Part shown: piece after piece, positions 1 through 64,000 of the stretch
Numbering within the stretch: position 1 is the stretch's first letter
Layout: every line of letters starts with the position of its first letter
DNA from: Ralstonia pickettii DTP0602
Lineage (GTDB): Bacteria; Pseudomonadota; Gammaproteobacteria; Burkholderiales; Burkholderiaceae
Length of the DNA stretch: 64,000 nt
Direction: 5' to 3'
Assembly (NCBI GenBank): GCA_000471925.1
Contig: CP006668.1
Span: forward strand, 806,001 to 870,000
Made by a program: the position numbers and the translations under genes
Notes under the pieces: generated by a model
Database searches by the model: none
Told to the model about the DNA's origin: nothing
Seen by the model: the letters and a program-made list of their open reading frames with translations, nothing else

Positions 1-2384
1 ACGTAGCCGGCATGGTAGACGCCAGCGGTGCGGTCTTCGTACTCGAGCCAGTCGGCGTCCGGATCGGTCACGCCGAGCAGCGCGCGCGCCCAGGTGGCGC
101 GGTCGGCGATGGCTTCGCGGCCGGCGAATTCGTAGCGCTGGAACTGGCGGCCCTGCACGCGCGTCCAGTAGGTCAGCGCCTCGGCCGGTAGCTCGCTCCG
201 GCTCAGCACAAAGCCGTGCCAGTTCACGCCGAACGGCTCCACGCGCACCGGCGTGTGCTTGAACTCGGGCTCGCCCGATACGGGATCGACCACCGGGTTG
301 ACCAGCGCGCCGACGCGCGCATCCGAGCTGAACTGGCCGTTCCAGTGGATCGGCACGAACACGCTGCCGCGCGGGATGCCGCCGCCGTGGTGCACGCGTG
401 CCACCATCGCGCCCCAGCGCGTGCTGACGCGCGCCAGCTTGCCTTCACCGACGCCGCACAGCAGCGCGTCCTGCGGGTGCATGTCGACGAAGGGCTCGGG
501 CAGGTGGTCGGCCAGCCGCGCCGACTTGCCGGTGCGCGTCATGGTGTGCCACTGGTCGCGCACGCGGCCGGTGTTGAGGATCAGCGGGAAATCGTCGTCC
601 GGCGCATGGGCCGGCGCGCGCGGCGGCGTGGCAACAAAGCGGGCCAGGCCGTCGGCGTGGGCGTAGCGGCCGTCGCGGAACAGGCGGCGCGAATCGGTCG
701 TGGCATTGGCCGGCACGGGCCATTGCACCGGCTCCAGCGTGTCGTAGTGCTCCTTGTCCATGCCGGCGAGCCCGCCGATATCGAACACGCGCGGCGCATC
801 ATCGTTGCGCCAGGCGCTCAGGCGCGCGTGTTCGTCGAAGATTTCATGCACGGCTGCATAGTCGAAGCCGCTGAAACCCATCCGGCTCGCCACGTCGCAC
901 AGGATGCGCCAGTCGGCGCGCGCCTCGCCCGGCGCCGCCAGGAAGGCGCGCTGGCGCGAGATGCGCCGTTCGGAGTTTGTGACCGTACCATCTTTTTCGC
1001 CCCAGCCGAGCGCGGGCAGCAGCACGTGCGCGCCGGCATTGGTGTCGGTGCGCTCGATGATGTCGCTGGCGACCACCAGTTCGCACTTCGCCAGTGCGCG
1101 GCGCACCTGGTCGGCGTCGGGCAGGCTCACCACCGGGTTGGTGGCGATCACCCATACCGCCTTGACGCGGCCGGCTTCGATGGCTTCGAACAGTTCCACC
1201 GCCTTCAAGCCCGGACGGTCGGCGACGACCGGCGACTGCCAGAAGCTTTGTACGACCTCGCGGTGCAGTGGGTTGGCCAGCTCCATGTGCGCGGCCAGCA
1301 TATTGGCCAGGCCACCGACCTCGCGCCCGCCCATCGCGTTGGGCTGTCCCGTCAGCGAGAACGGGCCCATGCCCGGCTCGCCGATGCGGCCGGTCAGCAG
1401 GTGGCAGTTGATGATGCTGTTGACCTTGTCAGTGCCCGACGACGACTGGTTGACGCCTTGCGAGAAGGCGGTCACGACCTTATTCGTATCCGCGAACAGC
1501 TGGTAGAAGGCCAGCACGTCCTGCACGTTGAGCTTGCAGGCGCGCGCCACGGCAGCCGGATCGGCGCAGGCGGCATCTGCGGCCTGCAGGGTCTCGTCCA
1601 GACCCGCGGTGCTTGCGGCAACGAAGGCCGCATTGGTGTGGCCTTCGCGCGCCAGGTAGCTCAGCAGCCCATTGAACAGCCACACGTCGGTGCCCGGGCG
1701 GATTGCCAGGTGCACGTCGGCCAGTTCGCAGGTAGCGGTGCGGCGCGGGTCGATCGCCACGATCTTCATCTCGGGGCGGGCTTCCTTGGCCTTGGACAGG
1801 CGCTGGAACAGGATCGGGTGGCACCACGCGGTGTTGGAGCCCACCAGCACCACCAGGTCGGCCAGTTCCAGGTCTTCGTAGTTGCCCGGCACCAGGTCTT
1901 CGCCGAAGGCGCGCTTGTGGCCGGCCACGGCCGACGACATGCACAGGCGCGAGTTGGTGTCGATATTGGCGCTGCCGATGAAACCCTTCATCAGCTTGTT
2001 GGCGACGTAGTAGTCCTCGGTCAGCAGCTGTCCGGAGACATAGAGCGCGACCGAGTCCGGCCCATGGCGACGGATGATGTCGGAGAAGCCTTGTGCCACG
2101 GTGTCGAGCGCACGGTCCCACGACACTTGCTGCAGGCTGCCGTCCGCGTCGCGCAGCTTGGGGTGGAGCAGGCGGCCTTCGAGGTCCACCGTCTCGCCCA
2201 GCGCCGAGCCCTTGACGCACAGCCGGCCGTAGTTGGACGGGTGCTGCGCGTCGCCCGCGATCTCGACCTGGCCGTCGGCACGCACGGTGGCGTGCACGCC
2301 GCAGCCGACGCCGCAATACGGGCAGGTGGTGGCGGTGGTGATGGTCGGGGTAGCCGAAACGACCGGGATGTCGGACAGGTTCAC
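1..2384 (-). CDS. nasA: Assimilatory nitrate reductase, catalytic subunit (C-terminus cut by window edge)
   Basis: Molybdopterin oxidoreductase that reduces nitrate to nitrite in the cytoplasm. The frame is open from 2384 to the window edge (about 794 codons seen). The start is GTG, since no in-frame ATG precedes the first cysteine motif; GGAGAA lies just upstream. The N-terminus carries the [4Fe-4S] motif CPYCGVGC (C21, C24, C28) with the fourth cysteine at about C56 (RLCVKG), and there is no Tat signal, so it is cytoplasmic. Later segments (SNTAWCHP, GSANIDTNSRLCMSSAVAG) fit the bis-MGD fold. It is the last visible gene of the leftward nas operon, 41 bp after the FAD oxidoreductase. The missing end may carry a BFD-like [2Fe-2S] domain, as in many NasA. 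Confidence 0.93.
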   Translation of the reverse strand, partial: MNLSDIPVVSATPTITTATTCPYCGVGCGVHATVRADGQVEIAGDAQHPSNYGRLCVKGSALGETVDLEGRLLHPKLRDADGSLQQVSWDRALDTVAQGFSDIIRRHGPDSVALYVSGQLLTEDYYVANKLMKGFIGSANIDTNSRLCMSSAVAGHKRAFGEDLVPGNYEDLELADLVVLVGSNTAWCHPILFQRLSKAKEARPEMKIVAIDPRRTATCELADVHLAIRPGTDVWLFNGLLSYLAREGHTNAAFVAASTAGLDETLQAADAACADPAAVARACKLNVQDVLAFYQLFADTNKVVTAFSQGVNQSSSGTDKVNSIINCHLLTGRIGEPGMGPFSLTGQPNAMGGREVGGLANMLAAHMELANPLHREVVQSFWQSPVVADRPGLKAVELFEAIEAGRVKAVWVIATNPVVSLPDADQVRRALAKCELVVASDIIERTDTNAGAHVLLPALGWGEKDGTVTNSERRISRQRAFLAAPGEARADWRILCDVASRMGFSGFDYAAVHEIFDEHARLSAWRNDDAPRVFDIGGLAGMDKEHYDTLEPVQWPVPANATTDSRRLFRDGRYAHADGLARFVATPPRAPAHAPDDDFPLILNTGRVRDQWHTMTRTGKSARLADHLPEPFVDMHPQDALLCGVGEGKLARVSTRWGAMVARVHHGGGIPRGSVFVPIHWNGQFSSDARVGALVNPVVDPVSGEPEFKHTPVRVEPFGVNWHGFVLSRSELPAEALTYWTRVQGRQFQRYEFAGREAIADRATWARALLGVTDPDADWLEYEDRTAGVYHAGY

Positions 2385-2425
2385 GCGTTCTCCGTGCGGG
2401 GGCGTTGTATAGCTTACGGTGATGC

Positions 2426-3667
2426 TTATGCGGCGAGCGCTTCGCACTGCGCCTGGCCGAACAGCAGGCGCTGGCGCAGCGCAGCCACCGGCGTGCGGCG
2501 CTGGATCATGTCGAAGTACCAGGGGCCGTCCTGCACGTCGCCGTACAGCACGGCGCCGACCAGGTAGCCGTCCTGCAGCACCAGGCGCTTGTAGACGCCG
2601 CGGCGCGCATCGCGCAGCACCAGGTCCTCGCTGCCTTCGCCGCCGATGAAGTCGCCGGCCGAGTACAGGTCCACGCCGGTCACTTTCAGTTTAGTCGCGG
2701 TGGCCTGCTGCACGTAGCGGCGATGGCCGGCGCCGGCGAGGTGGGCGGCGCACACGCGGGCCTGGTCCCAGATCGGCGCGACCAGACCGAAGGTGGCCTG
2801 GCGGTGCTGCACGCACTCGCCCACGGCATAGATGCGCGGATCGTAGGTCTGCAGCGTGTCATCGACGACGATGGCGCGCTCGCAATGCAGGCCGGCGCCG
2901 GCGGCCAGTTCGATATTGGGGCGTACGCCCGCGGTCATCACCACCAGGTCGGCGGGGATCTCGCTGCCGTCCTTGAAGCGCACGCCGGTGACGCGGTCGG
3001 TGCCGAGGATCTCCGCGGTCTGCGCGCCCAGCAGGAAGCGCAGGCCCTTGCGTTCGAGCGCGCTCTGGAGCAGCGTGGCGGCGGGCTTGTCTAGCTGGCG
3101 CTCCATCAGGCTGTCGGGCAGGTGCACCACGGTCACGTCCATGCCCTGGCGCAGCAGCCCGTTGGCGGCCTCCAGCCCGAGCAGGCCACCGCCGATCACC
3201 ACCGCATGGCGGTGGTTGCGCGCGGCGTGCTGCATGGTTTCCACGTCCTGGATATCGCGAAACGCGATCACGCCGTCGAGTTGATGGCCCGGCACCGGCA
3301 GGATGAAGGGCTTGGAGCCGGTGGCCAGCAACAGGCGGTCGTAGTGCACCTCGCGTCCCGAGGCCGAGCGCACGACGCGGCGCGGGCGGTCGATCGCCAC
3401 TACCGGATCACCGGCGAGCAGCTCGATGCCATGCTCGTCATACCACTCGCGCGTGTTCAGCATGATGTCCGCCACCGTCTTCTCGCCGGCCAGCACCGGC
3501 GACAGCAGGATGCGGTTGTAGTTGCCGTGTGGCTCGGCACCGAACACCGTGATGTCGTACAGGTCCGGGGCGAGCTTGAGCAGCTCCTCGACGGTGCGCA
3601 TGCCAGCCATGCCGTTGCCGACAACGACCAGGCGCGGGCGGGACTGCGGGTTGGCGGATGGCGTCAT
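2426..3667 (-). CDS. FAD-dependent NAD(P)H oxidoreductase, probable electron donor to NasA
   Basis: A 413-residue pyridine-nucleotide-disulfide-type flavoprotein. The FAD-binding GxGxxG is near the N-terminus (VVVGNGMAGMRTVEELL), the NAD(P)H motif is mid-protein (VVIGGGLLGLEAANGL), and the second FAD motif follows (YAVGECVQH). It closely resembles the first half of NirB but lacks the BFD and siroheme domains. The ATG at 3667 is chosen because GGAGATG precedes it; longer upstream frames have no Shine-Dalgarno and overlap the spacer before nirD. Its place between nirD and nasA suggests it passes electrons from NAD(P)H to NasA, as NasB/NasC-type subunits do elsewhere. That role is inferred. Confidence 0.85.
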   Translation of the reverse strand: MTPSANPQSRPRLVVVGNGMAGMRTVEELLKLAPDLYDITVFGAEPHGNYNRILLSPVLAGEKTVADIMLNTREWYDEHGIELLAGDPVVAIDRPRRVVRSASGREVHYDRLLLATGSKPFILPVPGHQLDGVIAFRDIQDVETMQHAARNHRHAVVIGGGLLGLEAANGLLRQGMDVTVVHLPDSLMERQLDKPAATLLQSALERKGLRFLLGAQTAEILGTDRVTGVRFKDGSEIPADLVVMTAGVRPNIELAAGAGLHCERAIVVDDTLQTYDPRIYAVGECVQHRQATFGLVAPIWDQARVCAAHLAGAGHRRYVQQATATKLKVTGVDLYSAGDFIGGEGSEDLVLRDARRGVYKRLVLQDGYLVGAVLYGDVQDGPWYFDMIQRRTPVAALRQRLLFGQAQCEALAA

Positions 3668-3728
3668 GCCGGCATCTCCAAGGCAAAAAGGTGAGCGTAG
3701 GGCGAACATCGAGGGCGGAAGGGCGGTA

Positions 3729-4112
3729 TCAGGCGGCCAGTTCTTCTTCGACCTCGCACAGCACCACGCTGGCGGCGACCCATACCTTGCCGTCATAGAC
3801 GCGCGCGCCGTAGGCATTGACCGAGTGCTCCGGCGCCTCCAGGCATTCGCCGGTGCGCAGGTCGAAGTGGTGCTTGTAGATCGGCGAGGCCACCACCAGG
3901 CGGTCGCCCAGGTTGCCCACCAGCCCGCGCGACAGTACCGCGGCCTGCGAATTGGGATCGAAATTGTCGATGGCGTAGACCTCTTCGCCGCGGCCGATGC
4001 GGAACACGGCGATCTGCCTGTCGCCTACCAGTGCGCACACACCAGTATTGGGCACGATATCGCGTACGGTGCAGACGGCGGTCCAGCTTTCGGGATGGTG
4101 GGAATGGCTCAT
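3729..4112 (-). CDS. nirD: Nitrite reductase (NAD(P)H) small subunit
   Basis: A 127-residue NirD protein with a Rieske-like fold that lacks the cluster ligands of true Rieske proteins (IYKHHFDLRTGECLEAPEHSVNAYGARV). It partners NirB in cytoplasmic reduction of nitrite to ammonium. The ATG at 4112 follows AAGGAGAACGTG, a strong ribosome binding site. A longer frame reading back to 4334 only overlaps nirB and is not used. It lies 26 bp after nirB in the operon. Confidence 0.93.
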   Translation of the reverse strand: MSHSHHPESWTAVCTVRDIVPNTGVCALVGDRQIAVFRIGRGEEVYAIDNFDPNSQAAVLSRGLVGNLGDRLVVASPIYKHHFDLRTGECLEAPEHSVNAYGARVYDGKVWVAASVVLCEVEEELAA

Positions 4113-4138
4113 CACGTTCTCCTTGATTTCGGGCGCGG

Positions 4139-6700
4139 TCAGGCTGCTTTTGCGGGCACGGCGACCACGGGAATGTGGCCCAACCGGGAGCGCTGCAAGT
4201 TCCGTTCCTCCGGCGTGGCGGGACGAATCTGGCCGCGCTCTTCGATAAACACGAGGTTGTCGTCGCGGCGGTCGCTGTTGACGAAGTGGCGGAAGCGCTT
4301 GCGCGTCTCCGGATCGGTCACGGCCTTCTTCCACTCGTCTTCATAGGTGTCGACCACGTGCTGCATCTCGGATTCGAGCTCCGCGGCGATGCCCAGCTTG
4401 TCGTCCAGGACCACGGCCTTGAGGTAGTCCAGGCCGCCTTCCAGGTTGTCGCGCCAGACGCTGGTGCGCTGCAGGCGGTCGGCGGTGCGCACATAGAACA
4501 TCAGGAAGCGGTCGATGTAGCGCACCAGCGTGTCGTGGTCGAGGTCGCTCGCCAGCAGTTCGGCGTGGCGCGGCTTCATGCCGCCGTTACCGCAGACGTA
4601 CAGGTTCCAGCCCTTGTCGGTGGCGATCACGCCCACGTCCTTGCCCTGTGCCTCGGCGCATTCGCGGGTGCAGCCGGATACGCCGAACTTGATCTTGTGC
4701 GGCGCGCGCAGGCCCTTGTAGCGGTTCTCCAGTTCGATGGCGAGGCCGACCGAGTCGCCCACGCCATAGCGGCACCAGGTCGAGCCCACGCACGACTTCA
4801 CCGTGCGCAGCGCCTTGCCGTAGGCATGGCCCGATTCAAAGCCGGCGGCGATCAGTTCTTCCCAGATAAAGGGCAGTTCCTCGGCGCGTGCACCAAAAAG
4901 GTCCACGCGCTGGCCACCAGTGATCTTGGTGTACAGGCCGTACTTCTTGGCGACCTGGCCCACGGCGATCAGGCCTTCGGGCGTGACTTCGCCGCCCGGC
5001 ATGCGCGGCACCACCGAGTAGGTGCCGTCCTTCTGGATGTTGGCCAGGTAGTAGTCGTTGGAGTCCTGCAGGCTGGCGTGCTCTTCCTTGAGCACGAACT
5101 CGTTCCAGCACGAGGCCAGGATGCTGCCCACCGCCGGCTTGCAGATATCGCAGCCCATGCCCTTGCCTTGCGCTTCCAGCAGCGCGTCAAAGGTCTTGAA
5201 CTTGCCCACGCGCACCAGGTGGTAGAGCTCCTGGCGCGAGAAGGGGAAGTGCTCGCAGATGTGGTTGTTGACCGCCATCCCCTGCTTCTTCATCTCGGCC
5301 TTCATGATCTGCGTGACCAGCGGCACGCAGCCGCCGCAGGCGGTGCCGGCCTTGGTGCAGGTCTTGAGCGCACCGATGCTGGTGGCGCCGTCGCACACGG
5401 CGCCGCAGATCTCGCCCTTGGAGACGTTGTTGCACGAGCAGATCTGGGCGGTGTCGGGCAGGGCATCGGCGCCCAGCGCCGGCTTGGCCTTGCCGCTGCT
5501 GTCGGGCAGGATCAGGAATTCCGGCGACTCGGGCAGCTCGATCTTGTTGAGCATCATCTGCAGCAGCGTGCCGTACTCGCTGGCGTCGCCGATCAGCACG
5601 CCGCCCAGCAGGTACTTGCCGCAGTCAGACACGACCAGCTTCTTGTAGACCTCCTTGCGGTCGTCGCTGAACTGGTAGAAGCGCGCACCCGGCACGGTGC
5701 CGTGCGGATCGCCGATGCTGGCCACGTCCACGCCCATCAGCTTGAGCTTGGTGCTCATGTCGGCGCCGCCGAACTCGGCGCTTTCGCCGCGCAGGTGGCG
5801 TGCGGCCACGCGAGCCATGTCGTAGCCCGGGGCCACCAGGCCGTAGATCTTGCCTTGCCACAGCGCGCATTCGCCGATGGCGTAGATGTCCGGATCCGAG
5901 GTGCGGCAGGTGTTGTCCACCGCGATGCCGCCGCGCTCGCCCACCGCCAGGCCGCTGGCGCGCGCCAGTTCGTCGCGCGGGCGGATGCCGGCCGAGAACA
6001 CGATCATGTCGGCGTCGAGGTGCGTGCCGTCGGCAAACACCATGCGGTGCGTGCCGTCTTCGCCGTCGACGATTTCAACGGTGTTCTTGCCGGTGTGGGC
6101 GGTCACGCCCAGGCCCTGGATCTTCTGGCGGAGCATGCGGCCACCGCCTTCATCGACCTGCACCGCCATCAGGCGCGGAGCAAACTCGACCACGTGCGTC
6201 TGCAGGTCCATGTCGCGCAGCGCCTTGGCGCATTCCAGGCCCAGCAGGCCGCCGCCGACGACCACGCCGGTCTTGGAGCGCGCGCCGCATTCGCGCATCG
6301 CTTCCAGGTCCTCGATGGTGCGGTAGACGAAGCAGTCCTTGCGGTCCTTGCCCGGCACCGGCGGCACGAAGGGGTAGGAGCCGGTGGCCAGGATGAGCTT
6401 GTCATAGGACAGGGTCTCACCGGTGGACACCTTGACCGTGCGCGCGGCGCGATCGATCTCAACCGCGCGGGCATTCAGGCGCAGCAGCATGTTGTTGTGC
6501 TGCTCGAAGAAGCCGGCGGGCACCAGCGACAGGTCTTCGGCCGACTTGCCGGCGAAGAACTCGGACAGGTGCACGCGATCGTAGGCGGGATGCGGTTCTT
6601 CGCACAGGACGGTCACTTCCAGGTTCTGCGCGCCGGCTTCCGCCAGGCATTCCAGGAACTTGTGACCCACCATACCGTGGCCGACGATGATCAGTTTCAT
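4139..6700 (-). CDS. nirB: Nitrite reductase (NAD(P)H) large subunit
   Basis: An 853-residue, full-length NirB that reduces nitrite to ammonium with six electrons from NAD(P)H. Domains in order: FAD/NAD(P)-binding reductase (1 to about 400, with VVGGGLLGLECAKAL), two BFD-like [2Fe-2S] segments beginning near residue 420 (CSCNNVSKGE and, near 455, ACGGCVP), then nitrite/sulphite reductase half-domains. The siroheme/[4Fe-4S] ligands are visible near 635-680 (CVGSTWC and SGCTREC). AAGGAAAGCATC precedes the ATG. It sits between the nitrate transporter and nirD. Confidence 0.96.
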   Translation of the reverse strand: MKLIIVGHGMVGHKFLECLAEAGAQNLEVTVLCEEPHPAYDRVHLSEFFAGKSAEDLSLVPAGFFEQHNNMLLRLNARAVEIDRAARTVKVSTGETLSYDKLILATGSYPFVPPVPGKDRKDCFVYRTIEDLEAMRECGARSKTGVVVGGGLLGLECAKALRDMDLQTHVVEFAPRLMAVQVDEGGGRMLRQKIQGLGVTAHTGKNTVEIVDGEDGTHRMVFADGTHLDADMIVFSAGIRPRDELARASGLAVGERGGIAVDNTCRTSDPDIYAIGECALWQGKIYGLVAPGYDMARVAARHLRGESAEFGGADMSTKLKLMGVDVASIGDPHGTVPGARFYQFSDDRKEVYKKLVVSDCGKYLLGGVLIGDASEYGTLLQMMLNKIELPESPEFLILPDSSGKAKPALGADALPDTAQICSCNNVSKGEICGAVCDGATSIGALKTCTKAGTACGGCVPLVTQIMKAEMKKQGMAVNNHICEHFPFSRQELYHLVRVGKFKTFDALLEAQGKGMGCDICKPAVGSILASCWNEFVLKEEHASLQDSNDYYLANIQKDGTYSVVPRMPGGEVTPEGLIAVGQVAKKYGLYTKITGGQRVDLFGARAEELPFIWEELIAAGFESGHAYGKALRTVKSCVGSTWCRYGVGDSVGLAIELENRYKGLRAPHKIKFGVSGCTRECAEAQGKDVGVIATDKGWNLYVCGNGGMKPRHAELLASDLDHDTLVRYIDRFLMFYVRTADRLQRTSVWRDNLEGGLDYLKAVVLDDKLGIAAELESEMQHVVDTYEDEWKKAVTDPETRKRFRHFVNSDRRDDNLVFIEERGQIRPATPEERNLQRSRLGHIPVVAVPAKAA

Positions 6701-6765
6701 GATGCTTTCCTTGTCCGGTAGTCAGTCTTTGCTGCTTGTTGTGCTGTGGGGGCGATGCAGGGGAT

Positions 6766-8085
6766 TCAGTTGGCCAGCGCGCTGTCGTACAGCGCCTGCT
6801 CCTGGGCCTTGTGCTCGGCGCTGAAGCGGATGGCGATGGCGCACAGGGCGGCGATGGTGGCCAGCACGCCCAGCACGGTCAGCGTGTGCTGCAGGTCGCC
6901 CAGGCCCTTGAGCAGGAAGCCCGCGGCGACGGCGCCGACGTTGCCGCCCGCGCCGATGATCCCGGCCACGCCGCCCAGCGCCTTGCGGTCGATAAAGGGC
7001 ACCAGGGCGTAGGTCGCGCCGCAGGCCATGTGGGTGAACAGGCCGAACAGCAGCATCGCGACCACGGCCAGCGTCACGCTGCCGGCCTGCGCGAACCACA
7101 GCAGGCCCAGGCCTTCGCCCATGATCAGCACGAACAGCAGCGTGGCACGTGCATCCAGGCCGCGACGGCGCGCTGCCTTGTCCGACAGCCAGCCACCCAG
7201 CGCGCGGGCAAACAGCGCCAGCAGGCCGAAGCTCGCGGCAGCCAGGCCGGCGGCCTTCAGGCTCAGGCCGAAGCGGTCCACGTAATACGAGGCGGCGATG
7301 TTGTGGATGAAGATCTCAACGCCGAAGCAGGCGCCGTAGGTGATGAACAGCAGCCACACGCGATAGTTGGCGCTGGCGGCGCGGAAGCTGGCCCAGCCGC
7401 CGCCCTTGCCGCCGTCTTTGCCGGCGATGGCGATGCCGCGGGCGCGCAGGTCCGAGTAGTTGCCTTCCGGGCAGTCCTGCGTGAAGCGCCAGTAGACGAC
7501 GGCCATGATCAGCATCAGCACGCCCGGCACCACCAGCGCAAAGCGCCAGCCGAGTGCGTGGTCGGCGCCCAGCATCAGCACCGCGGCCAGCAGCAGCGGC
7601 ATGATGGCCTGCGCGGCGCCGCCGCCGGCATTGCCCCAGCCGGCCGAGGCCGCGTTGGCGGTGCCGACCACGTTGGGCGCGAACATCACCGAGGTGTGGT
7701 ACTGCGTGATCACGAAGCTGGCACCAACCGCGCCGATCAGCAGGCGGAAGATCAGGAAGGTCTCATAGTTCTGCGCCAGGGCGACGCCGAGCACCGGCAG
7801 CGCGCCCACCGCCAGCAGGCCGGTGTAGGTCTTGCGCGGGCCGAAGCGGTCGCACATCGGGCCGATCACCAGGCGCACCAGGATGGTCACCGCCACCGCG
7901 GCGATATTGATGTTGGCGATCTGGCCCGGGGTCAGGCCGAATTCGCCCTTGAGCACGGGCATCAGCGGCGCGCAGGCAAACCACGCGAAGAAACAGACGA
8001 AGAACGCCATCCAGGTCAGGTGGAAGGCGCGCATCTGCGGGGTGCTCAAGCTCATCAGCTCGATGCGGGTGGCTTTGCCGGTCAT
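6766..8085 (-). CDS. Nitrate/nitrite transporter, NarK (NNP) family of MFS
   Basis: A 439-residue, 12-helix MFS protein with the nitrate signature of NNP carriers (GWGNAGGGAAQAIMP; later GIIGAGGNVGAVAAGFLLKG). It should import nitrate, or exchange nitrate and nitrite, across the inner membrane. The ATG at 8085 is preceded by TTGGAGCAAGGGACG; a TTG five codons upstream overlaps that ribosome binding site and is rejected. It is the first gene of the leftward nas operon, so nitrate entry is co-expressed with reduction. Family assignment is firm; direction of transport is inferred from context. Confidence 0.9.
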   Translation of the reverse strand: MTGKATRIELMSLSTPQMRAFHLTWMAFFVCFFAWFACAPLMPVLKGEFGLTPGQIANINIAAVAVTILVRLVIGPMCDRFGPRKTYTGLLAVGALPVLGVALAQNYETFLIFRLLIGAVGASFVITQYHTSVMFAPNVVGTANAASAGWGNAGGGAAQAIMPLLLAAVLMLGADHALGWRFALVVPGVLMLIMAVVYWRFTQDCPEGNYSDLRARGIAIAGKDGGKGGGWASFRAASANYRVWLLFITYGACFGVEIFIHNIAASYYVDRFGLSLKAAGLAAASFGLLALFARALGGWLSDKAARRRGLDARATLLFVLIMGEGLGLLWFAQAGSVTLAVVAMLLFGLFTHMACGATYALVPFIDRKALGGVAGIIGAGGNVGAVAAGFLLKGLGDLQHTLTVLGVLATIAALCAIAIRFSAEHKAQEQALYDSALAN

Positions 8086-8098
8086 CGTCCCTTGCTCC

Positions 8099-8172
8099 AA
8101 AAAAACAAGTGGCGTCCCGCAAACCGGGCCAGTGATCGGTGTGATCGGGTCATGGCCGGTTCAGGGGACGCC
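8099..8172 (-). terminator. Leader terminator/attenuator-like hairpin before the nas operon
   Basis: Read on the minus strand, GGCGTCCC (8172-8165) pairs with GGGACGCC (8118-8111). A nested AACCGGCCA (8161-8153) pairs with TGGCCCGGTT (8131-8122) with one bulge. The stem is followed after a few bases by seven T's (8105-8099), directly in front of the transporter's ribosome binding site. That is the layout of an intrinsic terminator inside a leader, as in NasR-controlled nas leaders of enterobacteria. Control by antitermination is inferred. Confidence 0.65.
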
Positions 8173-8256
8173 GTTGTCCTGAACAGCTGCTACATGGGAT
8201 AGCGGCTGCTTATGTGGGGTGGGCCGGTCGCCGTTGACGGGCCCGGTCCACATTAC

Positions 8257-8271
8257 GCAAGGGGTGTGCCA
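8257..8271 (-). promoter_or_regulatory. Sigma-54 (RpoN) -24/-12 promoter of the nas operon
   Basis: The minus strand reads TGGCACACCCCTTGC. This matches the RpoN consensus TGGCAC-N5-TTGC, with GG and GC separated by exactly 10 bases. It would start transcription near 8245, about 160 nt before the transporter. Sigma-54 control fits nitrogen assimilation. I found no clear NtrC site upstream. Confidence 0.75.
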
Positions 8272-8427
8272 GGCCTGTAAGTGATGGCAAAGGGGAGAGT
8301 GGCGCGCTCAAGCGCCTTGGGGAACGCCTCGAATGCGCTGAGGTGGGGCGGCCTGCGGGCCCGCGGCACAGTCATGGTGCAGTGCAGTGGGCTGGTGTGG
8401 TGCGATGCAGCACACGGGGACAGAGGC

Positions 8428-8898
8428 CTAGTCGCCGTGGCCTTCCTTTTCAAGGCGACGCATGGGGATCATCTGCATGTCGCGGGGTAACACCAGTGCC
8501 CCATCCTCGTCGACCAGCGCAGCGCGCACCAGCTTGCCGCTGGCGCGTGAGCGCACCTGCACCGGGCCTTCGCCGTGCGCCATATTGCAGTCGCCCCACT
8601 GCATCAGCCCGATCAGCACGGGCAGCAATTCGACCGTGGCACGGGTGGGGCGGTACTCGAAGCGTTCGCGTTCGCCAGGCTCGCGGTAGCCGACCTTGCG
8701 CAGCAACCCGGCCTCCGTCAGCGTCTTGAGTCGCGCGGACAGCACTGCGGGCGAGCATTCCAGCCGGCGGAGGAAGTCGTCGAAGCGCGTTACACCGGAG
8801 AGGACATCGCGCAGGATGAGGATCGTCCACTTTTCGCCGATCAGCGAAAGCGTGGCGGCGATCGAGCAGTGGCGGAGGTCGGACGCAGTGATGTTCAT
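8428..8898 (-). CDS. HxlR-family transcriptional regulator
   Basis: A 156-residue winged-helix protein with the HxlR core (CSIAATLSLIGEKWTILILRDVLSGVTRFDDFLRRL, then SPAVLSARLKTLTEAGLLRK and a wing). It has a C-terminal extension of about 45 residues beyond the usual 110-residue family length. The ATG at 8898 gives the canonical N-terminus; in-frame ATGs up to 8934 would run into the operator region. It is divergent from a GNAT gene 89 bp away. It probably binds the two palindromes between them and represses both genes. Confidence 0.85.
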   Translation of the reverse strand: MNITASDLRHCSIAATLSLIGEKWTILILRDVLSGVTRFDDFLRRLECSPAVLSARLKTLTEAGLLRKVGYREPGERERFEYRPTRATVELLPVLIGLMQWGDCNMAHGEGPVQVRSRASGKLVRAALVDEDGALVLPRDMQMIPMRRLEKEGHGD

Positions 8899-8918
8899 GG
8901 TGAACCCAGCATAGCATG

Positions 8919-8941
8919 CTGACTTCATTTGCAAAAGTCAG
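8919..8941. promoter_or_regulatory. Operator-like palindrome 1 (HxlR/GNAT intergenic)
   Basis: Inverted repeat CTGACTT-N9-AAGTCAG, 23 bp, perfect arms. It shares the CTGACT core and total length with the second palindrome 38 bp further on, and covers the putative -35 element of the GNAT promoter. Confidence 0.7.
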
Positions 8942-8956
8942 GCTATTGCGTATACT
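8929..8956 (+). promoter_or_regulatory. Sigma-70-like promoter for the GNAT gene
   Basis: TTGCAA (8929-8934), 16-bp spacer, TATACT (8951-8956). The predicted start site falls inside palindrome 2, so a bound repressor would block both -35 recognition and initiation. Confidence 0.55.
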
Positions 8957-8979
8957 CTGACTACAAACAATGTAGTCAG
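8957..8979. promoter_or_regulatory. Operator-like palindrome 2 (HxlR/GNAT intergenic)
   Basis: Perfect inverted repeat CTGACTAC-N7-GTAGTCAG, 23 bp, just downstream of the TATACT box and ending 8 bp before the GNAT start codon. Probable HxlR site, from position and dyad symmetry only. Confidence 0.7.
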
Positions 8980-8987
8980 GTGGCGGC

Positions 8988-9569
8988 ATGGAAAGCAAGA
9001 GCGAAGTCCGGTCGGGTGATGCGGAAAGCTGGACGGTAAAGCGGGGCGTGCGCGTCACGTTGCGCCGCACCCAGGTGCAGGATGGCGGGGCGCTACGGGC
9101 GCTGGTGGACGGCCTGTCGCGCGAAAGCCGCTACTTCCGCTTCCTGACCGGCGGGCGCGTGGTGGACCAGATTGTCGATGGCCTCGCCAGCCCGGGGCCG
9201 GATGGCGTGGCGCTGGTGATCGAGGCGCCCGGCGCCGACGGCGAGCCGGCCGTGGTCGCCAGCGCGGAATACGTGGTGAGCGGGCGGGTCGCGGAACTCG
9301 CCGTGGTGGTCGCCGACGCCTGGCAAGGCCAGGGGCTGGGCCGGCGCCTGATCGGCAAGCTGCGCGACCTGGCCGGGGCCGCCGGCCTGCACGCGATGCG
9401 TGGCGACGTGCTCAGCGAAAACCGCCGCATGCTCGCCATCCTGCGTGACTGCGGCTTCAGCACCCGCCGCAATCCGGAGGATAGCTACCTGCACGAAGTC
9501 TCGCTGGCGCTGCGCGCGCCCGCACGCAGCGCGCAGTCGCTGCCGGCAGACTGGTTCGGCGCGCGCTGA
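8988..9569 (+). CDS. GNAT-family N-acetyltransferase
   Basis: A 193-residue GNAT enzyme. The acetyl-CoA pyrophosphate loop is VVADAWQGQGLGRRLIGKL (Q/RxxGxG/A type) around residues 105-123, followed by helix alpha-4 and DVLSENRRMLAILRDCGF. The N-terminal part (TLRRTQVQDGGALRALVDGLSRESRYFRFL) resembles the stand-alone or acyl-CoA-synthetase-linked 'Pat' type acetyltransferases. Substrate unknown. It is divergent from the HxlR regulator, with palindromes over its promoter. Confidence 0.85.
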   Translation: MESKSEVRSGDAESWTVKRGVRVTLRRTQVQDGGALRALVDGLSRESRYFRFLTGGRVVDQIVDGLASPGPDGVALVIEAPGADGEPAVVASAEYVVSGRVAELAVVVADAWQGQGLGRRLIGKLRDLAGAAGLHAMRGDVLSENRRMLAILRDCGFSTRRNPEDSYLHEVSLALRAPARSAQSLPADWFGAR

Positions 9570-9584
9570 GGGAAGGGCGCCCCA

Positions 9585-10538
9585 TCAGCGAGCGGCACGC
9601 TTGCCGCGCGCCGTCAGCGTGCAGCCCACCGAGGCCGTGATGATGCTGGCGATCGCCAGCCACTGCACCGGGCTCAGCTGCTCGTGCAGGAACACCAGCC
9701 CCGCCAGCGCGCCCATGGCCGGCTCCATGCTCAGCAGGATGCCGAAGGTGCGCCGGTGCAGGCGCTTGAGCGCCACCATCTCCAGCGAATAGGGGATCGC
9801 ACTCGACAGCACGCCCACCGCCAGCCCGAACAGCAGCAGCGTCGGGCTGAACATCGCGGTGCCCGCGTGCGCCAACCCGAACGGCATCACCACCAGTGCC
9901 GCCGTGGTCAGCCCCAGCGACGTCGCCTGGCCACCGTGGGCGTTGCCCGCCATCTGCCCGAACACGATATAGAGCGCCCAGCCCACGCCGGCTGCCAGCG
10001 CATAGCCGATGCCGACCGGATCGAGCGTGCCGGCAGCTTCGCCCACCGGCAGTAACAGCAGCAGGCCCGTTACCGCGAACGCAATCCACAGGAAATCGAT
10101 CGCGCGCCGCGACGACAGCACCGCCACCGCCAGCGGGCCAGTGAATTCGATGGCGATCGCCAGCCCCAGCGGGATGGTGCGCAGCGACATGTAGAACAGC
10201 AGGTTGGTGGCGCCCAGCGCCGCCCCGTACAGCGCGATCGCGCGCGCATTGGCCAGCGTCAGCGGGATGCGCCACGGTCGCCAGACGCACAGCAGGATCA
10301 GCGCGGAGAAGCCTACCCGCAGCGCTGTAGTGCCTTGCGCGCCGAGCACCGTGAACAGGCTCTTGGCGAACGAGGTGCCGACGCACAGCGAGGCCATCGA
10401 GGCGGTCAGGGCGAGCACGGCGATCAGGGTCGAGCGTCGGTTGGCGGCGGCGTGGGGCAATTCGGGGTCCTGTGGGGATGGCGTGCGTCTGGTGCGCGGT
10501 GCAGCGGCATCATGGGGCAGATGCCGCCCTGGCGCCAT
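9585..10538 (-). CDS. EamA/DMT-family exporter (RhtA-like)
   Basis: About 317 residues with ten predicted membrane helices in two EamA repeats. The resemblance is to RhtA-type amino-acid/metabolite exporters (GTSFAKSLFTVLGAQGTTALRVGFSALILL; second repeat VGVLSSAIPYSLEMVALKRLHRRTFGILLSMEPAMGALAG). The ATG at 10538 is chosen because it gives a short hydrophilic tail before helix 1. No Shine-Dalgarno precedes it, so the start is uncertain; it may be leaderless or lie a few codons away. It converges with the GNAT gene (15 bp gap). Substrate unknown; homoserine or threonine is the family precedent. Confidence 0.82.
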   Translation of the reverse strand: MAPGRHLPHDAAAPRTRRTPSPQDPELPHAAANRRSTLIAVLALTASMASLCVGTSFAKSLFTVLGAQGTTALRVGFSALILLCVWRPWRIPLTLANARAIALYGAALGATNLLFYMSLRTIPLGLAIAIEFTGPLAVAVLSSRRAIDFLWIAFAVTGLLLLLPVGEAAGTLDPVGIGYALAAGVGWALYIVFGQMAGNAHGGQATSLGLTTAALVVMPFGLAHAGTAMFSPTLLLFGLAVGVLSSAIPYSLEMVALKRLHRRTFGILLSMEPAMGALAGLVFLHEQLSPVQWLAIASIITASVGCTLTARGKRAAR

Positions 10539-10615
10539 ATACAGGTTGGGGCGGTTGGCGCAGTACAGTTGTTTGGGGCGATCGTGGTGATCACGGACCT
10601 GCCCCGCATCAGGCC

Positions 10616-11038
10616 TCAGTGATTGCGCGCCGCTGGCTTGCGCCGTTTGCCGGCCTTGCCCGCACAGTCCGGGCAGCGGCCCAGCAGCGTCAGCTCGTGG
10701 TGCTCGACCACGAACCCCGGTGGCGTGATCTCTTCCAGGTGTCCGGGGCAGCCTTCCAGCGGGAAGACGCGATCGCACGACAGACACTGGAAGTAGTGCC
10801 GGTGCGTGACGGCGCCCGGTTCGTCCGCAAGCTCGTAGCGGTCCGGCTGGCCCGGCAGTTCAACGGCATGCACGCGCGCGTCGTCCAGCAGCGCGCGCAG
10901 GTTGCGGTAGACCGTGGCCAGGCCCAGCGACGGCACCTGGCGCTGCGCCGCGGCCAGGATCTCGGCCGGGCTCAGGGGCCGGCCGGCTTCACGTAGCGCG
11001 TCCATCACAGCGCCGCGTTGACGGGTCATGCGTTCCAT
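10616..11038 (-). CDS. Fur-family transcriptional regulator
   Basis: A 140-residue Fur-type metalloregulator. The winged helix at the N-terminus contains the recognition segment LGLATVYRNLRALLD. The dimerisation half carries metal ligands: HRHYFQCLSCDR and CPDC (two CxxC pairs, as in structural-zinc Fur/Zur) and HHELTLLGRC. The start ATG is 11038 bp, next to a Fur-box-like palindrome shared with the divergent TonB receptor. It is probably an iron-responsive repressor of that receptor and of itself. Zur or another metal is possible. Confidence 0.88.
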   Translation of the reverse strand: MERMTRQRGAVMDALREAGRPLSPAEILAAAQRQVPSLGLATVYRNLRALLDDARVHAVELPGQPDRYELADEPGAVTHRHYFQCLSCDRVFPLEGCPGHLEEITPPGFVVEHHELTLLGRCPDCAGKAGKRRKPAARNH

Positions 11039-11048
11039 GCCTAAAATA

Positions 11049-11072
11049 TTAATGAGAATTTATTATCATTAA
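11049..11072. promoter_or_regulatory. Fur-box-like operator
   Basis: TTAATGA at 11049-11055 and TCATTAA at 11066-11072 form a 24-bp dyad in an AT-rich island between the fur-type gene and the TonB receptor. The core (ATGAGAATT...TTATCATTA) resembles the enterobacterial Fur box. Both divergent genes are likely targets. Confidence 0.75.
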
Positions 11073-11123
11073 CGAGCGTACCTGGTTGCCGCCGCGGTGA
11101 CTCGTTCCTTCCGGGGTGTTCCT

Positions 11124-13316
11124 ATGCTGCCACCGCAGCCCAGCCTTGGCCGGCGCAAGCGGCCTTGCCGCGCGCCGGGCTCTTTCCTGCCCGCCGCCTG
11201 CGCATTGCGCCTGAACCCATTGCCGGGGCGTTCGCGGCGGCCAGTCGCCGCGCTGATGCTGGCGATTTCCGGCCTCGCCGACGCGGCGGAGGGTTCCGAT
11301 ATTACGCTGCCGGCGGTCTCGGTGGTCGGCACGGCCATCGCATCATACAACCCGCCCGACGCGTCGGGCGCTACCCGCACCGACACCCCGCTGCGCGAGA
11401 TCCCGCAGTCCGTGCGTGTGGTGCCGCGCGCGATGCTTGACGATATCGGCGCGACCCGCTTCGACCAGACCTTCGACTACGTCAGCGGCGTGGCGCGCCA
11501 GAACAACTTCGGCGGCCTGTGGGACAACTTTGCCATGCGCGGCTTCACCGGCAACGAGAACACCGGCGCCGGCTACCTGGTCAACGGCTTTGCCGCAAAC
11601 CGCGGCTACACGGCGCCGATGGATGCGGCCACCATCGAGCGCGTGGAAGTGCTCAAAGGCCCCACGTCCTCGCTGTACGGCACCGGCGAGCCCGGCGGCA
11701 CCTTCAACGTGGTCACGCGCCAGCCGCAGTTCCGGCCCGCGCAGACCTATTCATTCGAGGTCGGCACGCGCGACGCCTACCGGCTGGCGGCCGACGTGAC
11801 CGGCCCGCTGGGCGAGGACGTGGCCGGCAGGCTGATCGCCGTGGCCGACCACCAGGGCAGCACGCGCGACTACATCAACAGCCAGCGCTACCTGGTGGCG
11901 CCGTCGTTCAGCTGGACGCTGGGCAACGACACCATCCTGCAGTACGCGGCGGAATTCCAGCGCTACACCACGCCGATGGACCGTGGCGTGGTCGCCGTCA
12001 ACGGGCAGCTGGGCCGCATCCCGCGCTCGCGCTTCCTGGGCGAGCCCGGCGACGGCGACATGCGGCTCAACAGCCAGTCGCACCAGCTCAGCGTGGAGCA
12101 CCAGTTTTCGGATCGGTGGAAGGGGCGGCTGGCCCTGTCATACCGCGGTGGCGCGCTGACCGGGCATTCCTCCGAGGCCGCTGCGCTGGCGGCGGACGGC
12201 CGCACGCTGTCGCGCTCGCGGCGCTACCGCGACTTCCAGTCGGACGATCTCTCGCTGCAGGCAAGCGTGACGGGCAAGTTCACCACCGGCCCGGTCGGGC
12301 ATGAACTGCTGATGGGCGTGGACGCCTACCGCTTCGGCAACACCATGCAGGTGCTGCGCAAGAACCCGACCGCCGCCGCGCCGTACGCGATCGATATCTA
12401 CGATCCGGTCTATGGCCAGCCGGCGCCGCCGCTGCCCTGGAACATGGACACGCACGAGCGCCAGCGCAACGTCGGCGTCTACGCGCAGGACCAGCTCAGC
12501 CTGGGCGAGCGCTGGCGCGTGCTGGCCGGCGCGCGCTTAGATGCCTTCGACCAGTCGCTGGACGACCACCTGCGCGGCACCCGCACCACGCGGCACCAGA
12601 ACGCGGTGTCGCCGCGCGTGGGCGTGAGCTACCTGGCCAGCCGGAACCTGTCGCTGTTCGCCAATGCCAGCCAGTCGTTCCGGCCCAATGCCGGCGTCGA
12701 CGCCGCCGGCCAGCCGTTCGACCCGGAACGCGGCCGCGCCATGGAGGCCGGCATCAAGTTCGACAGCGACGACCGCCGCACCGGTGCCACGCTGGCCGTG
12801 TTCGAGATCCGCAAGCGCAACGTGCTGGCCGCCAATCCCGCCGACCCGTCGTATTTCATCGCCGCCGGCGAGGCGCGCAGCCGCGGCGTGGAACTGGACG
12901 TGGCGGGGCAGATCGGCACGCACTGGCGCGTGTCGGGCAGCTTTGCGCTGACCGATGCGGAGATCACGCAGGACACGCGCATCGCGCCGGGTACGCCGCT
13001 GTCCAACGTGCCGCGCACCAGCGGCAGCCTGCTGGCGGTGTATGAAGACGCGACGCCGATCGGGCAGCGGTATGGCGTCGGCGCCGGGCTGCGCTACGTC
13101 GGACGACGCCCGGGCGATGTGCAGGACTCGTTCTCGCTGCCCGCGTACGTGGCGGTGGACCTGCATGGCTACTGGCAATACAGCCGCAAGCTGCGCGTGT
13201 CGCTGAACGTGGGCAACCTGTTCGACAAGACCTACTACGCCAGCTCGTACAGCAACCTGTGGATCGCGCCGGGCGCGGGCCGCACCGTGCGCCTGGGCGT
13301 GCAACTGAGCTACTGA
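11124..13316 (+). CDS. TonB-dependent siderophore receptor
   Basis: About 730 residues: a signal-like N-terminus, a plug domain (TPLREIPQSVRVVPRAMLDDIGATRFDQTFDYVSGVARQNNFGG, then IERVEVLKGPTSSLYGTGEPGGTFNVVTRQP) and a 22-strand barrel ending in an aromatic-rich strand (VRLGVQLSY, terminal Y). The plug resembles ferrichrome/coprogen-type receptors (FhuA/FhuE/FpvA class). ATG 11124 has GGGGTG upstream; a GTG at 11097 is the alternative. No separate STN signalling domain is evident, so it is a plain transducer. The Fur-like regulator and box upstream point to iron repression. The siderophore cannot be told. Confidence 0.92.
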   Translation: MLPPQPSLGRRKRPCRAPGSFLPAACALRLNPLPGRSRRPVAALMLAISGLADAAEGSDITLPAVSVVGTAIASYNPPDASGATRTDTPLREIPQSVRVVPRAMLDDIGATRFDQTFDYVSGVARQNNFGGLWDNFAMRGFTGNENTGAGYLVNGFAANRGYTAPMDAATIERVEVLKGPTSSLYGTGEPGGTFNVVTRQPQFRPAQTYSFEVGTRDAYRLAADVTGPLGEDVAGRLIAVADHQGSTRDYINSQRYLVAPSFSWTLGNDTILQYAAEFQRYTTPMDRGVVAVNGQLGRIPRSRFLGEPGDGDMRLNSQSHQLSVEHQFSDRWKGRLALSYRGGALTGHSSEAAALAADGRTLSRSRRYRDFQSDDLSLQASVTGKFTTGPVGHELLMGVDAYRFGNTMQVLRKNPTAAAPYAIDIYDPVYGQPAPPLPWNMDTHERQRNVGVYAQDQLSLGERWRVLAGARLDAFDQSLDDHLRGTRTTRHQNAVSPRVGVSYLASRNLSLFANASQSFRPNAGVDAAGQPFDPERGRAMEAGIKFDSDDRRTGATLAVFEIRKRNVLAANPADPSYFIAAGEARSRGVELDVAGQIGTHWRVSGSFALTDAEITQDTRIAPGTPLSNVPRTSGSLLAVYEDATPIGQRYGVGAGLRYVGRRPGDVQDSFSLPAYVAVDLHGYWQYSRKLRVSLNVGNLFDKTYYASSYSNLWIAPGAGRTVRLGVQLSY

Positions 13317-13318
13317 CA

Positions 13319-14536
13319 ATGTTGCCGGGCCACGCGCGCACTGCCGCGCCTCCATCTCTCCCGGCAGTCTCCCCTTTTGCCGCGGTCGCGCGGCCGGCCG
13401 GCGGCCGGCTGCTGTCCATCGACGCACTGCGCGGGCTGGTCATCCTGATCATGCTGCTCGACCACGTGCGGGATATGTTCTTCCTGCACGTGCAGGTCAC
13501 CGATCCCATGGATGCCAGTGCGACCACCCCGGCGCTTTTCTTCAGCCGTCTCGCCGCCCACCTGTGCGCGCCGGTGTTTATCTGGCTGGCCGGGGTCTCG
13601 GCCTGGCTTTACGGCGCGGCCGGCCATGACCGCGGCGCGGTCAGCGGCTTCCTGCTGCGGCGCGGCGTGTTCCTGGTGGTGCTGGAGCTGACGCTGGTCG
13701 GCTTTGCCTGGACCTGGACCTTCCCGCCGCAGGTGGTCTACCTGCAGGTGATCTGGGCCATCGGCCTGAGCATGATGGCGCTGGCGGCGCTGGTGTGGCT
13801 GCCGCGGCCGATGCTGATCGCTGCCGGCATCGCGCTGGTGGCCGGGCACAACCTGCTGAGCCCGCTGCATTTCCCGCCGGAAAGCGTGTGGCATATACCC
13901 TGGGCGATCCTGCACGACCGGACCTGGATCGATATCGCCGACGGGCTGAAGGTGCGCACCTCGTACCCGGTGCTGCCGTGGATCGGCGTGATTGCGCTGG
14001 GCTACGCGGCGGGGCCGTGGTTTGCCGCGTCGATGCCTGCCGGTGCAAGGCAACGGCGCCTCGCCGGCTGCGCCGTGGCGGCGCTGGCCGGCTTTGCCGT
14101 GCTGCGCGTACTAAACGGCTACGGCCAGGAGCAGAAGTGGATGCCGGGCAGCGACGCGCTGCATACCGCGATGAGCTTCCTCAATGTCACCAAGTACCCG
14201 CCGTCGCTGCTGTTCCTGCTGCTGACACTGGGTGTCGGGCTGTTGCTGCTGGTTTGGCTGGAGCGTGCCGAGCGCGGTTGGCTCGCGCGGCGGCTTGCGG
14301 TGTTCGGCGCCGTGCCGATGTTCTTCTACCTGCTGCACCTGTACGTGCTGCAACTGCTGTACCAGGCCTGCGCGCACCACTGGGGCCTGAACCAGGCCAG
14401 GGTGTTCGGCTTCGACCACGTCTGGCAGCTGTGGCTGGTGGCGGCCGTGCTGGCCGTCCTGCTATGGCCGGCGGTGCGCTGGTTCGCGGCGCTGAAGGCG
14501 CGGCGGCGCGACTGGCGCTGGCTGAAGTACTTCTGA
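13319..14536 (+). CDS. Multi-pass membrane protein, heparan-alpha-glucosaminide N-acetyltransferase/DUF1624-like
   Basis: A 405-residue integral membrane protein with about ten helices. It begins with the acyltransferase-3-like signature RLLSIDALRGLVILIMLLDHVRDMFF, and HL..APVFIWLAGVSAWL follows. That pattern belongs to the DUF1624/HGSNAT family, which uses conserved His/Asp in helix 1. The ATG begins 2 bp after the TonB receptor stop, so the two are almost certainly co-transcribed. A role in modifying or handling a siderophore or cell-surface glycan is conceivable but not shown. Confidence 0.75.
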   Translation: MLPGHARTAAPPSLPAVSPFAAVARPAGGRLLSIDALRGLVILIMLLDHVRDMFFLHVQVTDPMDASATTPALFFSRLAAHLCAPVFIWLAGVSAWLYGAAGHDRGAVSGFLLRRGVFLVVLELTLVGFAWTWTFPPQVVYLQVIWAIGLSMMALAALVWLPRPMLIAAGIALVAGHNLLSPLHFPPESVWHIPWAILHDRTWIDIADGLKVRTSYPVLPWIGVIALGYAAGPWFAASMPAGARQRRLAGCAVAALAGFAVLRVLNGYGQEQKWMPGSDALHTAMSFLNVTKYPPSLLFLLLTLGVGLLLLVWLERAERGWLARRLAVFGAVPMFFYLLHLYVLQLLYQACAHHWGLNQARVFGFDHVWQLWLVAAVLAVLLWPAVRWFAALKARRRDWRWLKYF

Positions 14537-14566
14537 GCCAGGCATCCCGCCGCACCGCCGCCTGGC

Positions 14567-16357
14567 TCACTGCTGCGTTGCCGCGACGGGGGATGGCTGA
14601 GCCGCGGCTGCCGGTGGCGCTGCGGCCTGGGGCTGCGTAGCGGCCTGAGGTTGCGCTGCGGCTTGGGGCTGCGTGGCGACCTGGGGCGGCGCTATGGCTT
14701 GTGGCTGCGCTGCGGACTGGGGTTGCGCTACGGCTTGTGGCTGCGCTACGGCTCGCGGCTGCGCCGCAGCTTGGGGCTGTGCTGGGGCCTGGGGCCGCAC
14801 TGCCGCCTGGGGCCGCGCGGCTGGCGCGGGGTTTGCGCGCCCACCGGACGCATCCGCCACCTCGCGCCAGCCGCCGCCCAGCGCCTTGTACAGCGACACC
14901 CGGCTGGTCAGCCCGGCCAGCTTGTACGTGACCAGCGCCTGCTGCGCGGTGTAGAGCTGGCGCTGCGCATCGAATACGCCGAAGTAGTCGTCCACGCCAT
15001 TCTTGAAGCGCATTTCAGACAATCGCCGCGTTTCGCTGCCTTCGCGTACCAGTGCTTCCTGCGCCTTGACCTGGCGCTCGTAGGTGGCGCGCGCCGCCAT
15101 GCTGTCGGCCACTTCGCGGAAAGCGGTCTGGATGGTCTTCTCGTAGTTGGCCACGTTGATGTCCTTGCGCACATTGGCCGCATCCAGCCCGGCCCGGTTG
15201 CGGCCGCCGTCGAAGATCGGCACGGTGAGCTGCGGTGCAAACAGCCACGCCATGCCGCCGGAGAACAGTCCCGCCAGGCTGGTGCTGGCCACGCCCAGCG
15301 CGCCGGTCAGCGAGATGCGCGGGAAGAACGCCGCGCGCGCAGCGCCGATATTGGCGTTGGCGGCCTTGAGCCGGTGCTCGGCGTCAAGGACGTCAGGACG
15401 CCGCTCCAGCAGGCTCGACGGCAGTCCTTCGGGAAACTCGCTCAGCAGCGAGCGTGGTTCGAGCGGATCCGGCTTCGCTGCCGCACCCGCATCTGTCACG
15501 GATTTCGGCAATTGGGCGCCGACCAGCAGCGTCAGCGCGTTCTCGTCCTGCGCCACCTGCCGCGTGTACTGCTCCACGCCCACCTGCGCGGTCTGCACCT
15601 GGGTTTGCACGCGATGCTGGTCGAGCTGGGCCATGGCACCGGCCTGCCGCCCGCGCCGCACCATCTCGGCCGCGTCCTGCTGGGTCTTGAGCGTTTCCTG
15701 CGACAGCCGCAGCAGTTCCCGGTCAGCCTGCAGCGTCAGGTAGGCGTTGGCCACTTCCGCCACCAGGCTGATCTGCGCGCTGCGTCGCGCCTCTTCCGTC
15801 GCCATGTATTCCTCCAGCGCCGCATGCTTGAGGCTGCGCACCCGGCCGAAGAAATCGAGTTCAAACGCGGTGAAGCCGATGCCCGCGTTGTACGTGGTGA
15901 TCTGCTGCGACTGGCCCGGTGCGCGCAGCCGCGGCGAGAGCCGCTGCGACACCATGCCGGCATTGCCTTCCACGGTGGGGAACTGCGCCGCGCGCTCGAT
16001 CTGGTACAGCGCGCGCGCTTCGTCGATGGCCAGCGTCGCCATGCGCAGGTCGCGGTTGTTGGCCAGCGCCAGCTCGATCAGCTGCCGCAGCTGCGGATCG
16101 ACGAAGACGTCACGCCATCCCAGGTCCGCGGCGGAAGGGCCCGCCGGTTGCGCCGGCTGGCCTGGCTGCGCCGCGCCGCGCGCCGCATTGGCCTGAGGGG
16201 TCCGATAAGCGGCGCCCTCCGGCCAGGCCGAAGGGATCGGCGCATCCGGCCGCTGGTATTGCGGCTCCAGCGTGCAGGCGGCCAGGGCGAGCACGAGTGC
16301 GCCGGGCAGCAGCAGGCGCGGCGGGGTCAGGGTACGGCGGCGTGGCAAGCTTCGCAT
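14567..16357 (-). CDS. TolC/NodT-type outer-membrane efflux lipoprotein with a repetitive C-terminal tail
   Basis: A 596-residue RND/HlyD-type outer membrane factor. A lipoprotein signal ends at LALAACT (C28). Two OEP repeats follow, with typical motifs (LIELALANNRDLRMA; ANIGAARAAFFPRISLTGALG; VPIFDGGRNRAGLDAANV). The last roughly 88 residues are a low-complexity tail of hexapeptide-like units (AQPQAA variants), absent from ordinary NodT proteins of about 480-500 residues. The start ATG has only a weak Shine-Dalgarno. It is the last gene of the four-gene operon with a glycosyltransferase and an HlyD protein, so it probably forms the outer-membrane exit for a polysaccharide. Confidence 0.88.
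   Translation of the reverse strand: MRSLPRRRTLTPPRLLLPGALVLALAACTLEPQYQRPDAPIPSAWPEGAAYRTPQANAARGAAQPGQPAQPAGPSAADLGWRDVFVDPQLRQLIELALANNRDLRMATLAIDEARALYQIERAAQFPTVEGNAGMVSQRLSPRLRAPGQSQQITTYNAGIGFTAFELDFFGRVRSLKHAALEEYMATEEARRSAQISLVAEVANAYLTLQADRELLRLSQETLKTQQDAAEMVRRGRQAGAMAQLDQHRVQTQVQTAQVGVEQYTRQVAQDENALTLLVGAQLPKSVTDAGAAAKPDPLEPRSLLSEFPEGLPSSLLERRPDVLDAEHRLKAANANIGAARAAFFPRISLTGALGVASTSLAGLFSGGMAWLFAPQLTVPIFDGGRNRAGLDAANVRKDINVANYEKTIQTAFREVADSMAARATYERQVKAQEALVREGSETRRLSEMRFKNGVDDYFGVFDAQRQLYTAQQALVTYKLAGLTSRVSLYKALGGGWREVADASGGRANPAPAARPQAAVRPQAPAQPQAAAQPRAVAQPQAVAQPQSAAQPQAIAPPQVATQPQAAAQPQAATQPQAAAPPAAAAQPSPVAATQQ
14570..14832 (-). repeat. 18-bp-period coding repeat (Ala/Pro/Gln tail)
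   Basis: About a dozen degenerate 18-bp units encode (A/T)QPQAA-type hexapeptides at the 3' end of the outer-membrane lipoprotein gene. Such an array is prone to copy-number change by slippage. Confidence 0.85.
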
Positions 16358-16392
16358 GAAGGGTCCCGGAGAGTCGAAGAAGAAGGTGGCAT

Positions 16393-18354
16393 TCAGCCCA
16401 GCAGCGCGCGCCGCATAAAGCGCGAGATCGCCAGCTGCGGCCGGCCCTGCCGGGCGATGTTGTGCGCGGGATCGGTGAACAGCAGGCGGATCAGGCTGTG
16501 GCGCGCCGCCATGTCGGCATGCAGCGCGATGCCCAGCAACTGGCCGTCGCGGCGCACGATGCGGCAAGGAATCCATCCGGTCTGGCTGAGCCACAACGCG
16601 CCTTCGGTGCCGGCGCGGAAGGCGGGCGCCAGCGGCGTGGTGACGGCCACGCCGTTGCATGAGAGGTCCTTGGTGGTGACGCGGTACTCGCGCCCATCCA
16701 CGCGCAGCAGCGCCGCCGCGCGGTGCGGGAAGCGCTCTTCCTTGCGCGGGCGCGGCAGCTCCACGCAGACCAGGAACGACGCCAGGTACAGCATCAGCGC
16801 CACGCCGGTCCAGACCGTGTTGAAGGCCAGTCCTGGCGCATCGGGGTCGACCACCAGCGCGCGCCCCAGGCCCAGCGCCGACAGTGCCAGCATCCCGGCA
16901 TAGAGCGCGGCGAACTTGCCGTGGATCACCAGCTTCGAGCGGTCCAGCCCCTTGTTGGTGACCTTGAACGGCCGCCCGAACGGCTTGAACATCGCGCTGA
17001 CCAGCGATGCGGTCACCGCCAGCGACGCCACGATCTGCGTCACCTCGGTAAAGATAGGCAGCGCGCGCTGGCCGGTGATCCAGATGCTGTAGGCCCAGTA
17101 CGCCACCAGCGCCGGCAGGCCGTAAGCGAGAAACTGCAGCGGCTCGCTGTACAGCGTCGAGACCCCGAAATACCAGTACAGCAGTGGCCCGGCCAGCAAC
17201 ATCAGCGTGAACGGCCGCGAGAGCCAGTGCAGCAGGCCATGCACATAGTGCAGCCGCTGCACCGGGGTGTAGCCGCGTCCGCGCAGCGGCCCGTCCGCGG
17301 TCAGCGCCACCTGGATCGTGCCCAGCCCCCAGCGGCTGCGCTGGCTGATGTACTCGGGCAGGCCTTCGGCGGACAAGCCTACGCTCAGGCGTTCGTTGAG
17401 CCAGCGCGTGATATAGCCGTGCGGCAGCAGCCGGTAGGTCAGGTGGATGTCTTCGGTCACGGTGCCGGTGGGGAAGCCACCGATCAGCTCGACCAGGTCG
17501 CGCCGCACCAGGAACGAGGTGCCGATGCAGAACGCCGCGCCCCAGGCGTCCTTGGCCGGCTGCATCACGTCGAAGAAGGCGCGCTGCTCGTCGACCCAGC
17601 ATTCGGTGGCGCGCAGGTTGTACTGGATCGGGTCGGCGTTGTAGTAGAACTGGGGCGTCTGCACCACGCCCACGCGCGGGTCGTTGAACAGCCCCACGGT
17701 GCGCAGCAGGATGTTGCGGTGGGGCGCGAAATCGGCATCGAGCACCAGGATGTAAGGCGCGCCGCCGGCCTCGGCGCTGTGGCGCAGGCCGTTGTTGAGA
17801 TTGCCGGCCTTGGCGTGCGCGTTGTCCGGGCGCGTCACGTAGTACGCGCCCACGCTGTCGCAGAACTTGCGCAGCCAGTCACGGCGGGTGTCGTCCAGCA
17901 CCCAGACGCGGAAGTCGGGATAGTCGATCGCCAGTGCGGAGACGATGGTCTTCTCCAGGATCTCCAGCCCTTCGTTGTAGGTGGCGATGAAGATGTCCAC
18001 GCGCGGTACCTGCCCCGCGCGGCGCAGCGCAGCTTCGCCCGCATCGGCATCCGGCGAGTGGTTGCTGTTGCGCGTGAGCACCACGATCGACAGCAGCGTA
18101 TAGGCCAGCGTCATGCATTCGAACGCGAAGAACACATGCGCCCATACGCTAGTAAAGGTCATCTGCCAGTCCGGCAGCGTTTCCCTGACGCGCCACGTCA
18201 GGTAGACCACCAGCAGCAAGGCGGTGACGCCGCCGAACAGCACGCGGTCGGCGGGCCGGTCCTGGCGGCACATCAGCGCGAGCAATACCACCGCGAGCAG
18301 CACGCCGCCATTGATGACCAGCAGCGACTGGTTTTCGAGAAAGAGGGCGAACAT
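16393..18354 (-). CDS. Processive beta-glycosyltransferase (GT2, BcsA-like) with C-terminal PilZ domain
   Basis: 653 residues. Two N-terminal helices are followed by a GT2 domain with all processive-synthase motifs: VLDD (D154/D155), DAD (206-208), TED (300-302) and QRSRW (338-342). Several further helices include FKVTNKG (463-469), as in cellulose synthases. A PilZ c-di-GMP-binding domain ends the protein, with RxxxR at R537-R541 and DLSCNG at 563-568. This predicts an inner-membrane polymer synthase/translocator switched on by c-di-GMP. AAGGAGTGACG precedes the ATG. It starts 2 bp after the upstream gene's stop. No BcsB- or BcsC-like gene is present, so the product need not be cellulose; mixed-linkage beta-glucan is one possibility. 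Confidence 0.88.
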   Translation of the reverse strand: MFALFLENQSLLVINGGVLLAVVLLALMCRQDRPADRVLFGGVTALLLVVYLTWRVRETLPDWQMTFTSVWAHVFFAFECMTLAYTLLSIVVLTRNSNHSPDADAGEAALRRAGQVPRVDIFIATYNEGLEILEKTIVSALAIDYPDFRVWVLDDTRRDWLRKFCDSVGAYYVTRPDNAHAKAGNLNNGLRHSAEAGGAPYILVLDADFAPHRNILLRTVGLFNDPRVGVVQTPQFYYNADPIQYNLRATECWVDEQRAFFDVMQPAKDAWGAAFCIGTSFLVRRDLVELIGGFPTGTVTEDIHLTYRLLPHGYITRWLNERLSVGLSAEGLPEYISQRSRWGLGTIQVALTADGPLRGRGYTPVQRLHYVHGLLHWLSRPFTLMLLAGPLLYWYFGVSTLYSEPLQFLAYGLPALVAYWAYSIWITGQRALPIFTEVTQIVASLAVTASLVSAMFKPFGRPFKVTNKGLDRSKLVIHGKFAALYAGMLALSALGLGRALVVDPDAPGLAFNTVWTGVALMLYLASFLVCVELPRPRKEERFPHRAAALLRVDGREYRVTTKDLSCNGVAVTTPLAPAFRAGTEGALWLSQTGWIPCRIVRRDGQLLGIALHADMAARHSLIRLLFTDPAHNIARQGRPQLAISRFMRRALLG

Positions 18355-18356
18355 CG

Positions 18357-19712
18357 TCACTCCTTGTTGGTGGCGTTGGTCGCGGCTGAGGTGGAGGCGG
18401 CGACGGCCGGCGGCGGACAGGACGGTTCCAGGCAACCGCCCGGACGGAACGGGTTCCAGCGCGCCGCGGCCAGCACGGCCCAGGCGGTGGCGCCCAGGTG
18501 CGGCAGGTGGAAGTAGTAGAAGTCCTCCGTGGTCGAAGTGGGCCCGATCGACAGCCCGGTGCTGATGCGCGCCTCCGGCGTGGCGTAGAGCATCCCGGAA
18601 GGCGCGCGTTGCGACAGCAGCAACTGCCACAGCGGCTGCGCCTGCGGCGTGAGGCCGGCGGCCTGCAGTACCAGCGCGGCCTGTCCGGTGCCTTCGGTCC
18701 ACATGCCGTCGGGGCTGGCTTTGAAGCCGTAGCCGGCGCCGGCGCGATGGCGTGCGTCGACCCAGGCCAGGTTGCGGCGCCAGTCCTGCGGCGGATCGGG
18801 AATCGCGATCAGCGGCCACAGCACGGCATCCAGCGCGGAGGGGCCGTCGTTGGGCGCGCGGCCGTCGTCGTGCGTGCCGATGATGAAGCGGCCCTCGCGT
18901 GGCTGCCACATGGCGTTGACAAAGCCGCGCGAGCGCGCGGCGCCGTCGCGCCAGCGCGGATCGTTGCGCAGGCTGGCCAGCCAGCTGAAGGCCGCGTAGG
19001 TATCGACGTTGTGCTCGGTGGACTTCCAGCCCTGCCGCGTCTGCTTGGGTTCGTGGCCGAAGAAGCCGCCGATATAGCCCGCGGGGGCGCCATTGTCCGG
19101 CATGCTGCCATGCACCCAGCCCATCAGCGCGGCGGCGCCGTCGAGGTAGCGCGCGTCGCGCGTGGCCTCATGCACAGCCAGCAGCAGCAGTGCGGCCCAG
19201 GCCACGTTGCCGGTGGCGGTGCCGACCTGGTAGGCGTCTTCGAACCAGCGCTTGCTGGGATCGTCCCACCAGCCCGGCAGCGGTGCCGGGCCTGGCGGCA
19301 ACGCACCGGCGCGGTAGGCGTTGCGCAGGCGCGCGTCGCGGTAGTGCCGGTCCTGGCGCGTGGCCTGCAGCACGGCGTCGGCGATGCGGCGCGCTTCGGC
19401 CGGGCGCTTGCAGGCCACCAGCGCGATGCCGGCCAGGGCGTTGTCGTAGACGAAGGCGGCATTGCGCAGCGCCGGCGCCAGCGGTTCGCCGCCCGGCGCG
19501 GGCTCGTAGCTGCCGAGGAACAGCGGACCGTTGCCGGGTTCGCGGCTGACGCGCTCGGCCAGCGTCTTGCAGCCGTCGGCCAGCAGGGTTTGCTGCGCGG
19601 GTGGTGCTGCTGCCTGCGCCGCGGAAGCAGCGCGTGGCGCCACGGCAAGCAATCCGGCAAGCAGCACGCTTGCCGCGATCCTGGAGGGGCTATCAGGTAT
19701 TGGTCGTCGCAT
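18357..19712 (-). CDS. Secreted (alpha/alpha) barrel protein, putative polysaccharide hydrolase/lyase
   Basis: 451 residues with an N-terminal signal peptide (about 1-32, ending ASAAQA). The mature part is rich in Trp and Ala-helical segments spaced like a six-hairpin barrel (YDNALAGIALVAC; EDAYQVGTATGNVAWAALLLLAVHEATRDARYL; STEHNVDTYAAFSWLASL; WTEGTGQAALVLQ). I do not recognise a defined GH or PL family. Operon position between the HlyD protein and the PilZ synthase suggests a periplasmic trimming or quality-control enzyme, analogous in role to BcsZ or AlgL. That function is inferred. Confidence 0.7.
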   Translation of the reverse strand: MRRPIPDSPSRIAASVLLAGLLAVAPRAASAAQAAAPPAQQTLLADGCKTLAERVSREPGNGPLFLGSYEPAPGGEPLAPALRNAAFVYDNALAGIALVACKRPAEARRIADAVLQATRQDRHYRDARLRNAYRAGALPPGPAPLPGWWDDPSKRWFEDAYQVGTATGNVAWAALLLLAVHEATRDARYLDGAAALMGWVHGSMPDNGAPAGYIGGFFGHEPKQTRQGWKSTEHNVDTYAAFSWLASLRNDPRWRDGAARSRGFVNAMWQPREGRFIIGTHDDGRAPNDGPSALDAVLWPLIAIPDPPQDWRRNLAWVDARHRAGAGYGFKASPDGMWTEGTGQAALVLQAAGLTPQAQPLWQLLLSQRAPSGMLYATPEARISTGLSIGPTSTTEDFYYFHLPHLGATAWAVLAAARWNPFRPGGCLEPSCPPPAVAASTSAATNATNKE

Positions 19713-19741
19713 CAGGGGGTCTCCCGTGCCTGCGCGTGCCA

Positions 19742-21130
19742 TCACGACAGCGACGCGCGCAGTTGTCCCAGCCAGCTCTGGTTCAGCGTCACGCGCGCCC
19801 AGCGACCCATGCCGCAATGCCCCGACGATTGCTGCGGGCTCGACGCGTTCGCGGCGGACACCACGCCCGATGCGCTCGCCTTGCCCGGCAGCTTGTCCAG
19901 CGGCCGGTCGAGCTTGGCGATCACGTAGATCTCGTTCTTCTCGATCGGCGGGAACGGCACGAAATAGCGGGCCTGGTCGCCATCGGGCGCACGCGGCAGG
20001 ATCTCCGCCACCGATGCCGGCAGCGCCGCGGGCAGGCCATCGACCTGTACATTCAGCCGCGCACCGGGCAGCAGGCTGTCGCTGAGGCTGCGCGGGAACA
20101 CCGCCACCACGCGCGTTTGCGCGCAGTTGCTGGTGCGGGCCAGCGTGGCGCCGGCCGCCACGCGCATGCCGGGCTGCGCGATCAGGTCTTCGACGGTGCC
20201 GGGCTCGGTCGAGCGGATCTCGAGGTTGGAAAGCCGGTCGATGCGTTCCTGCTCGGTGGCGAGCAGCTGGTCGACCGACTTGCCATACGCTTCCAGCTGC
20301 TCCAGTTCCGCGGTCAGCTGCGCGGACTCGGCGTTCAACACCTGGCGCCGCTGCGACAGCGCGGCGCTGGGGCTGTCCGTGGAAGAGGTATAGACCTTCT
20401 TGCGCGACGCCTCGCTCTCGCCGACGGCGTTGTCGAGTTCGGCCTTGGCCGCGGCCTTGGCGTTGGTCAGCATCGACAGCTGGTAGCGCGAAGCGTTGGT
20501 ATAAGCTTCGCTGACCGCGCCAGCCCATTGCATGCTCTGGTTGCGGTTGACCACTTCCTCTTGCTGGTCTTCCTGCGCCTTGGCCGATGCCAGGCGCGCT
20601 TCCAGTGCGCGCACGCGCGCCCCATGCTCGCGTTGCGCGGCGCTGTTGTAGCGCTGCAGGTCCTGCTCGGTCGCGGCCAGCAGCCGGCGGTTGCTTTCGA
20701 GCTTTGCCTTGGCGGAATCGTAGCGCTGCTGGTTGTCGAGCTTCTTGCCGGTCAGCTCGACCAGCAGCGAGCGGTCGATGTTCGGGTTCTGCACCATCAT
20801 CAGCGGCTGGTTGGCGGTGAACGGCTGGCCGGCAGCGATCTTCTGCTGCATCACGATGCCTTCGACTGGCGAAGTCACCAGGCTCACGGGACTGTTGACC
20901 ACGGCGCGTTCCGACGAGCGCGTGAACACATTTGGAAACATGATCGTGAGCACTGCCCACACGATGAACAGCACCACGCCGTATCCGGCCATGCGCGGCA
21001 CGATGTGCCACAGTGGCACCGCCACGGGCTGCTTGCGTTCCACCAGTCCCTCGCCCTGGGACTGGCGCGCGGCTGGCGCCGGCGTCAGCAAGTGTTGTCT
21101 GGGTGGCGGGTTGTTGCGCTGGTCGGCCAT
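19742..21130 (-). CDS. HlyD-family periplasmic adaptor (membrane fusion protein)
   Basis: 462 residues: a cytoplasmic N-terminus, one transmembrane helix (about 47-66), a biotinyl-lipoyl-like half (SPVEGIVMQQKIAAGQPFTANQPLMMV), a long coiled coil (about 120-300) and the returning lipoyl half (LEIRSTEPGTVEDLIAQPGMRVAAGATLA). Overall it resembles Alg44's periplasmic part or BgsB-type proteins of beta-glucan systems, without a PilZ domain of its own. CGGAGAACAACACC precedes the ATG. As first gene of the operon it would link the inner-membrane synthase to the TolC-type exit duct. Confidence 0.85.
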   Translation of the reverse strand: MADQRNNPPPRQHLLTPAPAARQSQGEGLVERKQPVAVPLWHIVPRMAGYGVVLFIVWAVLTIMFPNVFTRSSERAVVNSPVSLVTSPVEGIVMQQKIAAGQPFTANQPLMMVQNPNIDRSLLVELTGKKLDNQQRYDSAKAKLESNRRLLAATEQDLQRYNSAAQREHGARVRALEARLASAKAQEDQQEEVVNRNQSMQWAGAVSEAYTNASRYQLSMLTNAKAAAKAELDNAVGESEASRKKVYTSSTDSPSAALSQRRQVLNAESAQLTAELEQLEAYGKSVDQLLATEQERIDRLSNLEIRSTEPGTVEDLIAQPGMRVAAGATLARTSNCAQTRVVAVFPRSLSDSLLPGARLNVQVDGLPAALPASVAEILPRAPDGDQARYFVPFPPIEKNEIYVIAKLDRPLDKLPGKASASGVVSAANASSPQQSSGHCGMGRWARVTLNQSWLGQLRASLS

Positions 21131-21168
21131 GGTGTTGTTCTCCGGCTAGCAAATCAAAGGCTTCCCCG

Positions 21169-21204
21169 CCGGCTGTGCGCTGCGCACGCCGGACGAGATT
21201 TTTT
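21169..21204 (+). terminator. Terminator-like hairpin, oriented against the HlyD gene
   Basis: CCGGC+GTGCG (one bulged T between) pairs with CGCAC+GCCGG over a 3-nt loop. TTTTTT at 21199-21204 follows on the plus strand. No plus-strand gene precedes it. It would stop antisense transcription, or, as its complement, form a stem 38 nt before the HlyD start codon in the operon leader. Confidence 0.45.
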
Positions 21205-21635
21205 CCAAGCAAGCGGGTGGCCTCGCGCTAGGGCAGTCGCGCGATGCCCGGCTTGCATGTCCCCAACTCAGCTTGTTGTCTGCAGCACGCGCGATGTGGC
21301 GGGATGCCGTATCGGCGCACTTTGCGGTCGGACCGCGTTGCGGTCCGTGGATTTGCCCGCCTCTATGCGAGCAGCGTTGAACAATGGCCAGGACACAAGC
21401 CCTGGCCAAGAAATGGCAGCCCGCTGACGCAAAGACTGATGCACTCAGGCCACCGCAGGTGAGTTAAGGCTAGACAAGTGCCCCGTCGCTTGCTGTAAAA
21501 ATGTGTAAGGGGAGGCTGTAGCACTGCTTAACACGGCAGTAAGATTGCAGGCGGCACGCAGCGATGTGCCGTGCCTTCTGCGGCGTGCTTGCCGGCTTAC
21601 GCAATGTTGCGGAGTGTTGTGAATGGCGCAAATGT

Positions 21636-21666
21636 CGCCAATGTCGCAATGATTGCGACATTGGCG
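21636..21666. repeat. Perfect 31-bp palindrome
   Basis: CGCCAATGTCGCAAT, a central G, then ATTGCGACATTGGCG: 15-bp arms with no mismatch. It lies 10 bp beyond the stop codon of the leftward MFS gene. No T-run follows in either direction, so it may be a protein-binding site or a rho-type end structure. A partial extra copy (AATGTCGC) lies just left of it. Confidence 0.7.
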
Positions 21667-21676
21667 ATGATGCCGG

Positions 21677-23143
21677 TCAGTTGTCGGCGGAGAGCGGCGG
21701 TGCGATCTGTTCCAGCGGACGGCGTTCGGCATCGATGCCGAAGCGCAAGGCCAGCAGCCCGGCCACGATCACCAGTGCCGCGCCGATGCCGTAGCCCACC
21801 CCAACCGCTTCGCGGCTGCCGCTCTCGATCAGCATGCCGAACAGCAGTGGTGCGATAAAGCCGCCGGTGCCGGTGCCGACTGCATAGAAGACGGAGATCG
21901 CCAGTGCGCGCATCTCCAGCGGGAACACTTCGCTGGCGGTGAGGTAGGCCGAGCTGGCCGCCGCTGAAGCGAGGAAGAACACGCCCGACCAGCACAGCGC
22001 CTGCGAGCGTGCATCGAGCCAGCCTTCGACAAAGGCCCAGCCCGTCAGCGCCAGGCCGATGCCGGACAGCACGTAGGTCGCGGCAATCATGCGCCGCCGC
22101 CCGACGCGGTCGAATAGCGGCCCGAGCAGCAGCGGCCCCGCGGCATTGCCCAGCGCAAAGGGGAAGATGTACAGCGCCACGCGCCCTTCGGGCACATGAT
22201 AGAAGCGCGCCAGCACCAGCGCGTAGGTGAAGAAGATGGCATTGTAGAAGAACGCCTGCGACACCATCAGCGCCAGCGTGATGGTGCTGCGCACGCGGTA
22301 GCGCCGCACCAGCAGGCGCATGACTTCGCCCACGCCGGGCGCGGCGCGCCTGCGCATGGCCACCGCGACGCAATCGGGCGCCACTGGCGGCAGGGTGCCG
22401 TGGCGCGCGCGCACCTCGGCCTCGATCGCGGCGACCACGCGCTCGGCCTCTTCCAGCCGGCCGTGGGTGGCGAGCCAGCGCGGGCTTTCCGGCACGTGCT
22501 TGCGCACCAGCACGATCGCGACCGCAAGCACCGCGCCCAGCGCAAAGCACGCGCGCCAGCCCCATACCGGTCCCAGCACGCGCGCATCGAGCAGCACCAG
22601 GCTCAGTCCCGCACCCAGCGCCGCGCCCAGCCAGAAGCTGCCGTTGATGGCCAGGTTCACGCGCCCGCGCACGCGCGCGGGGATCAGTTCGTCGATGGCG
22701 GAATTGATCGCCGCGTACTCACCGCCGATGCCCAGGCCGGTCAGGAAGCGGCACGCGGCAAAGAAGTAAAAGTCCGGTGCGAACGCGGTGGCCAGCGTTG
22801 CCACCATATAGACCGCGAGCGTGGCCAGGAACAGCCGCTTGCGTCCGAGCCGGTCGGCCATGCGGCCAAACACCAGCGCACCGATCACCGCGCCCAGGAT
22901 GTAGAGCGAGCCGGTCCATCCCACCTGCGTCGCGGTCAGCGCGAGCGTGTCCGGGCGCTCCAGCACCGCGCCGACCGAGCCCACCAGCGTGACTTCCAGC
23001 CCGTCGAGCACCCACGCGACGCCCAGCGCGATGGCTACGCGCCAGTGCCAGCGCGACCATGGCAGGCGGTCCAGCCGCCCGGGGATGTCGGAGCGGAAGG
23101 CGGTATCGAGGGGGAGGGTAGCGAGGGCGCTGTCGGTCGGCAT
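21677..23143 (-). CDS. MFS transporter (sugar-porter/AAHS-like)
   Basis: A 488-residue, 12-helix MFS carrier with the family signature GRMADRLGRKR after helix 2 and its second-half counterpart GPLFDRVGRRR. PESPRWL in the central loop is typical of the sugar-porter and aromatic-acid groups. ATG 23143 is used; a TTG two codons earlier is also open. TATACT lies 7 bp before the ATG, so the transcript may be nearly leaderless. It is 46 bp downstream of the TRAP permease gene. Substrate unknown. Confidence 0.82.
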   Translation of the reverse strand: MPTDSALATLPLDTAFRSDIPGRLDRLPWSRWHWRVAIALGVAWVLDGLEVTLVGSVGAVLERPDTLALTATQVGWTGSLYILGAVIGALVFGRMADRLGRKRLFLATLAVYMVATLATAFAPDFYFFAACRFLTGLGIGGEYAAINSAIDELIPARVRGRVNLAINGSFWLGAALGAGLSLVLLDARVLGPVWGWRACFALGAVLAVAIVLVRKHVPESPRWLATHGRLEEAERVVAAIEAEVRARHGTLPPVAPDCVAVAMRRRAAPGVGEVMRLLVRRYRVRSTITLALMVSQAFFYNAIFFTYALVLARFYHVPEGRVALYIFPFALGNAAGPLLLGPLFDRVGRRRMIAATYVLSGIGLALTGWAFVEGWLDARSQALCWSGVFFLASAAASSAYLTASEVFPLEMRALAISVFYAVGTGTGGFIAPLLFGMLIESGSREAVGVGYGIGAALVIVAGLLALRFGIDAERRPLEQIAPPLSADN

Positions 23144-23189
23144 CGCCAACCAGTATAGGCGCCCAGGATAAGCGTGCCTGCTGCGTGCC

Positions 23190-25139
23190 TCAGCGGTACA
23201 GCACCGTGGGCAGCCACAGCCCGATGCCGGGGAACACGTACAGCAGCACCAGCGCGATCAGCTGGATGCCCATGAACGGCAGCATGCCCAGGAAGATCTG
23301 GTTCAGCGTGACATGCGGCGGCGCCACGCCCTTCAGGTAGAACGCGGCCATTGCCACCGGCGGCGACAGGAACGCGGTCTGCAGGTTCAGCGCCACCAGC
23401 AGGCCGAAGAACAGCGGATCGATGCCGAAGTTGTCCAGCAGCGGGATAAAGATCGGCATGAAGATGATGATGATCTCGGTCCATTCCAGCGGCCAGCCGA
23501 GCAGGAAGATGATCACCTGCGCCAGGATCATGAACTGCACCGGCGACAGGTTCAGCGACAGCACCCACTGCTCGACCAGCGCCTGCCCGCCCAGCAAGGC
23601 GAACGCGGCCGAGAAGATCGACGAGCCCACGAACAGCCAGCACACCATGGCGCTGGTCTTGGCCGTCAGCAGCACCGATTCCTTGACCACGCGGAAGTTC
23701 AGCTGCCGGTACGCGGCCGCCAGCAGCGCGCCGCCCAGCGATCCCACCGCCGCCGCTTCGGTCGGCGTGGCCAGCCCGAACACGATCGAGCCCAGCACCG
23801 CTAGGATCAGCAGCGCCAGCGGGAAGAACGACGCCAGCAGCATCTTGAAGATTTCCAGCCGCGCGAAGCTGAAGCGCCAGTAGAAGTACAACAGCACAGC
23901 AGCCACCACGGCCAGCGTGATCCAGAACCAGCGCGGCGCAGAGACCGCGGCGGCCTGCGGGGCAGGTTGTGTCCCGGCTTGCGCGGCGTCCGGCGCCGCG
24001 GGCGTGGCGGGTGGCGTCGTTGCGGCGGGGGCAGCCGGTGCGGCCGGTGCAGGGACCGCACCGGCGGCCGGCGCCGGCGCTTCTTCCATCGGCGGCGCCT
24101 GCAGGTCGTCCAGCGCCGCGCTGCTTTCCTCGGCGCCGCCGAGCGACAGCGGCGATTCCACGGCGATGCTGGCGGCGGGCGCTGTGACCACCTCGTAGAT
24201 CGTGCCCATCACCACCGCCACCGCCAGCGCCGGCAGCAACACGATGCCGAGCTGGCGCGCGAACTCGCCGGTCGGCACGTCTGCGTTGCGTGGCCCCTTG
24301 AGCGTGCGCATCATGCCGGCGCCCAGCGCGGGCAGCGCATGCGTGGCGCCGCCGGCTTCCAGCGTGCGCGCCAGGGGTGGGAGCGGCACCACGCGTTCGG
24401 CTTCCGGCAGCGGCGGCGCAAGCGCGGGCTTGAGCTTGGCCAGGATCAGGATGTAGAGGATATAGAGGCCGGTCAGCATCAGCCCCGGGAAGAACGCGCC
24501 CGCATAGAGCTGCACCACCGACACGCCCGCGGTGGCGCCATAGACGATCAGCAGCACCGACGGCGGGATCAGGATGCCCAGGCAACCACCCGCCGTGACC
24601 GCGCCCGCCGACAGCGCCGTGTTATAGCCCGCACGCAGCATCGCGGGGAAGGCCAGCAGCCCCATCAGCGTGACCACCGCGCCGACGATGCCGGTGGCGG
24701 TCGCAAAAATCGCGCAGGTCACCAGCGTGGCGACCGCGAGCGAGCCGGGAATCCACGCCAGCGCCAGATGCAGGCTGCGGAACAGCTTTTCGATCAGGTT
24801 GGAGCGCTCGACCAGGTAGCCCATGAACACGAACAGCGGGATCGAGATCAGCACGTCGTTGGTCATGACGGCGTACGCCCGCTGCACCATCAGGTCCAGC
24901 GTCTGCTGCACCGCGATCTCGGGGTTGGCGTGGCGATAGGCCAGCCAGGAAAACAGCACGCCCATGCCCATCAGCGTGAACGCGGTGGGGAAGCCCAGCA
25001 TGATCGCCACCACGATCAGCGCCAGCATCAGCAGGCCAAGATGCCCGTTGGTCCAGTCTGACGGCGCCGGCATGAACCAGGCCACGATGCCGACGATCAG
25101 CACCATCAGCGAGACGCCGAACCACAGTTCCTTCCTCAT
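23190..25139 (-). CDS. TRAP transporter large permease (DctM type) with a long Ala/Pro-rich insertion
   Basis: 649 residues, against about 430 for ordinary DctM. The N-terminal half (to about 240) and C-terminal half (from about 440) carry the standard DctM helices (MTNDVLISIPLFVFMGYLVERS; GGCLGILIPPSVLLIVYG; GLATPTEAAAVGSLGG; LNLQTAFLSPPVAMAAFYLKG). Between them is an insert with a helix near 295-312, an Ala/Pro-rich linker (about 320-402) and another helix (404-420). It overlaps dctQ by 4 bp (ATGA). With DctQ and DctP it would import an organic acid driven by sodium or proton gradients. Confidence 0.9.
   Translation of the reverse strand: MRKELWFGVSLMVLIVGIVAWFMPAPSDWTNGHLGLLMLALIVVAIMLGFPTAFTLMGMGVLFSWLAYRHANPEIAVQQTLDLMVQRAYAVMTNDVLISIPLFVFMGYLVERSNLIEKLFRSLHLALAWIPGSLAVATLVTCAIFATATGIVGAVVTLMGLLAFPAMLRAGYNTALSAGAVTAGGCLGILIPPSVLLIVYGATAGVSVVQLYAGAFFPGLMLTGLYILYILILAKLKPALAPPLPEAERVVPLPPLARTLEAGGATHALPALGAGMMRTLKGPRNADVPTGEFARQLGIVLLPALAVAVVMGTIYEVVTAPAASIAVESPLSLGGAEESSAALDDLQAPPMEEAPAPAAGAVPAPAAPAAPAATTPPATPAAPDAAQAGTQPAPQAAAVSAPRWFWITLAVVAAVLLYFYWRFSFARLEIFKMLLASFFPLALLILAVLGSIVFGLATPTEAAAVGSLGGALLAAAYRQLNFRVVKESVLLTAKTSAMVCWLFVGSSIFSAAFALLGGQALVEQWVLSLNLSPVQFMILAQVIIFLLGWPLEWTEIIIIFMPIFIPLLDNFGIDPLFFGLLVALNLQTAFLSPPVAMAAFYLKGVAPPHVTLNQIFLGMLPFMGIQLIALVLLYVFPGIGLWLPTVLYR
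23934..24182 (-). repeat. Low-complexity Ala/Pro-coding stretch inside the DctM gene
   Basis: Codes for residues about 320-402 (PAPAAGAVPAPAAPAAPAAT and similar). It is flexible-linker-like and separates two extra membrane helices of the permease. Confidence 0.75.
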
Positions 25140-25771
25140 CGCCCGGCTCCGTGCTGGTCGTCAGGAGGGGCAGGGAGCGGCGCCTCCACCATTTCGGCGG
25201 TCGGCGTGCCATGCACCATCTCCTTGAGCTTGTCGACATCGACTTCCTCGACGTCGCCCTCGCGCAGCGGCCAGTGCCCGCTGTTCAGGCACAGGATGCA
25301 GCGGATGGTCTCGGCCACGCCCTGCAGCAGCAACAGCGCGCCGGCCACGGGAATGACAGCCTTGAACGGGTAGATGGGCGGGCCTTCGGCGGCGATGGAG
25401 GAGTGTTCGTTCTGCGCCAGCGAGACCTCGAAGAAATCGATGCCGGCCCAGGCCAGCGCGATCACGCCGGGGAAGAAGAAGACCAGGTAGAGCACCAGGT
25501 CGATGCTCGCCTGCATCCGCGGGGGCAGGAAGCCGTACAGGATGTCGCCGCGCACGTGGCCGCGCTTGGCCAGCGTGTAGGCGCCGGCCAGCATGAACAT
25601 CGTGCCGTACAGCATATTGCTGGCATCGAACACCCAGGCGTGCGGCGCGCCCAGGGCGTAGCGCGAGAACACCTCGTAGCTGATCATCAGCGTAAGCCCG
25701 ATGATCAGCCACGCGGCGGCCTGGCCGACAAAGGTGCTCAGCCAGTCGATGCCCAGCAGCAGGCGCTGCAC
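25136..25771 (-). CDS. TRAP transporter small permease (DctQ type)
   Basis: 211 residues, four predicted helices with the DctQ pattern (ISYEVFSRYALGAPHAWVFDASNMLYGTMFMLAGAYTLAKRGHVRGDILY). A charged C-terminal tail of about 45 residues extends past the last helix. The start is GTG at 25771; no better in-frame ATG precedes helix 1. Its stop overlaps the DctM start. It lies 22 bp after the dctP gene. Confidence 0.88.
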   Translation of the reverse strand: MQRLLLGIDWLSTFVGQAAAWLIIGLTLMISYEVFSRYALGAPHAWVFDASNMLYGTMFMLAGAYTLAKRGHVRGDILYGFLPPRMQASIDLVLYLVFFFPGVIALAWAGIDFFEVSLAQNEHSSIAAEGPPIYPFKAVIPVAGALLLLQGVAETIRCILCLNSGHWPLREGDVEEVDVDKLKEMVHGTPTAEMVEAPLPAPPDDQHGAGR

Positions 25772-25793
25772 GATGCGGCCCCGGTGGCGCGGG

Positions 25794-26921
25794 TCAGGTG
25801 CGCTTGGAGAAGTAGTAGCTCGATGCCACCCGGAAGTCGACGTTGGTGTCGTTCTGCCAGCGCGTGGCGCGCTGCGCGAAGGCCTTCATCGAGTCGTTGA
25901 CCTTTTTGAACATCGGGTTCTCTTTTTCCTTGCGCGCCACTATCTCGTCCCAGACCTTCAGCTGCGCCTGCAGCACGGAGTTCGGAGTCGCATAGAACTT
26001 CACGCCCTGCTGCTGCAGCGCCTGGTAGTCCTTGGAATAGCGGTCGATCGCCTTGATCGACATATCGGCCGAGGCCGCCTCCACGGCGTTGGCGATCAGC
26101 GCCTTGAGCTTTGCCGGCAGCGCGTCATAGCGCTTGCGGTTGAACAGGATCTCGAACTGCTCCGAGGGCTGGTGGAAGCTGCGCAGCATGCAGACCTTGG
26201 ACACGTCCTGGAAGCCCAGCGCGCGGTCCGAGCTGGCGTTGTTGAACTCCGCCGCATCGAGCAGGCCGCGGTCCATCGCCGGCACGATCTCCGCGCCCGG
26301 CAGCGCATTCACCGCGGCGCCCAGGCCGGTGAAGATATCGATCGACAGGCCCACGGTGCGGAACTTCAGGCCCTTGAAATCTTCCGGCTTGGTGATCGGC
26401 TTCTTGAACCAGCCCAGCGGCTGCGTCGGCATCGGCCCGTACAGGAACGACACCACGTCCAGGTTCAGGCTGCGGTAGATCTCCTGCTGCAGTTCCTTGC
26501 CGCCGCCGTACTTGTGCCAGGCCAGCAGCATGTTCGGATCCATGCCCCACGCCGGGCCCGAGCCCCACAGCGCCAGCGCCGAGTTCTTGCCGTACCAGTA
26601 GGCAATCACGCCGTGGCCGCCGTCCAGCGTACCCTTGCTGACCGCATCGATCAGGTCGAAGGCCTTGACCACGGCGCCTGCAGGCAGCAGTTCGATCTTC
26701 AGCTCGCCGCCCGACATGTTGTTCACCTTGGTGACGAAGTCGCCGGCGAACTCATGGAAAATGTCCTTGGTGGGCCAGGTGCTCTGCCAGCGCATAGTGA
26801 CCGGGCCCTGCGCCTTCACGATCGCCGGAAAGCCCATTGCCGCCGCGCCCGCTGCCGCCCCCGCGGCGCCGCCAAGGAAGCCGCGGCGCGAAACGCCAGT
26901 TTTCCTCGTCCTGGATGCCAT
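25794..26921 (-). CDS. TRAP transporter substrate-binding protein (DctP family), Tat-type signal
   Basis: 375 residues. The signal peptide contains SRRGFLGG, a twin-arginine motif, before a hydrophobic Ala-rich stretch. The mature fold shows DctP features (VTMRWQSTWPTKDIFHEFAGDFVTKVNNMSGGELKIELLPAGAVV; MDRGLLDAAEFNN). It resembles the TakP/mannitol-chloroaromatic subgroup that binds 2-oxo acids or aromatic acids, but the ligand cannot be read from sequence. ATG 26921 is chosen because GGAG lies 6 nt upstream; another ATG two codons earlier overlaps that site. First gene of the dctPQM set. Confidence 0.9.
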   Translation of the reverse strand: MASRTRKTGVSRRGFLGGAAGAAAGAAAMGFPAIVKAQGPVTMRWQSTWPTKDIFHEFAGDFVTKVNNMSGGELKIELLPAGAVVKAFDLIDAVSKGTLDGGHGVIAYWYGKNSALALWGSGPAWGMDPNMLLAWHKYGGGKELQQEIYRSLNLDVVSFLYGPMPTQPLGWFKKPITKPEDFKGLKFRTVGLSIDIFTGLGAAVNALPGAEIVPAMDRGLLDAAEFNNASSDRALGFQDVSKVCMLRSFHQPSEQFEILFNRKRYDALPAKLKALIANAVEAASADMSIKAIDRYSKDYQALQQQGVKFYATPNSVLQAQLKVWDEIVARKEKENPMFKKVNDSMKAFAQRATRWQNDTNVDFRVASSYYFSKRT

Positions 26922-27278
26922 GACCATCTCCAATTGATGTGTATGTGTAACTACCCACGAGTGCAGGCCGTTGGGGCCGAGCCAACTCGCCACTGACGCG
27001 AACACCGGAAAAGTCGGGAAATGCGATGAATCGCTGAACGCTGAAACGCTGAAACGCCGGACCAGGAACGGGGTGCACCCAACAGTTGGCGCAAGGTGGT
27101 CCGTGATTCCCTTCATGGTAGGAAAGGCACAGGGAACCACAATGTAGGGATTACCCGCGCGGTGTGGCGCGGCGCACTTTGAGCGGCGCCGTGCCGTCAT
27201 TGCGACGCACGCCACGCCTTCCGGAAGGCCGCGCATGATTGCCGCCAACACTTCTCCGCACGCACCGCTAAAGCGCGA
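26922..27278. other. Intergenic region upstream of the TRAP operon
   Basis: About 357 bp with no supported gene. It contains three tandem CGCTGAA(A) units at 27032-27054 and a small palindrome CCAAC-A-GTTGG at 27079-27089, which could be a regulator site. No convincing promoter hexamers were identified. Confidence 0.45.
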
Positions 27279-27968
27279 TCAGCCGCGGGCGATCCCAATG
27301 GTGAATTCGCCGTCCAGCATGCCACCCGGTTCGGCCGGCCGGCTGACGCGAACCAGGTTGGGGCGGTTGCCGGCGATCGGGTCCAGCGTGGTGGCGCGCG
27401 ACGGCACGCCATGCGCACGGTAGGCCGGATGGGTGCCCAGCACCTCGCGGTTCAGGGCATCGCTGAAGTACAGCTGGCTGGTCAGCGCTTCCGACTGACC
27501 GAGCAATACCTTGAAGTGGATATGGACGGCGCGCGGCGCGTACCAGCCGGGATAGATCGTGGTGAATGTGGCCATGCCGTCCTGGCCGGCTGGCTGCACC
27601 CCGCGCAGGAAGCGCGCCTCCCGGTTGCCGCGGCTCTCGCCGCTGTAGCTGCCATCGGCATCGCAGTGCCAGATGCTCACCAGCGCACCGGGCACCGGCG
27701 CGCAGCCGCGGTCGGCATCGACCACCCGGATGCGCAGCCGCAACGGCTGGCCAGGCCGGCCGTCGCGGATGTCTGCGCGTACCAGGGCGTCGTCCAGATA
27801 GAAGGGGCCTTCGGTGGCGGAGGGCGTCAGCAGGCACGCCACCGGCGCGGCCACGGCAGGCCCGATGCCGGCGGCGGCAAACGCACCGCCCAGCTCATAC
27901 AGGAAGCGGCGGCGCGCCGCGTCGGTGTGCGCCGTGCCGTCAACGCCAGCTGCTGGGCGCGCCTTCAT
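27279..27968 (-). CDS. Intradiol ring-cleavage dioxygenase-like protein (protocatechuate 3,4-dioxygenase beta type)
   Basis: 229 residues. The N-terminal tail (ARRRFLYELGGAFAAAGIGPAVAAPVA) looks like a Tat or Sec signal, so the enzyme may be exported, as in several stand-alone intradiol homologues. The Fe(III) ligands of the family are visible: Tyr in DADGSYSG, Tyr in YPGWYAPR and two His in VHIHF. The core VDADRGCAPVPGALVSIWHCDADG is typical. No paired alpha subunit gene or protocatechuate operon is adjacent, so the catechol-type substrate is unknown. Confidence 0.82.
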   Translation of the reverse strand: MKARPAAGVDGTAHTDAARRRFLYELGGAFAAAGIGPAVAAPVACLLTPSATEGPFYLDDALVRADIRDGRPGQPLRLRIRVVDADRGCAPVPGALVSIWHCDADGSYSGESRGNREARFLRGVQPAGQDGMATFTTIYPGWYAPRAVHIHFKVLLGQSEALTSQLYFSDALNREVLGTHPAYRAHGVPSRATTLDPIAGNRPNLVRVSRPAEPGGMLDGEFTIGIARG

Positions 27969-28057
27969 CGTTGGCTCCGTGGTATTGCGGGTGCGCCTTG
28001 CGGCGCGTGGTGCTGCGGCCAGCCGGCGCTTTGCCGCCTGGCTTGTGGGCGCCGGTG

Positions 28058-28267
28058 TCAGCGGCCCATCGCCTTCAGCATAGAGTAGCCGTGGCTGGTA
28101 ATGCGCGGTTCCTGTCGGCAGCCGTGCAGGACTTCCAGTTGTACGAGTTGCTTCTCGACCAGTGCCTTGAGGTCGACGGGATCGATCTGGCGGGAATCGC
28201 TGGAATCGAGGGAATCAGGGCCATCGCTCAACAATAGCAGCGTGGCAAGTTCATGCGGGCTCAGCAC
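28058..28267 (-). CDS. Small hypothetical protein (69 aa)
   Basis: GTG start at 28267, preceded by AAGGAGACGAAC, a very good ribosome binding site. The product (LSPHELATLLLLSDGPDSLDSSD..., then VDLKALVEKQLVQLEVL) is acidic and helical with no membrane segment. The middle part resembles a small winged-helix-like segment (KALVEKQLVQLE...RITSHGYSMLKAM), as in stand-alone DNA-binding or pilin-assembly accessory proteins. I do not recognise the family. Confidence 0.5.
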   Translation of the reverse strand: MLSPHELATLLLLSDGPDSLDSSDSRQIDPVDLKALVEKQLVQLEVLHGCRQEPRITSHGYSMLKAMGR

Positions 28268-28710
28268 GTTCGTCTCCTTGGCTAGAGGGGGGGCGTTTGC
28301 TGGGGAAATTGCGCGGCGCCGCAGTCCTGCTGCGCCTGCGCGCGAAGCCGGCCGGGGCGACCATGTGGCACATGCCACGCGTGCCGTTGCGCACTGCGGC
28401 AGAACTTGCCGCAGTGCAGCACGGGTGTCCGACGACTAGCTGGTTTGACGGCAGCAGCGGCGCACGGTTCCTTGCGGCGGCGGCCGTTACATCTGGCAGG
28501 ACTCGCCATGGCCGCTACCTGCATTATTGGCCAACCAGATGACAACGTCATGGCCATGGCTCGTGTGGGGGCTTGTACCGGGCGACCAGTTGCTTTTGCA
28601 CTGCCCGCCATTCGGATCCTTAACTTCCGTCGGCGCGTGCGCGCTGCCAGAATGCGGGCGCTGACGCCTCGCGCACAGCACCTCCACCGTAACCCAAAGG
28701 AGCCCCGACG
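28268..28710. other. Intergenic region with a strong stem-loop
   Basis: 443 bp, divergent promoter region of the small gene and the ankyrin gene. It holds the stem-loop at 28391-28417 and a short dyad GTGGCA-CA-TGCCAC just before it. No gene seen. Confidence 0.45.
28391..28417. repeat. Stem-loop with 11-bp perfect arms
   Basis: GCACTGCGGCA, loop GAACT, TGCCGCAGTGC. No T-run on either side, so a plain intrinsic terminator is unlikely. A regulatory hairpin or protein site is possible. Confidence 0.6.
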
Positions 28711-29382
28711 ATGCCCGCGGCGCAACTCTCGACCTGTCTTGCCTTTGTCATGACCTTGCTGATTTCCCTCGGCGCAGCCGCCGGCGTGCCGTTCGATGCC
28801 CAACTGCGCCAAGCCGCGGCGCGCGGCGACGCCGCAGCCGTTACGGCCCTGCTCGGCAACGGTGCCAGTCTCGAGGCGCGCGACGAGCAGGGCCGCACGC
28901 CATTGTTGCTCGCCACGCATGGCAATCACGTTGAGGCGGCAAAGGTGCTGATCGGCGCCGGGGCCGACGTCAACGCCAGGGATGCGATCCACGACAGCCC
29001 CTACCTCTATGCCGGCGCGCGCGGCTATAACGAGATCCTGCGCCTGACGCTGGCGCGCGGCGCCGACCTGCGCAGCACCAACCGCTACGGCGGCACCGCG
29101 CTGATCCCTGCCGCCGAGCGCGGCCATGTCGAAACCGTGCGCACGCTGATCGCGGCCGGCGTGGATGTGGATCACGTCAACCGACTCAGGTGGACGGCGT
29201 TGCTCGAGGCCATCATCCTTGGCAACGGCGGACCGGCGCATACCGAGATCGTGCGCCTGCTCGTCCAGGCCCGCGCCGACGTCAACCTTACCGACGGCGA
29301 GGGCGTGACGCCGTTGCAGCATGCACGGCGGCGCGGCTATGCGGAAATCGAGCGGGTTCTCACCGCCGCGGGCGCACGCTGA
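28711..29382 (+). CDS. Exported ankyrin-repeat protein
   Basis: 223 residues. A signal peptide (about 1-26, hydrophobic core TCLAFVMTLLISLGAAAG) precedes five or so ankyrin repeats (AAARGDAAAVTALLGNGASLEARDEQGRTPLLLATHGNHVEAAKVLIGAGADVNARD, and on to the C-terminus). AAAGGAGCCCCGACG gives a strong start. Small periplasmic ankyrin proteins are often next to catalases or other redox enzymes; here no such partner is adjacent. Binding partner unknown. Confidence 0.88.
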   Translation: MPAAQLSTCLAFVMTLLISLGAAAGVPFDAQLRQAAARGDAAAVTALLGNGASLEARDEQGRTPLLLATHGNHVEAAKVLIGAGADVNARDAIHDSPYLYAGARGYNEILRLTLARGADLRSTNRYGGTALIPAAERGHVETVRTLIAAGVDVDHVNRLRWTALLEAIILGNGGPAHTEIVRLLVQARADVNLTDGEGVTPLQHARRRGYAEIERVLTAAGAR

Positions 29383-29449
29383 ACGGTTTCAGATCCACGG
29401 CAATGGCGTCGCCGCAGCAGGCTCGCTTCCCCATCCCTCATATATACTG

Positions 29450-29461
29450 TCAGTGTGCATA
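29450..29461 (+). promoter_or_regulatory. Weak PicR-like half-site at the marR promoter
   Basis: TCAGTGTGCATA follows TATACT (29443-29448) upstream of the MarR gene. Only the first half matches the TCAG-N4-CTGA motif found elsewhere, so autoregulation is a weak inference. Confidence 0.35.
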
Positions 29462-29477
29462 CAAAATGGTGAGAGCG

Positions 29478-30005
29478 ATGTCTGCGAGAGCAAAGCGCAA
29501 TGCGAGTGGCAGTGTGGGTGCGGCGGATGCCGTGTCGGAACCGGATCCCGCAAAAGAATTGCTGTGGGCACGTCCCGGGTTTCTTGTGCGGCGCTTGCAT
29601 CAGATCCACGTCGCGATGTTCTTCGAGGAGTGCAAGTCTCCGAATATCACGCCGGTGCAGTACGCAATCCTGACGGTGCTGTCGGTGCTGCCGGGGCTGG
29701 ACCAGACCTCGCTGGGGCAGGAGGTCGGGCTGGACCGGACAACGACGGCCGACGTCGTGCGCCGGATCGAGGAGCGCGGGCTGGTGGAACGCCGCGAGAA
29801 CCCGGCTGACCGGCGCACCCGCCATGTCTACCTGACGAAGGAGGGCAAGAGCGTGGTCGTCGCGCTGCGTGCCGATATGGCGCGCGCCCAGGAGCGCATG
29901 CTGGCCCCGCTGAAACCCGCCCAGCGCGAAGTCTTCATGGACCTGCTGGCGACGCTGGTGGAAGCCAACAACCAGTACAGCCGGACCGTGCTGCGCAGCG
30001 TGTAG
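29478..30005 (+). CDS. picR: MarR-family regulator, probable picolinate-pathway repressor
   Basis: 175 residues with a MarR winged helix (ITPVQYAILTVLSVLPGLDQTSLGQEVGLDRTTTADVVRRIEERGLVERRENPADRRTRHVYLT). The DR.TRHVYLT wing and dimerising terminal helices are complete. ATG 29478 is used; an ATG four codons upstream is possible. It lies at one end of the catabolic island and is the obvious candidate to bind the eight TCAG-N4-CTGA motifs in that island. From memory, the A. faecalis pic cluster is controlled by a MarR protein, PicR, recognising such a motif, with 6-hydroxypicolinate as inducer. The symbol rests on that analogy. Confidence 0.78.
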   Translation: MSARAKRNASGSVGAADAVSEPDPAKELLWARPGFLVRRLHQIHVAMFFEECKSPNITPVQYAILTVLSVLPGLDQTSLGQEVGLDRTTTADVVRRIEERGLVERRENPADRRTRHVYLTKEGKSVVVALRADMARAQERMLAPLKPAQREVFMDLLATLVEANNQYSRTVLRSV

Positions 30006-30012
30006 CCGGCAG

Positions 30013-30033
30013 CGGCGGGCGCAAAGCCCGCCG
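30013..30033. terminator. Bidirectional terminator-like hairpin
   Basis: CGGCGGGC-GCAAA-GCCCGCCG in the 39-bp gap between the converging MarR and Rieske beta-subunit genes. GC-rich stem without a T-run. Confidence 0.55.
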
Positions 30034-30044
30034 TGGCGATGCCC

Positions 30045-30569
30045 TCAGACCGGGTAGACCAGGTCGTTGGCGATGATGGTGGTGTCGTACACCACCTGCC
30101 GCTCGCGCAGCAGCAACCTGCCACCCTGGCGGCGGAAGCGGTCGTGGTAGGTGCCGGCCAGGTGGATCGTGGTGGGGCCCTCCACCAGCGTCTGCAGCAG
30201 CATGAAGTTGGCCTGCGCCACGATATCGCCGTCCGCCGTTTCCTCACTCACACGCGTGTTGGTGACCAGGTGCAGGTTGTAGCGCGGTGCGAACATCTGG
30301 GTATTGGCAATGGCCGAGGCGCGGTCGCGCATCATGCCGATGCCTTCGGCGTAGACCAGCCCCACCGGCAGGTTGCGTTCGGCGTTCTCGCGCGCGGTGA
30401 TGCGGTAGAGCGCATCCTCGGTGAAGAAGCGCGGCCATTGCTCGACCAGCCCGGCGTCGAGCACGGCGCAGTAATCCGCGTGGAAGGCGTCGATCTCCAG
30501 TCGCAGTTCGATGGCGCGCGCGGTGCCGAGGGCGCTCTCGCGATAGAGGGAGTAGTTCATCGGTTTCAT
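30045..30569 (-). CDS. Ring-hydroxylating oxygenase, beta (small) subunit
   Basis: 174 residues of the SnoaL-like cystatin fold used by Rieske dioxygenase beta subunits (EIDAFHADYCAVLDAGLVEQWPRFFTEDALYRITARENAE..., then HLVTNTRV and the terminal LLLRERQVVYDTTIIANDLVYPV). It is structural, pairing with the alpha subunit 26 bp upstream in an alpha3beta3 oxygenase. ATG 30569 is used; another ATG three codons in is possible. Last gene of the four-gene oxygenase operon, proposed here to hydroxylate 6-hydroxypicolinate at C3. Confidence 0.88.
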   Translation of the reverse strand: MKPMNYSLYRESALGTARAIELRLEIDAFHADYCAVLDAGLVEQWPRFFTEDALYRITARENAERNLPVGLVYAEGIGMMRDRASAIANTQMFAPRYNLHLVTNTRVSEETADGDIVAQANFMLLQTLVEGPTTIHLAGTYHDRFRRQGGRLLLRERQVVYDTTIIANDLVYPV

Positions 30570-30595
30570 GTTGCGGGAATCCCGTTATTGTTCCG

Positions 30596-31885
30596 TCAGA
30601 GCCCCATCACGCCGCGGTAGTACTGGTACATCGCGCGGATGGCGGATTCGGAGATCAGGGAGCTGGAGGTGCCGATCTGGCCGGGATCGAGCTTGAGCAC
30701 GTTGCGGTCGCTGCTGGAGCGCCGCACGCCTTCCTGCACGAACTTCATCGCCTCGTTGTCCTCCAGCCCCAGGAAGCCGGCCGGGCCCATCAGGTTGCCC
30801 TGGCGCAGGCGGTGCTGCGTCATCTCCTCGGTATCGTCCTCGTAGCCGAACATGGTCCACAGCATCAGCATGCTGTCGGGGCCGTTGGGCACGATCTGGC
30901 GCACGCCCAGCGTATTCATCTCGCGCTGCACGATCAGGTTCGGCCAGATGGTCTGCATCGTCACCGACCAGGGCGAGTCGAACTCCCGCACATACTCGAG
31001 GAAGCGTTCGTCTTCCAGGCGTATGCCTTCGTGATACGAGCGCATCTCCTTCTTGTTCTCGTCGCTGACGGCCGCATACTTGTCTTCCTTCTTGGCCGAC
31101 GCCATGGTGCCGTGCCGCCCGTGCACGGGATCGGCGATCATGGCCGACTCGTTGCCGGCCACCAGCAGCCCGAACACCACCAGGAAGGAATGCAGCAGCG
31201 TGGCGTGGTACGGGTCCTTGAGGTTCTCGTGGTACATCTTCCAGTTGCACGGCAGCTCGTTCTTGTAATAGCCGAGCACCTTGAGCGGCTTGCCGTTGAA
31301 GACGATATCGAAGTCCTTCAGGATCTCCCGCGTCATGTAGTCTTCCAGGCTTTCCATATCCGCCGCGTACGAGGCGAAGACCACGCCGTTGCGCGTGGCC
31401 ACGTTCAGCTTCACCAGCCCATGGTCCTCGTTGCGAAAGTCCTTGGGCATGCCGCCCGCGCGGTTGACGCCGCGCTTGAACGGCACGCCCTGCAGGTTGC
31501 CCTTGAGGTCATAGGACCATTGGTGATACGGGCAGACGAATTCCTTCGCATTGCCCTGGCTGTGGCGACAGAACTCGGCGCCGCGATGCGCGCAGCGGTT
31601 CTCGAAGACGTTGACCGAGCCGTCTTCGGCGCGCGACACCACCACCGGCGTCGCGCCGACATAGGAGCGCTTGTAGTCGCCGGCGTTGGGGATCTCCGCC
31701 TCCAGCGCGACATAGTTCCACGAGCGTCCGCGGAAGATCTTCTGCAGCTCCAGGTCATACACGTCCTTGCTGGTGTAGACCCAGTCGGGGATGTAGTGCA
31801 GGCTGTCTTCGGGCCAGCGGCACTCGGCCAGGCCGGCGTCCTTCTTGCCCAGCGTGTGCTGGATCACCGCTTGTGTCTGGTACAT
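30596..31885 (-). CDS. Rieske-type ring-hydroxylating oxygenase, alpha subunit
   Basis: 429 residues. Rieske [2Fe-2S] ligands are C98-x-H100 and C118-x2-H121 (NRCAHRG...CPYHQW). The mononuclear iron site is D224/H227/H232 in HENLKDPYHATLLH. Length and flow resemble the salicylate-5-hydroxylase/anthranilate-type oxygenases, which act as monohydroxylases. With the ferredoxin, reductase and beta subunit of the same operon it forms a complete multicomponent system. In this island it would convert 6-hydroxypicolinate to 3,6-dihydroxypicolinate (PicB step). That substrate is inferred from the surrounding pathway, not from active-site residues. Confidence 0.88.
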   Translation of the reverse strand: MYQTQAVIQHTLGKKDAGLAECRWPEDSLHYIPDWVYTSKDVYDLELQKIFRGRSWNYVALEAEIPNAGDYKRSYVGATPVVVSRAEDGSVNVFENRCAHRGAEFCRHSQGNAKEFVCPYHQWSYDLKGNLQGVPFKRGVNRAGGMPKDFRNEDHGLVKLNVATRNGVVFASYAADMESLEDYMTREILKDFDIVFNGKPLKVLGYYKNELPCNWKMYHENLKDPYHATLLHSFLVVFGLLVAGNESAMIADPVHGRHGTMASAKKEDKYAAVSDENKKEMRSYHEGIRLEDERFLEYVREFDSPWSVTMQTIWPNLIVQREMNTLGVRQIVPNGPDSMLMLWTMFGYEDDTEEMTQHRLRQGNLMGPAGFLGLEDNEAMKFVQEGVRRSSSDRNVLKLDPGQIGTSSSLISESAIRAMYQYYRGVMGL

Positions 31886-31898
31886 GGGGAAGTCCTTA

Positions 31899-33179
31899 TC
31901 AGAGTGTGGTGGGGCTGGCCGCCTGCGCCGCGATGTCGCGCACCAGCTGCCGCAGCGGCAGGGTGTCGTCGCACAGCCGCGGCAGCAGGCCTTCGACGGC
32001 ATGGCCGAAGAGCGCGCGCAACGGGCGCAGGTCGGCGCCGGCATTGACGGCAATGGCGTGGCAGAGCCGGCCGTGCCGGGTGCCGAGGAGCATGAACTTG
32101 GGCGAGGGCGCATCGCTGCCGGCGCTGCCGCGCCAGGCGTAGCGGGTGGCAGCGTGGGCCGCGCCGAGCATCTGCACATTGCAGCCGAACTGGTCGGTCC
32201 AGAACCAGGGCAGGGCGGCGGGCTCGGCCGGCATGCCCAGCATGGCAGCAGCGGCGATGCGGGCCTGCTCGTTGGCGCTTTGCCAGGATTCCAGCCGCAT
32301 ATGGTTGCCGAACTGCGGCTGATACTGGCTGCAGCAGTCGCCGGCGGCAAAGATGCCCGCCGCGCTGGTGCGCCCCTGTTCGTCGACCTGGATGCCGCCG
32401 TTGTCCGGGTGCAGCGCCAGGCCGGCAGCGGCGCCAAGCGCCACCTCCGGCGTCAGGCCGATCGCGACCACCACCAGCGGCGCGTGCAGGGCCGTGCCGT
32501 CCGCCAGCCGCAGCAGCACGCCATCGGCCTGCGGCATGAAGGCCGCGATGCCACAGTCGAGCCGCAGCCCGACGCCTTGCGCATGCACGCGCTGCGCCAG
32601 CCAGGTGCCAAGTTCGGGCGGAACGGCGCGGCCGAGCAGCCGGTCAGCGCTTTCGATCAGGGTGACCTTGAGACCCAGCCCGGCCGCGGTGGATGCCGTC
32701 TCCAGGCCGAGGAAGCCGCCGCCGATCACCACGACCTCGCCCGCCCGTTGCATGGCGTCGCGCAGGCGCGTGGCATCGTCGAGGGTGCGCAGGTAGTGCA
32801 CGTGCGTCGTGCCCGGCGGCAGCGCCGGCAGCACGCGCGCGTTGCCGCCGGTCGCGAGCAGGCAGGTGGCGTAGCGGATCGCATCGCCGCCGGCGCAGTG
32901 CGCCACGCTGCGCGCGGGATCCAGTGCGGTGACCGTGGTGCCGAGCCGCAGCTCGATGTCCTGCCCGGCATAGAAACCGGCCGGATGCACGCCGATCTTG
33001 CCGTCCTGCGCGCCGTCCGCAAGCACGGACTTGGACAGCGGCGGGCGTTCGTACGGCGCATGGGCTTCGCCGCCGGCCATGACGATGCGGCCGCCATGGC
33101 CCAGCCTGCGCAGTTCGGCGGCGGCCATCGCACCGGCCTGGCCGGCGCCGACGATCAGGATGGGCGCGTCCTGTGACAT
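31899..33179 (-). CDS. Ferredoxin reductase (FAD/NAD type) of the Rieske oxygenase system
   Basis: 426 residues, putidaredoxin-reductase-like. FAD motif LIVGAGQAGAMAAAEL at the N-terminus, NAD motif VVIGGGFLGLETAST mid-protein, second FAD motif GIFAAGDCC, and the C-terminal reductase domain with a Trp-rich segment (PWFWTDQFGCNVQMLG). It would pass electrons from NAD(P)H to the adjacent ferredoxin. AAGGAGCCGAGC precedes the ATG at 33179. It sits 11 bp after the ferredoxin gene and 13 bp before the alpha-subunit gene. Confidence 0.9.
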   Translation of the reverse strand: MSQDAPILIVGAGQAGAMAAAELRRLGHGGRIVMAGGEAHAPYERPPLSKSVLADGAQDGKIGVHPAGFYAGQDIELRLGTTVTALDPARSVAHCAGGDAIRYATCLLATGGNARVLPALPPGTTHVHYLRTLDDATRLRDAMQRAGEVVVIGGGFLGLETASTAAGLGLKVTLIESADRLLGRAVPPELGTWLAQRVHAQGVGLRLDCGIAAFMPQADGVLLRLADGTALHAPLVVVAIGLTPEVALGAAAGLALHPDNGGIQVDEQGRTSAAGIFAAGDCCSQYQPQFGNHMRLESWQSANEQARIAAAAMLGMPAEPAALPWFWTDQFGCNVQMLGAAHAATRYAWRGSAGSDAPSPKFMLLGTRHGRLCHAIAVNAGADLRPLRALFGHAVEGLLPRLCDDTLPLRQLVRDIAAQAASPTTL

Positions 33180-33190
33180 GCTCGGCTCCT

Positions 33191-33496
33191 TCAAAGCTCG
33201 ACCCAGACCCGGCGGTCTTCAAACTTGACCGGGTAGGTGCGGATGTCGCTGGTGGCCGGCGCGCACATGGCCTTGCCGGAGCGGATGTCGAAGCGCGCCT
33301 GGTGCAGCGGGCATTCGATGCAGCCGTCCTCCAGGTAGCCGTCGGACAGCAGCGCGTACTGGTGCGTGCAGACGTTATCGGTGACGAAGTACTCGTCGTC
33401 GCTGCGATAGACGGCGAGCTGGCGGTCGCCGAGCGTCAGCGGCATTACCTCGTCGTTCTGCAACTGTTGCGCCGCATCGATTTCAATCCATGCCAT
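33191..33496 (-). CDS. Rieske-type ferredoxin of the oxygenase system
   Basis: 101 residues with a Rieske cluster (CTHQYALLSDGYLEDGCIECPLHQ: C-x-H, then C-x2-H). It shuttles electrons from the reductase to the oxygenase. CGGAGACTGCC precedes the ATG. It is the first gene of the oxygenase operon and begins 25 bp after a pair of TCAG-N4-CTGA sites surrounding a TATACT box. Confidence 0.92.
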   Translation of the reverse strand: MAWIEIDAAQQLQNDEVMPLTLGDRQLAVYRSDDEYFVTDNVCTHQYALLSDGYLEDGCIECPLHQARFDIRSGKAMCAPATSDIRTYPVKFEDRRVWVEL

Positions 33497-33520
33497 GGCA
33501 GTCTCCGTGAATTGGATTTG

Positions 33521-33554
33521 TCAGTATGCTGAGTATATAAGATCAGTGTACTGA
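33521..33554 (-). promoter_or_regulatory. Paired PicR-type operators and -10 box of the Rieske oxygenase operon
   Basis: TCAGTATGCTGA (33521-33532) and TCAGTGTACTGA (33543-33554) are spaced 22 bp, about two helical turns, so they lie on one DNA face. Between and overlapping them the minus strand reads TATACT (33538-33533), a likely -10. Binding would occlude RNA polymerase. Confidence 0.75.
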
Positions 33555-33578
33555 TGTTTTTGAGCGGAAGTATTCTGG

Positions 33579-34643
33579 TTAACCCTGTCCGGGACTGGCG
33601 GCACCCGGTTGTGCCCGTCCGGCTGCCGGCCCTCCGGTCTGCGGCGCGGGGCGCGCCTGCCAGCGCGCCAAGATCTCGCCCATGATGCCGCGGCGGAAGG
33701 TCAGCACGCACACCACGAAAATCAGCCCGGTCACCATGCTGACCGACTCGCCGAGCGCATCGAACCAGCCGACCCCGGTCATGGCCGCGAGCGCGTTGCC
33801 CGCATCCCCCAGCTTGTTTTCCAGCGCCACGATGACCAGCGCGCCGACGATCGGTCCCGAAAGCGTGCCCATGCCACCGACCAGGGTCATCAGGATGACC
33901 GTGCCGGACATCATCCAGTGCACATCGGTGAGCGTGGCGAAGCCCAGCACCAGGGTCTTGAGCGCGCCCGCCAGCCCCGCCAGCGCTGACGACAGCACGA
34001 ACGCCAGCAGCTTGAAGCGGTCGGCGTCATAGCCCAGCGAGACCGCTCGCGGCTCGTTCTCCTTGATCGCGCGCAGGATCTGCCCGAAGGGCGAATTGAC
34101 GATGCGCATGATGCCGAGGAAGGCCGCGGCAGTGATCCCCAGCACCACGTAGTACATGGTGTGGTCCGACCCCAGCGGCAGCATGCCGAACAGGTCGCCC
34201 CGCGGCACTGCCTGCAGGCCGTCTTCGCCGCCCGTCGCTGGTGACTGCAGGCAGAAGAAGTAGAACATCTGCGCCAGCGCCAGCGTGATCATGGCGAAGT
34301 AGATGCCCTGCCGCCGTATTGCCAGGGCGCCGAAGACCAGGCCGAGCAGGGCGCCGAATGCCGTGCCGGCCAGCAGGCCGAGTTCCGGCGTCAACCGGAG
34401 GAACTTCATCGCATAGCCGCAGGCATAGGCGGCGCCGCCGAAGAAGGCCGCATGGCCGAACGACACCAGCCCGGTATAGCCCAGCAGCAGGTTGAAGGCG
34501 CAGGCAAAGAGCGCGAAGCACAGCAGCTTCATCACCAGCACCGGGTAAGCGCCCAGCCAGGGCGCCAGCAACAGGGCTGCCAGCAGCAGCCCGTAGGCGT
34601 ACGTTGCGCGCTTTCCGGTTACCATATTTCCGCTAGCCATCAT
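33579..34643 (-). CDS. ABC importer, branched-chain amino-acid type, permease 2 (LivM-like)
   Basis: 354 residues with the LivM pattern (NLLLGYTGLVSFGHAAFFGGAAYACGYAM; IRRQGIYFAMITLALAQMFYFF; SPFGQILRAIKENEPRAVSLGYDADRFKLLAFVLSSALAGLAGAL). The start overlaps the LivH stop (ATGATG; first ATG used) with AAAGGAGAA directly upstream. It ends in a Pro/Gly/Ala-rich tail of about 25 residues. Last gene of the five-gene importer operon; substrate probably an aromatic acid such as picolinate, from context. Confidence 0.9.
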   Translation of the reverse strand: MMASGNMVTGKRATYAYGLLLAALLLAPWLGAYPVLVMKLLCFALFACAFNLLLGYTGLVSFGHAAFFGGAAYACGYAMKFLRLTPELGLLAGTAFGALLGLVFGALAIRRQGIYFAMITLALAQMFYFFCLQSPATGGEDGLQAVPRGDLFGMLPLGSDHTMYYVVLGITAAAFLGIMRIVNSPFGQILRAIKENEPRAVSLGYDADRFKLLAFVLSSALAGLAGALKTLVLGFATLTDVHWMMSGTVILMTLVGGMGTLSGPIVGALVIVALENKLGDAGNALAAMTGVGWFDALGESVSMVTGLIFVVCVLTFRRGIMGEILARWQARPAPQTGGPAAGRAQPGAASPGQG

Positions 34644-35524
34644 TTCTCCTTTCCAAAGAGCCCGGCGGGGCGCACCAGCAGCACGCACACCATGGCAACG
34701 AAGACCACCGTCGCGGAGGCTTCGGGGTAGTAGACCTTGGTGATGCCCTCGAAGACACCCAGCCCCAGGCCGGTGAAGATCGAGCCCAGGATCGATCCCA
34801 TGCCGCCGATCACCACCACGGCGAACACGGTGATGATGAGGTTCTGTCCCATCAGCGGCGACACCTGCATCACCGGCGCGGCCAGCACGCCGGCCAGCGC
34901 CGCCAGGCCCACGCCAAAGGCGTAGGTCAGCGTCACCAGCAGCGGCACGTTGACGCCGAAGGCCTCGACGATGCGCGGGTTCTCCGTGCCGGCGCGCAGG
35001 TAGGCGCCCAGCCGGGTCTTCTCGATCATGAACCAGGTGGCAAAGCACACCGACAGCGAAGCCACTACGACCCAGGCGCGATAGTTGGGCAGCACCATGA
35101 AGCCCAGTTGGCTGACGCCGGACAAGGCTTCCGGCGTCGGGTAGGGCAGGCCGGAGACGCCATAGACGGAGCGCAGCAAGCCCTCGATCAGCAGGCAGAT
35201 GCCCAGCGTCAGCAGCAGCCCGTACAGGTGGTCGAAGCGGTAGAGGTGGCGCAGCATGGTGCGCTCCAGCACCACGCCGAGCGCGCCGGCCACCACCGGT
35301 GCCAGCACCAGCATCAGCCAGTAATTCAGCCCCAGGTAGTTCAGGCCCATCCACGCCAGCACCGCGCCGAGCATGAACAGCGCGCCGTGGGAGAAGTTGA
35401 TCACGTTGAGCAGCCCGAAGATCACCGCCAGCCCCAGGCTCAGGATCGCGTAGAACGATCCGTTGACCAGCCCCAGCAGCAACTGGCTCAGCAGCGCGGG
35501 CAGGGGCACTCCAAACAATTCCAT
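34640..35524 (-). CDS. ABC importer, branched-chain amino-acid type, permease 1 (LivH-like)
   Basis: 294 residues, LivH-type membrane protein (LVNGSFYAILSLGLAVIFGLLNVINFSHGALFMLGAVLAW; VVVIGGMGSILGSIFTGLGLGVFEGITKVYYP). It pairs with LivM to form the channel. It lies 12 bp after the LivF-type ATPase gene and overlaps livM by 4 bp. Confidence 0.92.
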   Translation of the reverse strand: MELFGVPLPALLSQLLLGLVNGSFYAILSLGLAVIFGLLNVINFSHGALFMLGAVLAWMGLNYLGLNYWLMLVLAPVVAGALGVVLERTMLRHLYRFDHLYGLLLTLGICLLIEGLLRSVYGVSGLPYPTPEALSGVSQLGFMVLPNYRAWVVVASLSVCFATWFMIEKTRLGAYLRAGTENPRIVEAFGVNVPLLVTLTYAFGVGLAALAGVLAAPVMQVSPLMGQNLIITVFAVVVIGGMGSILGSIFTGLGLGVFEGITKVYYPEASATVVFVAMVCVLLVRPAGLFGKEK

Positions 35525-35536
35525 GACAATGTCTCC

Positions 35537-36274
35537 TTACACGCCCAGCAAGGCGCTGAGCGTTGGCATCTTGCGTTCAAGCTCGGCGGCCGGAAATGCC
35601 TCCACGATGCGGCCGTGCTCCATCACGAAGAAGCGGTCCGCCAGCGGCGCGGCAAAGCGGAAGTTCTGCTCCACCATGACGATGGTGTAGCCGCGGCCGC
35701 GCAGCATGGCGATCATCCTGGCCAGCTTCTGCACGATCACGGGCGCGAGGCCTTCCGAGATCTCGTCGAGCAGCAGCACGCTCGCGCCGGTGCGCAGGAT
35801 GCGCGCAACCGCCAGCATCTGCTGCTCCCCGCCCGACATGCGCGTGCCCTGGCTCTTGCGCCGCTCCTGCAGGTTGGGGAACATCTCGTAGATCTCGCCC
35901 AGCGTCATCGGCTCGCGCAGTCCCATGGCGCCCGGGGTGCGGGCGAACTGCGGCGGCAGCAGCAGGTTCTCCTCGCAGGACAGGCTGGCGAAGATGGCGC
36001 GTTCTTCCGGGCAGTAGCCCAGCCCGAGCGGCGCAATGCGGTGCGTCTTCATGCCGATGGTTTCCTGGTCATGCACGCGCACCGACCCCTTGCGCGCGCC
36101 GACCAGGCCCATGATGGCGCGCAGCGTGGTGGTGCGGCCGGAGCCGTTGCGGCCGAGCAGCGTCACCACCTCACCGGGGTTGACGGTCAGGTCTACGCCA
36201 TGAAGGATGTGCGATTCGCCATACCAGGCGTGCAGGCCGCGCAGTTCGAGGGCAGGGGAGGTACTCACGCTCAT
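35537..36274 (-). CDS. ABC importer ATPase 2 (LivF-like), Walker A lysine replaced by arginine
   Basis: 245 residues. Signature MSGGEQQMLAVARIL and Walker B VLLLDEISEGLAP are intact. Walker A reads GRNGSGRT (41-48): the nucleotide-binding lysine is Arg47 (codon CGC). That change usually weakens ATP binding, so this subunit may be the degenerate partner of the importer, with LivG doing the work; some burkholderial LivF proteins may share it. It overlaps livG by 4 bp. Confidence 0.9.
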   Translation of the reverse strand: MSVSTSPALELRGLHAWYGESHILHGVDLTVNPGEVVTLLGRNGSGRTTTLRAIMGLVGARKGSVRVHDQETIGMKTHRIAPLGLGYCPEERAIFASLSCEENLLLPPQFARTPGAMGLREPMTLGEIYEMFPNLQERRKSQGTRMSGGEQQMLAVARILRTGASVLLLDEISEGLAPVIVQKLARMIAMLRGRGYTIVMVEQNFRFAAPLADRFFVMEHGRIVEAFPAAELERKMPTLSALLGV

Positions 36275-37077
36275 GATGCCTCCATGCTTGTCGCCGCCGC
36301 AGCTGCGGGGCGGTCTTCCGGTTCTTCGGTGGTTCCCATATAGGCTTCCCTTACCTGCGGATTGCGCGAGATCTCGTCATATGTCCCCTCGGCCAGCACC
36401 GCGCCGCGCTGCAGCACGGTGATGCGGTCGACGATGGACGACACCACGCTCATGTTGTGCTCCACCATCAGCACGGTACGTCCGGCGGAAACGCGCTTGA
36501 TCAGGGCGGTGACGGTCTCCACGTCTTCGTGGCCCATCCCTTGCGTGGGCTCGTCCAGCAGCATCAGCTCCGGATCGGTCGCCAGCGTGGTGGCAAGCTC
36601 CAGCGCGCGCTTGCGGCCGTAGGCCAGCTCCGCCGTGCCCAGGTGCGCGAAGCCGGCCAGGCCGACCGCATCCAGCAGCTCCATCGCCCGCGCGTCCAGC
36701 CGCGACAGGGAGCGCTTGCCGCGCCAGAAATGCCAGGCGGTGCCGAGACTGCGCTGCAGCGCGATGCGCACGTTCTCCAGCACTGTCAGCTGCGGAAATA
36801 CCGCCGAGATCTGGAACGAGCGAATCACCCCCATGCGGGCGATCTGGGCCGGCCGCAGCGCGGTGATATCGGTGCCGTTGAAATGGATCGAGCCGGACGA
36901 AGGCGCATGGAACTTGGTCAGCAGGTTGAAGCAGGTGGTCTTGCCGGCGCCGTTGGGGCCGATCAGCGCATGGATCGAGCCTCGCCGCACGGACAGGCTG
37001 ACATCGCTCACGGCGGTAAAGCCCTTGAACGCCTTGGTCAGGCCGTGCGTCTGCAGGATTACGTCGGTGTCAGGCAT
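36271..37077 (-). CDS. ABC importer ATPase 1 (LivG-like)
   Basis: 268 residues with a canonical Walker A (GPNGAGKTT), Walker B (LMLLDEPTQGM) and H-loop (MVEHNMSVV). The signature region (AELAYGRKRALELATTLA) has the LivG form. It powers the uptake system together with the LivF-like subunit. It lies 7 bp after the binding-protein gene. Confidence 0.93.
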   Translation of the reverse strand: MPDTDVILQTHGLTKAFKGFTAVSDVSLSVRRGSIHALIGPNGAGKTTCFNLLTKFHAPSSGSIHFNGTDITALRPAQIARMGVIRSFQISAVFPQLTVLENVRIALQRSLGTAWHFWRGKRSLSRLDARAMELLDAVGLAGFAHLGTAELAYGRKRALELATTLATDPELMLLDEPTQGMGHEDVETVTALIKRVSAGRTVLMVEHNMSVVSSIVDRITVLQRGAVLAEGTYDEISRNPQVREAYMGTTEEPEDRPAAAAATSMEAS

Positions 37078-37084
37078 GGCGCGC

Positions 37085-38302
37085 TCACTTCTTCACCAGC
37101 GGGCATTCGCTGGCCGACAGCGGACGGAAGGCCTCGTCGCCCGGGATCGTGCCGATGTACCTGACCAGGTCCCACGGTCCCTTCGACTCGGCCGGCGTCT
37201 TGGCCTGGGCCAGGTACATGTCGTGCACCATGCGGCCGTCGGCGCGCACCTTGCCGTTGCGCACGAAGGCATCGGACACGGGCAGCGCGCGCATCTTTTC
37301 CGCCACGGCCGGGCCCTCTACGGTCTTTGCGGCTTCCACCGCCTTCAGGTAATGCAGCACGCCGGAATAGACGCCGATCTGGCCATGCGTGGGATAGGCC
37401 TTGTGGCGCTTGTAGTAGCGCTCGACGAAGTCCTTCGACTTGCCATCGAGGTCGAGCCGGAACGGGTCGACATAGGTCAGCCCCTGCGCAGCGGTCAGGC
37501 CCAGGCTCTTGAGATCGGTGATGAAGGTGGAGGGCGTGATCACGGTCTGGCCCGCCTTGATCAGGCCGAACTCGCCGGCCGCCTTGACACCGTTGATCAT
37601 GTCGTTGCCCGCGTTGGCCAGCACCACCACCTTGGCCTTGGAAGCCGACGCAGCGACCACCGGGCTGCTGAAGTCGCTGGCATTGAGCGGATGCCGGGTG
37701 CTGCCGACGTTCTTGCCGCCGCCGGCGTCCACGGCCTTGCGGAAGTCCGCTTCCAGCGACTGGCCGAAGGCGTAGTCGACGGTGATGTAGTACCAGCTGT
37801 TGCGCCCCTGTTCGATCAGGCGCCGTACCAGCGGATAAGACACTGAGTAGGTGTCCCATGCCCAGTGGAAGCCGGTGGGCGAGCAGTTCTGGTTGGTCAG
37901 CGCCATGGCGCCGCCGGTCGAGACGATGTCGATCTTTTGCTTCTGCCGCGCGACCTCCTGCACCGCCAGCGCGGTCGACGAGTTGGGGAAGTCGATCACC
38001 ATGTCGACACCGTCGGTATCGAACCAGCGGCGCGCCAGCGACGAGGCGATATCCGCCTTGTTCTGGTGGTCGGCGGACAGGACCGTCACGGGTTTGCCGA
38101 GGGCCTTGCCGCCGAATTCTTCCACCGCCATCTGCGCGGCTAGCACCGAGCCCTTGCCGGAGAGGTCGGCATAGGAGCCGGACATATCGGTAATGACGCC
38201 GATCTTCACGCCATTGGCGTCGGCCAGCGCGGGCGTGGCGGCGGCCAGGCCCAGCAGGGCGGAGGACGCGGCGAGGGTGCGGAGGATGCGAGAGGTGGGC
38301 AT
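37085..38302 (-). CDS. Periplasmic substrate-binding protein, LivK type
   Basis: 405 residues. A signal peptide (1 to about 27, ATPALADA) precedes a type-I periplasmic binding fold (VKIGVITDMSGSYADLSGKGSVLAAQMAVEEFGG; AGNDMINGVKAAGEFGL). It resembles the aromatic-compound subgroup of Liv binding proteins rather than the leucine-specific ones. First gene of the importer operon; a TCAG-N4-CTGA site lies about 100 bp upstream. Ligand likely picolinate or a relative, inferred. Confidence 0.88.
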   Translation of the reverse strand: MPTSRILRTLAASSALLGLAAATPALADANGVKIGVITDMSGSYADLSGKGSVLAAQMAVEEFGGKALGKPVTVLSADHQNKADIASSLARRWFDTDGVDMVIDFPNSSTALAVQEVARQKQKIDIVSTGGAMALTNQNCSPTGFHWAWDTYSVSYPLVRRLIEQGRNSWYYITVDYAFGQSLEADFRKAVDAGGGKNVGSTRHPLNASDFSSPVVAASASKAKVVVLANAGNDMINGVKAAGEFGLIKAGQTVITPSTFITDLKSLGLTAAQGLTYVDPFRLDLDGKSKDFVERYYKRHKAYPTHGQIGVYSGVLHYLKAVEAAKTVEGPAVAEKMRALPVSDAFVRNGKVRADGRMVHDMYLAQAKTPAESKGPWDLVRYIGTIPGDEAFRPLSASECPLVKK

Positions 38303-38398
38303 GGTAGCTCCAGGTTGTCTGCGCTAAAGGGATGGGTTGCGATGGTTGCGTTCGGCGTACCGCGGTGCCATCGCCGCACCGCGGTTTCGCTGAGAAAC

Positions 38399-38410
38399 TC
38401 AGTATGCTGA
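38399..38410. promoter_or_regulatory. PicR-type operator upstream of the ABC importer
   Basis: TCAGTATGCTGA, identical to copies at 33521, 40200 and 44830. It is a single copy without a clear partner 20-22 bp away. Its complement contains CATACT, which could serve as a -10 for the leftward importer operon. Confidence 0.65.
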
Positions 38411-38469
38411 ATAGATGGCCGGGAAAAAGGGCGGATCGCTCCGCCCTCCAGGTTCACCGGTGGCGCCGC

Positions 38470-40074
38470 TCAGGTCGCCAGGTCGCGGCCGCGCGTCTCC
38501 GGCACGAACAGCATGCCGATGACAAAGGCGAGTCCGGCGATGACCACCGGGTACCACAGGCCGAAGTACACGTCGCCGCTGGACACGTTCATGGCCGTGA
38601 CCACGAAGGACAGCATGCCGCCGACCCAGCCCGCCCCGAGGTGGAAGGGCAGCGACAGCGAGGTGTAGCGCACGCGGGCCGGGAACAGTTCCACCATGAA
38701 GGCCGCCATTGGCCCGTACACCATGGCCAGGAACAGGATCGGCACCAGCAGCAGCACGAACACCATCGGCGTGTTCATCTTTGCGGGGTCGGCCCGCTCC
38801 GGCCAGCCGGCCGCCACCAGCGCGCTCTTGATGGCGGCGCGGTCGAAACCCTGCAGCGTGCGGTTGCCGATGCGCACTTCCGCCTGCGCCGGATTGCTGG
38901 CCGGCGCGAAGGTGTAGCCCACGCCCAGGTCGGTCAGGTAGCCGCGGATCTTGTCGCAGGCCGACACCGGTTCGCCGAACAGGCGCGCCTTGCAGTCGCC
39001 GGCGGTCACCTGCACGGCGCCTTGCGATTGGAACTGCTCCAACGCTGGATTGGCATAGTGCGTGAGGCCCTTGAACACCGGCTGGATGCACACCGCCGCC
39101 AGCAGGCACGCGGCCATCATGATGTACTTGCGGCCGATGCGGTCGGACAGCCAGCCGAACAGCAGGTAGCAGGGCGTGGCCACCACCAGCGCGATCGCGA
39201 TCAGCATGTGGACGGTTTCAAGCGGCACATGCAGCGTCTTGTTGAGGAAGAACATCGTGTAGAAGTGGCCGGTGCCGAAGATCGCGCCCAGGCCGGCCGC
39301 CACCACGAACAGCAGCAGCACTGACTTGAGGTTGGTCCAGTTGGTGAAGCTCTCGCGGATCGGCGCCTTCGAGGTGGTATTGCTGGCCTTCATGCGGGCA
39401 AAGACCGGCGACTCGTGCAGCTTGCCGCGGATGTAGACCGAAATCACCAGCATCACCAGCGACACGATGAAGGGAATGCGCCAGCCCCAGTCCCGGAATT
39501 CAGCCTCGGTCAGGAAGGTCTTGAGCAGGTAGACCACGAACAGCGAGGCGAGCAGGCCCAGCGTGGCGGTGGTCTGCAGCGAGCTGGTATACAGGCCGCG
39601 CTTGTGCATCGGCGAGTGCTCGGCCACGTAGGTGACCGCACCGCCGACCTCGCCGCCGAGCGCCAGGCCCTGCAGCAGCCGCAGCAATACCAGCAGTACC
39701 GTGGCCGTGATGCCGATCTGCTCGTACGTGGGCAAGACGCCGACGCCCACGGTGGCAACCCCCATCAGCAGGATGGTGACCAGGAAGGTGTACTTGCGCC
39801 CGATCAGGTCGCCCAGGCGGCCGAACAGCAACGCGCCCACCGGGCGTATCAGGAAGCCGGCGCCGAAGGTAGCCAGGCTGGCGAGGAACGCGGCGGTTTC
39901 GTTGCCCTTGGGGAAGAAGAGTGCGCCGAAATACACTGCCAGCGCGGCATAGATATAAAAGTCGTACCACTCCATCAGGGCACCGAAGGAAGAGGCAAGT
40001 ATGACCTTGCGCTCCTCGGTAGTCATGCCGGAGGCGGGGGCGCTTGTCTCGGCGCGAGTCAGGCTGATCGTCAT
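38470..40074 (-). CDS. MFS permease, metabolite:H+ symporter (MHS) type, probable pathway-substrate uptake
   Basis: 534 residues, 12 helices with the MHS signature (SSFGALMEWYDFYIYAALAVYFGALFFP; GRLGDLIGRKYTF; LQGLALGGEVGGAV). An unusual soluble loop of roughly 110 residues lies between helices 8 and 9 (ALEQFQSQGAVQVTAGDCKARLFGEPVSACDKIRGYL...), containing two cysteines. AAGGACCCCCGCC precedes the ATG. The gene is divergent from picC and its upstream region has four operator sites, so it belongs to the regulon. It may transport picolinate (PicT-like); inferred. Confidence 0.87.
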   Translation of the reverse strand: MTISLTRAETSAPASGMTTEERKVILASSFGALMEWYDFYIYAALAVYFGALFFPKGNETAAFLASLATFGAGFLIRPVGALLFGRLGDLIGRKYTFLVTILLMGVATVGVGVLPTYEQIGITATVLLVLLRLLQGLALGGEVGGAVTYVAEHSPMHKRGLYTSSLQTTATLGLLASLFVVYLLKTFLTEAEFRDWGWRIPFIVSLVMLVISVYIRGKLHESPVFARMKASNTTSKAPIRESFTNWTNLKSVLLLFVVAAGLGAIFGTGHFYTMFFLNKTLHVPLETVHMLIAIALVVATPCYLLFGWLSDRIGRKYIMMAACLLAAVCIQPVFKGLTHYANPALEQFQSQGAVQVTAGDCKARLFGEPVSACDKIRGYLTDLGVGYTFAPASNPAQAEVRIGNRTLQGFDRAAIKSALVAAGWPERADPAKMNTPMVFVLLLVPILFLAMVYGPMAAFMVELFPARVRYTSLSLPFHLGAGWVGGMLSFVVTAMNVSSGDVYFGLWYPVVIAGLAFVIGMLFVPETRGRDLAT

Positions 40075-40199
40075 GGCGGGGGTCCTTTTGGTGAAGCTGT
40101 TGTCTCTGTATGTCTGTTCTTCCCGGCGGTGCCGGCGGCGCGCCCCAGGGCCTGTCGAGCCCTCGCGGAGTGCAGCACCGCATGCTTCCGATGCACCAG

Positions 40200-40231
40200 T
40201 CAGTATGCTGATGAGAAGCGCAGTATGCTGA
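40200..40231. promoter_or_regulatory. Paired PicR-type operators near the MHS permease gene
   Basis: TCAGTATGCTGA (40200-40211) and GCAGTATGCTGA (40220-40231), spaced 20 bp. They lie 126-157 bp upstream of the leftward permease. Confidence 0.7.
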
Positions 40232-40301
40232 GTAAAATGCGGGCCAGTCGCGGAGACTCCGGACAGGCCCAAACACTTGTTTAAACGGCTTTTTAATATC
40301 G

Positions 40302-40335
40302 TCAGCATACTGAACATCTGGGCGCAGTGTACTGA
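40302..40335. promoter_or_regulatory. Paired PicR-type operators in the permease/picC divergent region
   Basis: TCAGCATACTGA (40302-40313, the motif in reverse orientation) and GCAGTGTACTGA (40324-40335), spaced 22 bp as at the oxygenase promoter. Confidence 0.7.
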
Positions 40336-40380
40336 GCAGCCAATGCCATCGTTATAGGTGTTAACCCTCCGCGCGGCGTC

Positions 40381-40409
40381 TGGACTTTTCAAAAGCTGAT
40401 GACTAGAAT
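40381..40409 (+). promoter_or_regulatory. Candidate promoter of the picCGEDF operon
   Basis: TGGACT (40381-40386), 17-bp spacer, TAGAAT (40404-40409). It would initiate near 40416, right before the operator at 40421. Confidence 0.5.
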
Positions 40410-40420
40410 CCGGAAACTAA

Positions 40421-40432
40421 TCAGTGTACTGA
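40421..40432. promoter_or_regulatory. PicR-type operator at the picC start region
   Basis: TCAGTGTACTGA, arms TCAGT/ACTGA perfectly symmetric. It lies 37 bp before the picC ATG, just downstream of the predicted transcription start. Confidence 0.7.
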
Positions 40433-40468
40433 GCATTTGCGATTTCACCATCAGGAGCCCCCACCAGC

Positions 40469-41431
40469 ATGAGCAACGTAAAGAAGATCGCACTGGAAGA
40501 GCATTTCATGACGCCGGGTTTCCAGGCCTATTCCAGGGCATTCACCCAGCATCTCGATCCGGCGGTGTTCGCCGAGCTGGGCCGCCGCCTGGCCGACTTC
40601 GACGAATGCCGCCTCGCCGAGATGGACCGCTTCGGCATCGACATCACGGTGCTGTCGCAAACCGGGCCGGGCGTGCAGGGCGAGCCCGACGCGCAGCGCG
40701 CCGTGGCGCGGGCGCGCGAGAGCAATGACTTCCTGGCCGCGCAGATTGCGCGCCACCCCACGCGCTACGCCGGCTTCGCGGCGCTGCCGATGCATGACCC
40801 GGAACAGGCCGCGCGTGAACTGGAGCGCGCCGTGCGCGAGCTGGGTTTCAAGGGCTCGCTGGTAAACGGCCATACCCAGGGGCGCTATTACGACGATCCT
40901 GCTTACGACGTCTTCTGGGAACGCATGCAGGCGCTGGACGTGCCCATGTACCTGCATCCTACCGATGCCTTCGTGCCGCCGCAGGTGCTGGGCGGGCACC
41001 CGGAGCTGACGGGGGCGGCGTGGGGCTGGGGCGTGGAGACCGCGTCGCATGCGCTGCGGCTGCTCTTCGGCGGCGTGTTCGACCGCTTCCCGCGCCTGAA
41101 GCTCATCCTCGGCCATATGGGCGAGGGGCTGCCGTTCCAGCGCTGGCGCTTCGACAGCCGCTTTGCGGTCTATTCGCACGGCGTGCGGCTGGCGCGCGCG
41201 CCTTCCGAGTACATCGGCACCAATATCGTCATCACCACCTCGGGCGTTTGCTCGCACGGCACGCTGGCCGGCGCCATTGCCGAACTCGGACCGGAGGCCG
41301 TGATGTTCTCGGTCGACTATCCCTACGAATCCACCGAAGTGGCGGCGAAGTTTATCGAAGAGGCGCCGCTGGACGACACGACGCGCGCGCTGGTCTGCCA
41401 CGGCAACGCGCGGCGCCTGCTCAAGCTGTAA
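40469..41431 (+). CDS. picC: Amidohydrolase-2 family decarboxylase, probable 3,6-dihydroxypicolinate decarboxylase
   Basis: 320 residues of the ACMSD/gamma-resorcylate decarboxylase type. Metal ligands of this family are in place: E10-x-H12 (LEEHF), H163 (YLHPTD) and D283 (SVDYPYES), with H216 in GHMGEGLPF. Such zinc enzymes remove carboxylates non-oxidatively from hydroxylated rings. Here it would turn 3,6-dihydroxypicolinate into 2,5-dihydroxypyridine, the entry point of the genes that follow. First of five close genes; AGGAGC is 13 nt before the ATG. A related hydroxy-aromatic substrate is the alternative. Confidence 0.82.
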   Translation: MSNVKKIALEEHFMTPGFQAYSRAFTQHLDPAVFAELGRRLADFDECRLAEMDRFGIDITVLSQTGPGVQGEPDAQRAVARARESNDFLAAQIARHPTRYAGFAALPMHDPEQAARELERAVRELGFKGSLVNGHTQGRYYDDPAYDVFWERMQALDVPMYLHPTDAFVPPQVLGGHPELTGAAWGWGVETASHALRLLFGGVFDRFPRLKLILGHMGEGLPFQRWRFDSRFAVYSHGVRLARAPSEYIGTNIVITTSGVCSHGTLAGAIAELGPEAVMFSVDYPYESTEVAAKFIEEAPLDDTTRALVCHGNARRLLKL

Positions 41432-41461
41432 ACAGCGCAACGCATACAACAGAGAACCCTC

Positions 41462-42214
41462 ATGCAAAAAGTCTTTCGCATCGGCCAGATCGTTCCCAGC
41501 TCGAACACGACGATGGAAACCGAAATCCCCGCCATGCTGACCGCACGCCAGCAGATCCGTCCCGAGCGCTTCACCTTCCACTCCAGCCGCATGCGGATGA
41601 AGAAGGTGGTCAAGGAAGAGCTCGCCGCCATGGATGCCGAATCCGACCGGTGCGCGGTGGAGCTGAGCGACGCCCGCGTCGACGTGCTCGGCTATGCCTG
41701 CCTGGTGGCCATCATGGCGATGGGGCACGGCTATCACCGCAAGTCGGAGCAGCGGCTCAAGGCCCATACCGTCGAGAACGGCGGCGATGCGCCGGTCATC
41801 ACCAGTGCCGGTGCGCTGGTCGATGCGCTGCGCGTGATCGGCGCCCGCCGTATCGCCGTGGTCGCGCCGTACATGAAGCCGTTGACGGAGCTGGTGGTGG
41901 ACTACATCCGCAACGAGGGCTATGAAGTGGTGGATTACCGCGCGCTCGAGATCCCGGACAACCTGGACGTCGGCCGACACGATCCGGCGCGGCTGCCTGG
42001 CATCGTGTCGCAGATGAACCTTGCCGAGGTCGATGCCATCGTGCTGTCGGCGTGCGTGCAGATGCCGTCGCTGCCGGCGGTGGCGAAGGTCGAGGCGATG
42101 ACGGGCAAGCCGGTCATCACCGCGGCCATCGCCACCACCTACGCGATGCTGAAGGCGCTGGACCTGGAGCCGGTGGTGCCCGGTGCCGGCGCACTGCTGT
42201 CGGGCGCTTACTGA
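41462..42214 (+). CDS. picG: Maleate cis-trans isomerase
   Basis: 250 residues of the Asp/Glu/hydantoin racemase superfamily. The two catalytic cysteines lie at C80 (GYACLVA) and C198 (LSACVQMPS), as in maleate isomerases (NicE-type). It converts maleate to fumarate, the last step before the TCA cycle. It lies 30 bp after picC and 9 bp before the deformylase gene. The nicotinate-pathway equivalent is nicE. Confidence 0.88.
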   Translation: MQKVFRIGQIVPSSNTTMETEIPAMLTARQQIRPERFTFHSSRMRMKKVVKEELAAMDAESDRCAVELSDARVDVLGYACLVAIMAMGHGYHRKSEQRLKAHTVENGGDAPVITSAGALVDALRVIGARRIAVVAPYMKPLTELVVDYIRNEGYEVVDYRALEIPDNLDVGRHDPARLPGIVSQMNLAEVDAIVLSACVQMPSLPAVAKVEAMTGKPVITAAIATTYAMLKALDLEPVVPGAGALLSGAY

Positions 42215-42223
42215 GAGCATGCG

Positions 42224-43051
42224 ATGACGACCTTCCTCTATGGCGCCAATGTCCATGCCAATGGCATTCGCCAGCACTACCTGCGCTATGGCCGCAGCGA
42301 CGGCGAACGGGCCGGGCGCGATCCCGTCATCATCGTCCCGGGCATCACCAGCCCGGCTATCACCTGGGGCTTTGTCGGCGAGCGCTTCGGCGCCTCGTTC
42401 GATACCTACATCCTGGACGTACGCGGCCGCGGCCTGTCGTCCGCCGGGGCGGAGCTGGACTACGGCCTCGATGCCCAGGCCCGCGACGTGGTGGCCTTTG
42501 CCGAGGCGCTGGGCCTGCGCCGCTACAGTGTGGTCGGCCATTCGATGGGCGCCCGCATCGGCGTGCGCGCCGCGGCGGGGCAGCCCGAAGGCCTGGCGCG
42601 GCTGGTGATGGTCGATCCTCCGGTGTCCGGACCCGGGCGCCGTCCGTATCCCGCGCAATTGCCCTGGTACGTCGATTCCATCCGCTTGTCGCAGCACGGC
42701 ACGGACCTGGAAGGCATGCGCCGCTTCTGCCCGACCTGGACCGACGAGCAACTGCGCCTGCGCGCCGAATGGCTGCATACCTGCAATGAGGATGCTGTCG
42801 TGCGCAGTTTCGAGGACTTCCATCGCGACGACATCCATGCGGACCTGCCAAAGGTCACGGTGCCGGCGCTGCTGATGACCGCCGGGCGTGGCGATGTGGT
42901 GCGCGCGGAAGACGTGGCAGAGATCCGCACGCTGCTGCCCGGCGTGCTGGTCAGCCACGTGGCCGGCGCCGGCCACATGATCCCGTGGGATGACGAAGCG
43001 GGCTTCTACGCGGCGCTGGGGGACTTCCTCGGCGCGACGCTGACGCGATAA
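42224..43051 (+). CDS. picE: N-formylmaleamate deformylase (alpha/beta hydrolase)
   Basis: 275 residues. The nucleophile elbow GHSMG places Ser107, with D131 (VMVDPP) and H251 (GAGHMIP) completing the triad. The spacing matches NicD of Pseudomonas putida exactly (S101/D125/H245 offset by 6, from memory). It hydrolyses N-formylmaleamate to maleamate and formate in the cytoplasm. It sits between the maleate isomerase and the 2,5-dihydroxypyridine dioxygenase. The nicotinate-pathway equivalent is nicD. Confidence 0.88.
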   Translation: MTTFLYGANVHANGIRQHYLRYGRSDGERAGRDPVIIVPGITSPAITWGFVGERFGASFDTYILDVRGRGLSSAGAELDYGLDAQARDVVAFAEALGLRRYSVVGHSMGARIGVRAAAGQPEGLARLVMVDPPVSGPGRRPYPAQLPWYVDSIRLSQHGTDLEGMRRFCPTWTDEQLRLRAEWLHTCNEDAVVRSFEDFHRDDIHADLPKVTVPALLMTAGRGDVVRAEDVAEIRTLLPGVLVSHVAGAGHMIPWDDEAGFYAALGDFLGATLTR

Positions 43052-43067
43052 CGAACCAGGAGCCGAA

Positions 43068-44123
43068 ATGCCGGTAAGTGACCACCAGATGATCGAGGCC
43101 TGGCGCAAGGTGCTGAAGCTGTCACGGCTCGAGCCAGGACAGACCGTCACCATCCTGACCAGCGCCGCCACCCACCCGCAGACGCTGTCCACCGCGCTGA
43201 TCGCGACCCAGGCGATGGGCGCCATCGTCAACCGGCTCGACCTGCCGCCGGTCAATGGCGAGAAGGCGCTGAGCCGCGACGCGCTGGCCTACCTGGGCAC
43301 GACTCCGCTCACGGGCAACCGTGCAGCGATTGCCGCGCTCAGGGAAAGCGACCTGGTGCTTGACCTGATGACGCTGCTGTTCTCACCGGAGCAGCACGGC
43401 ATCCTGAAGGGCGGCACGAAGATCCTGCTCGCCGTCGAGCCACCCGAGGTGCTGGCGCGCATGGTGCCGTGCGAGGCCGACCGCGAGCGCGTCAAGGCCG
43501 CCGCCGGGCGGCTGGCGGCCGCGAAGGAAATGCACGTGGTGTCGCCGGCCGGCACCGACCTGCGCTGCCCGCTGGGCGAGTTCCCCGCTATCAGCGAGTA
43601 CGGCTTTGTCGACGAGCCCGGCCGCTGGGACCACTGGCCGAGCGGCTTCGCGCTGACCTGGCCGAACGAAGGCGCGGCCAGCGGCACCATCGTGCTGGAC
43701 CGCGGCGACATCCTGCTGCCGCAGAAGACCTACGTCACCGAGCCGGTCAGGCTGACGGTGGAGGAGGGCTTTGCCACGCGCATCGAAGGCGGCCTGCATG
43801 CCGAGCTGCTGAGCGAGTACATGGCCTCGTTCAACGATCCCGAAGCCTATGCCATCTCGCATATCGGCTGGGGATTGCAGCCGCGCGCGCACTGGTCGAC
43901 GCTCGGGCTGTACGACCGCGAAGCCACCATCGGCATGGATGCGCGCGCCTTCGAAGGCAACTTCCTGTTCTCGCTGGGTCCCAACAACGAAGCGGGCGGC
44001 AGCCGCACCACGGCCTGCCATATCGATATTCCCGTGCGCCACTGCACTGTGCGCCTTGACGGCGTGGACGTGGTGACCCGCGGCAAAGTCACCGACGGCT
44101 TCTGTTACCCGGAGGAAAAGTAG
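43068..44123 (+). CDS. picD: 2,5-dihydroxypyridine 5,6-dioxygenase
   Basis: 351 residues, the length of NicX (350), with the M29-aminopeptidase-like fold of this extradiol-type enzyme. H265 (ISHIGWG), H318 and D320 (ACHID) occupy the positions I recall for the Fe(II) ligands of NicX; E177 and H189 are also present. It opens 2,5-dihydroxypyridine to N-formylmaleamate using O2. CAGGAGCCGAA precedes the ATG. The neighbours supply the next three steps. The nicotinate-pathway equivalent is nicX. Confidence 0.9.
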   Translation: MPVSDHQMIEAWRKVLKLSRLEPGQTVTILTSAATHPQTLSTALIATQAMGAIVNRLDLPPVNGEKALSRDALAYLGTTPLTGNRAAIAALRESDLVLDLMTLLFSPEQHGILKGGTKILLAVEPPEVLARMVPCEADRERVKAAAGRLAAAKEMHVVSPAGTDLRCPLGEFPAISEYGFVDEPGRWDHWPSGFALTWPNEGAASGTIVLDRGDILLPQKTYVTEPVRLTVEEGFATRIEGGLHAELLSEYMASFNDPEAYAISHIGWGLQPRAHWSTLGLYDREATIGMDARAFEGNFLFSLGPNNEAGGSRTTACHIDIPVRHCTVRLDGVDVVTRGKVTDGFCYPEEK

Positions 44124-44125
44124 CC

Positions 44126-44752
44126 ATGCACAAGGAGATCGGCGCATACCAGCGCCAGGGCTTCGGCAGCGAGCTGGAGCTGGACGGCCCGTTCGGGCTG
44201 CTGGTGGTGGATTTCGTCAACGGCTTTGCCGACCCGGACGTGTTCGGCGGCGGCAATATCCGCGAGGCCATCGCCAATACCGTGCCGCTGCTGGCGGTGG
44301 CGCGGCGCGAGGGCTGGGCCATCGCGCACAGCCGCATCGTCTTTGCGGACGATGGGTCGGATCACAACATCTTCTCCATGAAGGTGCCGAAGATGCTGTC
44401 GCTGAAGGAGCGCGCGCATAACAGCGTCATCGTCGAAGAACTGGCGCCGCAGGCGGGCGAACTGATGGTGCGCAAGACCGTGCCGTCGGCGTTCTTTGGC
44501 ACGTCGCTGGCGGCGTGGCTCACGCAGCGCGGCGTGCGCACGCTGGCGGTGGCCGGTGCCGTGACCAGCGGCTGCGTGCGCGCCAGCGTGGTCGATGCCA
44601 TGCAGTACGGCTTCCGGCCGCTGGTGTTGTCCGATTGCGTGGGCGACCGCGCAATCGGCCCGCATGAAGCGAACCTGTTCGACATGGCGCAGAAGTACGC
44701 AACGGTCACCACGCGTGCTGAAGGGCTGGCTGCCATCGGGGTGGGCGCATGA
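44126..44752 (+). CDS. picF: Maleamate amidohydrolase (isochorismatase-like)
   Basis: 208 residues of the cysteine-hydrolase superfamily with the triad D29 (VVDFVNGF), K117 (VRKTVPSAF) and C150 (TSGCVRAS). It hydrolyses maleamate to maleate and ammonia. The start is 2 bp after the picD stop (GGAGGAAAAGTAGCC upstream). Last gene of the picCGEDF set. The nicotinate-pathway equivalent is nicF. Confidence 0.9.
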   Translation: MHKEIGAYQRQGFGSELELDGPFGLLVVDFVNGFADPDVFGGGNIREAIANTVPLLAVARREGWAIAHSRIVFADDGSDHNIFSMKVPKMLSLKERAHNSVIVEELAPQAGELMVRKTVPSAFFGTSLAAWLTQRGVRTLAVAGAVTSGCVRASVVDAMQYGFRPLVLSDCVGDRAIGPHEANLFDMAQKYATVTTRAEGLAAIGVGA

Positions 44753-44794
44753 GCGCCGGCCACCGTGGCCAGCAAGGATGCGGTAAAGCCACAA

Positions 44795-44841
44795 TTGACA
44801 ACCTCTTGCGCAGTTTCATAGCATTTTGGTCAGTATGCTGA
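44795..44841 (+). promoter_or_regulatory. Promoter and PicR-type operator of the molybdenum hydroxylase operon
   Basis: TTGACA (44795-44800), 18-bp spacer, TAGCAT (44819-44824). TCAGTATGCTGA (44830-44841) lies over the predicted start site, 34 bp before the large-subunit ATG. A bound repressor would block initiation of the first catabolic step. Confidence 0.7.
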
Positions 44842-44875
44842 GTAACCAGGCGGAATCATCGGGACGGACAGGACA

Positions 44876-47272
44876 ATGACATCGTCGACGGAACCGGATC
44901 ATCCGGACGCAGTGCGCGGCCAGGGCGTAGGCGCTCGCGTGGCACGCAAGGAGGACGCCAGGCACCTGCATGGCAAGGGACGCTTCGTGGCGGATATCGC
45001 CATGCCGGACCTGCAGGAGGTGGCGTTCCTGCGCAGCCCGGTGGCGCATGCCCGGCTGTTGTCGGTGACCAAGCCCGCACGCCACGCGGCGGCGGTGATC
45101 GTGCGCGAAGACATGGCGGCCGCCAGCGATATCGTCGCCGACTCGGCGTTCCCCTCCTATCAGCCATCCGCACAGCCGCCGCTGGCCAGCGGCAAGGTGC
45201 GCTTCGTCGGCGAGCCGGTGGCGATGGCGTTCGCCCCGACCCGCGCCGAGGCGGAAGACATCGCCGAGCAGGTCGCGGTCGAGTTCGACGAGCTCACCGC
45301 ACTGACCGACGTGACGCAGGCGCGCCAGCTGTCGGAGGAGGTGCGTGTGCACGATCACTGGCGCGACAACACCTTCCTGACGCTGAACGCCGACAAGAAT
45401 TTCGAGGCGCGCCGGCACGAGGCCTCGGTCGTGGTCCGGCGCAGCATCGACCTGGCCCGCCAGTGCATGGTGCCGATGGAAGGCAAGGCGGTGCTCGCCT
45501 ACTGGGACCACCAGTTCGACCAGCTGGTGGTGTACAGCGCCACGCAGGTGCCGCATATGATCCGCACCATCCTGGGCCACTGCCTGGGGCTAGAGCAGGA
45601 GCGCGTGCGCGTGATCTCGCCCGACGTGGGCGGCGCTTTCGGCTACAAGTGCGTGCTGCAGCAGGAAGAGCTGTGCATCGCCTGGCTCGCCATGACCTAC
45701 AAGCGGCCGTTCCGCTTTATCGAGGACCGGCGCGAGCACCTGACCGCCGGCGCCAATTCGCGCGAGCACCACTACGACCTGACCGCCTACGCCGATGCCC
45801 GCGGCCGCCTGCTGGCGCTGGACGCAAAGATCGTGATCGACGGTGGCGCCTATTCGGTATGGCCGTTCACCATCGGGCTGGAGCCGGGGCAGGCGATCGG
45901 CAACCTGCCCGGGCCCTATGCCTTTGACGGCTATCGCTGCGAGACCACGTGCGTAGCCACCAACAAGCCGGGCTTCGTACCGTATCGCGGCGTGGCGCGC
46001 ACCGGCGTCTGCTTTGCGATGGAACTGATGATCGACGCCATCGCGCGCGAGGTGCAGCGCGAGCCATGGGAAGTGCGCTGCGAGAACCTGGTGCCGCCCG
46101 AGGCCATGCCCTACGTCAACGTCAGCAACAAGCACTTCGACGGTGGCGACTATCCGGCCAGCGTGCGCAAGGCCATGGAAATGATCGGCCTGCCCGAAAT
46201 CCGCGCGCGCCAGCGGGCGGGGCCGCAGGGCAGCCGCTATGTCGGCGTGGGCTTTGGCACCTACACGGAGCAGTCGGCGCACGGCACCTCGGTGTTCGCG
46301 GCCTGGGGCACGCCGGTGATCCCGGGCTACGATTCGGCCACGGTGCGCATCACGCCGGATGGCGGGCTGGAGGTGCGTGTCGGCGTGCATTCGCACGGGC
46401 AGGGCATGGAGACCACGTTCGCGCAGATTGCGCACGAGATCCTGGGCATCGATATCGGGCGGATCAAGCTGGTGCATGGCGATACCGGGCTGACGCCGTT
46501 CTCGACCGGCACCTATGCCTCGCGCTCGCTGGTGATGTCGGGCGGCGCGGTGTCGCGCGCCTGCAAGGCACTGCTGCCGCGCCTGCAGAAGATCGGCGCG
46601 CATATGCTGGGGCAGCCGGTGGAGGCGGTCGCCTTCGCAGCGGGCACTGTCCGGGCCGGCGATGCCGGCGGCGTCGATATCGTCCGCATTGCCAACGCGT
46701 GGTACATCAATCCACACCTGCTGCCGCCTGACGTCGACGCGCAGGGTCTGGAGGTCACCATGGGCTTCAAGCCGGCGGTCGATACCGGCAGCTTTACCTA
46801 CGCCACGCATGCCGTCGCGGTGGAGGTCGATGTCGACTCGGGCCATGTCGAGATCCTCGACTACGTGGTGGTCGAGGACTGCGGCACCATGATCAACCCG
46901 ATGGTGGTCGAAGGCCAGACCTACGGCGGGGTCGCGCAGGGCATCGGCACCGCGATGTTCGAAGAGATGCGCTACGACGGCAACGGCCAGCCGCTGGCGT
47001 CGACGCTGGCGGACTACATGCTGCCCGGGCCGACCGAGATCCCGGCGATTCGCATCCATCATTTCGAGACGCCGTCGCCGCATACCGAGTTCGGCGCCAA
47101 GGGCATGGGCGAGGGTGGGGCCATCGCGCCGCCCGCGGCCATCTTCAACGCGGTGAACGACGCCTTGCGCGGCTTCGGCGTCGAACTGAAGGAAACGCCG
47201 CTGACGCCAAGAAAGATCCTTGAAGCGCTGGATGCGGCAGAAGCCGGCGCGCAAAACATGAAGGCAGCCTGA
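44876..47272 (+). CDS. Xanthine-dehydrogenase-family molybdopterin subunit, probable picolinate 6-hydroxylase large subunit
   Basis: 798 residues, CoxL/XdhB-type. Typical motifs: GRFVADIAMPDLQEVAFLRSPVAHA at the N-terminus, SATQVPHMIRTILGHCLGLEQERVRVISPDVGGAFGYK, EDRREHLTAGANSREH, VPYRGVARTGVCFAMELMID and the C-terminal GAKGMGEGGAIAPPAA, which places the catalytic Glu. It holds the molybdenum-cytosine dinucleotide site and would insert oxygen from water at C6 of picolinate. Followed within 3 bp by the FAD subunit gene. In the A. faecalis pic cluster this step is PicA; I leave the subunit symbol open. Confidence 0.85.
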   Translation: MTSSTEPDHPDAVRGQGVGARVARKEDARHLHGKGRFVADIAMPDLQEVAFLRSPVAHARLLSVTKPARHAAAVIVREDMAAASDIVADSAFPSYQPSAQPPLASGKVRFVGEPVAMAFAPTRAEAEDIAEQVAVEFDELTALTDVTQARQLSEEVRVHDHWRDNTFLTLNADKNFEARRHEASVVVRRSIDLARQCMVPMEGKAVLAYWDHQFDQLVVYSATQVPHMIRTILGHCLGLEQERVRVISPDVGGAFGYKCVLQQEELCIAWLAMTYKRPFRFIEDRREHLTAGANSREHHYDLTAYADARGRLLALDAKIVIDGGAYSVWPFTIGLEPGQAIGNLPGPYAFDGYRCETTCVATNKPGFVPYRGVARTGVCFAMELMIDAIAREVQREPWEVRCENLVPPEAMPYVNVSNKHFDGGDYPASVRKAMEMIGLPEIRARQRAGPQGSRYVGVGFGTYTEQSAHGTSVFAAWGTPVIPGYDSATVRITPDGGLEVRVGVHSHGQGMETTFAQIAHEILGIDIGRIKLVHGDTGLTPFSTGTYASRSLVMSGGAVSRACKALLPRLQKIGAHMLGQPVEAVAFAAGTVRAGDAGGVDIVRIANAWYINPHLLPPDVDAQGLEVTMGFKPAVDTGSFTYATHAVAVEVDVDSGHVEILDYVVVEDCGTMINPMVVEGQTYGGVAQGIGTAMFEEMRYDGNGQPLASTLADYMLPGPTEIPAIRIHHFETPSPHTEFGAKGMGEGGAIAPPAAIFNAVNDALRGFGVELKETPLTPRKILEALDAAEAGAQNMKAA

Positions 47273-47275
47273 CCG

Positions 47276-48103
47276 ATGAAAGCCGTCGCCTTTTCCTATC
47301 ATGCGCCCGGCTCGCTGCCGGAGGCGCTGGCCCGCCTGGGCGCGGGCACCGATGTCGCCAAGACCATGGGCGGAGGCCAGTCGCTCGGCCCGATGCTGAA
47401 CCTGCGGCTGACCCGTCCCGACACGGTGGTTGATGTGTCCGGGCTGGCCGCGCTGCGCGAAGTCAGCGCAACGCCCGACGGCATTCGCATCGGCGCCTGC
47501 GTCACCCATGCACAGATCGAGGATGGTGTGTTCGCGCCGCTGCGCGGCACGATGCTGCAGGCCGTGGCCGGCGGCATCGCCTATCGCGCGATCCGCAACC
47601 GCGGCACTGTCGGCGGCAGCCTCGCCCATGCGGACCCTGCCGCGGACTGGGTGGTGGTGATGACGGCGCTGGGTGCGCGCATCGAGATCGCTTCGTCCTC
47701 CGGTGCCCGCCAGGCGCCCATGGAAGCCTTTATGGTCGGTGCCTACACCACCGTGCTGGCGGACGGCGAACTGATTGCGGCGGTGCACGTGCCGCCGGCC
47801 ACGGCGCACAGCCGATGGGGCTACCAGAAGCTATGCCGCAAGACTGGCGAGTTTGCCGAAGCCAGCTGCGCCGCGTACTTCGACGCCAGCCGCCGCTTTG
47901 CACGGATCGTGCTCGGCGCGCTGGACGGCGCGCCGGTGGTGCTGCCCGCGCTCACGCGCGCGGTCGCGGGGCAAGGTGCCGCGGCGCTCACGGCCAGCGC
48001 CGTGGACGAGGCCGTGGCGCAGGCGGCGCCGGGCAAGGACGCCATCGACCGCAAGCTTTACCGTACCGTCGTGATGCGCTGCGTCACGCAAATGCTGAAC
48101 TGA
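47276..48103 (+). CDS. Molybdenum hydroxylase FAD-binding (medium) subunit
   Basis: 275 residues of the CoxM/XdhC-like FAD family. FAD loops: TMGGGQSLGPMLNLRLTRPDTVVDVS (32-AGGQS-type) and TVGGSLAHADPAADW. It passes electrons from the [2Fe-2S] subunit to the external acceptor. Encoded between the large and small subunit genes. Confidence 0.9.
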   Translation: MKAVAFSYHAPGSLPEALARLGAGTDVAKTMGGGQSLGPMLNLRLTRPDTVVDVSGLAALREVSATPDGIRIGACVTHAQIEDGVFAPLRGTMLQAVAGGIAYRAIRNRGTVGGSLAHADPAADWVVVMTALGARIEIASSSGARQAPMEAFMVGAYTTVLADGELIAAVHVPPATAHSRWGYQKLCRKTGEFAEASCAAYFDASRRFARIVLGALDGAPVVLPALTRAVAGQGAAALTASAVDEAVAQAAPGKDAIDRKLYRTVVMRCVTQMLN

Positions 48104-48112
48104 GGAGCGCCC

Positions 48113-49282
48113 GTGCAGACCATCGAATTCACCGTCAACGGCCGCCAGGTTTCCGGCGCGTGCGCGGACCGCACGCACCTGGGCGACTTCCTGCGCGACA
48201 CGCACCGCCTGACCGGCACCCACCTCGGCTGCGAGCATGGCGTGTGCGGCGCCTGCACCGTGCTGCTCGACGACAAGCCGGTGCGCTCGTGCATCACCTT
48301 CGCGGCGGCCTGCCAGGGCGCCGACATCGTCACCGTCGAAGGCTACCAGGACGATGGCGTGATGGCCGACCTGCGCGCGGCGTTCAACCAGCACCACGCG
48401 CTGCAGTGCGGCTTCTGCACGCCGGGCATGCTGGCGACCGCGCGCGATATCGTGCTGCGCCTGCCTGACGCCGATGACGCCACCATCCGCCACGAGCTGT
48501 CAGGCAACCTGTGCCGCTGCACCGGCTATATGGGGATCGTCGCTGCCATCCGCGCGGTACTGGACGCGCGCCGCGACGCAGCAGGCGTGATTGCGCGGCA
48601 CGCCGCGGGCGCGGCGCCGGCCGAAGCGCCGTTCACCAGTTTTGCCGTTGCCGACGAAGCGCTCGGCACGCTGCCGCACCTGACCGCAAGCACCGGCGCA
48701 GAGGCGGAACGGTCAGCCGACCGCAAAGGCTGGTCGCGCATCGAAGGCAGCTTCACCGTCCCCTACGCGCTCGACGCTGTATGGGCCTTCATGGCCGACC
48801 TGCCGGCCGTGGCGGGCTGCCTGCCGGGCGCGGTACTGACCGAAGTGGCGGGGGAAAAGGTCAAGGGTCATATCGCCATCAAGTTCGGCCCCATGTCGGC
48901 GAAGTTCGAGGGCGCCGCACGCCTGCAGCGCGATGACGCACTCAAGCGCGGCGTGCTGAAGGGCGCGGGCCAGGACTCGCTCAGCAATTCCAAGGCCGCG
49001 GGCGATATCGCCTACCAGCTGAAGGCGCTCTCCGCGCACGAGACCGAAGTCGCGGTCGACCTGCAGTATTCGCTGCAAGGGCCGCTGGCGCAGTTCTCGC
49101 GATCGGGGCTGGTGCGCGATTTCGTGCGGCGCATGATTGCCGATTTCGGCAAGTCGGTGGCGCGCCGGATGGACCCGACGCTGAGCGATGCCGAGCGCAA
49201 CCAGGCGGTACGCCTCAATCCCGTGGCGATGTTCTTCGGCGTGCTGTGGGAGCGGGTCAAACGGTGGTTCGGCGCCCGCTGA
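48113..49282 (+). CDS. Molybdenum hydroxylase [2Fe-2S] subunit fused to a CoxG-like (SRPBCC) domain
   Basis: 389 residues, against about 160 for a normal small subunit. Residues 1-160 hold both clusters: [21 protein letters not shown] (plant-ferredoxin type) and CGFCTPGML...[14 protein letters not shown] linker follows, then at about 200-350 a CoxG domain ([39 protein letters not shown]...[12 protein letters not shown]) and an amphipathic C-terminus. In CO dehydrogenase, CoxG helps attach the enzyme to the membrane, so the fusion may tether this hydroxylase near a respiratory acceptor. GTG start with TGAGGAGCGCCC upstream. Confidence 0.88.
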
Positions 49283-49317
49283 ACACGCCCGCCGGGCTGT
49301 CGCAACCCTTGCCCGCG

Positions 49318-49923
49318 TCAGCCCGGATGCACTACAACCAGTAGTGCGGTGGCAGTGGTCTTGCCGCCATTGGAGATCGCATGTGCGACATCGGCCGCAT
49401 AGCGCGCCGTCTCGCCGTGCCGCAGCTTCTTCTCGTTGGCGCCGGCGCGCACCGTTACCGACCCGCTCAGCACCGACAGGTGTTCCTGCGTGCCGGCCTC
49501 ATGGGGCTCGGAGGCCAGCACGCCGCCGGCCTGGATGGTCAGCTCATACCACTCGAAGCGCCCGGCCAGGTCGATCGGGCCGAGGATGCGCAGGTCGCAG
49601 CGGGTATCGGGACTTTTCAGCGAGGGCGTGGCGTGGGGCTGGACCACGGTGATGCCGCCGCCGGGCCGCTCGGCCGCGCCGCCCGCGAGGAAATCCGTCA
49701 GGCTCACGCCCAGCGCATTGGCCAGGCGCCACAGCACGGCCACGGTCGGGTTGGCGAGGTTGCGTTCGATCTGCGACAGCATCGACTTGGACACCCCGGC
49801 GCGGCGCGACAGTTCGTCGAGCGACAGGCGCTGCTGCTGCCGCAGTGCCTGCAGCGCCAGGCCGACGGCGGGAGGGCCTTCGGGCTGCTGGGGTGGCGAG
49901 CTCTGGACAAGGGCTTGCGTCAT
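49318..49923 (-). CDS. XRE-family regulator with cupin sensor domain
   Basis: 201 residues. Helix-turn-helix at about 22-77 (LQALRQQQRLSLDELSRRAGVSKSMLSQIERNLANPTVAVLWRLANALGVSL) and a C-terminal cupin barrel (about 125-200, EHLSVLSGSVTVRAG...YAADVAHAISN). It is divergent from kbl with palindromic sites in the 114-bp gap. It is a likely regulator of the threonine genes, perhaps sensing an amino acid; less likely a member of the neighbouring catabolic island, because no TCAG-N4-CTGA site is nearby. Confidence 0.87.
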   Translation of the reverse strand: MTQALVQSSPPQQPEGPPAVGLALQALRQQQRLSLDELSRRAGVSKSMLSQIERNLANPTVAVLWRLANALGVSLTDFLAGGAAERPGGGITVVQPHATPSLKSPDTRCDLRILGPIDLAGRFEWYELTIQAGGVLASEPHEAGTQEHLSVLSGSVTVRAGANEKKLRHGETARYAADVAHAISNGGKTTATALLVVVHPG

Positions 49924-49950
49924 GGTTGGATGTTCGTTATATTGCGCAAA

Positions 49951-49989
49951 ACGTTCGATATACAGAACGTGTTCGATTTATCGATCGAA
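49951..49989. promoter_or_regulatory. Twin palindromes between the XRE regulator and kbl
   Basis: ACGTTC-N8-GAACGT (49951-49970) and TTCGAT-N6-ATCGAA (49972-49989). TTCGAT recurs 18 bp apart (49954 and 49972). Probable operator of the XRE-cupin protein, from symmetry and position. Confidence 0.6.
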
Positions 49990-50037
49990 TCGTAGCATAT
50001 CGCCTGCACGCCATTGCCCACCAACGGGAGCCAAGCC

Positions 50038-51240
50038 ATGTCGAATGCCGAGGCATTCTATGCATCCATCCGCACCGAACTCGACGCCATCCGCGAGGCG
50101 GGACTGTTCAAGCAGGAGCGCGTGATCGCCACGCCGCAGGGCGCCCGGGTGCGCACTGCCGACGGCCGCGAGGTCATCAACTTGTGCGCCAACAACTACC
50201 TGGGCCTGTCGTCCCACCCGCAGGTGATCGAGGCCGCGCACGAGGCGCTGCGCACGCATGGCTACGGCCTGAGCTCGGTGCGCTTTATCTGCGGCACGCA
50301 GGACCTGCACAAGACGCTGGAGCGGCGGCTGTCGGCCTTCCTCGGCACCGAGGACACCATCCTCTACGGCTCGGCCTTCGATGCCAACGGCGGTTTGTTC
50401 GAGACGCTGCTGGGCGCGGACGACGCGATCATCAGCGACGCACTCAACCATGCCTCGATCATCGACGGCATTCGCCTGAGCAAGGCACGACGCTACCGCT
50501 ACCAGCATAACGACCTGGACGACCTGCGCGTGCAGCTGGCGCAGGCGCAGGCGGACGGCGCACGCTTCACGCTGGTCTTTACCGACGGCGCGTTCTCGAT
50601 GGACGGCACCATTGCCCGGCTCGACGAGATGCGCGCGATCTGCGATGAATACGGCGCGCTGCTCGGCATCGACGAATGCCATGCGACGGGCTTCCTCGGC
50701 GCGCGCGGGCGCGGCACGCATGAGCTGCGTGGCGTGTTCGGCAAGATCGACATCATCACCGGCACGTTGGGCAAGGCGCTCGGCGGCGCCTCCGGCGGCT
50801 TCACCAGCGCGCGCACGGAAGTGGTGGCGCTGCTGCGCCAGCGCTCGCGGCCCTACCTGTTCTCCAATACGGTGGCGCCGGCCATCGTGGGCGCATCGAT
50901 CGCGGTGCTCGATATCCTGGAAGGCAGCACCGAGCTGCGCGACCGGCTCGAGCGCAACACGGCGTTCTTCCGCGCCGGGCTCGGCAAGCTGGGCTTCGAC
51001 GTCAAGGCGGGCGACCATCCCATCATCCCGATCATGGTCTACGACGCCGACAAGGCGCAGCAGCTCGCGCAACGTCTGCTGGAACTCGGCGTGTACGTGG
51101 TGGGCTTCTTCTATCCTGTGGTGCCAAAAGGCCAGGCCCGCATCCGCGTGCAGATGAGCGCGCTGCATGACGAAGCCGCGCTGCAAGCCGCGCTCGACGC
51201 CTTCGGCCAGGCTGGCCGCGAACTGGGGCTGATTCGATGA
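50038..51240 (+). CDS. kbl: 2-amino-3-ketobutyrate CoA ligase (glycine C-acetyltransferase)
   Basis: 400 residues (E. coli Kbl 398). A PLP alpha-oxoamine synthase with conserved [38 protein letters not shown] and the PLP-lysine segment [14 protein letters not shown]. It cleaves 2-amino-3-ketobutyrate with CoA to glycine and acetyl-CoA. ATG 50038 follows ACGGGAGCCAAGCC; an upstream in-frame start at 50014 lacks this. It overlaps tdh by 4 bp. Confidence 0.95.
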
Positions 51241-52193
51241 GCGAGGGCAAACCGAAGATCCTGATCGTCGGCGCGAACGGGCAGATCGGATCGGAACTGG
51301 CACTGGCACTGGCCGAGCGCTACGGGCGCACCAACGTCATCACCTCCGACGTGGTGCCCACCGGCCGCCACGTGCACCTGACGCACGAGATGATCAACGC
51401 CACGGACCGCGGTGAACTGGCCTCCGTGGTCGAGCGCCATGGCATCACGCAGGTCTACCTGCTCGCCGCGGCCTTGTCCGCCACCGGCGAGAAGGCGCCG
51501 CAGTGGGCGTGGAATCTCAACATGACCAGCCTGCTCAACGTGCTGGAGCTGGCGCGCCAGACCGGCCTGGAGCGCGTGTTCTGGCCCAGCTCGATCGCCG
51601 CCTTCGGCCCGACCACGCCGCGCGACGCCACGCCGCAGAAGACCGTGATGGAGCCCACCACCGTCTACGGCATCTCCAAGCAGGCGGGCGAGGGCTGGTG
51701 CCGCTGGTACCACGCCAACCACGGCGTGGACGTGCGCAGCGTGCGCTATCCCGGCCTGATCTCGCACAAGACCCCGCCGGGCGGCGGCACCACCGATTAT
51801 GCCGTCGATATCTTCCATGCAGCGGTGAAGGGCGAGCCTTACACCTGCTTCCTGAAGGAAGACGAGGCGCTGCCGATGATGTATATGCCCGACGCCATCC
51901 GCGCCACCATCGAACTGATGGAGGCGCCGGCGGACAAGCTGAGCGAGCGCGGCAGCTACAACATCGCCGGCATGAGCTTCACGCCGGCGCAGATTGCCGC
52001 GGCCATCCGCGAGCAGGTGCCGGGGTTCGAGATCCGCTATGAACCGGACTATCGCCAGGCGATCGCGCAGGGCTGGCCGGATTCGATCGACGATTCGGTC
52101 GCGCGCGCGGACTGGGGATGGAAAGCGGAGTATGGGTTGAAGGAGATGGTGGCGGATATGCTGGCTAACCTGAAGGCTTCGCTGCCCGCCTGA
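51237..52193 (+). CDS. tdh: L-threonine 3-dehydrogenase, SDR (epimerase-like) type
   Basis: 318 residues with a Rossmann [10 protein letters not shown] motif at the N-terminus and the YGISKQAGE catalytic Tyr-x3-Lys. It belongs to the short-chain type of threonine dehydrogenase known from Cupriavidus necator, not the zinc MDR type of E. coli. It oxidises threonine to 2-amino-3-ketobutyrate for Kbl, with which its start overlaps (ATGA). It converges with ccmI, 4 bp apart. Confidence 0.9.
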
Positions 52194-52197
52194 GCCG

Positions 52198-53406
52198 CTA
52201 CGGTGCGATCGCACCGTCGATGGCAATCCTGATCCCCTCGCTGCCGACCGCCACCGGTCCGGTACGCCCGACCAGGTCGCCTGCCTTCGGCAAGGCACTG
52301 CCGGTCGCGGAAATCCGTGCTTCCAGCATGACCTGCTGCTGCCCTGACAACCTGTGGTCCGGCCGCATTGCCATCGCGTCGTCGAGCGTGAACGACAGCG
52401 GCAGGTCGCGCGCCTGGCGGCGCATCACCGCCAGCGGCATGCGCGAGCCGTCGGCCGGCAGCGCATAGACGAACAGCGTGTCGCCGGGTTGCGGCATGCG
52501 CCCGGCCTTTTCGCTCAGCGTGACCAGGCCAGTGATCCTTGCTGCCGGCTCCGCTTGTGCAGGCGCCCCGCGCACGGCCGCGAGGTTGGCCACGACCCTG
52601 GCCGCCGTCTGCGAATCCGCCGGCAGCAGCCGCTGCAGGTGCTCCCAGTAGCCGATCGCCGCCTGCTTGTCGCCACGTTCGACCGCTGCGCTTGCTGCCA
52701 GCGCGAGCCCCTTGGGATCGTCCGGATCCAGCTTCAGCGCCTGCCGTATCTGCGCCATCGGCGGGCCTTCCAGCGAGCCGCCGTTCAGGCTGGCCAGCAC
52801 GTCGGCGTAGTCGGAGCGCAGCGGCGCGGCCTCCGGCGCCAGTTCGATCGCACGGGCGTAGGCCGCGGCGGCGTCGGCGTGGCGTTCCAGCACGCTGTAG
52901 GAGCGTGCCAGCATGGCCCAGCCCTGGGCGTCGTCGGGCGCTTCGCGCAGGCGCTGCGCGAGCTGGGTGACCATGCCCTCGACCTGCGCGCCGCTGAGCT
53001 GGTGCTGGCTGCCGCCGGCGGCGGGGAGGTCGTCGGCGCGCCAGAGCGCGACCGGGTTGCCCAGGTGCAGGTAGAGCAGGATGGCGGCGCTGGGCAGCAA
53101 TGCCAGCAGCAAGGCGGCGAGCAGCGGCGAGCCGGCGGCCCGTGCCGTGCCGGCGGCGGTTCCGGCGGTGTCATCGAGCAGCCGGCGGCCCAGTTCGTCG
53201 CGCGCTTCGGTGTGCCGGGCGGTGGTGAGGGTGCCGCTGCGCAGGTCGGCATCCAGTTCGCGCAACTGGTCGCGATACAGCGCTACCAGCAGCGCGCGCT
53301 CGGGCAGGCCGGGGTCCGGCGCGGCGCGGCGGCGCAGCAGCGGCCACAGCAGGCAGGCCATGGTGGCGGCGATCAGGGCGGCGGCGAGCAGCCAGAAGGT
53401 CGTCAT
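52198..53406 (-). CDS. ccmI: Cytochrome c maturation protein CcmI
   Basis: 402 residues: two membrane helices at the N-terminus (1-22 and about 95-115) enclosing a cytoplasmic loop, then a periplasmic TPR domain (AQGWAMLARSYSVLERHADAAAAYARAIELAPEA...) and a C-terminal beta-rich domain. It holds apocytochrome c for heme attachment by CcmF/H. Its start overlaps the ccmH stop (ATGA at 53403-53406). An 18-bp palindrome ACGGTGC-GATC-GCACCGT (52200-52217) spans its last codons and may end transcription from both sides. Confidence 0.9.
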   Translation of the reverse strand: MTTFWLLAAALIAATMACLLWPLLRRRAAPDPGLPERALLVALYRDQLRELDADLRSGTLTTARHTEARDELGRRLLDDTAGTAAGTARAAGSPLLAALLLALLPSAAILLYLHLGNPVALWRADDLPAAGGSQHQLSGAQVEGMVTQLAQRLREAPDDAQGWAMLARSYSVLERHADAAAAYARAIELAPEAAPLRSDYADVLASLNGGSLEGPPMAQIRQALKLDPDDPKGLALAASAAVERGDKQAAIGYWEHLQRLLPADSQTAARVVANLAAVRGAPAQAEPAARITGLVTLSEKAGRMPQPGDTLFVYALPADGSRMPLAVMRRQARDLPLSFTLDDAMAMRPDHRLSGQQQVMLEARISATGSALPKAGDLVGRTGPVAVGSEGIRIAIDGAIAP

Positions 53407-53879
53407 GGCGGTCCGCTCCGGGCGGGCGGGTCGGCGGTCTCGCCCAACAGGTCCGCAAGCCGTTGCCGCGCACCGGTGTCGAGCGCGTCGTCCGGGGCGC
53501 GGCTGCGCGAACGCGCGCGCAGGATGGCAACGGCCACGCCGGCCAGCAGCAGCAGCGGGCCGAACCACAGCAGCCACGTCACTGGCCGCAGCGGCGGCTT
53601 GTACAGCACGAAGTCGCCATAACGCTGCGCCAGGTAGTCCCTGACCGCGGCGTCGCTGGCGCCGGCGCGCAGTTGCTCGCGGATCTGGCGGCGCAGGTCG
53701 ACGGCCAGGTCGGCGTTGGAATCGGCCAGCGTCTGGTTCTGGCACACCAGGCAGCGCAGCTGTGCTGACAGCGCATGGACGCGCGCATCGAGTTCGGCTT
53801 CAGACAGCGTGGCCGCGGCTGCCAGCATCGACAGGCAGCATAACGGCACGGCCAGCCATGCATGCGCGCCGCTACGCAT
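53403..53879 (-). CDS. ccmH: Cytochrome c maturation protein CcmH (thiol-reducing)
   Basis: 158 residues. A signal peptide, the redox motif LRCLVCQNQ (CxxC) and one membrane helix near 105-125 (VTWLLWFGPLLLLAGVAVAIL). It reduces the apocytochrome CxxCH. ATG 53879 has AGGGAGGCAACC upstream; a TTG seven codons earlier is rejected. The start overlaps the end of ccmG. Confidence 0.93.
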   Translation of the reverse strand: MRSGAHAWLAVPLCCLSMLAAAATLSEAELDARVHALSAQLRCLVCQNQTLADSNADLAVDLRRQIREQLRAGASDAAVRDYLAQRYGDFVLYKPPLRPVTWLLWFGPLLLLAGVAVAILRARSRSRAPDDALDTGARQRLADLLGETADPPARSGPP

Positions 53880-54414
53880 GGTTGCCTCCCTGCTTCTCAA
53901 GCTGTTCGATCAGCGGGATCAGCTTGCGCTCCAGCACCTCGCGCGTGACCGGGCCGACCTGGCGGTAGCGCACCACGCCCTGCTGGTCGATGACGAAGGT
54001 CTCGGGCACGCCATAGACGCCGTAGTCGATGCCCACGCGGCCATCGGCATCGACCAGCGATGCCGTATAAGGATTGCCCAGGCGCTGCAGCCAGTCGCGC
54101 GCCGCGGCGGATTGGTCCTTGTAGTTCAGGCCGTAGAGCGGCACCGGCGAGCGCGCGGCAAAGTCCACCAGCAGCGGATGCTCGGTGCGGCAGGCGGCGC
54201 ACCACGACGCCCACACATTCAGCAGCCAGACCTTGCCACGCATGTCGGCGGAGGCCAGGGTGCGGCCCTCGGGTTCCAGCAGCGGCAGCTGGAACGTCGG
54301 CGCGGCCTTGCCGACCAGCGGCGACGGCAGCTCGCGCGGGTCGTGGCGCAGGCCGGCGGCCAGTGCGACGGCGAGTGCCAGGAACGCGGCGAGCGGCAGC
54401 AGGAAGCGCGTCAT
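53872..54414 (-). CDS. ccmG: Thiol:disulfide interchange protein CcmG/DsbE
   Basis: 180 residues: an N-terminal signal anchor, then a thioredoxin fold with active site WASWCAACRTEHP (WCxxC) and the GVYGVPETFVID cis-Pro loop. It keeps CcmH and apocytochrome reduced in the periplasm. Overlaps ccmF by 4 bp. Confidence 0.94.
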   Translation of the reverse strand: MTRFLLPLAAFLALAVALAAGLRHDPRELPSPLVGKAAPTFQLPLLEPEGRTLASADMRGKVWLLNVWASWCAACRTEHPLLVDFAARSPVPLYGLNYKDQSAAARDWLQRLGNPYTASLVDADGRVGIDYGVYGVPETFVIDQQGVVRYRQVGPVTREVLERKLIPLIEQLEKQGGNHA

Positions 54415-56423
54415 GCAGGGGTCTCCTCGTGTGCGGAGGCCAGCGCGGGCACTGCCGCTGCATCGGGCGCGGCAGCCGGTTCCGCGGCCGCGCGGCGGCG
54501 CAGCCGGTAGCGCTTGTCGCACGCGGCCAGCACGCCGCCCAGCGCCATCAGCACGCAGCCGGCCCAGATCCAGTCGACAAAAGGCTTGACGTGGATGCGC
54601 ACGGCCCACGCCGTGCCGTCGACGTTCTCGCCCAGCGCCACATAGAGATCGCGCGTCAGGCCGCTGTCGATCGCGGCCTCGGTGGTGGGCATGTCCTGGC
54701 TGCGGTAGATGCGGCGCTCCGGCGTGAGCACCGCCACCCGCCTGCCGTCGCGCAAAGCCTCCACCACGCCGCGCAAGGCGTCGTAGTTGGGGCCGCTGGC
54801 CTGCTTCACGCCGGCGAAGCGGAAGTCGTAGCCGCCCACGCTGACGCTGTCGCCTGCGCGCATCGGCAGCTCGCGCAGGCTTTCCTGGCCGGATACCAGC
54901 GTCACCCCTGCGATAAAGACGCCTACGCCGGCATGCGCCAGCAGCATGCCGACATAGCCCGGCGGCAGCTGCCGCAGCGCGGCCAGCCGCCGTCCTTGCT
55001 GGTGCCGCAGCCGCGCCGCCAGGCTGGCCACGGCGCTGAGCACGCTCCACGCGGCCAGCAGCAGTCCCAGCCCTGTCAGTGCCGAGGCATCGCGCAGCAT
55101 CAGCAGCAGGCCCAGGCCGATTGCCAGGCTTGCCACGGCCGCCCAGCGCAAGCGCCGCCCCATGTCGGGCAGGCTGCCGTGGCGCCAGCGCGCCAGCGGC
55201 GCCGCGCCCATCAGCAGAACCGCGGGCGCCATCAGCGGCACGAACACCTGCTCGAAGTAGGCCGGGCCGACCGAGATCTTGCCCAGCCCCAGCACATCGA
55301 CCAGCAGCGGGTAAAGCGTGCCGAGCAGCACCGTGGCCGCGGCCACCGCCAGCAGCACGTTGTTGGCGAGCAGCAGCGACTCGCGCGAGACCGCGGCAAA
55401 CGCGGCCCGCCTGGCCAGCTTCGGCGCGCGCCAGGCATACAGCGCCAGCGCCAGCCCGGTGACCAGCCCCAGCAGCGCGAGGATAAACACGCCGCGCTTC
55501 GGGTCGACCGCGAACGCATGGACCGAGGTCAGCACGCCGGAGCGGACCAGGAAGGTGCCGAGCAGGCTCAGCGAGAAGGTGAAGATCGCGAGCAGCACGG
55601 TCCAGGCGCGGAAGGCGCCGCGTTTCTCGGTGACCGCCAGCGAATGCATCAGCGCGGTGCCGGCCAGCCATGGCATGAACGAGGCGTTCTCCACCGGATC
55701 CCAGAACCACCAGCCGCCCCAACCCAGTTCGTAGTAGGCCCAGGCGCTGCCCAGCATGATGCCGAGCGTCAGGAAGGCCCACGCCACCGTGGTCCAGGGG
55801 CGCGACCAGCGCGCCCACGCGGCATCGACACGCCCGGCCAGCAGCGCCGCCACGGCAAAGGCGAAGGTCACCGAGAAGCCCACGTAGCCCATGTAGAGCA
55901 GCGGCGGGTGGAACACCATGCCCGGGTCCTGCAGCAGCGGATTGAGGTCGCGGCCCTCCATCGCGGGCGGCAGCAGCCGCACGAAAGGATTGGACGCGAA
56001 CAGCAGGAACAGCAGGAAGCCCGCGCTGATCGCGCCCATCACGGCCAGCACGCGCGCCACCACGGCCAGCGGCAACTGCCGGCTGAACCGCGACACGGCC
56101 AGCGACCACAGCGCCAGCATCAGCGTCCACAGCAGCATCGAGCCTTCATGACCGCCCCAGACCGCGGCGACCCGGTAGGCCAGCGGCAGCGCACTGTTGG
56201 CATTGGCGGCCACGTAGCGCACGCTGAAGTCGTTGCCGACAAAGGCCCAGGTCAGCGCGCCGAAGGCCAGCGCCACCAGCAGGCATTGCACGCGTGCGGC
56301 GGGGCGCGCGAGCGCCATCCAAGCCAGGTTGCCGCGCGCCGCGCCGGCCAGCGGCACCGCCGCTTGCACCAGCGCCACCAGCAGGGCCACGATCAGCGCG
56401 AAATGGCCGAGCTCGGCGATCAT
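54411..56423 (-). CDS. ccmF: Heme lyase subunit CcmF
   Basis: 670 residues, about 15 helices, with the tryptophan-rich WWD signature [23 protein letters not shown] and flanking heme-ligand histidines. With CcmH/I it attaches heme to apocytochrome c. It overlaps both ccmE and ccmG by 4 bp. Confidence 0.95.
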
Positions 56424-56893
56424 TGCCGGACTCCCTGCGCCGGCGCGGCTTCCGCCATGCGGCGGTTGACCTGCTCAGCCTGCTTCAGCGCGTCGGCCGC
56501 TTCCGGCGGCATGTAGTTCTCGTCGTGCTTGGCCAGCACCTCGCTGGCGACAAAGGTGCCGTCCGGCTCCAGCTTGCCACGCGCCACCACGCCCTTGCCC
56601 TCGCGGAACAGGTCGGGCAGCAGGCCGCGGTAGCGCACCGGCACCTGGCGTGCGGTGTCGGTGACGACGAAGCGCACCGTCATGCCGTCGCCTTCGCGCC
56701 GGATTGAGCCGGGCGCCACCAGCCCGCCCAGGCGGAAGCTGCGCGCCACCGGCGCCTCGTGCGCGGCGACCTGGCTCGGGCTGAAGAAGAACACCAGGTT
56801 GGAGCGAAAGGCGTTGAGCACCAGCGCGGCCGCGATGCCGCCGCAGGCGAGCGCCGCGGCAAGCATTCCGAAGCGGCGCTGGCGCGGCGTCAT
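56420..56893 (-). CDS. ccmE: Heme chaperone CcmE
   Basis: 157 residues: a single N-terminal helix, an OB-fold periplasmic domain and the covalent heme-binding His at H123 with following Tyr ([10 protein letters not shown]). It carries heme from CcmABCD to CcmF. Starts within the ccmD stop. Confidence 0.95.
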
Positions 56894-57033
56894 CGGCGGG
56901 CTTGCGCGCGTGCGGCGCGGCTGCGGCGTGCCAGCAGCACCAGTTCGAGTGCCAGCATCAGCGCACTGACGCCGAAGGCCCCGACGATGTAGATGCCGTG
57001 GTGCCCATAGGGCAGCAGCGATGAAAGTGTCAT
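56890..57033 (-). CDS. ccmD: Heme exporter protein CcmD
   Basis: 47 residues with one membrane helix ([23 protein letters not shown]) and a basic tail. Found by position and hydropathy; overlaps ccmC by 4 bp and ccmE by 4 bp. It helps release holo-CcmE from CcmABC. Confidence 0.88.
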
Positions 57034-57821
57034 GATGTCTCCCCCGAAGCCCCCGGCGCGGCCTGGAGCACTTCGCCGCGCTCGCGCAGGATGCAGCGCA
57101 CGCGCACCAGCGCCACGGCGATGGTGTACATCCAGCAGGCCAGCGTCATCAGCAGCATGCCGGCCAGCATGGTGGCCGCCATCGATGGCGCCGCGGTCAG
57201 GCTGACCGAGGCGCCCTGGTGCAGCGTGTTCCACCACTGCACCGAGAAATAGATCACGGGGATATTGACCACGCCCACCAGCGCCAGCACCGCGCAGGCG
57301 CATTCGGCGCGGCGCGGCTCGTCGATGGCCGCTTCCAGCGCGATAAAGCCCAGGTACAGGAACAGCAGGATCAGCTCGGACGTGAGCCGCGCATCCCAGA
57401 CCCACCACGTGCCCCAGGTCGGCTGGCCCCACAGCGCGCCGGTCCATAGCGCCAGCGCGGTGAAGAGCGCGCCGGTGGGCGCCAGCGCCGAGGCCATCAT
57501 CGACGACAGCCGCGTGCGCAGCACCAGCGCCAGCGCGCAATACGCCGCCATCACCAGGTAGATGAACATCGACATCCAGGCTGCCGGCACGTGGATGAAG
57601 ATGATCCGGTAGACCTCGCCCTGCTGCGCGTCGGTGGGTGCAACGGCAAAGCCGATCCAAAGCCCGGCCACCGCAAACAACGCGGCCGCGGCAAAGAACC
57701 AGGGCGCCATGCGACCCGCGAGCGGATAGAAGCGGACCGGCGCCGCATAGGCCAGCCAGCCGCCGCGCGTGCGCGGCCCTGGCGTGGCAGCGGGATGGAC
57801 GGATGGCAACGGCTGGCTCAT
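57030..57821 (-). CDS. ccmC: Heme handling protein CcmC
   Basis: 263 residues, six helices, WWD domain [28 protein letters not shown]. It loads heme onto CcmE. An N-terminal extension of about 30 residues precedes helix 1. Overlaps ccmB by 4 bp. Confidence 0.94.
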
Positions 57822-58495
57822 GCCGGCGTCTCCATGGCAATGCGCAGCCCGGCGGCGGTCGCCAGCGGGCACAGGAACAAGGACAACGCCAGGCACGCGC
57901 CCAGCAGCGAAAACTGCGGCAGCACATCGAGCCCGGCGTCGGCAGCGGCGGCCGCGCTGGCGCCGAACACCAGCACCGGCACGCACAGCGGCAGCACCAG
58001 GATGCACAGCAGCACCGCGCCGCCGCGCACGCCCAGCGTCAGCGCCGCGCCCACCGCGCCGATCAGGCTCAGCGCTGGGGTGCCGACCAGCAGCGAGGCC
58101 GCCAGCAGCAGCGAGGCGCTTGCGGGCAGCCCGTACTGCTGCGCCAGCAACGGCGTCAGCAGCAGCAGCGGCAGGCCGCTGGCAAGCCAGTGCGCGGCGA
58201 TCTTGGCCAGCACCAGCAGCGCCAGCGGGTGCGGCGACAGCAGCAACTGGTCCAGGCTGCCATCCGCATGCTCCTGCGCGAACAGCCGCGACAGCGACAG
58301 CATCGACGCCAGCAGTGCCGTCACCCACAGGATGCCCGGCGCCAGCGCCCGCAACTGCTGCGGCTCGGGTCCGATCGCCAGCGGGAACAGGCTGGCGGCG
58401 ATGACGTAGAACACCACGCTGCCGAGCAGGCTGGCGCGCCGCCGCCAGGACAGCGAGACATCGTGCGCGACGATCGCGGCCAGCGTGCGCATCAT
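57818..58495 (-). CDS. ccmB: Heme exporter permease CcmB
   Basis: 225 residues, six helices, with the CcmB pattern GILWVTALLASMLSLSRLFAQEHADGSLDQLLLSP. It starts at ATGATG overlapping the ccmA stop (first ATG used). Forms the ABC complex with CcmA. Confidence 0.94.
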   Translation of the reverse strand: MMRTLAAIVAHDVSLSWRRRASLLGSVVFYVIAASLFPLAIGPEPQQLRALAPGILWVTALLASMLSLSRLFAQEHADGSLDQLLLSPHPLALLVLAKIAAHWLASGLPLLLLTPLLAQQYGLPASASLLLAASLLVGTPALSLIGAVGAALTLGVRGGAVLLCILVLPLCVPVLVFGASAAAAADAGLDVLPQFSLLGACLALSLFLCPLATAAGLRIAMETPA

Positions 58496-59187
58496 GCCGG
58501 CGCCCCGAGGTGCAGCACCGCGCCGCCCGCGGGCAGCAGCTGGTGCGTGGCGATCACGGCGATGCCGCCGGCGGCCAGGTGGGCATCGAGCTGGGCATCG
58601 AAATGCGCGCAGGCGTCGGCGTCGAGCGCGGCCACGGGCTCGTCGAGCAGCCACAGCGCGCGCCGGGCCAGCGACAGCCGCGCCAGCGCGACCCGCCGGC
58701 GCTGCCCTTGCGACAGCGCGCGCACGGGGGTGTGTGCGACCCGCTCCAGTCCCTGTGCCGCCAGCGCGGGCGCGACCGCACCGGCCCCGTCATCCCCCGC
58801 CAGCCGCGCGGCAAAGCGCAGGTTCTCCGCCGGGCTCAGGTCAGGGTCGATACCGTTGGTGTGGCCCACGTAGGCCAATGCCTGCTGGTAGGCCGGATCG
58901 CCGGCGCGCACCGGGCGGCCGCGCCAGTGCAGCGCGCCGTCGTCAGGCATGGCCAGCCCGCACAGCACGCGCAGCAGGCTGGTCTTGCCGCTGCCGTTGG
59001 GACCCAGCACCTGCAGCAGGTCGCCGGGACCGAGTGCGAGGTCGATGCCGCGCAGCACCGGCCGCCCGGCGCGCGACAGGCCCAGCCCGCTGCCATGCAG
59101 CACCGGTACGACGTCGCCGCCGGCGGTGGCGCAAAGTGGGGATTCAGGCAGCAGTTCGGATGGCAGGGCAGACGAGCGGACAGGCAC
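58492..59187 (-). CDS. ccmA: ABC ATPase CcmA
   Basis: 231 residues. Walker A GPNGSGKTS, signature LSQGQRRRVALARL, Walker B LWLLDEP. It powers release of holo-CcmE. It carries about 25 extra residues at the N-terminus if the GTG at 59187 is used (GGAGAA upstream, 3 bp after the napC stop); a downstream start is possible. Confidence 0.92.
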   Translation of the reverse strand: MPVRSSALPSELLPESPLCATAGGDVVPVLHGSGLGLSRAGRPVLRGIDLALGPGDLLQVLGPNGSGKTSLLRVLCGLAMPDDGALHWRGRPVRAGDPAYQQALAYVGHTNGIDPDLSPAENLRFAARLAGDDGAGAVAPALAAQGLERVAHTPVRALSQGQRRRVALARLSLARRALWLLDEPVAALDADACAHFDAQLDAHLAAGGIAVIATHQLLPAGGAVLHLGAPA

Positions 59188-59190
59188 GCG

Positions 59191-59787
59191 TCATTTCTCC
59201 TGGGCCTGCGAGATGTCGGGAAGCCGGTGCGCGATGCCCTTGTGGCAGTCGATGCATGTCTTCTCCTTGTTGGCCAGGTAGGTGGAGTGCATCTCCTGCG
59301 CGCGCGGGCTCTGTCGCGTGAAGTCCATCGACTGGTAGTCGTGGCAGTTGCGGCATTCCAGCGAGTCGTTGGCCTTGAAGCGCGCCCACTCGTGCTGGGC
59401 CAGCTCCAGCCGGTGCGCCTGGAACTTCTCGCGGGTGTCGATGGTGCCGAAGATCTTGGCCCAGACCTCCTTGGACGCCTGCATCTTGCGTGCCATCTTG
59501 GTGGTCCAGTTGTGCGGCACATGGCAGTCCGAGCACTTGGCGCGCACGCCGCTGCGGTTGGTGAAGTGGATGGTGCCCTGCAGTTCCTGGTAGACGTTGT
59601 CGCGCATCTCGTGGCAGCCGGTGCAGAACTGCTCGGTGTTGGTCAGCTCCAGCGCGGTATTGAACGCGCCCCAGAACACCACGCCCGCGATAAAGCCGCC
59701 CAGCGTCAGGAAGCCCAGGCTGAAATAGGCGCTGGGCCGGTTGATGGTTCGCCAGTAGCGCTTGATCAGGTCGAGCATGGCGCGCAT
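59191..59787 (-). CDS. napC: Tetraheme quinol dehydrogenase NapC
   Basis: 198 residues, one N-terminal membrane helix and four CxxCH hemes (CTGCH, CSDCH, CRNCH, CIDCH). It oxidises ubiquinol or menaquinol and feeds NapB. It lies between napB and ccmA, tying the nap and ccm genes into one leftward transcription unit. Confidence 0.95.
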
Positions 59788-59831
59788 CCGCTGTTATGGT
59801 TGTTGACGTGCCTGGCCAGGCCCCGGTGCGG

Positions 59832-60350
59832 CTAGTTGGCCGTGCCCTTCGCGCCCGTCGCGCCGGGCTTGCCGGGCTTGCGCTTGAGCAACTCCTCGAC
59901 GTCGACGAAGGAGTTGCCCACCAGCGGCTTGGCCTCGGCCTGCGGCACGTGGCACTGCGTGCAGAAGTAGCGGCGCGGCGACACGTCGGCCAGCACATTG
60001 TTGTCGCGGTCCATGTAGTGGGTGATGCTGACCGGGATCGCCTGGGTCTCCTCGGTGCGTGTGCGCGCGTGGCAGAACATGCAGCGGTTGAAGTCCTTGT
60101 CCACCTGGTAGCCGTCGATCTTGTGCGGGATCGTGGGCGGCTGCATGGTGTAGTTGCGGGTGCGGCGGATGTCCTTGTTCTCGGTCGGGTAGAGCAGCGG
60201 CGGCTTGGGCTCGTTGCCGATGGCGGTGGGGCCGCGCATCGCGTCGACCAGGCCCTGCGCGCGTGCGGGCGTGCCCGACGGCAGCGCCAGCACCGCCAGC
60301 AGCAGCGTGCACAGGGCCAGCAGGCGGGTCCAGGATCGGCTCGGCTTCAT
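59832..60350 (-). CDS. napB: Periplasmic nitrate reductase, diheme subunit NapB
   Basis: 172 residues with a signal peptide (cleavage near PARAQ) and two heme motifs (CMFCH, CTQCH). It transfers electrons from NapC to NapA. It lies 25 bp after napA. Confidence 0.95.
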   Translation of the reverse strand: MKPSRSWTRLLALCTLLLAVLALPSGTPARAQGLVDAMRGPTAIGNEPKPPLLYPTENKDIRRTRNYTMQPPTIPHKIDGYQVDKDFNRCMFCHARTRTEETQAIPVSITHYMDRDNNVLADVSPRRYFCTQCHVPQAEAKPLVGNSFVDVEELLKRKPGKPGATGAKGTAN

Positions 60351-60375
60351 GGCGTCTCCCTCTGGATTGGCGGCG

Positions 60376-62871
60376 CTAGACCTTGACGATCTTGACCGCG
60401 CACTTCTTGAAGTCGGTTTGCAGCGAGATCGGGCAGGTCGCGTCCAGCGTCACCTTGTTGATCAGCTGGCTGGCATCGAACCACGGCACGAACACCAGCC
60501 CGCGCGGCGGTGCGTCGCGCCCGCGGGTTTCCACGCGCGAACGCATGCGGCCGCGCCGCGACACCACTTCCACTTCCACGCCGCGGCGCAGTCCCATCGC
60601 CTTGGCGTCCTCCGGATGCATGAACACCACGGCGTTGGGGAAGGCGCGGTACAGCTCGGGCACGCGCCGCGTCATCGAGCCGGAATGCCAGTGCTCCAGC
60701 ACGCGGCCGGTGGCCAGCCAGAATGGGTATTCCTTGTCCGGCGATTCGGCGGCCGGCTCGTAGGGCAGGGCAAAGATCACCGCCTTGCCGTCGGGATTGC
60801 CGTAGAACTGGAAGCCGGTGCCGGCCTTGACGTAGGGGTCGCTGCCTTCGCGGTAGCGCCAGCGGGTTTCCTTGCCGTTGACCACCGGCCAGCGCAGCCC
60901 GCGCGCCTCATGGTAGGCGTCGAACGGCGCCAGGTCATGGCCGTGGCCGCGGCCGAAGCTCGCATACTCTTCGAAGAGACCCTTCTGCACGTAGAAGCCA
61001 AAGGCCTTGGCTTCGGCGTTGTGGTACTCGGCGTTGACTTCCTTGAGCGGGAACTTGTCGACCTGGCCGTTGCGGTAGAGCACGTCGAACAGGGTCTTGC
61101 CGCGGTACTCGGGCTTCTTGGCGATCAGGTCCGCGGGCCAGACGTCCTCGATCTTGAAGCGCTTGGAGAATTCCATCAGCTGCCACAGGTCGGAGCGCGC
61201 GTCGCCCGGCGCATCGACCAGCTGGTGCCAGAACTGGGTGCGGCGCTCGGCGTTGCCGTAGGCGCCTTCCTTCTCGACCCACATCGCGCTGGGCAGTATC
61301 AGGTCGGCGGCCAGCGCGGTCACGGTGGGATAAACGTCTGACACCACCACGAAGTTCTGGGGATTGCGGTAGCCCGGCAGGCCTTCTTCCATCAGGTTGG
61401 CGGCGGCCTGCATGTTGTTGTTGACCTGCACCCAGTAGGCATTGAGCTTGCCGTCCTTGAGCATGCGGTTCTGCAGCACGGCGTGGTAGCCCGGCTTGTC
61501 GGGGATGGTGCCCTCGGGCAGCTTCCAGATGCGCTCGGCCTCCGCGCGGTGCTTGGGATTGGTCACCACCATGTCCGCCGGCAACCGGTGCGAGAAAGTG
61601 CCCACCTCTCGTGCGGTGCCGCATGCCGACGGCTGCCCCGTCAGCGAGAACGGGCTGTTGCCCGGCGTGGCGATCTTGCCGGTCAGCAGGTGCAGGTTGT
61701 AGACCATGTTGTTGGCCCAGCTGCCGCGCGTATGCTGGTTGAAGCCCATGGTCCACAGCGACATCACCTTGACGTTGGGGTCGGCATAGAGCTCGGCCAG
61801 CTGGTCGAGCTTGGCCTTGGGCACGCCCGACAGCTTGCTGACGTAGTCGGCGTCGTACTTGGCGACAAAGCGCGCAAAGTCGTCGAAGGTGATCGGCTTC
61901 GCTGCGCCCGGGTCGGCAGCGTTCTTGGCAGCCTTCTGCAGCGGGTGCTCGGGGCGCAGGCCGTAGCCGATCTCGGTCACGCCTTCCTTGAACACGGTGT
62001 GCTTGTTGACGAAGTCCTTGTTGACCTTATTGTTCTTGATGATGTAGTGGGCGATGTAGTTCATCATCGCCAGGTCGGTCTGCGGCGTGAAGATGACCGG
62101 GATGTCGGCCAGGTCGAAGGAGCGGTGCGTGAAGGTGGACAGCACCGCCACGCGCGTCTTGGGGTGGCTCAGGCGCCGGTCGGTGATGCGGGTCCACAGG
62201 ATCGGGTGCATCTCCGCCATGTTGGCGCCCCACAGCACGAAGGCGTCCGCGGCTTCGAAGTCGTCATAGCAGCCCATGGGCTCGTCCATGCCGAAAGTGC
62301 GCATGAAGCCCGCCACCGCCGATGCCATGCAGTGGCGCGCGTTGGGATCGATGTTGTTGGAGCGGAAGCCCGCCTTGTAGAGCTTGGAGGCGGCATAGCC
62401 TTCCCACACCGTCCATTGGCCGGAGCCGAACATGCCCACCGCGGTCGGGCCCTTTTCCTTCAGCACGCGCTTGAACTGGCGCTCCATCTCGTCGAAGGCG
62501 CGCTCCCACGTAACCGGGGCGAATTCGCCGTTCTTGTCGTACTTGCCGTTCTTCATGCGCAGCAGCGGCTTGGTCAGCCGGTCCTGCCCGTACATGATCT
62601 TCGACAGGAAGTAGCCCTTGACGCAGTTCAGGCCCTTGTTGACCTCGGCCTGCGGATCGCCCTGGGTGGCGACAACCTTGTTGTCCCTGACCGCCACCGT
62701 GACGCCGCAGCCGGTGCCGCAGAAGCGGCAGGGGGCCTTGGACCACTTGAGCCTGGTCATGTCGCTGTCGGTGACGAAATTGGCGGCTCCGGCCGGCAGC
62801 GTCACGCCGGCCACCGACGCGGTCGCGGCCACGGCGGTCTGCTTGATGAAATCACGACGAGAGAGTTTCAT
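60376..62871 (-). CDS. napA: Periplasmic nitrate reductase catalytic subunit NapA
   Basis: 831 residues, full length. A Tat signal (SRRDFIKQ) leads to C48/C51/C55/C83 of the [4Fe-4S] cluster (PCRFCGTGC). Molybdenum is bound by C181 (NARHCMASA). It reduces nitrate to nitrite in the periplasm. Overlaps the end of napD by 20 bp. Confidence 0.97.
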
Positions 62872-63190
62872 CGCTTATTTCCTCGTTCATCGCCTCGGCG
62901 TCTTCGTTGTGCTGATAGACGAGCGCGGCGGACAGCACGCCCTCGAGCTGGTGCAGGTAGGTCAGGTGTGCCGCGATGGCACGGGAGGTGGGGGCTTCGA
63001 TGGTCACGACCAGCTTGCCGGTATCGCTGGCGGCGTGGACTTCGGCGCCGGTGATGGCCTCGATCGCGGTGCGCACCCGCGCCAGGCTGGCGGGCAGTGC
63101 ATGCACGACGATGCCGGCAATATGCCACTCGTCGCCGGCCGCTACCGGCTGGATGGGCTGGATGGGGATAGCACGTCTTGCAGCGGGCAT
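62852..63190 (-). CDS. napD: NapA Tat-signal chaperone NapD
   Basis: 112 residues of the ferredoxin-like NapD fold ([34 protein letters not shown]...KLVVTIEA). It binds the NapA signal peptide during cofactor loading. ATG 63190 has GGAGCTTGCAC upstream. Confidence 0.92.
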
Positions 63191-63287
63191 GTGCAAGCTC
63201 CGGTTCTATGCCGTTTCAGTCTGTGCTGCAGCTTTTTTTTATCTGGCAATCCCGCGCGGGCGGGTAATGCTCAATGAATCAATGCGC

Positions 63288-63455
63288 TCAATGCGATGGC
63301 GGGCCGCTGACCAGCTGGGTCATCCAGACAATGAACCCATAGCCGGCCACGATGATGACCGACAGCACCGGCACCATCACGGCGGTCAGGAACAGGAAGC
63401 TGCGCAGTTCTTCCTTCTTGCGCTGCGGATCGTGGACTTCCCCGGTTTCCATCAT
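63288..63455 (-). CDS. napE: Small membrane protein NapE
   Basis: 55 residues: a charged N-terminus (QRKKEELRSF) and one helix (LFLTAVMVPVLSVIIVAGYGFIVWM). Function unclear in the family. First gene of the nap operon; two adjacent ATGs are possible starts. Confidence 0.88.
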   Translation of the reverse strand: MMETGEVHDPQRKKEELRSFLFLTAVMVPVLSVIIVAGYGFIVWMTQLVSGPPSH

Positions 63456-63508
63456 GGCTTGAAGTAATCGGCGAGCGTGGTCAGGCAAGGCACCTGATGT
63501 GTTACCCA

Positions 63509-63537
63509 ATTAAAGGTAGCGGGAATCAAGGTGTCAA
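63509..63537 (-). promoter_or_regulatory. Sigma-70-type promoter of the nap-ccm operon
   Basis: The minus strand reads TTGACA (63537-63532), 17-bp spacer, TTTAAT (63514-63509). It would start near 63502, about 47 nt before napE. No TTGAT-N4-ATCAA (FNR) dyad is evident around it. Confidence 0.75.
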
Positions 63538-63567
63538 GACTGCACTCGCGAAGGCGGCGTGGGGCGC

Positions 63568-64000
63568 TTACGGTATCAGGCCGCGTGTGCGTGCCAGGGC
63601 GACGGCCTCAGTGCGGCTCTGGGCGCCCAGCTTGGCGTGGATGCGCCGCAGGTGAGACTTGACGGTCAGCTCGGACAGGAACAGTTTCTGTGCAATTACC
63701 CGATTGCGGTAGCCGGCCGAAAGCATGTGCAGGACTTCGAGTTCGCGCCCGGTCAGCGGGTCGGGCTGGCCTGCGGAGGCCGCCGGCGTCGCTGCAGGCT
63801 GCGCCGGCAGATGTGTTGCCGGCACCCGCTCGAGCAGGGTGGCGACGAAGGGCGCGGCCACGCCCAGTGCGGCGGCCTGCGCCAGATGCGCCGCGGCCCA
63901 CGCGCGCAGCAGCCCGGCTACGCGCTCGCCTTCATCCAGGAATGTGCGCAGGAAGCCCTCGTGGCTGGCCAGTCGCAGGGCTTCGGTGATTTCTTGCAGT
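63568..64000 (-). CDS. LuxR-family regulator, MalT/AlkS type (3' end only)
   Basis: The frame is open to the right edge of the window; about 143 C-terminal residues are visible. They show the end of the TPR-like region (LASHEGFLRTFLDEGERVAGLLR, a MalT/AlkS hallmark) and a LuxR helix-turn-helix (PLTGRELEVLHMLSAGYRNRVIAQKLFLSELTVKSHLRRIHAKLGAQSRTEAVALAR). The whole protein is probably about 900 residues with an N-terminal STAND ATPase. The target is unknown; the gene ends about 110 bp upstream of napE and reads the same way. Confidence 0.88.
   Translation of the reverse strand, partial: LQEITEALRLASHEGFLRTFLDEGERVAGLLRAWAAAHLAQAAALGVAAPFVATLLERVPATHLPAQPAATPAASAGQPDPLTGRELEVLHMLSAGYRNRVIAQKLFLSELTVKSHLRRIHAKLGAQSRTEAVALARTRGLIP

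Follow-up and report, generated by a model that had tools for sequence, protein, structure and literature searches.

The stretch of the Ralstonia pickettii DTP0602 genome analyzed here (the window, 64,000 nucleotides) contains a gene island resembling the clusters for degradation of picolinate, which is a pyridine compound, and a 12-bp palindrome recurs in its promoter gaps. Which regulator, if any, reads these repeats? Very probably, judging from sequence comparison, the palindrome is the operator of the cluster's own MarR-type repressor.

Genes and palindromic sites of the island

The catabolic set of a pic cluster is composed of a Mo hydroxylase, a multi-component oxygenase, an amidohydrolase, an alpha/beta hydrolase, a dihydroxypyridine dioxygenase, and an amidase. 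Pfam matches account for this set here, except for the dioxygenase-like gene, which is assigned from context and conservation and whose product matches no family in Pfam or NCBIfam; the respective activities are predicted ones (Table 1). For the ABC transporter operon, which is 80–98% identical across nine Cupriavidus loci, the Pfam scan covered the solute-binding protein, the permeases, and one ATPase; the second, predicted ATPase is at 35537-36274. The MarR protein belongs to the winged-helix family PF01047 (50.3 bits, cut-off 24.6).

The 12-mer is found at all positions listed in the initial annotation, giving nine sites instead of the eight of its title, namely, seven that match TCAGTRTRCTGA perfectly and two of the GCAG form. 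That every copy lies in a promoter gap proved right, as all nine fall into four gaps, which make up 766 of the 11,321 bp (the probability of this by chance is about 3e-11), and the spacings of 22, 20, and 22 bp within the three pairs were given correctly. The claimed overlap with promoter boxes stands in part: TATACT, CATACT, and TAGCAT are at or beside sites, but several of them are not the best-scoring promoter in their own gap.

Confinement, for which a genome scan with TCAG-N4-CTGA had been suggested, holds for the tighter pattern and not for the loose one. Exact TCAGTRTRCTGA occurs at seven places in the 8.13-Mb genome, all seven inside the 11.3-kb island (given one, the chance of six more landing there is about 10^-17), whereas loose TCAG-N4-CTGA occurs at 147 places, vs. 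36 for the reversed control pattern, and was rejected as a regulon marker. When one mismatch is tolerated, the pattern matches at 34 places in the window vs. 19.0 expected (sd 3.76; none of 100 shuffles reach 34), and thus the loose form by itself is just moderately enriched. KCAGYRTRCTGA was also discarded as a marker, with many matches elsewhere, mostly with the CGTG or CATG centre. Another perfect match to the loose pattern, at 56958, was treated as background; it falls in or next to long reading frames that resemble cytochrome c maturation genes.

Table 1. Genes and candidate operators of the island (coordinates refer to the window)
Feature	Coordinates	Strand	Basis and remarks
Proposed self-operator TCAGTGTGCATA	29450..29461	+	intact left half with a degenerate right half; 28 bp upstream of the MarR start and directly 3' of a TATACT box
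MarR-family regulator, PicR-like, 175 aa	29478..30005	+	Pfam MarR 2.1e-13
Ring-hydroxylating oxygenase, small subunit	30045..30569	-	Pfam PF00866
Ring-hydroxylating oxygenase, large subunit (Rieske)	30596..31861	-	Pfam PF00355, PF00848; start codon not fixed
Ferredoxin reductase	31899..33194	-	Pfam PF07992, PF14759
Rieske ferredoxin	33191..33496	-	Pfam PF00355; first gene in the oxygenase operon
Candidate operator TCAGTATGCTGA	33521..33532	.	ferredoxin promoter; exact-motif match
Candidate operator TCAGTGTACTGA	33543..33554	.	ferredoxin promoter; 22 bp from the 33521 site
Branched-chain-amino-acid-type ABC transporter operon	33579..38302	-	two permeases, two ATPases, solute-binding protein (37085-38302); Pfam Peripla_BP_6, BPD_transp_2 twice, ABC_tran
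Candidate operator TCAGTATGCTGA	38399..38410	.	upstream of the solute-binding protein gene
MFS transporter	38470..40074	-	Pfam PF00083, PF07690
Candidate operator TCAGTATGCTGA	40200..40211	.	divergent gap, MFS side
Candidate operator GCAGTATGCTGA	40220..40231	.	20 bp from the 40200 site
Candidate operator TCAGCATACTGA (reverse of TCAGTATGCTGA)	40302..40313	.	divergent gap MFS/amidohydrolase
Candidate operator GCAGTGTACTGA	40324..40335	.	22 bp from the 40302 site
Candidate operator TCAGTGTACTGA	40421..40432	.	just 3' of predicted promoter TGGACT-17-TAGAAT
Amidohydrolase (putative PicC-like decarboxylase)	40469..41431	+	Pfam PF04909; query for the 80-locus search
Putative maleate isomerase-like protein	41462..42214	+	Pfam PF17645; function from context
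Alpha/beta hydrolase (putative NicD-like deformylase)	42224..43051	+	Pfam PF00561; function from context
Putative NicX-like 2,5-dihydroxypyridine dioxygenase	43068..44123	+	context and conservation
Isochorismatase-fold amidase (putative NicF-like maleamate amidohydrolase)	44126..44752	+	Pfam PF00857
Candidate operator TCAGTATGCTGA	44830..44841	.	overlaps the predicted hydroxylase operon start (TTGACA-18-TAGCAT)
Molybdenum hydroxylase, three subunits (putative picolinate dehydrogenase-like)	44876..49282	+	Pfam MoCoBD_1/2, FAD_binding_5, Fer2_2
HTH_3 gene	49318-49923

Conservation of the sites across loci and genera

The sites were compared across 80 loci with the amidohydrolase gene of the cluster (1.59 Mb; no Alcaligenes faecalis record among them). 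TCAG ranks top among all XXXX-N4-palindromes in these loci (237 observed vs. 20.3 expected), and all 215 sites with the YRYR centre lie outside the recognised pic genes, though those genes cover 59% of bases. The gene maps omit hits that score below 60 bits and those that overlap a stronger hit; one truncated oxygenase large subunit (locus L123) is hidden by this filter and visible in the raw hits.

For the promoter counts, a site was required to have the YRYR centre and one intact half, and genes with less than 90 bp upstream or less than 39% identity to the window protein were dropped, leaving, with the window included, 64 ferredoxin, 81 amidohydrolase, and 59 MarR promoters. Such a site is present within 110 bp at all 64 usable ferredoxin promoters, 49 times in the perfect form, while the control set of 7228 coding pieces has zero perfect sites; three Bradyrhizobium ferredoxin promoters, with three-mismatch forms only, were left out of this count. 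At the amidohydrolase gene, a qualifying site is missing from the nearest 110 bp in 33 of 81 promoters. Eight of these 33 are from Caballeronia and retain intact halves around a different centre, such as TCAGCCTACTGA; for others, transcription may start in an upstream operon. In nine out of 10 alphaproteobacterial loci with a MarR relative, no perfect site lies as close as 260 bp to the amidohydrolase gene, and Bradyrhizobium has TCAGTATACATC at promoters other than that of the amidohydrolase.

Closely paired sites, found in 22 of 81 loci, are 20–23 bp apart in 60 out of 63 pairs; the P value for this spacing overstates the independent evidence, since the paired loci come from related genera. 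The other three, 30 bp apart, consist of one-mismatch matches and occur in Cupriavidus.

The description of the nine sites as the complete operator set was wrong, as a conserved imperfect tenth site precedes the MarR gene. Its form, TCAG-YRTR-C(ATA or TAA), is kept in all 20 distinct genus sequences, amid diverged upstream DNA (from 20 of the 23 genomes in the genus that carry the MarR gene, including the genome of the window); the right half is CATA in 15 of 20, and the window sequence has CA instead of CT. At close Cupriavidus MarR genes, the degenerate site is the only one nearby. Two counts go against a general rule of an imperfect self-site: within 110 bp, a perfect site is present at five of the 59 MarR promoters (all from Caballeronia, where a divergent MFS gene probably uses the same region), and 24 lack any qualifying site.

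Linkage to the MarR gene and alternative explanations

The sites, their confinement, position, and spacing, and their conservation together with the gene cluster and the MarR gene were observed directly. Among genus genomes, 22 out of 23 with a close MarR gene (E <= 1e-60) have 5–10 motif copies, and one out of 37 without it reaches five (exactly five). The MarR gene is linked to the cluster by gene order in the window and by the presence of a relative, 47–80% identical, in 58 out of 70 non-Cupriavidus pic loci. Co-occurrence of sites and MarR gene could also reflect joint inheritance, because both lie in one cluster. In one genome (G192), the MarR gene is kept and the cluster has been lost by deletion, with one motif copy left.

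Weaker MarR relatives in genomes of the same bacterial family provide a further comparison. All eight that lie in short loci with pic-type genes (L086-L093) have a perfect site no more than 250 bp from their start, and so does none of the 14 others (L085, L094-L106), including the closest of these (L085, 63%) and a relative beside another oxygenase, with a pic-like recognition helix (L101). The recognition-helix letters separate the two groups imperfectly, with ERSS/ERTT-VAEVIPR in L094, L095, L097, and L098, DRANTADV in L102, and DRASTADV in L104.

The palindromes might serve another regulator, e.g., the HTH_3 protein or a distant one, with the MarR gene as a bystander, which we consider unlikely. 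The HTH_3 gene was seen in four out of 10 Cupriavidus loci, and in others may lie just past the locus DNA examined, but it is found in none of the 70 non-Cupriavidus loci, where the sites persist and a MarR relative is common. The MarR promoter itself has a conserved site, and perfect sites occur with MarR genes of the pic type, not with the 14 other relatives, although six loci (L015, L019, L048, L052, L053, L064) have perfect sites and show no MarR relative in the examined DNA, which in some of them is short. Three Advenella loci have one-mismatch sites and likewise no MarR relative in the examined locus DNA.

Highly improbable is the origin of the repeats as chance or compositional palindromes, or as parts of terminators or mobile repeats, with no regulator involved. 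The genomic abundance of the loose pattern and its modest excess in the window would fit a chance origin, which is contradicted by the confinement of the tight form to the island and its promoter gaps and by conservation both at equivalent promoters across genera and before the MarR gene; an Rfam scan of 29000-50000 yielded zero families at the gathering score. The MarR protein might additionally activate transcription or loop DNA, so that the pairs 40200/40220 and 40302/40324, situated 145–269 bp from the amidohydrolase start and accompanied by a proximal single site, would not simply block a start. This is very unlikely. The pairs sit in a divergent gap and might just serve the MFS promoter, and a predicted promoter with a good score precedes the proximal site.

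Proposed regulation and known systems

We thus prefer the reading that the sites are operators of the PicR-type MarR repressor encoded at 29478-30005, with a probability of roughly 0.85. A single regulon under this PicR-like protein, with both transporters included, had been proposed in the initial annotation, and cross-genus conservation supports it. The MarR dimer would bind TCAG-YRTR-CTGA palindromes in promoter gaps and block RNA polymerase at the ferredoxin/oxygenase, ABC transporter, MFS transporter, amidohydrolase-dihydroxypyridine, and molybdenum-hydroxylase operons. Three of the site sets are pairs spaced by two helical turns, hence two dimers could lie next to each other on one DNA face. 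The weaker, half-degenerate self-site would provide loose autoregulation of the repressor, and an early intermediate, probably 6-hydroxypicolinate, would release it. Binding, repression, autoregulation, the ligand, and cooperativity are what we infer from these sequence comparisons.

Tentatively, and with somewhat less than even confidence, we suggest a two-tier operator code common to several genera, in which the promoters for catabolism and transport have near-perfect palindromes, often paired at two helical turns, and the repressor's own promoter has one imperfect site maintained by selection; unrelated transporters recruited in different genera (ABC, MFS, TRAP) would each have gained the same operator. 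If so, the repressor would shut its targets first and itself last. The proposed assignment of operators to a regulator is directly testable. Its tight consensus can be used to annotate picolinate regulons in several genera, and the island provides a comparative case of how a small catabolic regulon retains a weak operator for its repressor alongside strong, phased ones.

The system is best read as the Cupriavidus equivalent of the PicR system in Alcaligenes faecalis, where such control has already been described. PicR of strain JQ135 is reportedly a MarR repressor of the pic cluster, released by 6-hydroxypicolinate; it is said to have three TCAG-N4-CTNN operators, whose final two bases on the right vary, located upstream of the amidohydrolase operon and within the oxygenase-transporter/hydroxylase gap. 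As in that system, the MarR protein adjoins picolinate genes and TCAG-N4-CT.. sites occupy comparable promoter positions; the seven perfect sites conform to the TCAG-N4-CTNN pattern, the two others differ at the first base (GCAG), and binding is predicted. In contrast to the three sites reported there, the island has seven perfect and two one-mismatch palindromes plus a degenerate self-site, which differs from CTNN by the prevailing CATA; three of the site sets here are phased pairs, and ABC and MFS transporters are under the proposed control.

Among the genomes of the comparison, G163 has three TCAGTGTACTGA copies outside its cluster; no pic gene was found around these or around one copy each in G160 and G172.

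By sequence, the closest solved structure to the MarR protein is PcaV (4fht, E 1e-23), with which it shares the MarR fold and an RRLxQxH stretch in the N-terminal part; PcaV regulates aromatic-acid catabolism and differs in pathway and organism group. HosA (8aga, E 5e-17) also matches with the MarR fold, its similarity being weaker than that of PcaV.

Operator-like sites and genes of the pic island

A pattern scan recovered all nine 12-mers at the coordinates at which the initial annotation had placed them; seven are perfect copies of TCAGTRTRCTGA and two start with GCAG. All nine are contained in four promoter gaps, which constitute 766 of 11,321 bp. The initial annotation would have been contradicted by many random copies elsewhere in the genome. 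This counts against the loose form TCAG-N4-CTGA, found at 147 places across 8.13 Mb vs. 36 for the reversed control, but the tight form TCAGTRTRCTGA passes, with seven places genome-wide, every one in the island.

Coordinates of the candidate operators and accompanying features in the window
Feature	Coordinates	Location
TRAP-like transporter set (presumed)	23190-26900	beyond the MarR gene
Candidate self-site TCAGTGTGCATA	29450-29461	28 bp before the MarR start codon, directly after a TATACT box
MarR gene (candidate PicR-like repressor)	29478-30005 (+)
Sites	33521, 33543	gap before the Rieske ferredoxin gene
Site	38399	gap before the ABC transporter solute-binding protein gene
Sites	40200, 40220, 40302, 40324, 40421	divergent gap, MFS transporter/amidohydrolase gene
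NicX-like gene	43068-44123
Site	44830	gap before the molybdenum hydroxylase operon
Hydroxylase small subunit	48113-49282
HTH_3 gene	49318-49923	after the hydroxylase operon

According to Pfam, the island encodes the MarR protein, a ring-hydroxylating oxygenase of two subunits accompanied by a ferredoxin and a reductase, an amidohydrolase, an Amdase (maleate isomerase-like) protein, an alpha/beta hydrolase, an isochorismatase-fold amidase, ABC and MFS transporters, and a three-subunit molybdenum hydroxylase, which we take to be the picolinate (pic) pathway gene set. The gene called NicX-like is named from genomic context, having no family match in Pfam or NCBIfam. Among the best 80 of 294 loci, the amidohydrolase has its nearest named relative in Cupriavidus necator (94% identical), from which we infer that the window belongs to Cupriavidus. 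In the hydroxylase small subunit, a CoxG domain lies C-terminally, after the [2Fe-2S] domain (Pfam). The HTH_3 gene was seen in four out of 10 Cupriavidus loci and in none of the 70 others. The pattern scan revealed no perfect site in the presumed TRAP-like transporter set, and in the pic loci of Achromobacter and Variovorax, distant relatives (27–29% identical) of its solute-binding protein adjoin operators.

Conservation and spacing of the sites across genera

The amidohydrolase used as a query yielded 80 loci (the best 80 of 294; 1.59 Mb in total), in which no other palindrome of four letters around a four-base centre is as strongly enriched as TCAG-N4-CTGA (237 sites vs. 20.3 expected). 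The centre is YRYR (pyrimidine–purine–pyrimidine–purine) in 215 of these, all lying outside recognised pic genes, which account for 59% of bases; eight out of the 22 other sites fall inside them. When we looked no further than 110 bp from the start for sites with a YRYR centre and one or both halves intact, we found them at the ferredoxin promoter in all 64 usable loci (49 perfect; 12, two and one with one, two and three mismatches, respectively), and at 48 out of 81 amidohydrolase promoters (44 perfect), while eight of the 33 site-less ones, from Caballeronia, retain intact halves around a different centre. The coding control of 7228 equal-length pieces yielded no perfect and 38 one-mismatch sites. 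Forms with one mismatch occur in Advenella loci and in two MAG loci from Alphaproteobacteria. In Bradyrhizobium, several promoters carry TCAGTATACATC or its reverse. The pic promoters of four Bradyrhizobium loci (L063, L071, L073, L078) have the asymmetric TCAGTATACATC in common, replacing the full palindrome.

With one mismatch allowed, the 80 loci and the window together contain 63 pairs of neighbouring sites separated by no more than 60 bp, of which 60 are spaced at 20 to 23 bp and three at 30 bp; the pairs represent about ten promoter-by-lineage groups, by our grouping, rather than 63 independent cases. The pairs are confined to 22 out of 81 loci, from Cupriavidus, Achromobacter, Bordetella, one Pigmentiphaga and one Pusillimonas locus, and no such pair was found in the Burkholderia, Caballeronia, Pseudomonas or Variovorax loci. 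They precede ferredoxin, amidohydrolase, MFS, TRAP-type (assigned due to a Pfam DctP match in locus L021) and ABC solute-binding protein genes, and also lie far upstream of one MarR gene. The two-helical-turn spacing is consistent with two dimers bound side by side, possibly cooperatively.

Association with the MarR gene and a candidate self-site

Of 60 searched genomes of the genus, 23 encode a close MarR relative (E <= 1e-60) and have a median of seven TCAGTRTRCTGA copies vs. one in genomes lacking it: five to 10 copies in 22 out of 23 and one in G192, compared with five in one out of 37 (G172, across five contigs) and zero to three in the rest. In G192 (L123, G192:C3, around 4216), a deletion joining oxygenase large-subunit codons 271–421 to hydroxylase small-subunit codons 275–389 took the middle of the cluster with its sites, and the MarR gene and self-site remain. 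Since the sites and the MarR gene share one cluster, this co-occurrence is no proof of binding. G163, a close relative, has three TCAGTGTACTGA copies outside the pic cluster, with no pic genes found around them (L126, L127, L128).

Weaker MarR relatives were considered with about 3.4 kb per locus. In the same bacterial family, all eight from short loci with pic-type genes (L086–L093) carry a perfect site no more than 250 bp from the start, common to the MarR start and a divergent MFS-type gene; none of the 14 others (L085, L094–L106) has one within that distance, and L085 (63% identical) might belong to a pic cluster lying beyond the segment examined. The recognition helix differs partially, DRTTTADVVRR in the window vs. 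ERSSVAEVIPR-like in L094, L095, L097 and L098, but L102 and L104 have DRANTADV and DRASTADV, respectively, and L101, with a pic-like helix and no site, adjoins a different oxygenase. Outside Cupriavidus, a MarR relative was seen in 58 out of 70 loci; perfect sites persist in six of the remaining 12, and some of these six are short contigs.

The nine 12-mers had been regarded as the complete operator set, which overlooked the site preceding the MarR gene itself. The DNA upstream of this gene has diverged within the genus except for the block TATAC followed by TCAG-YRTR-C(ATA or TAA)-ACAA, kept in 20 out of 20 distinct sequences, including that of the window. An imperfect site tends to occur at the MarR promoter in other genera as well: the right half is CTAA in seven Achromobacter, two Bordetella, two Variovorax, one Pigmentiphaga and one MAG locus, the left half is GCAG or ACAG in four other Pigmentiphaga loci and one MAG, and TCTG or TATG is found in six Pusillimonas-group loci. 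Of 59 MarR promoters, five (all Caballeronia) have a perfect site within 110 bp, 22, three and five have sites with one, two and three mismatches, respectively, and 24 have no site of the required form in this interval. The simplest reading of these sequences is that the self-site would be a weak autoregulatory operator. The TATACT box beside it in the window ranks no higher than fourth among the predicted promoters of that gap.

Putative repression and relation to PicR

At some promoters, the sites lie over or beside the predicted transcription start: site 44830 at the start predicted for TTGACA-18-TAGCAT (score 13.4), and site 40421 directly downstream of TGGACT-17-TAGAAT (11.3, tied with a candidate at 40211/40233). 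For the rest, the evidence is weak: TATACT beside 33521, whose promoter has 33543 in its spacer, is second-best in its gap (7.2 vs. 7.7), CATACT within 38399 scores 5.1, and the best predicted promoter of the MFS gene (6.5) is far from the pair 40200/40220. A MarR dimer occupying the sites could repress the promoters sterically, and a pathway intermediate may relieve this repression; work on A. faecalis is said to have identified 6-hydroxypicolinate as the PicR ligand.

In A. faecalis JQ135, PicR reportedly has three binding sites of the form TCAG-N4-CTNN within the pic cluster and is responsive to this compound. On this basis, the island system would be the PicR system in another genus, differing in that the sites here are more numerous and closer to palindromic, with phased pairs, a degenerate candidate self-site, and an ABC transporter under putative control.
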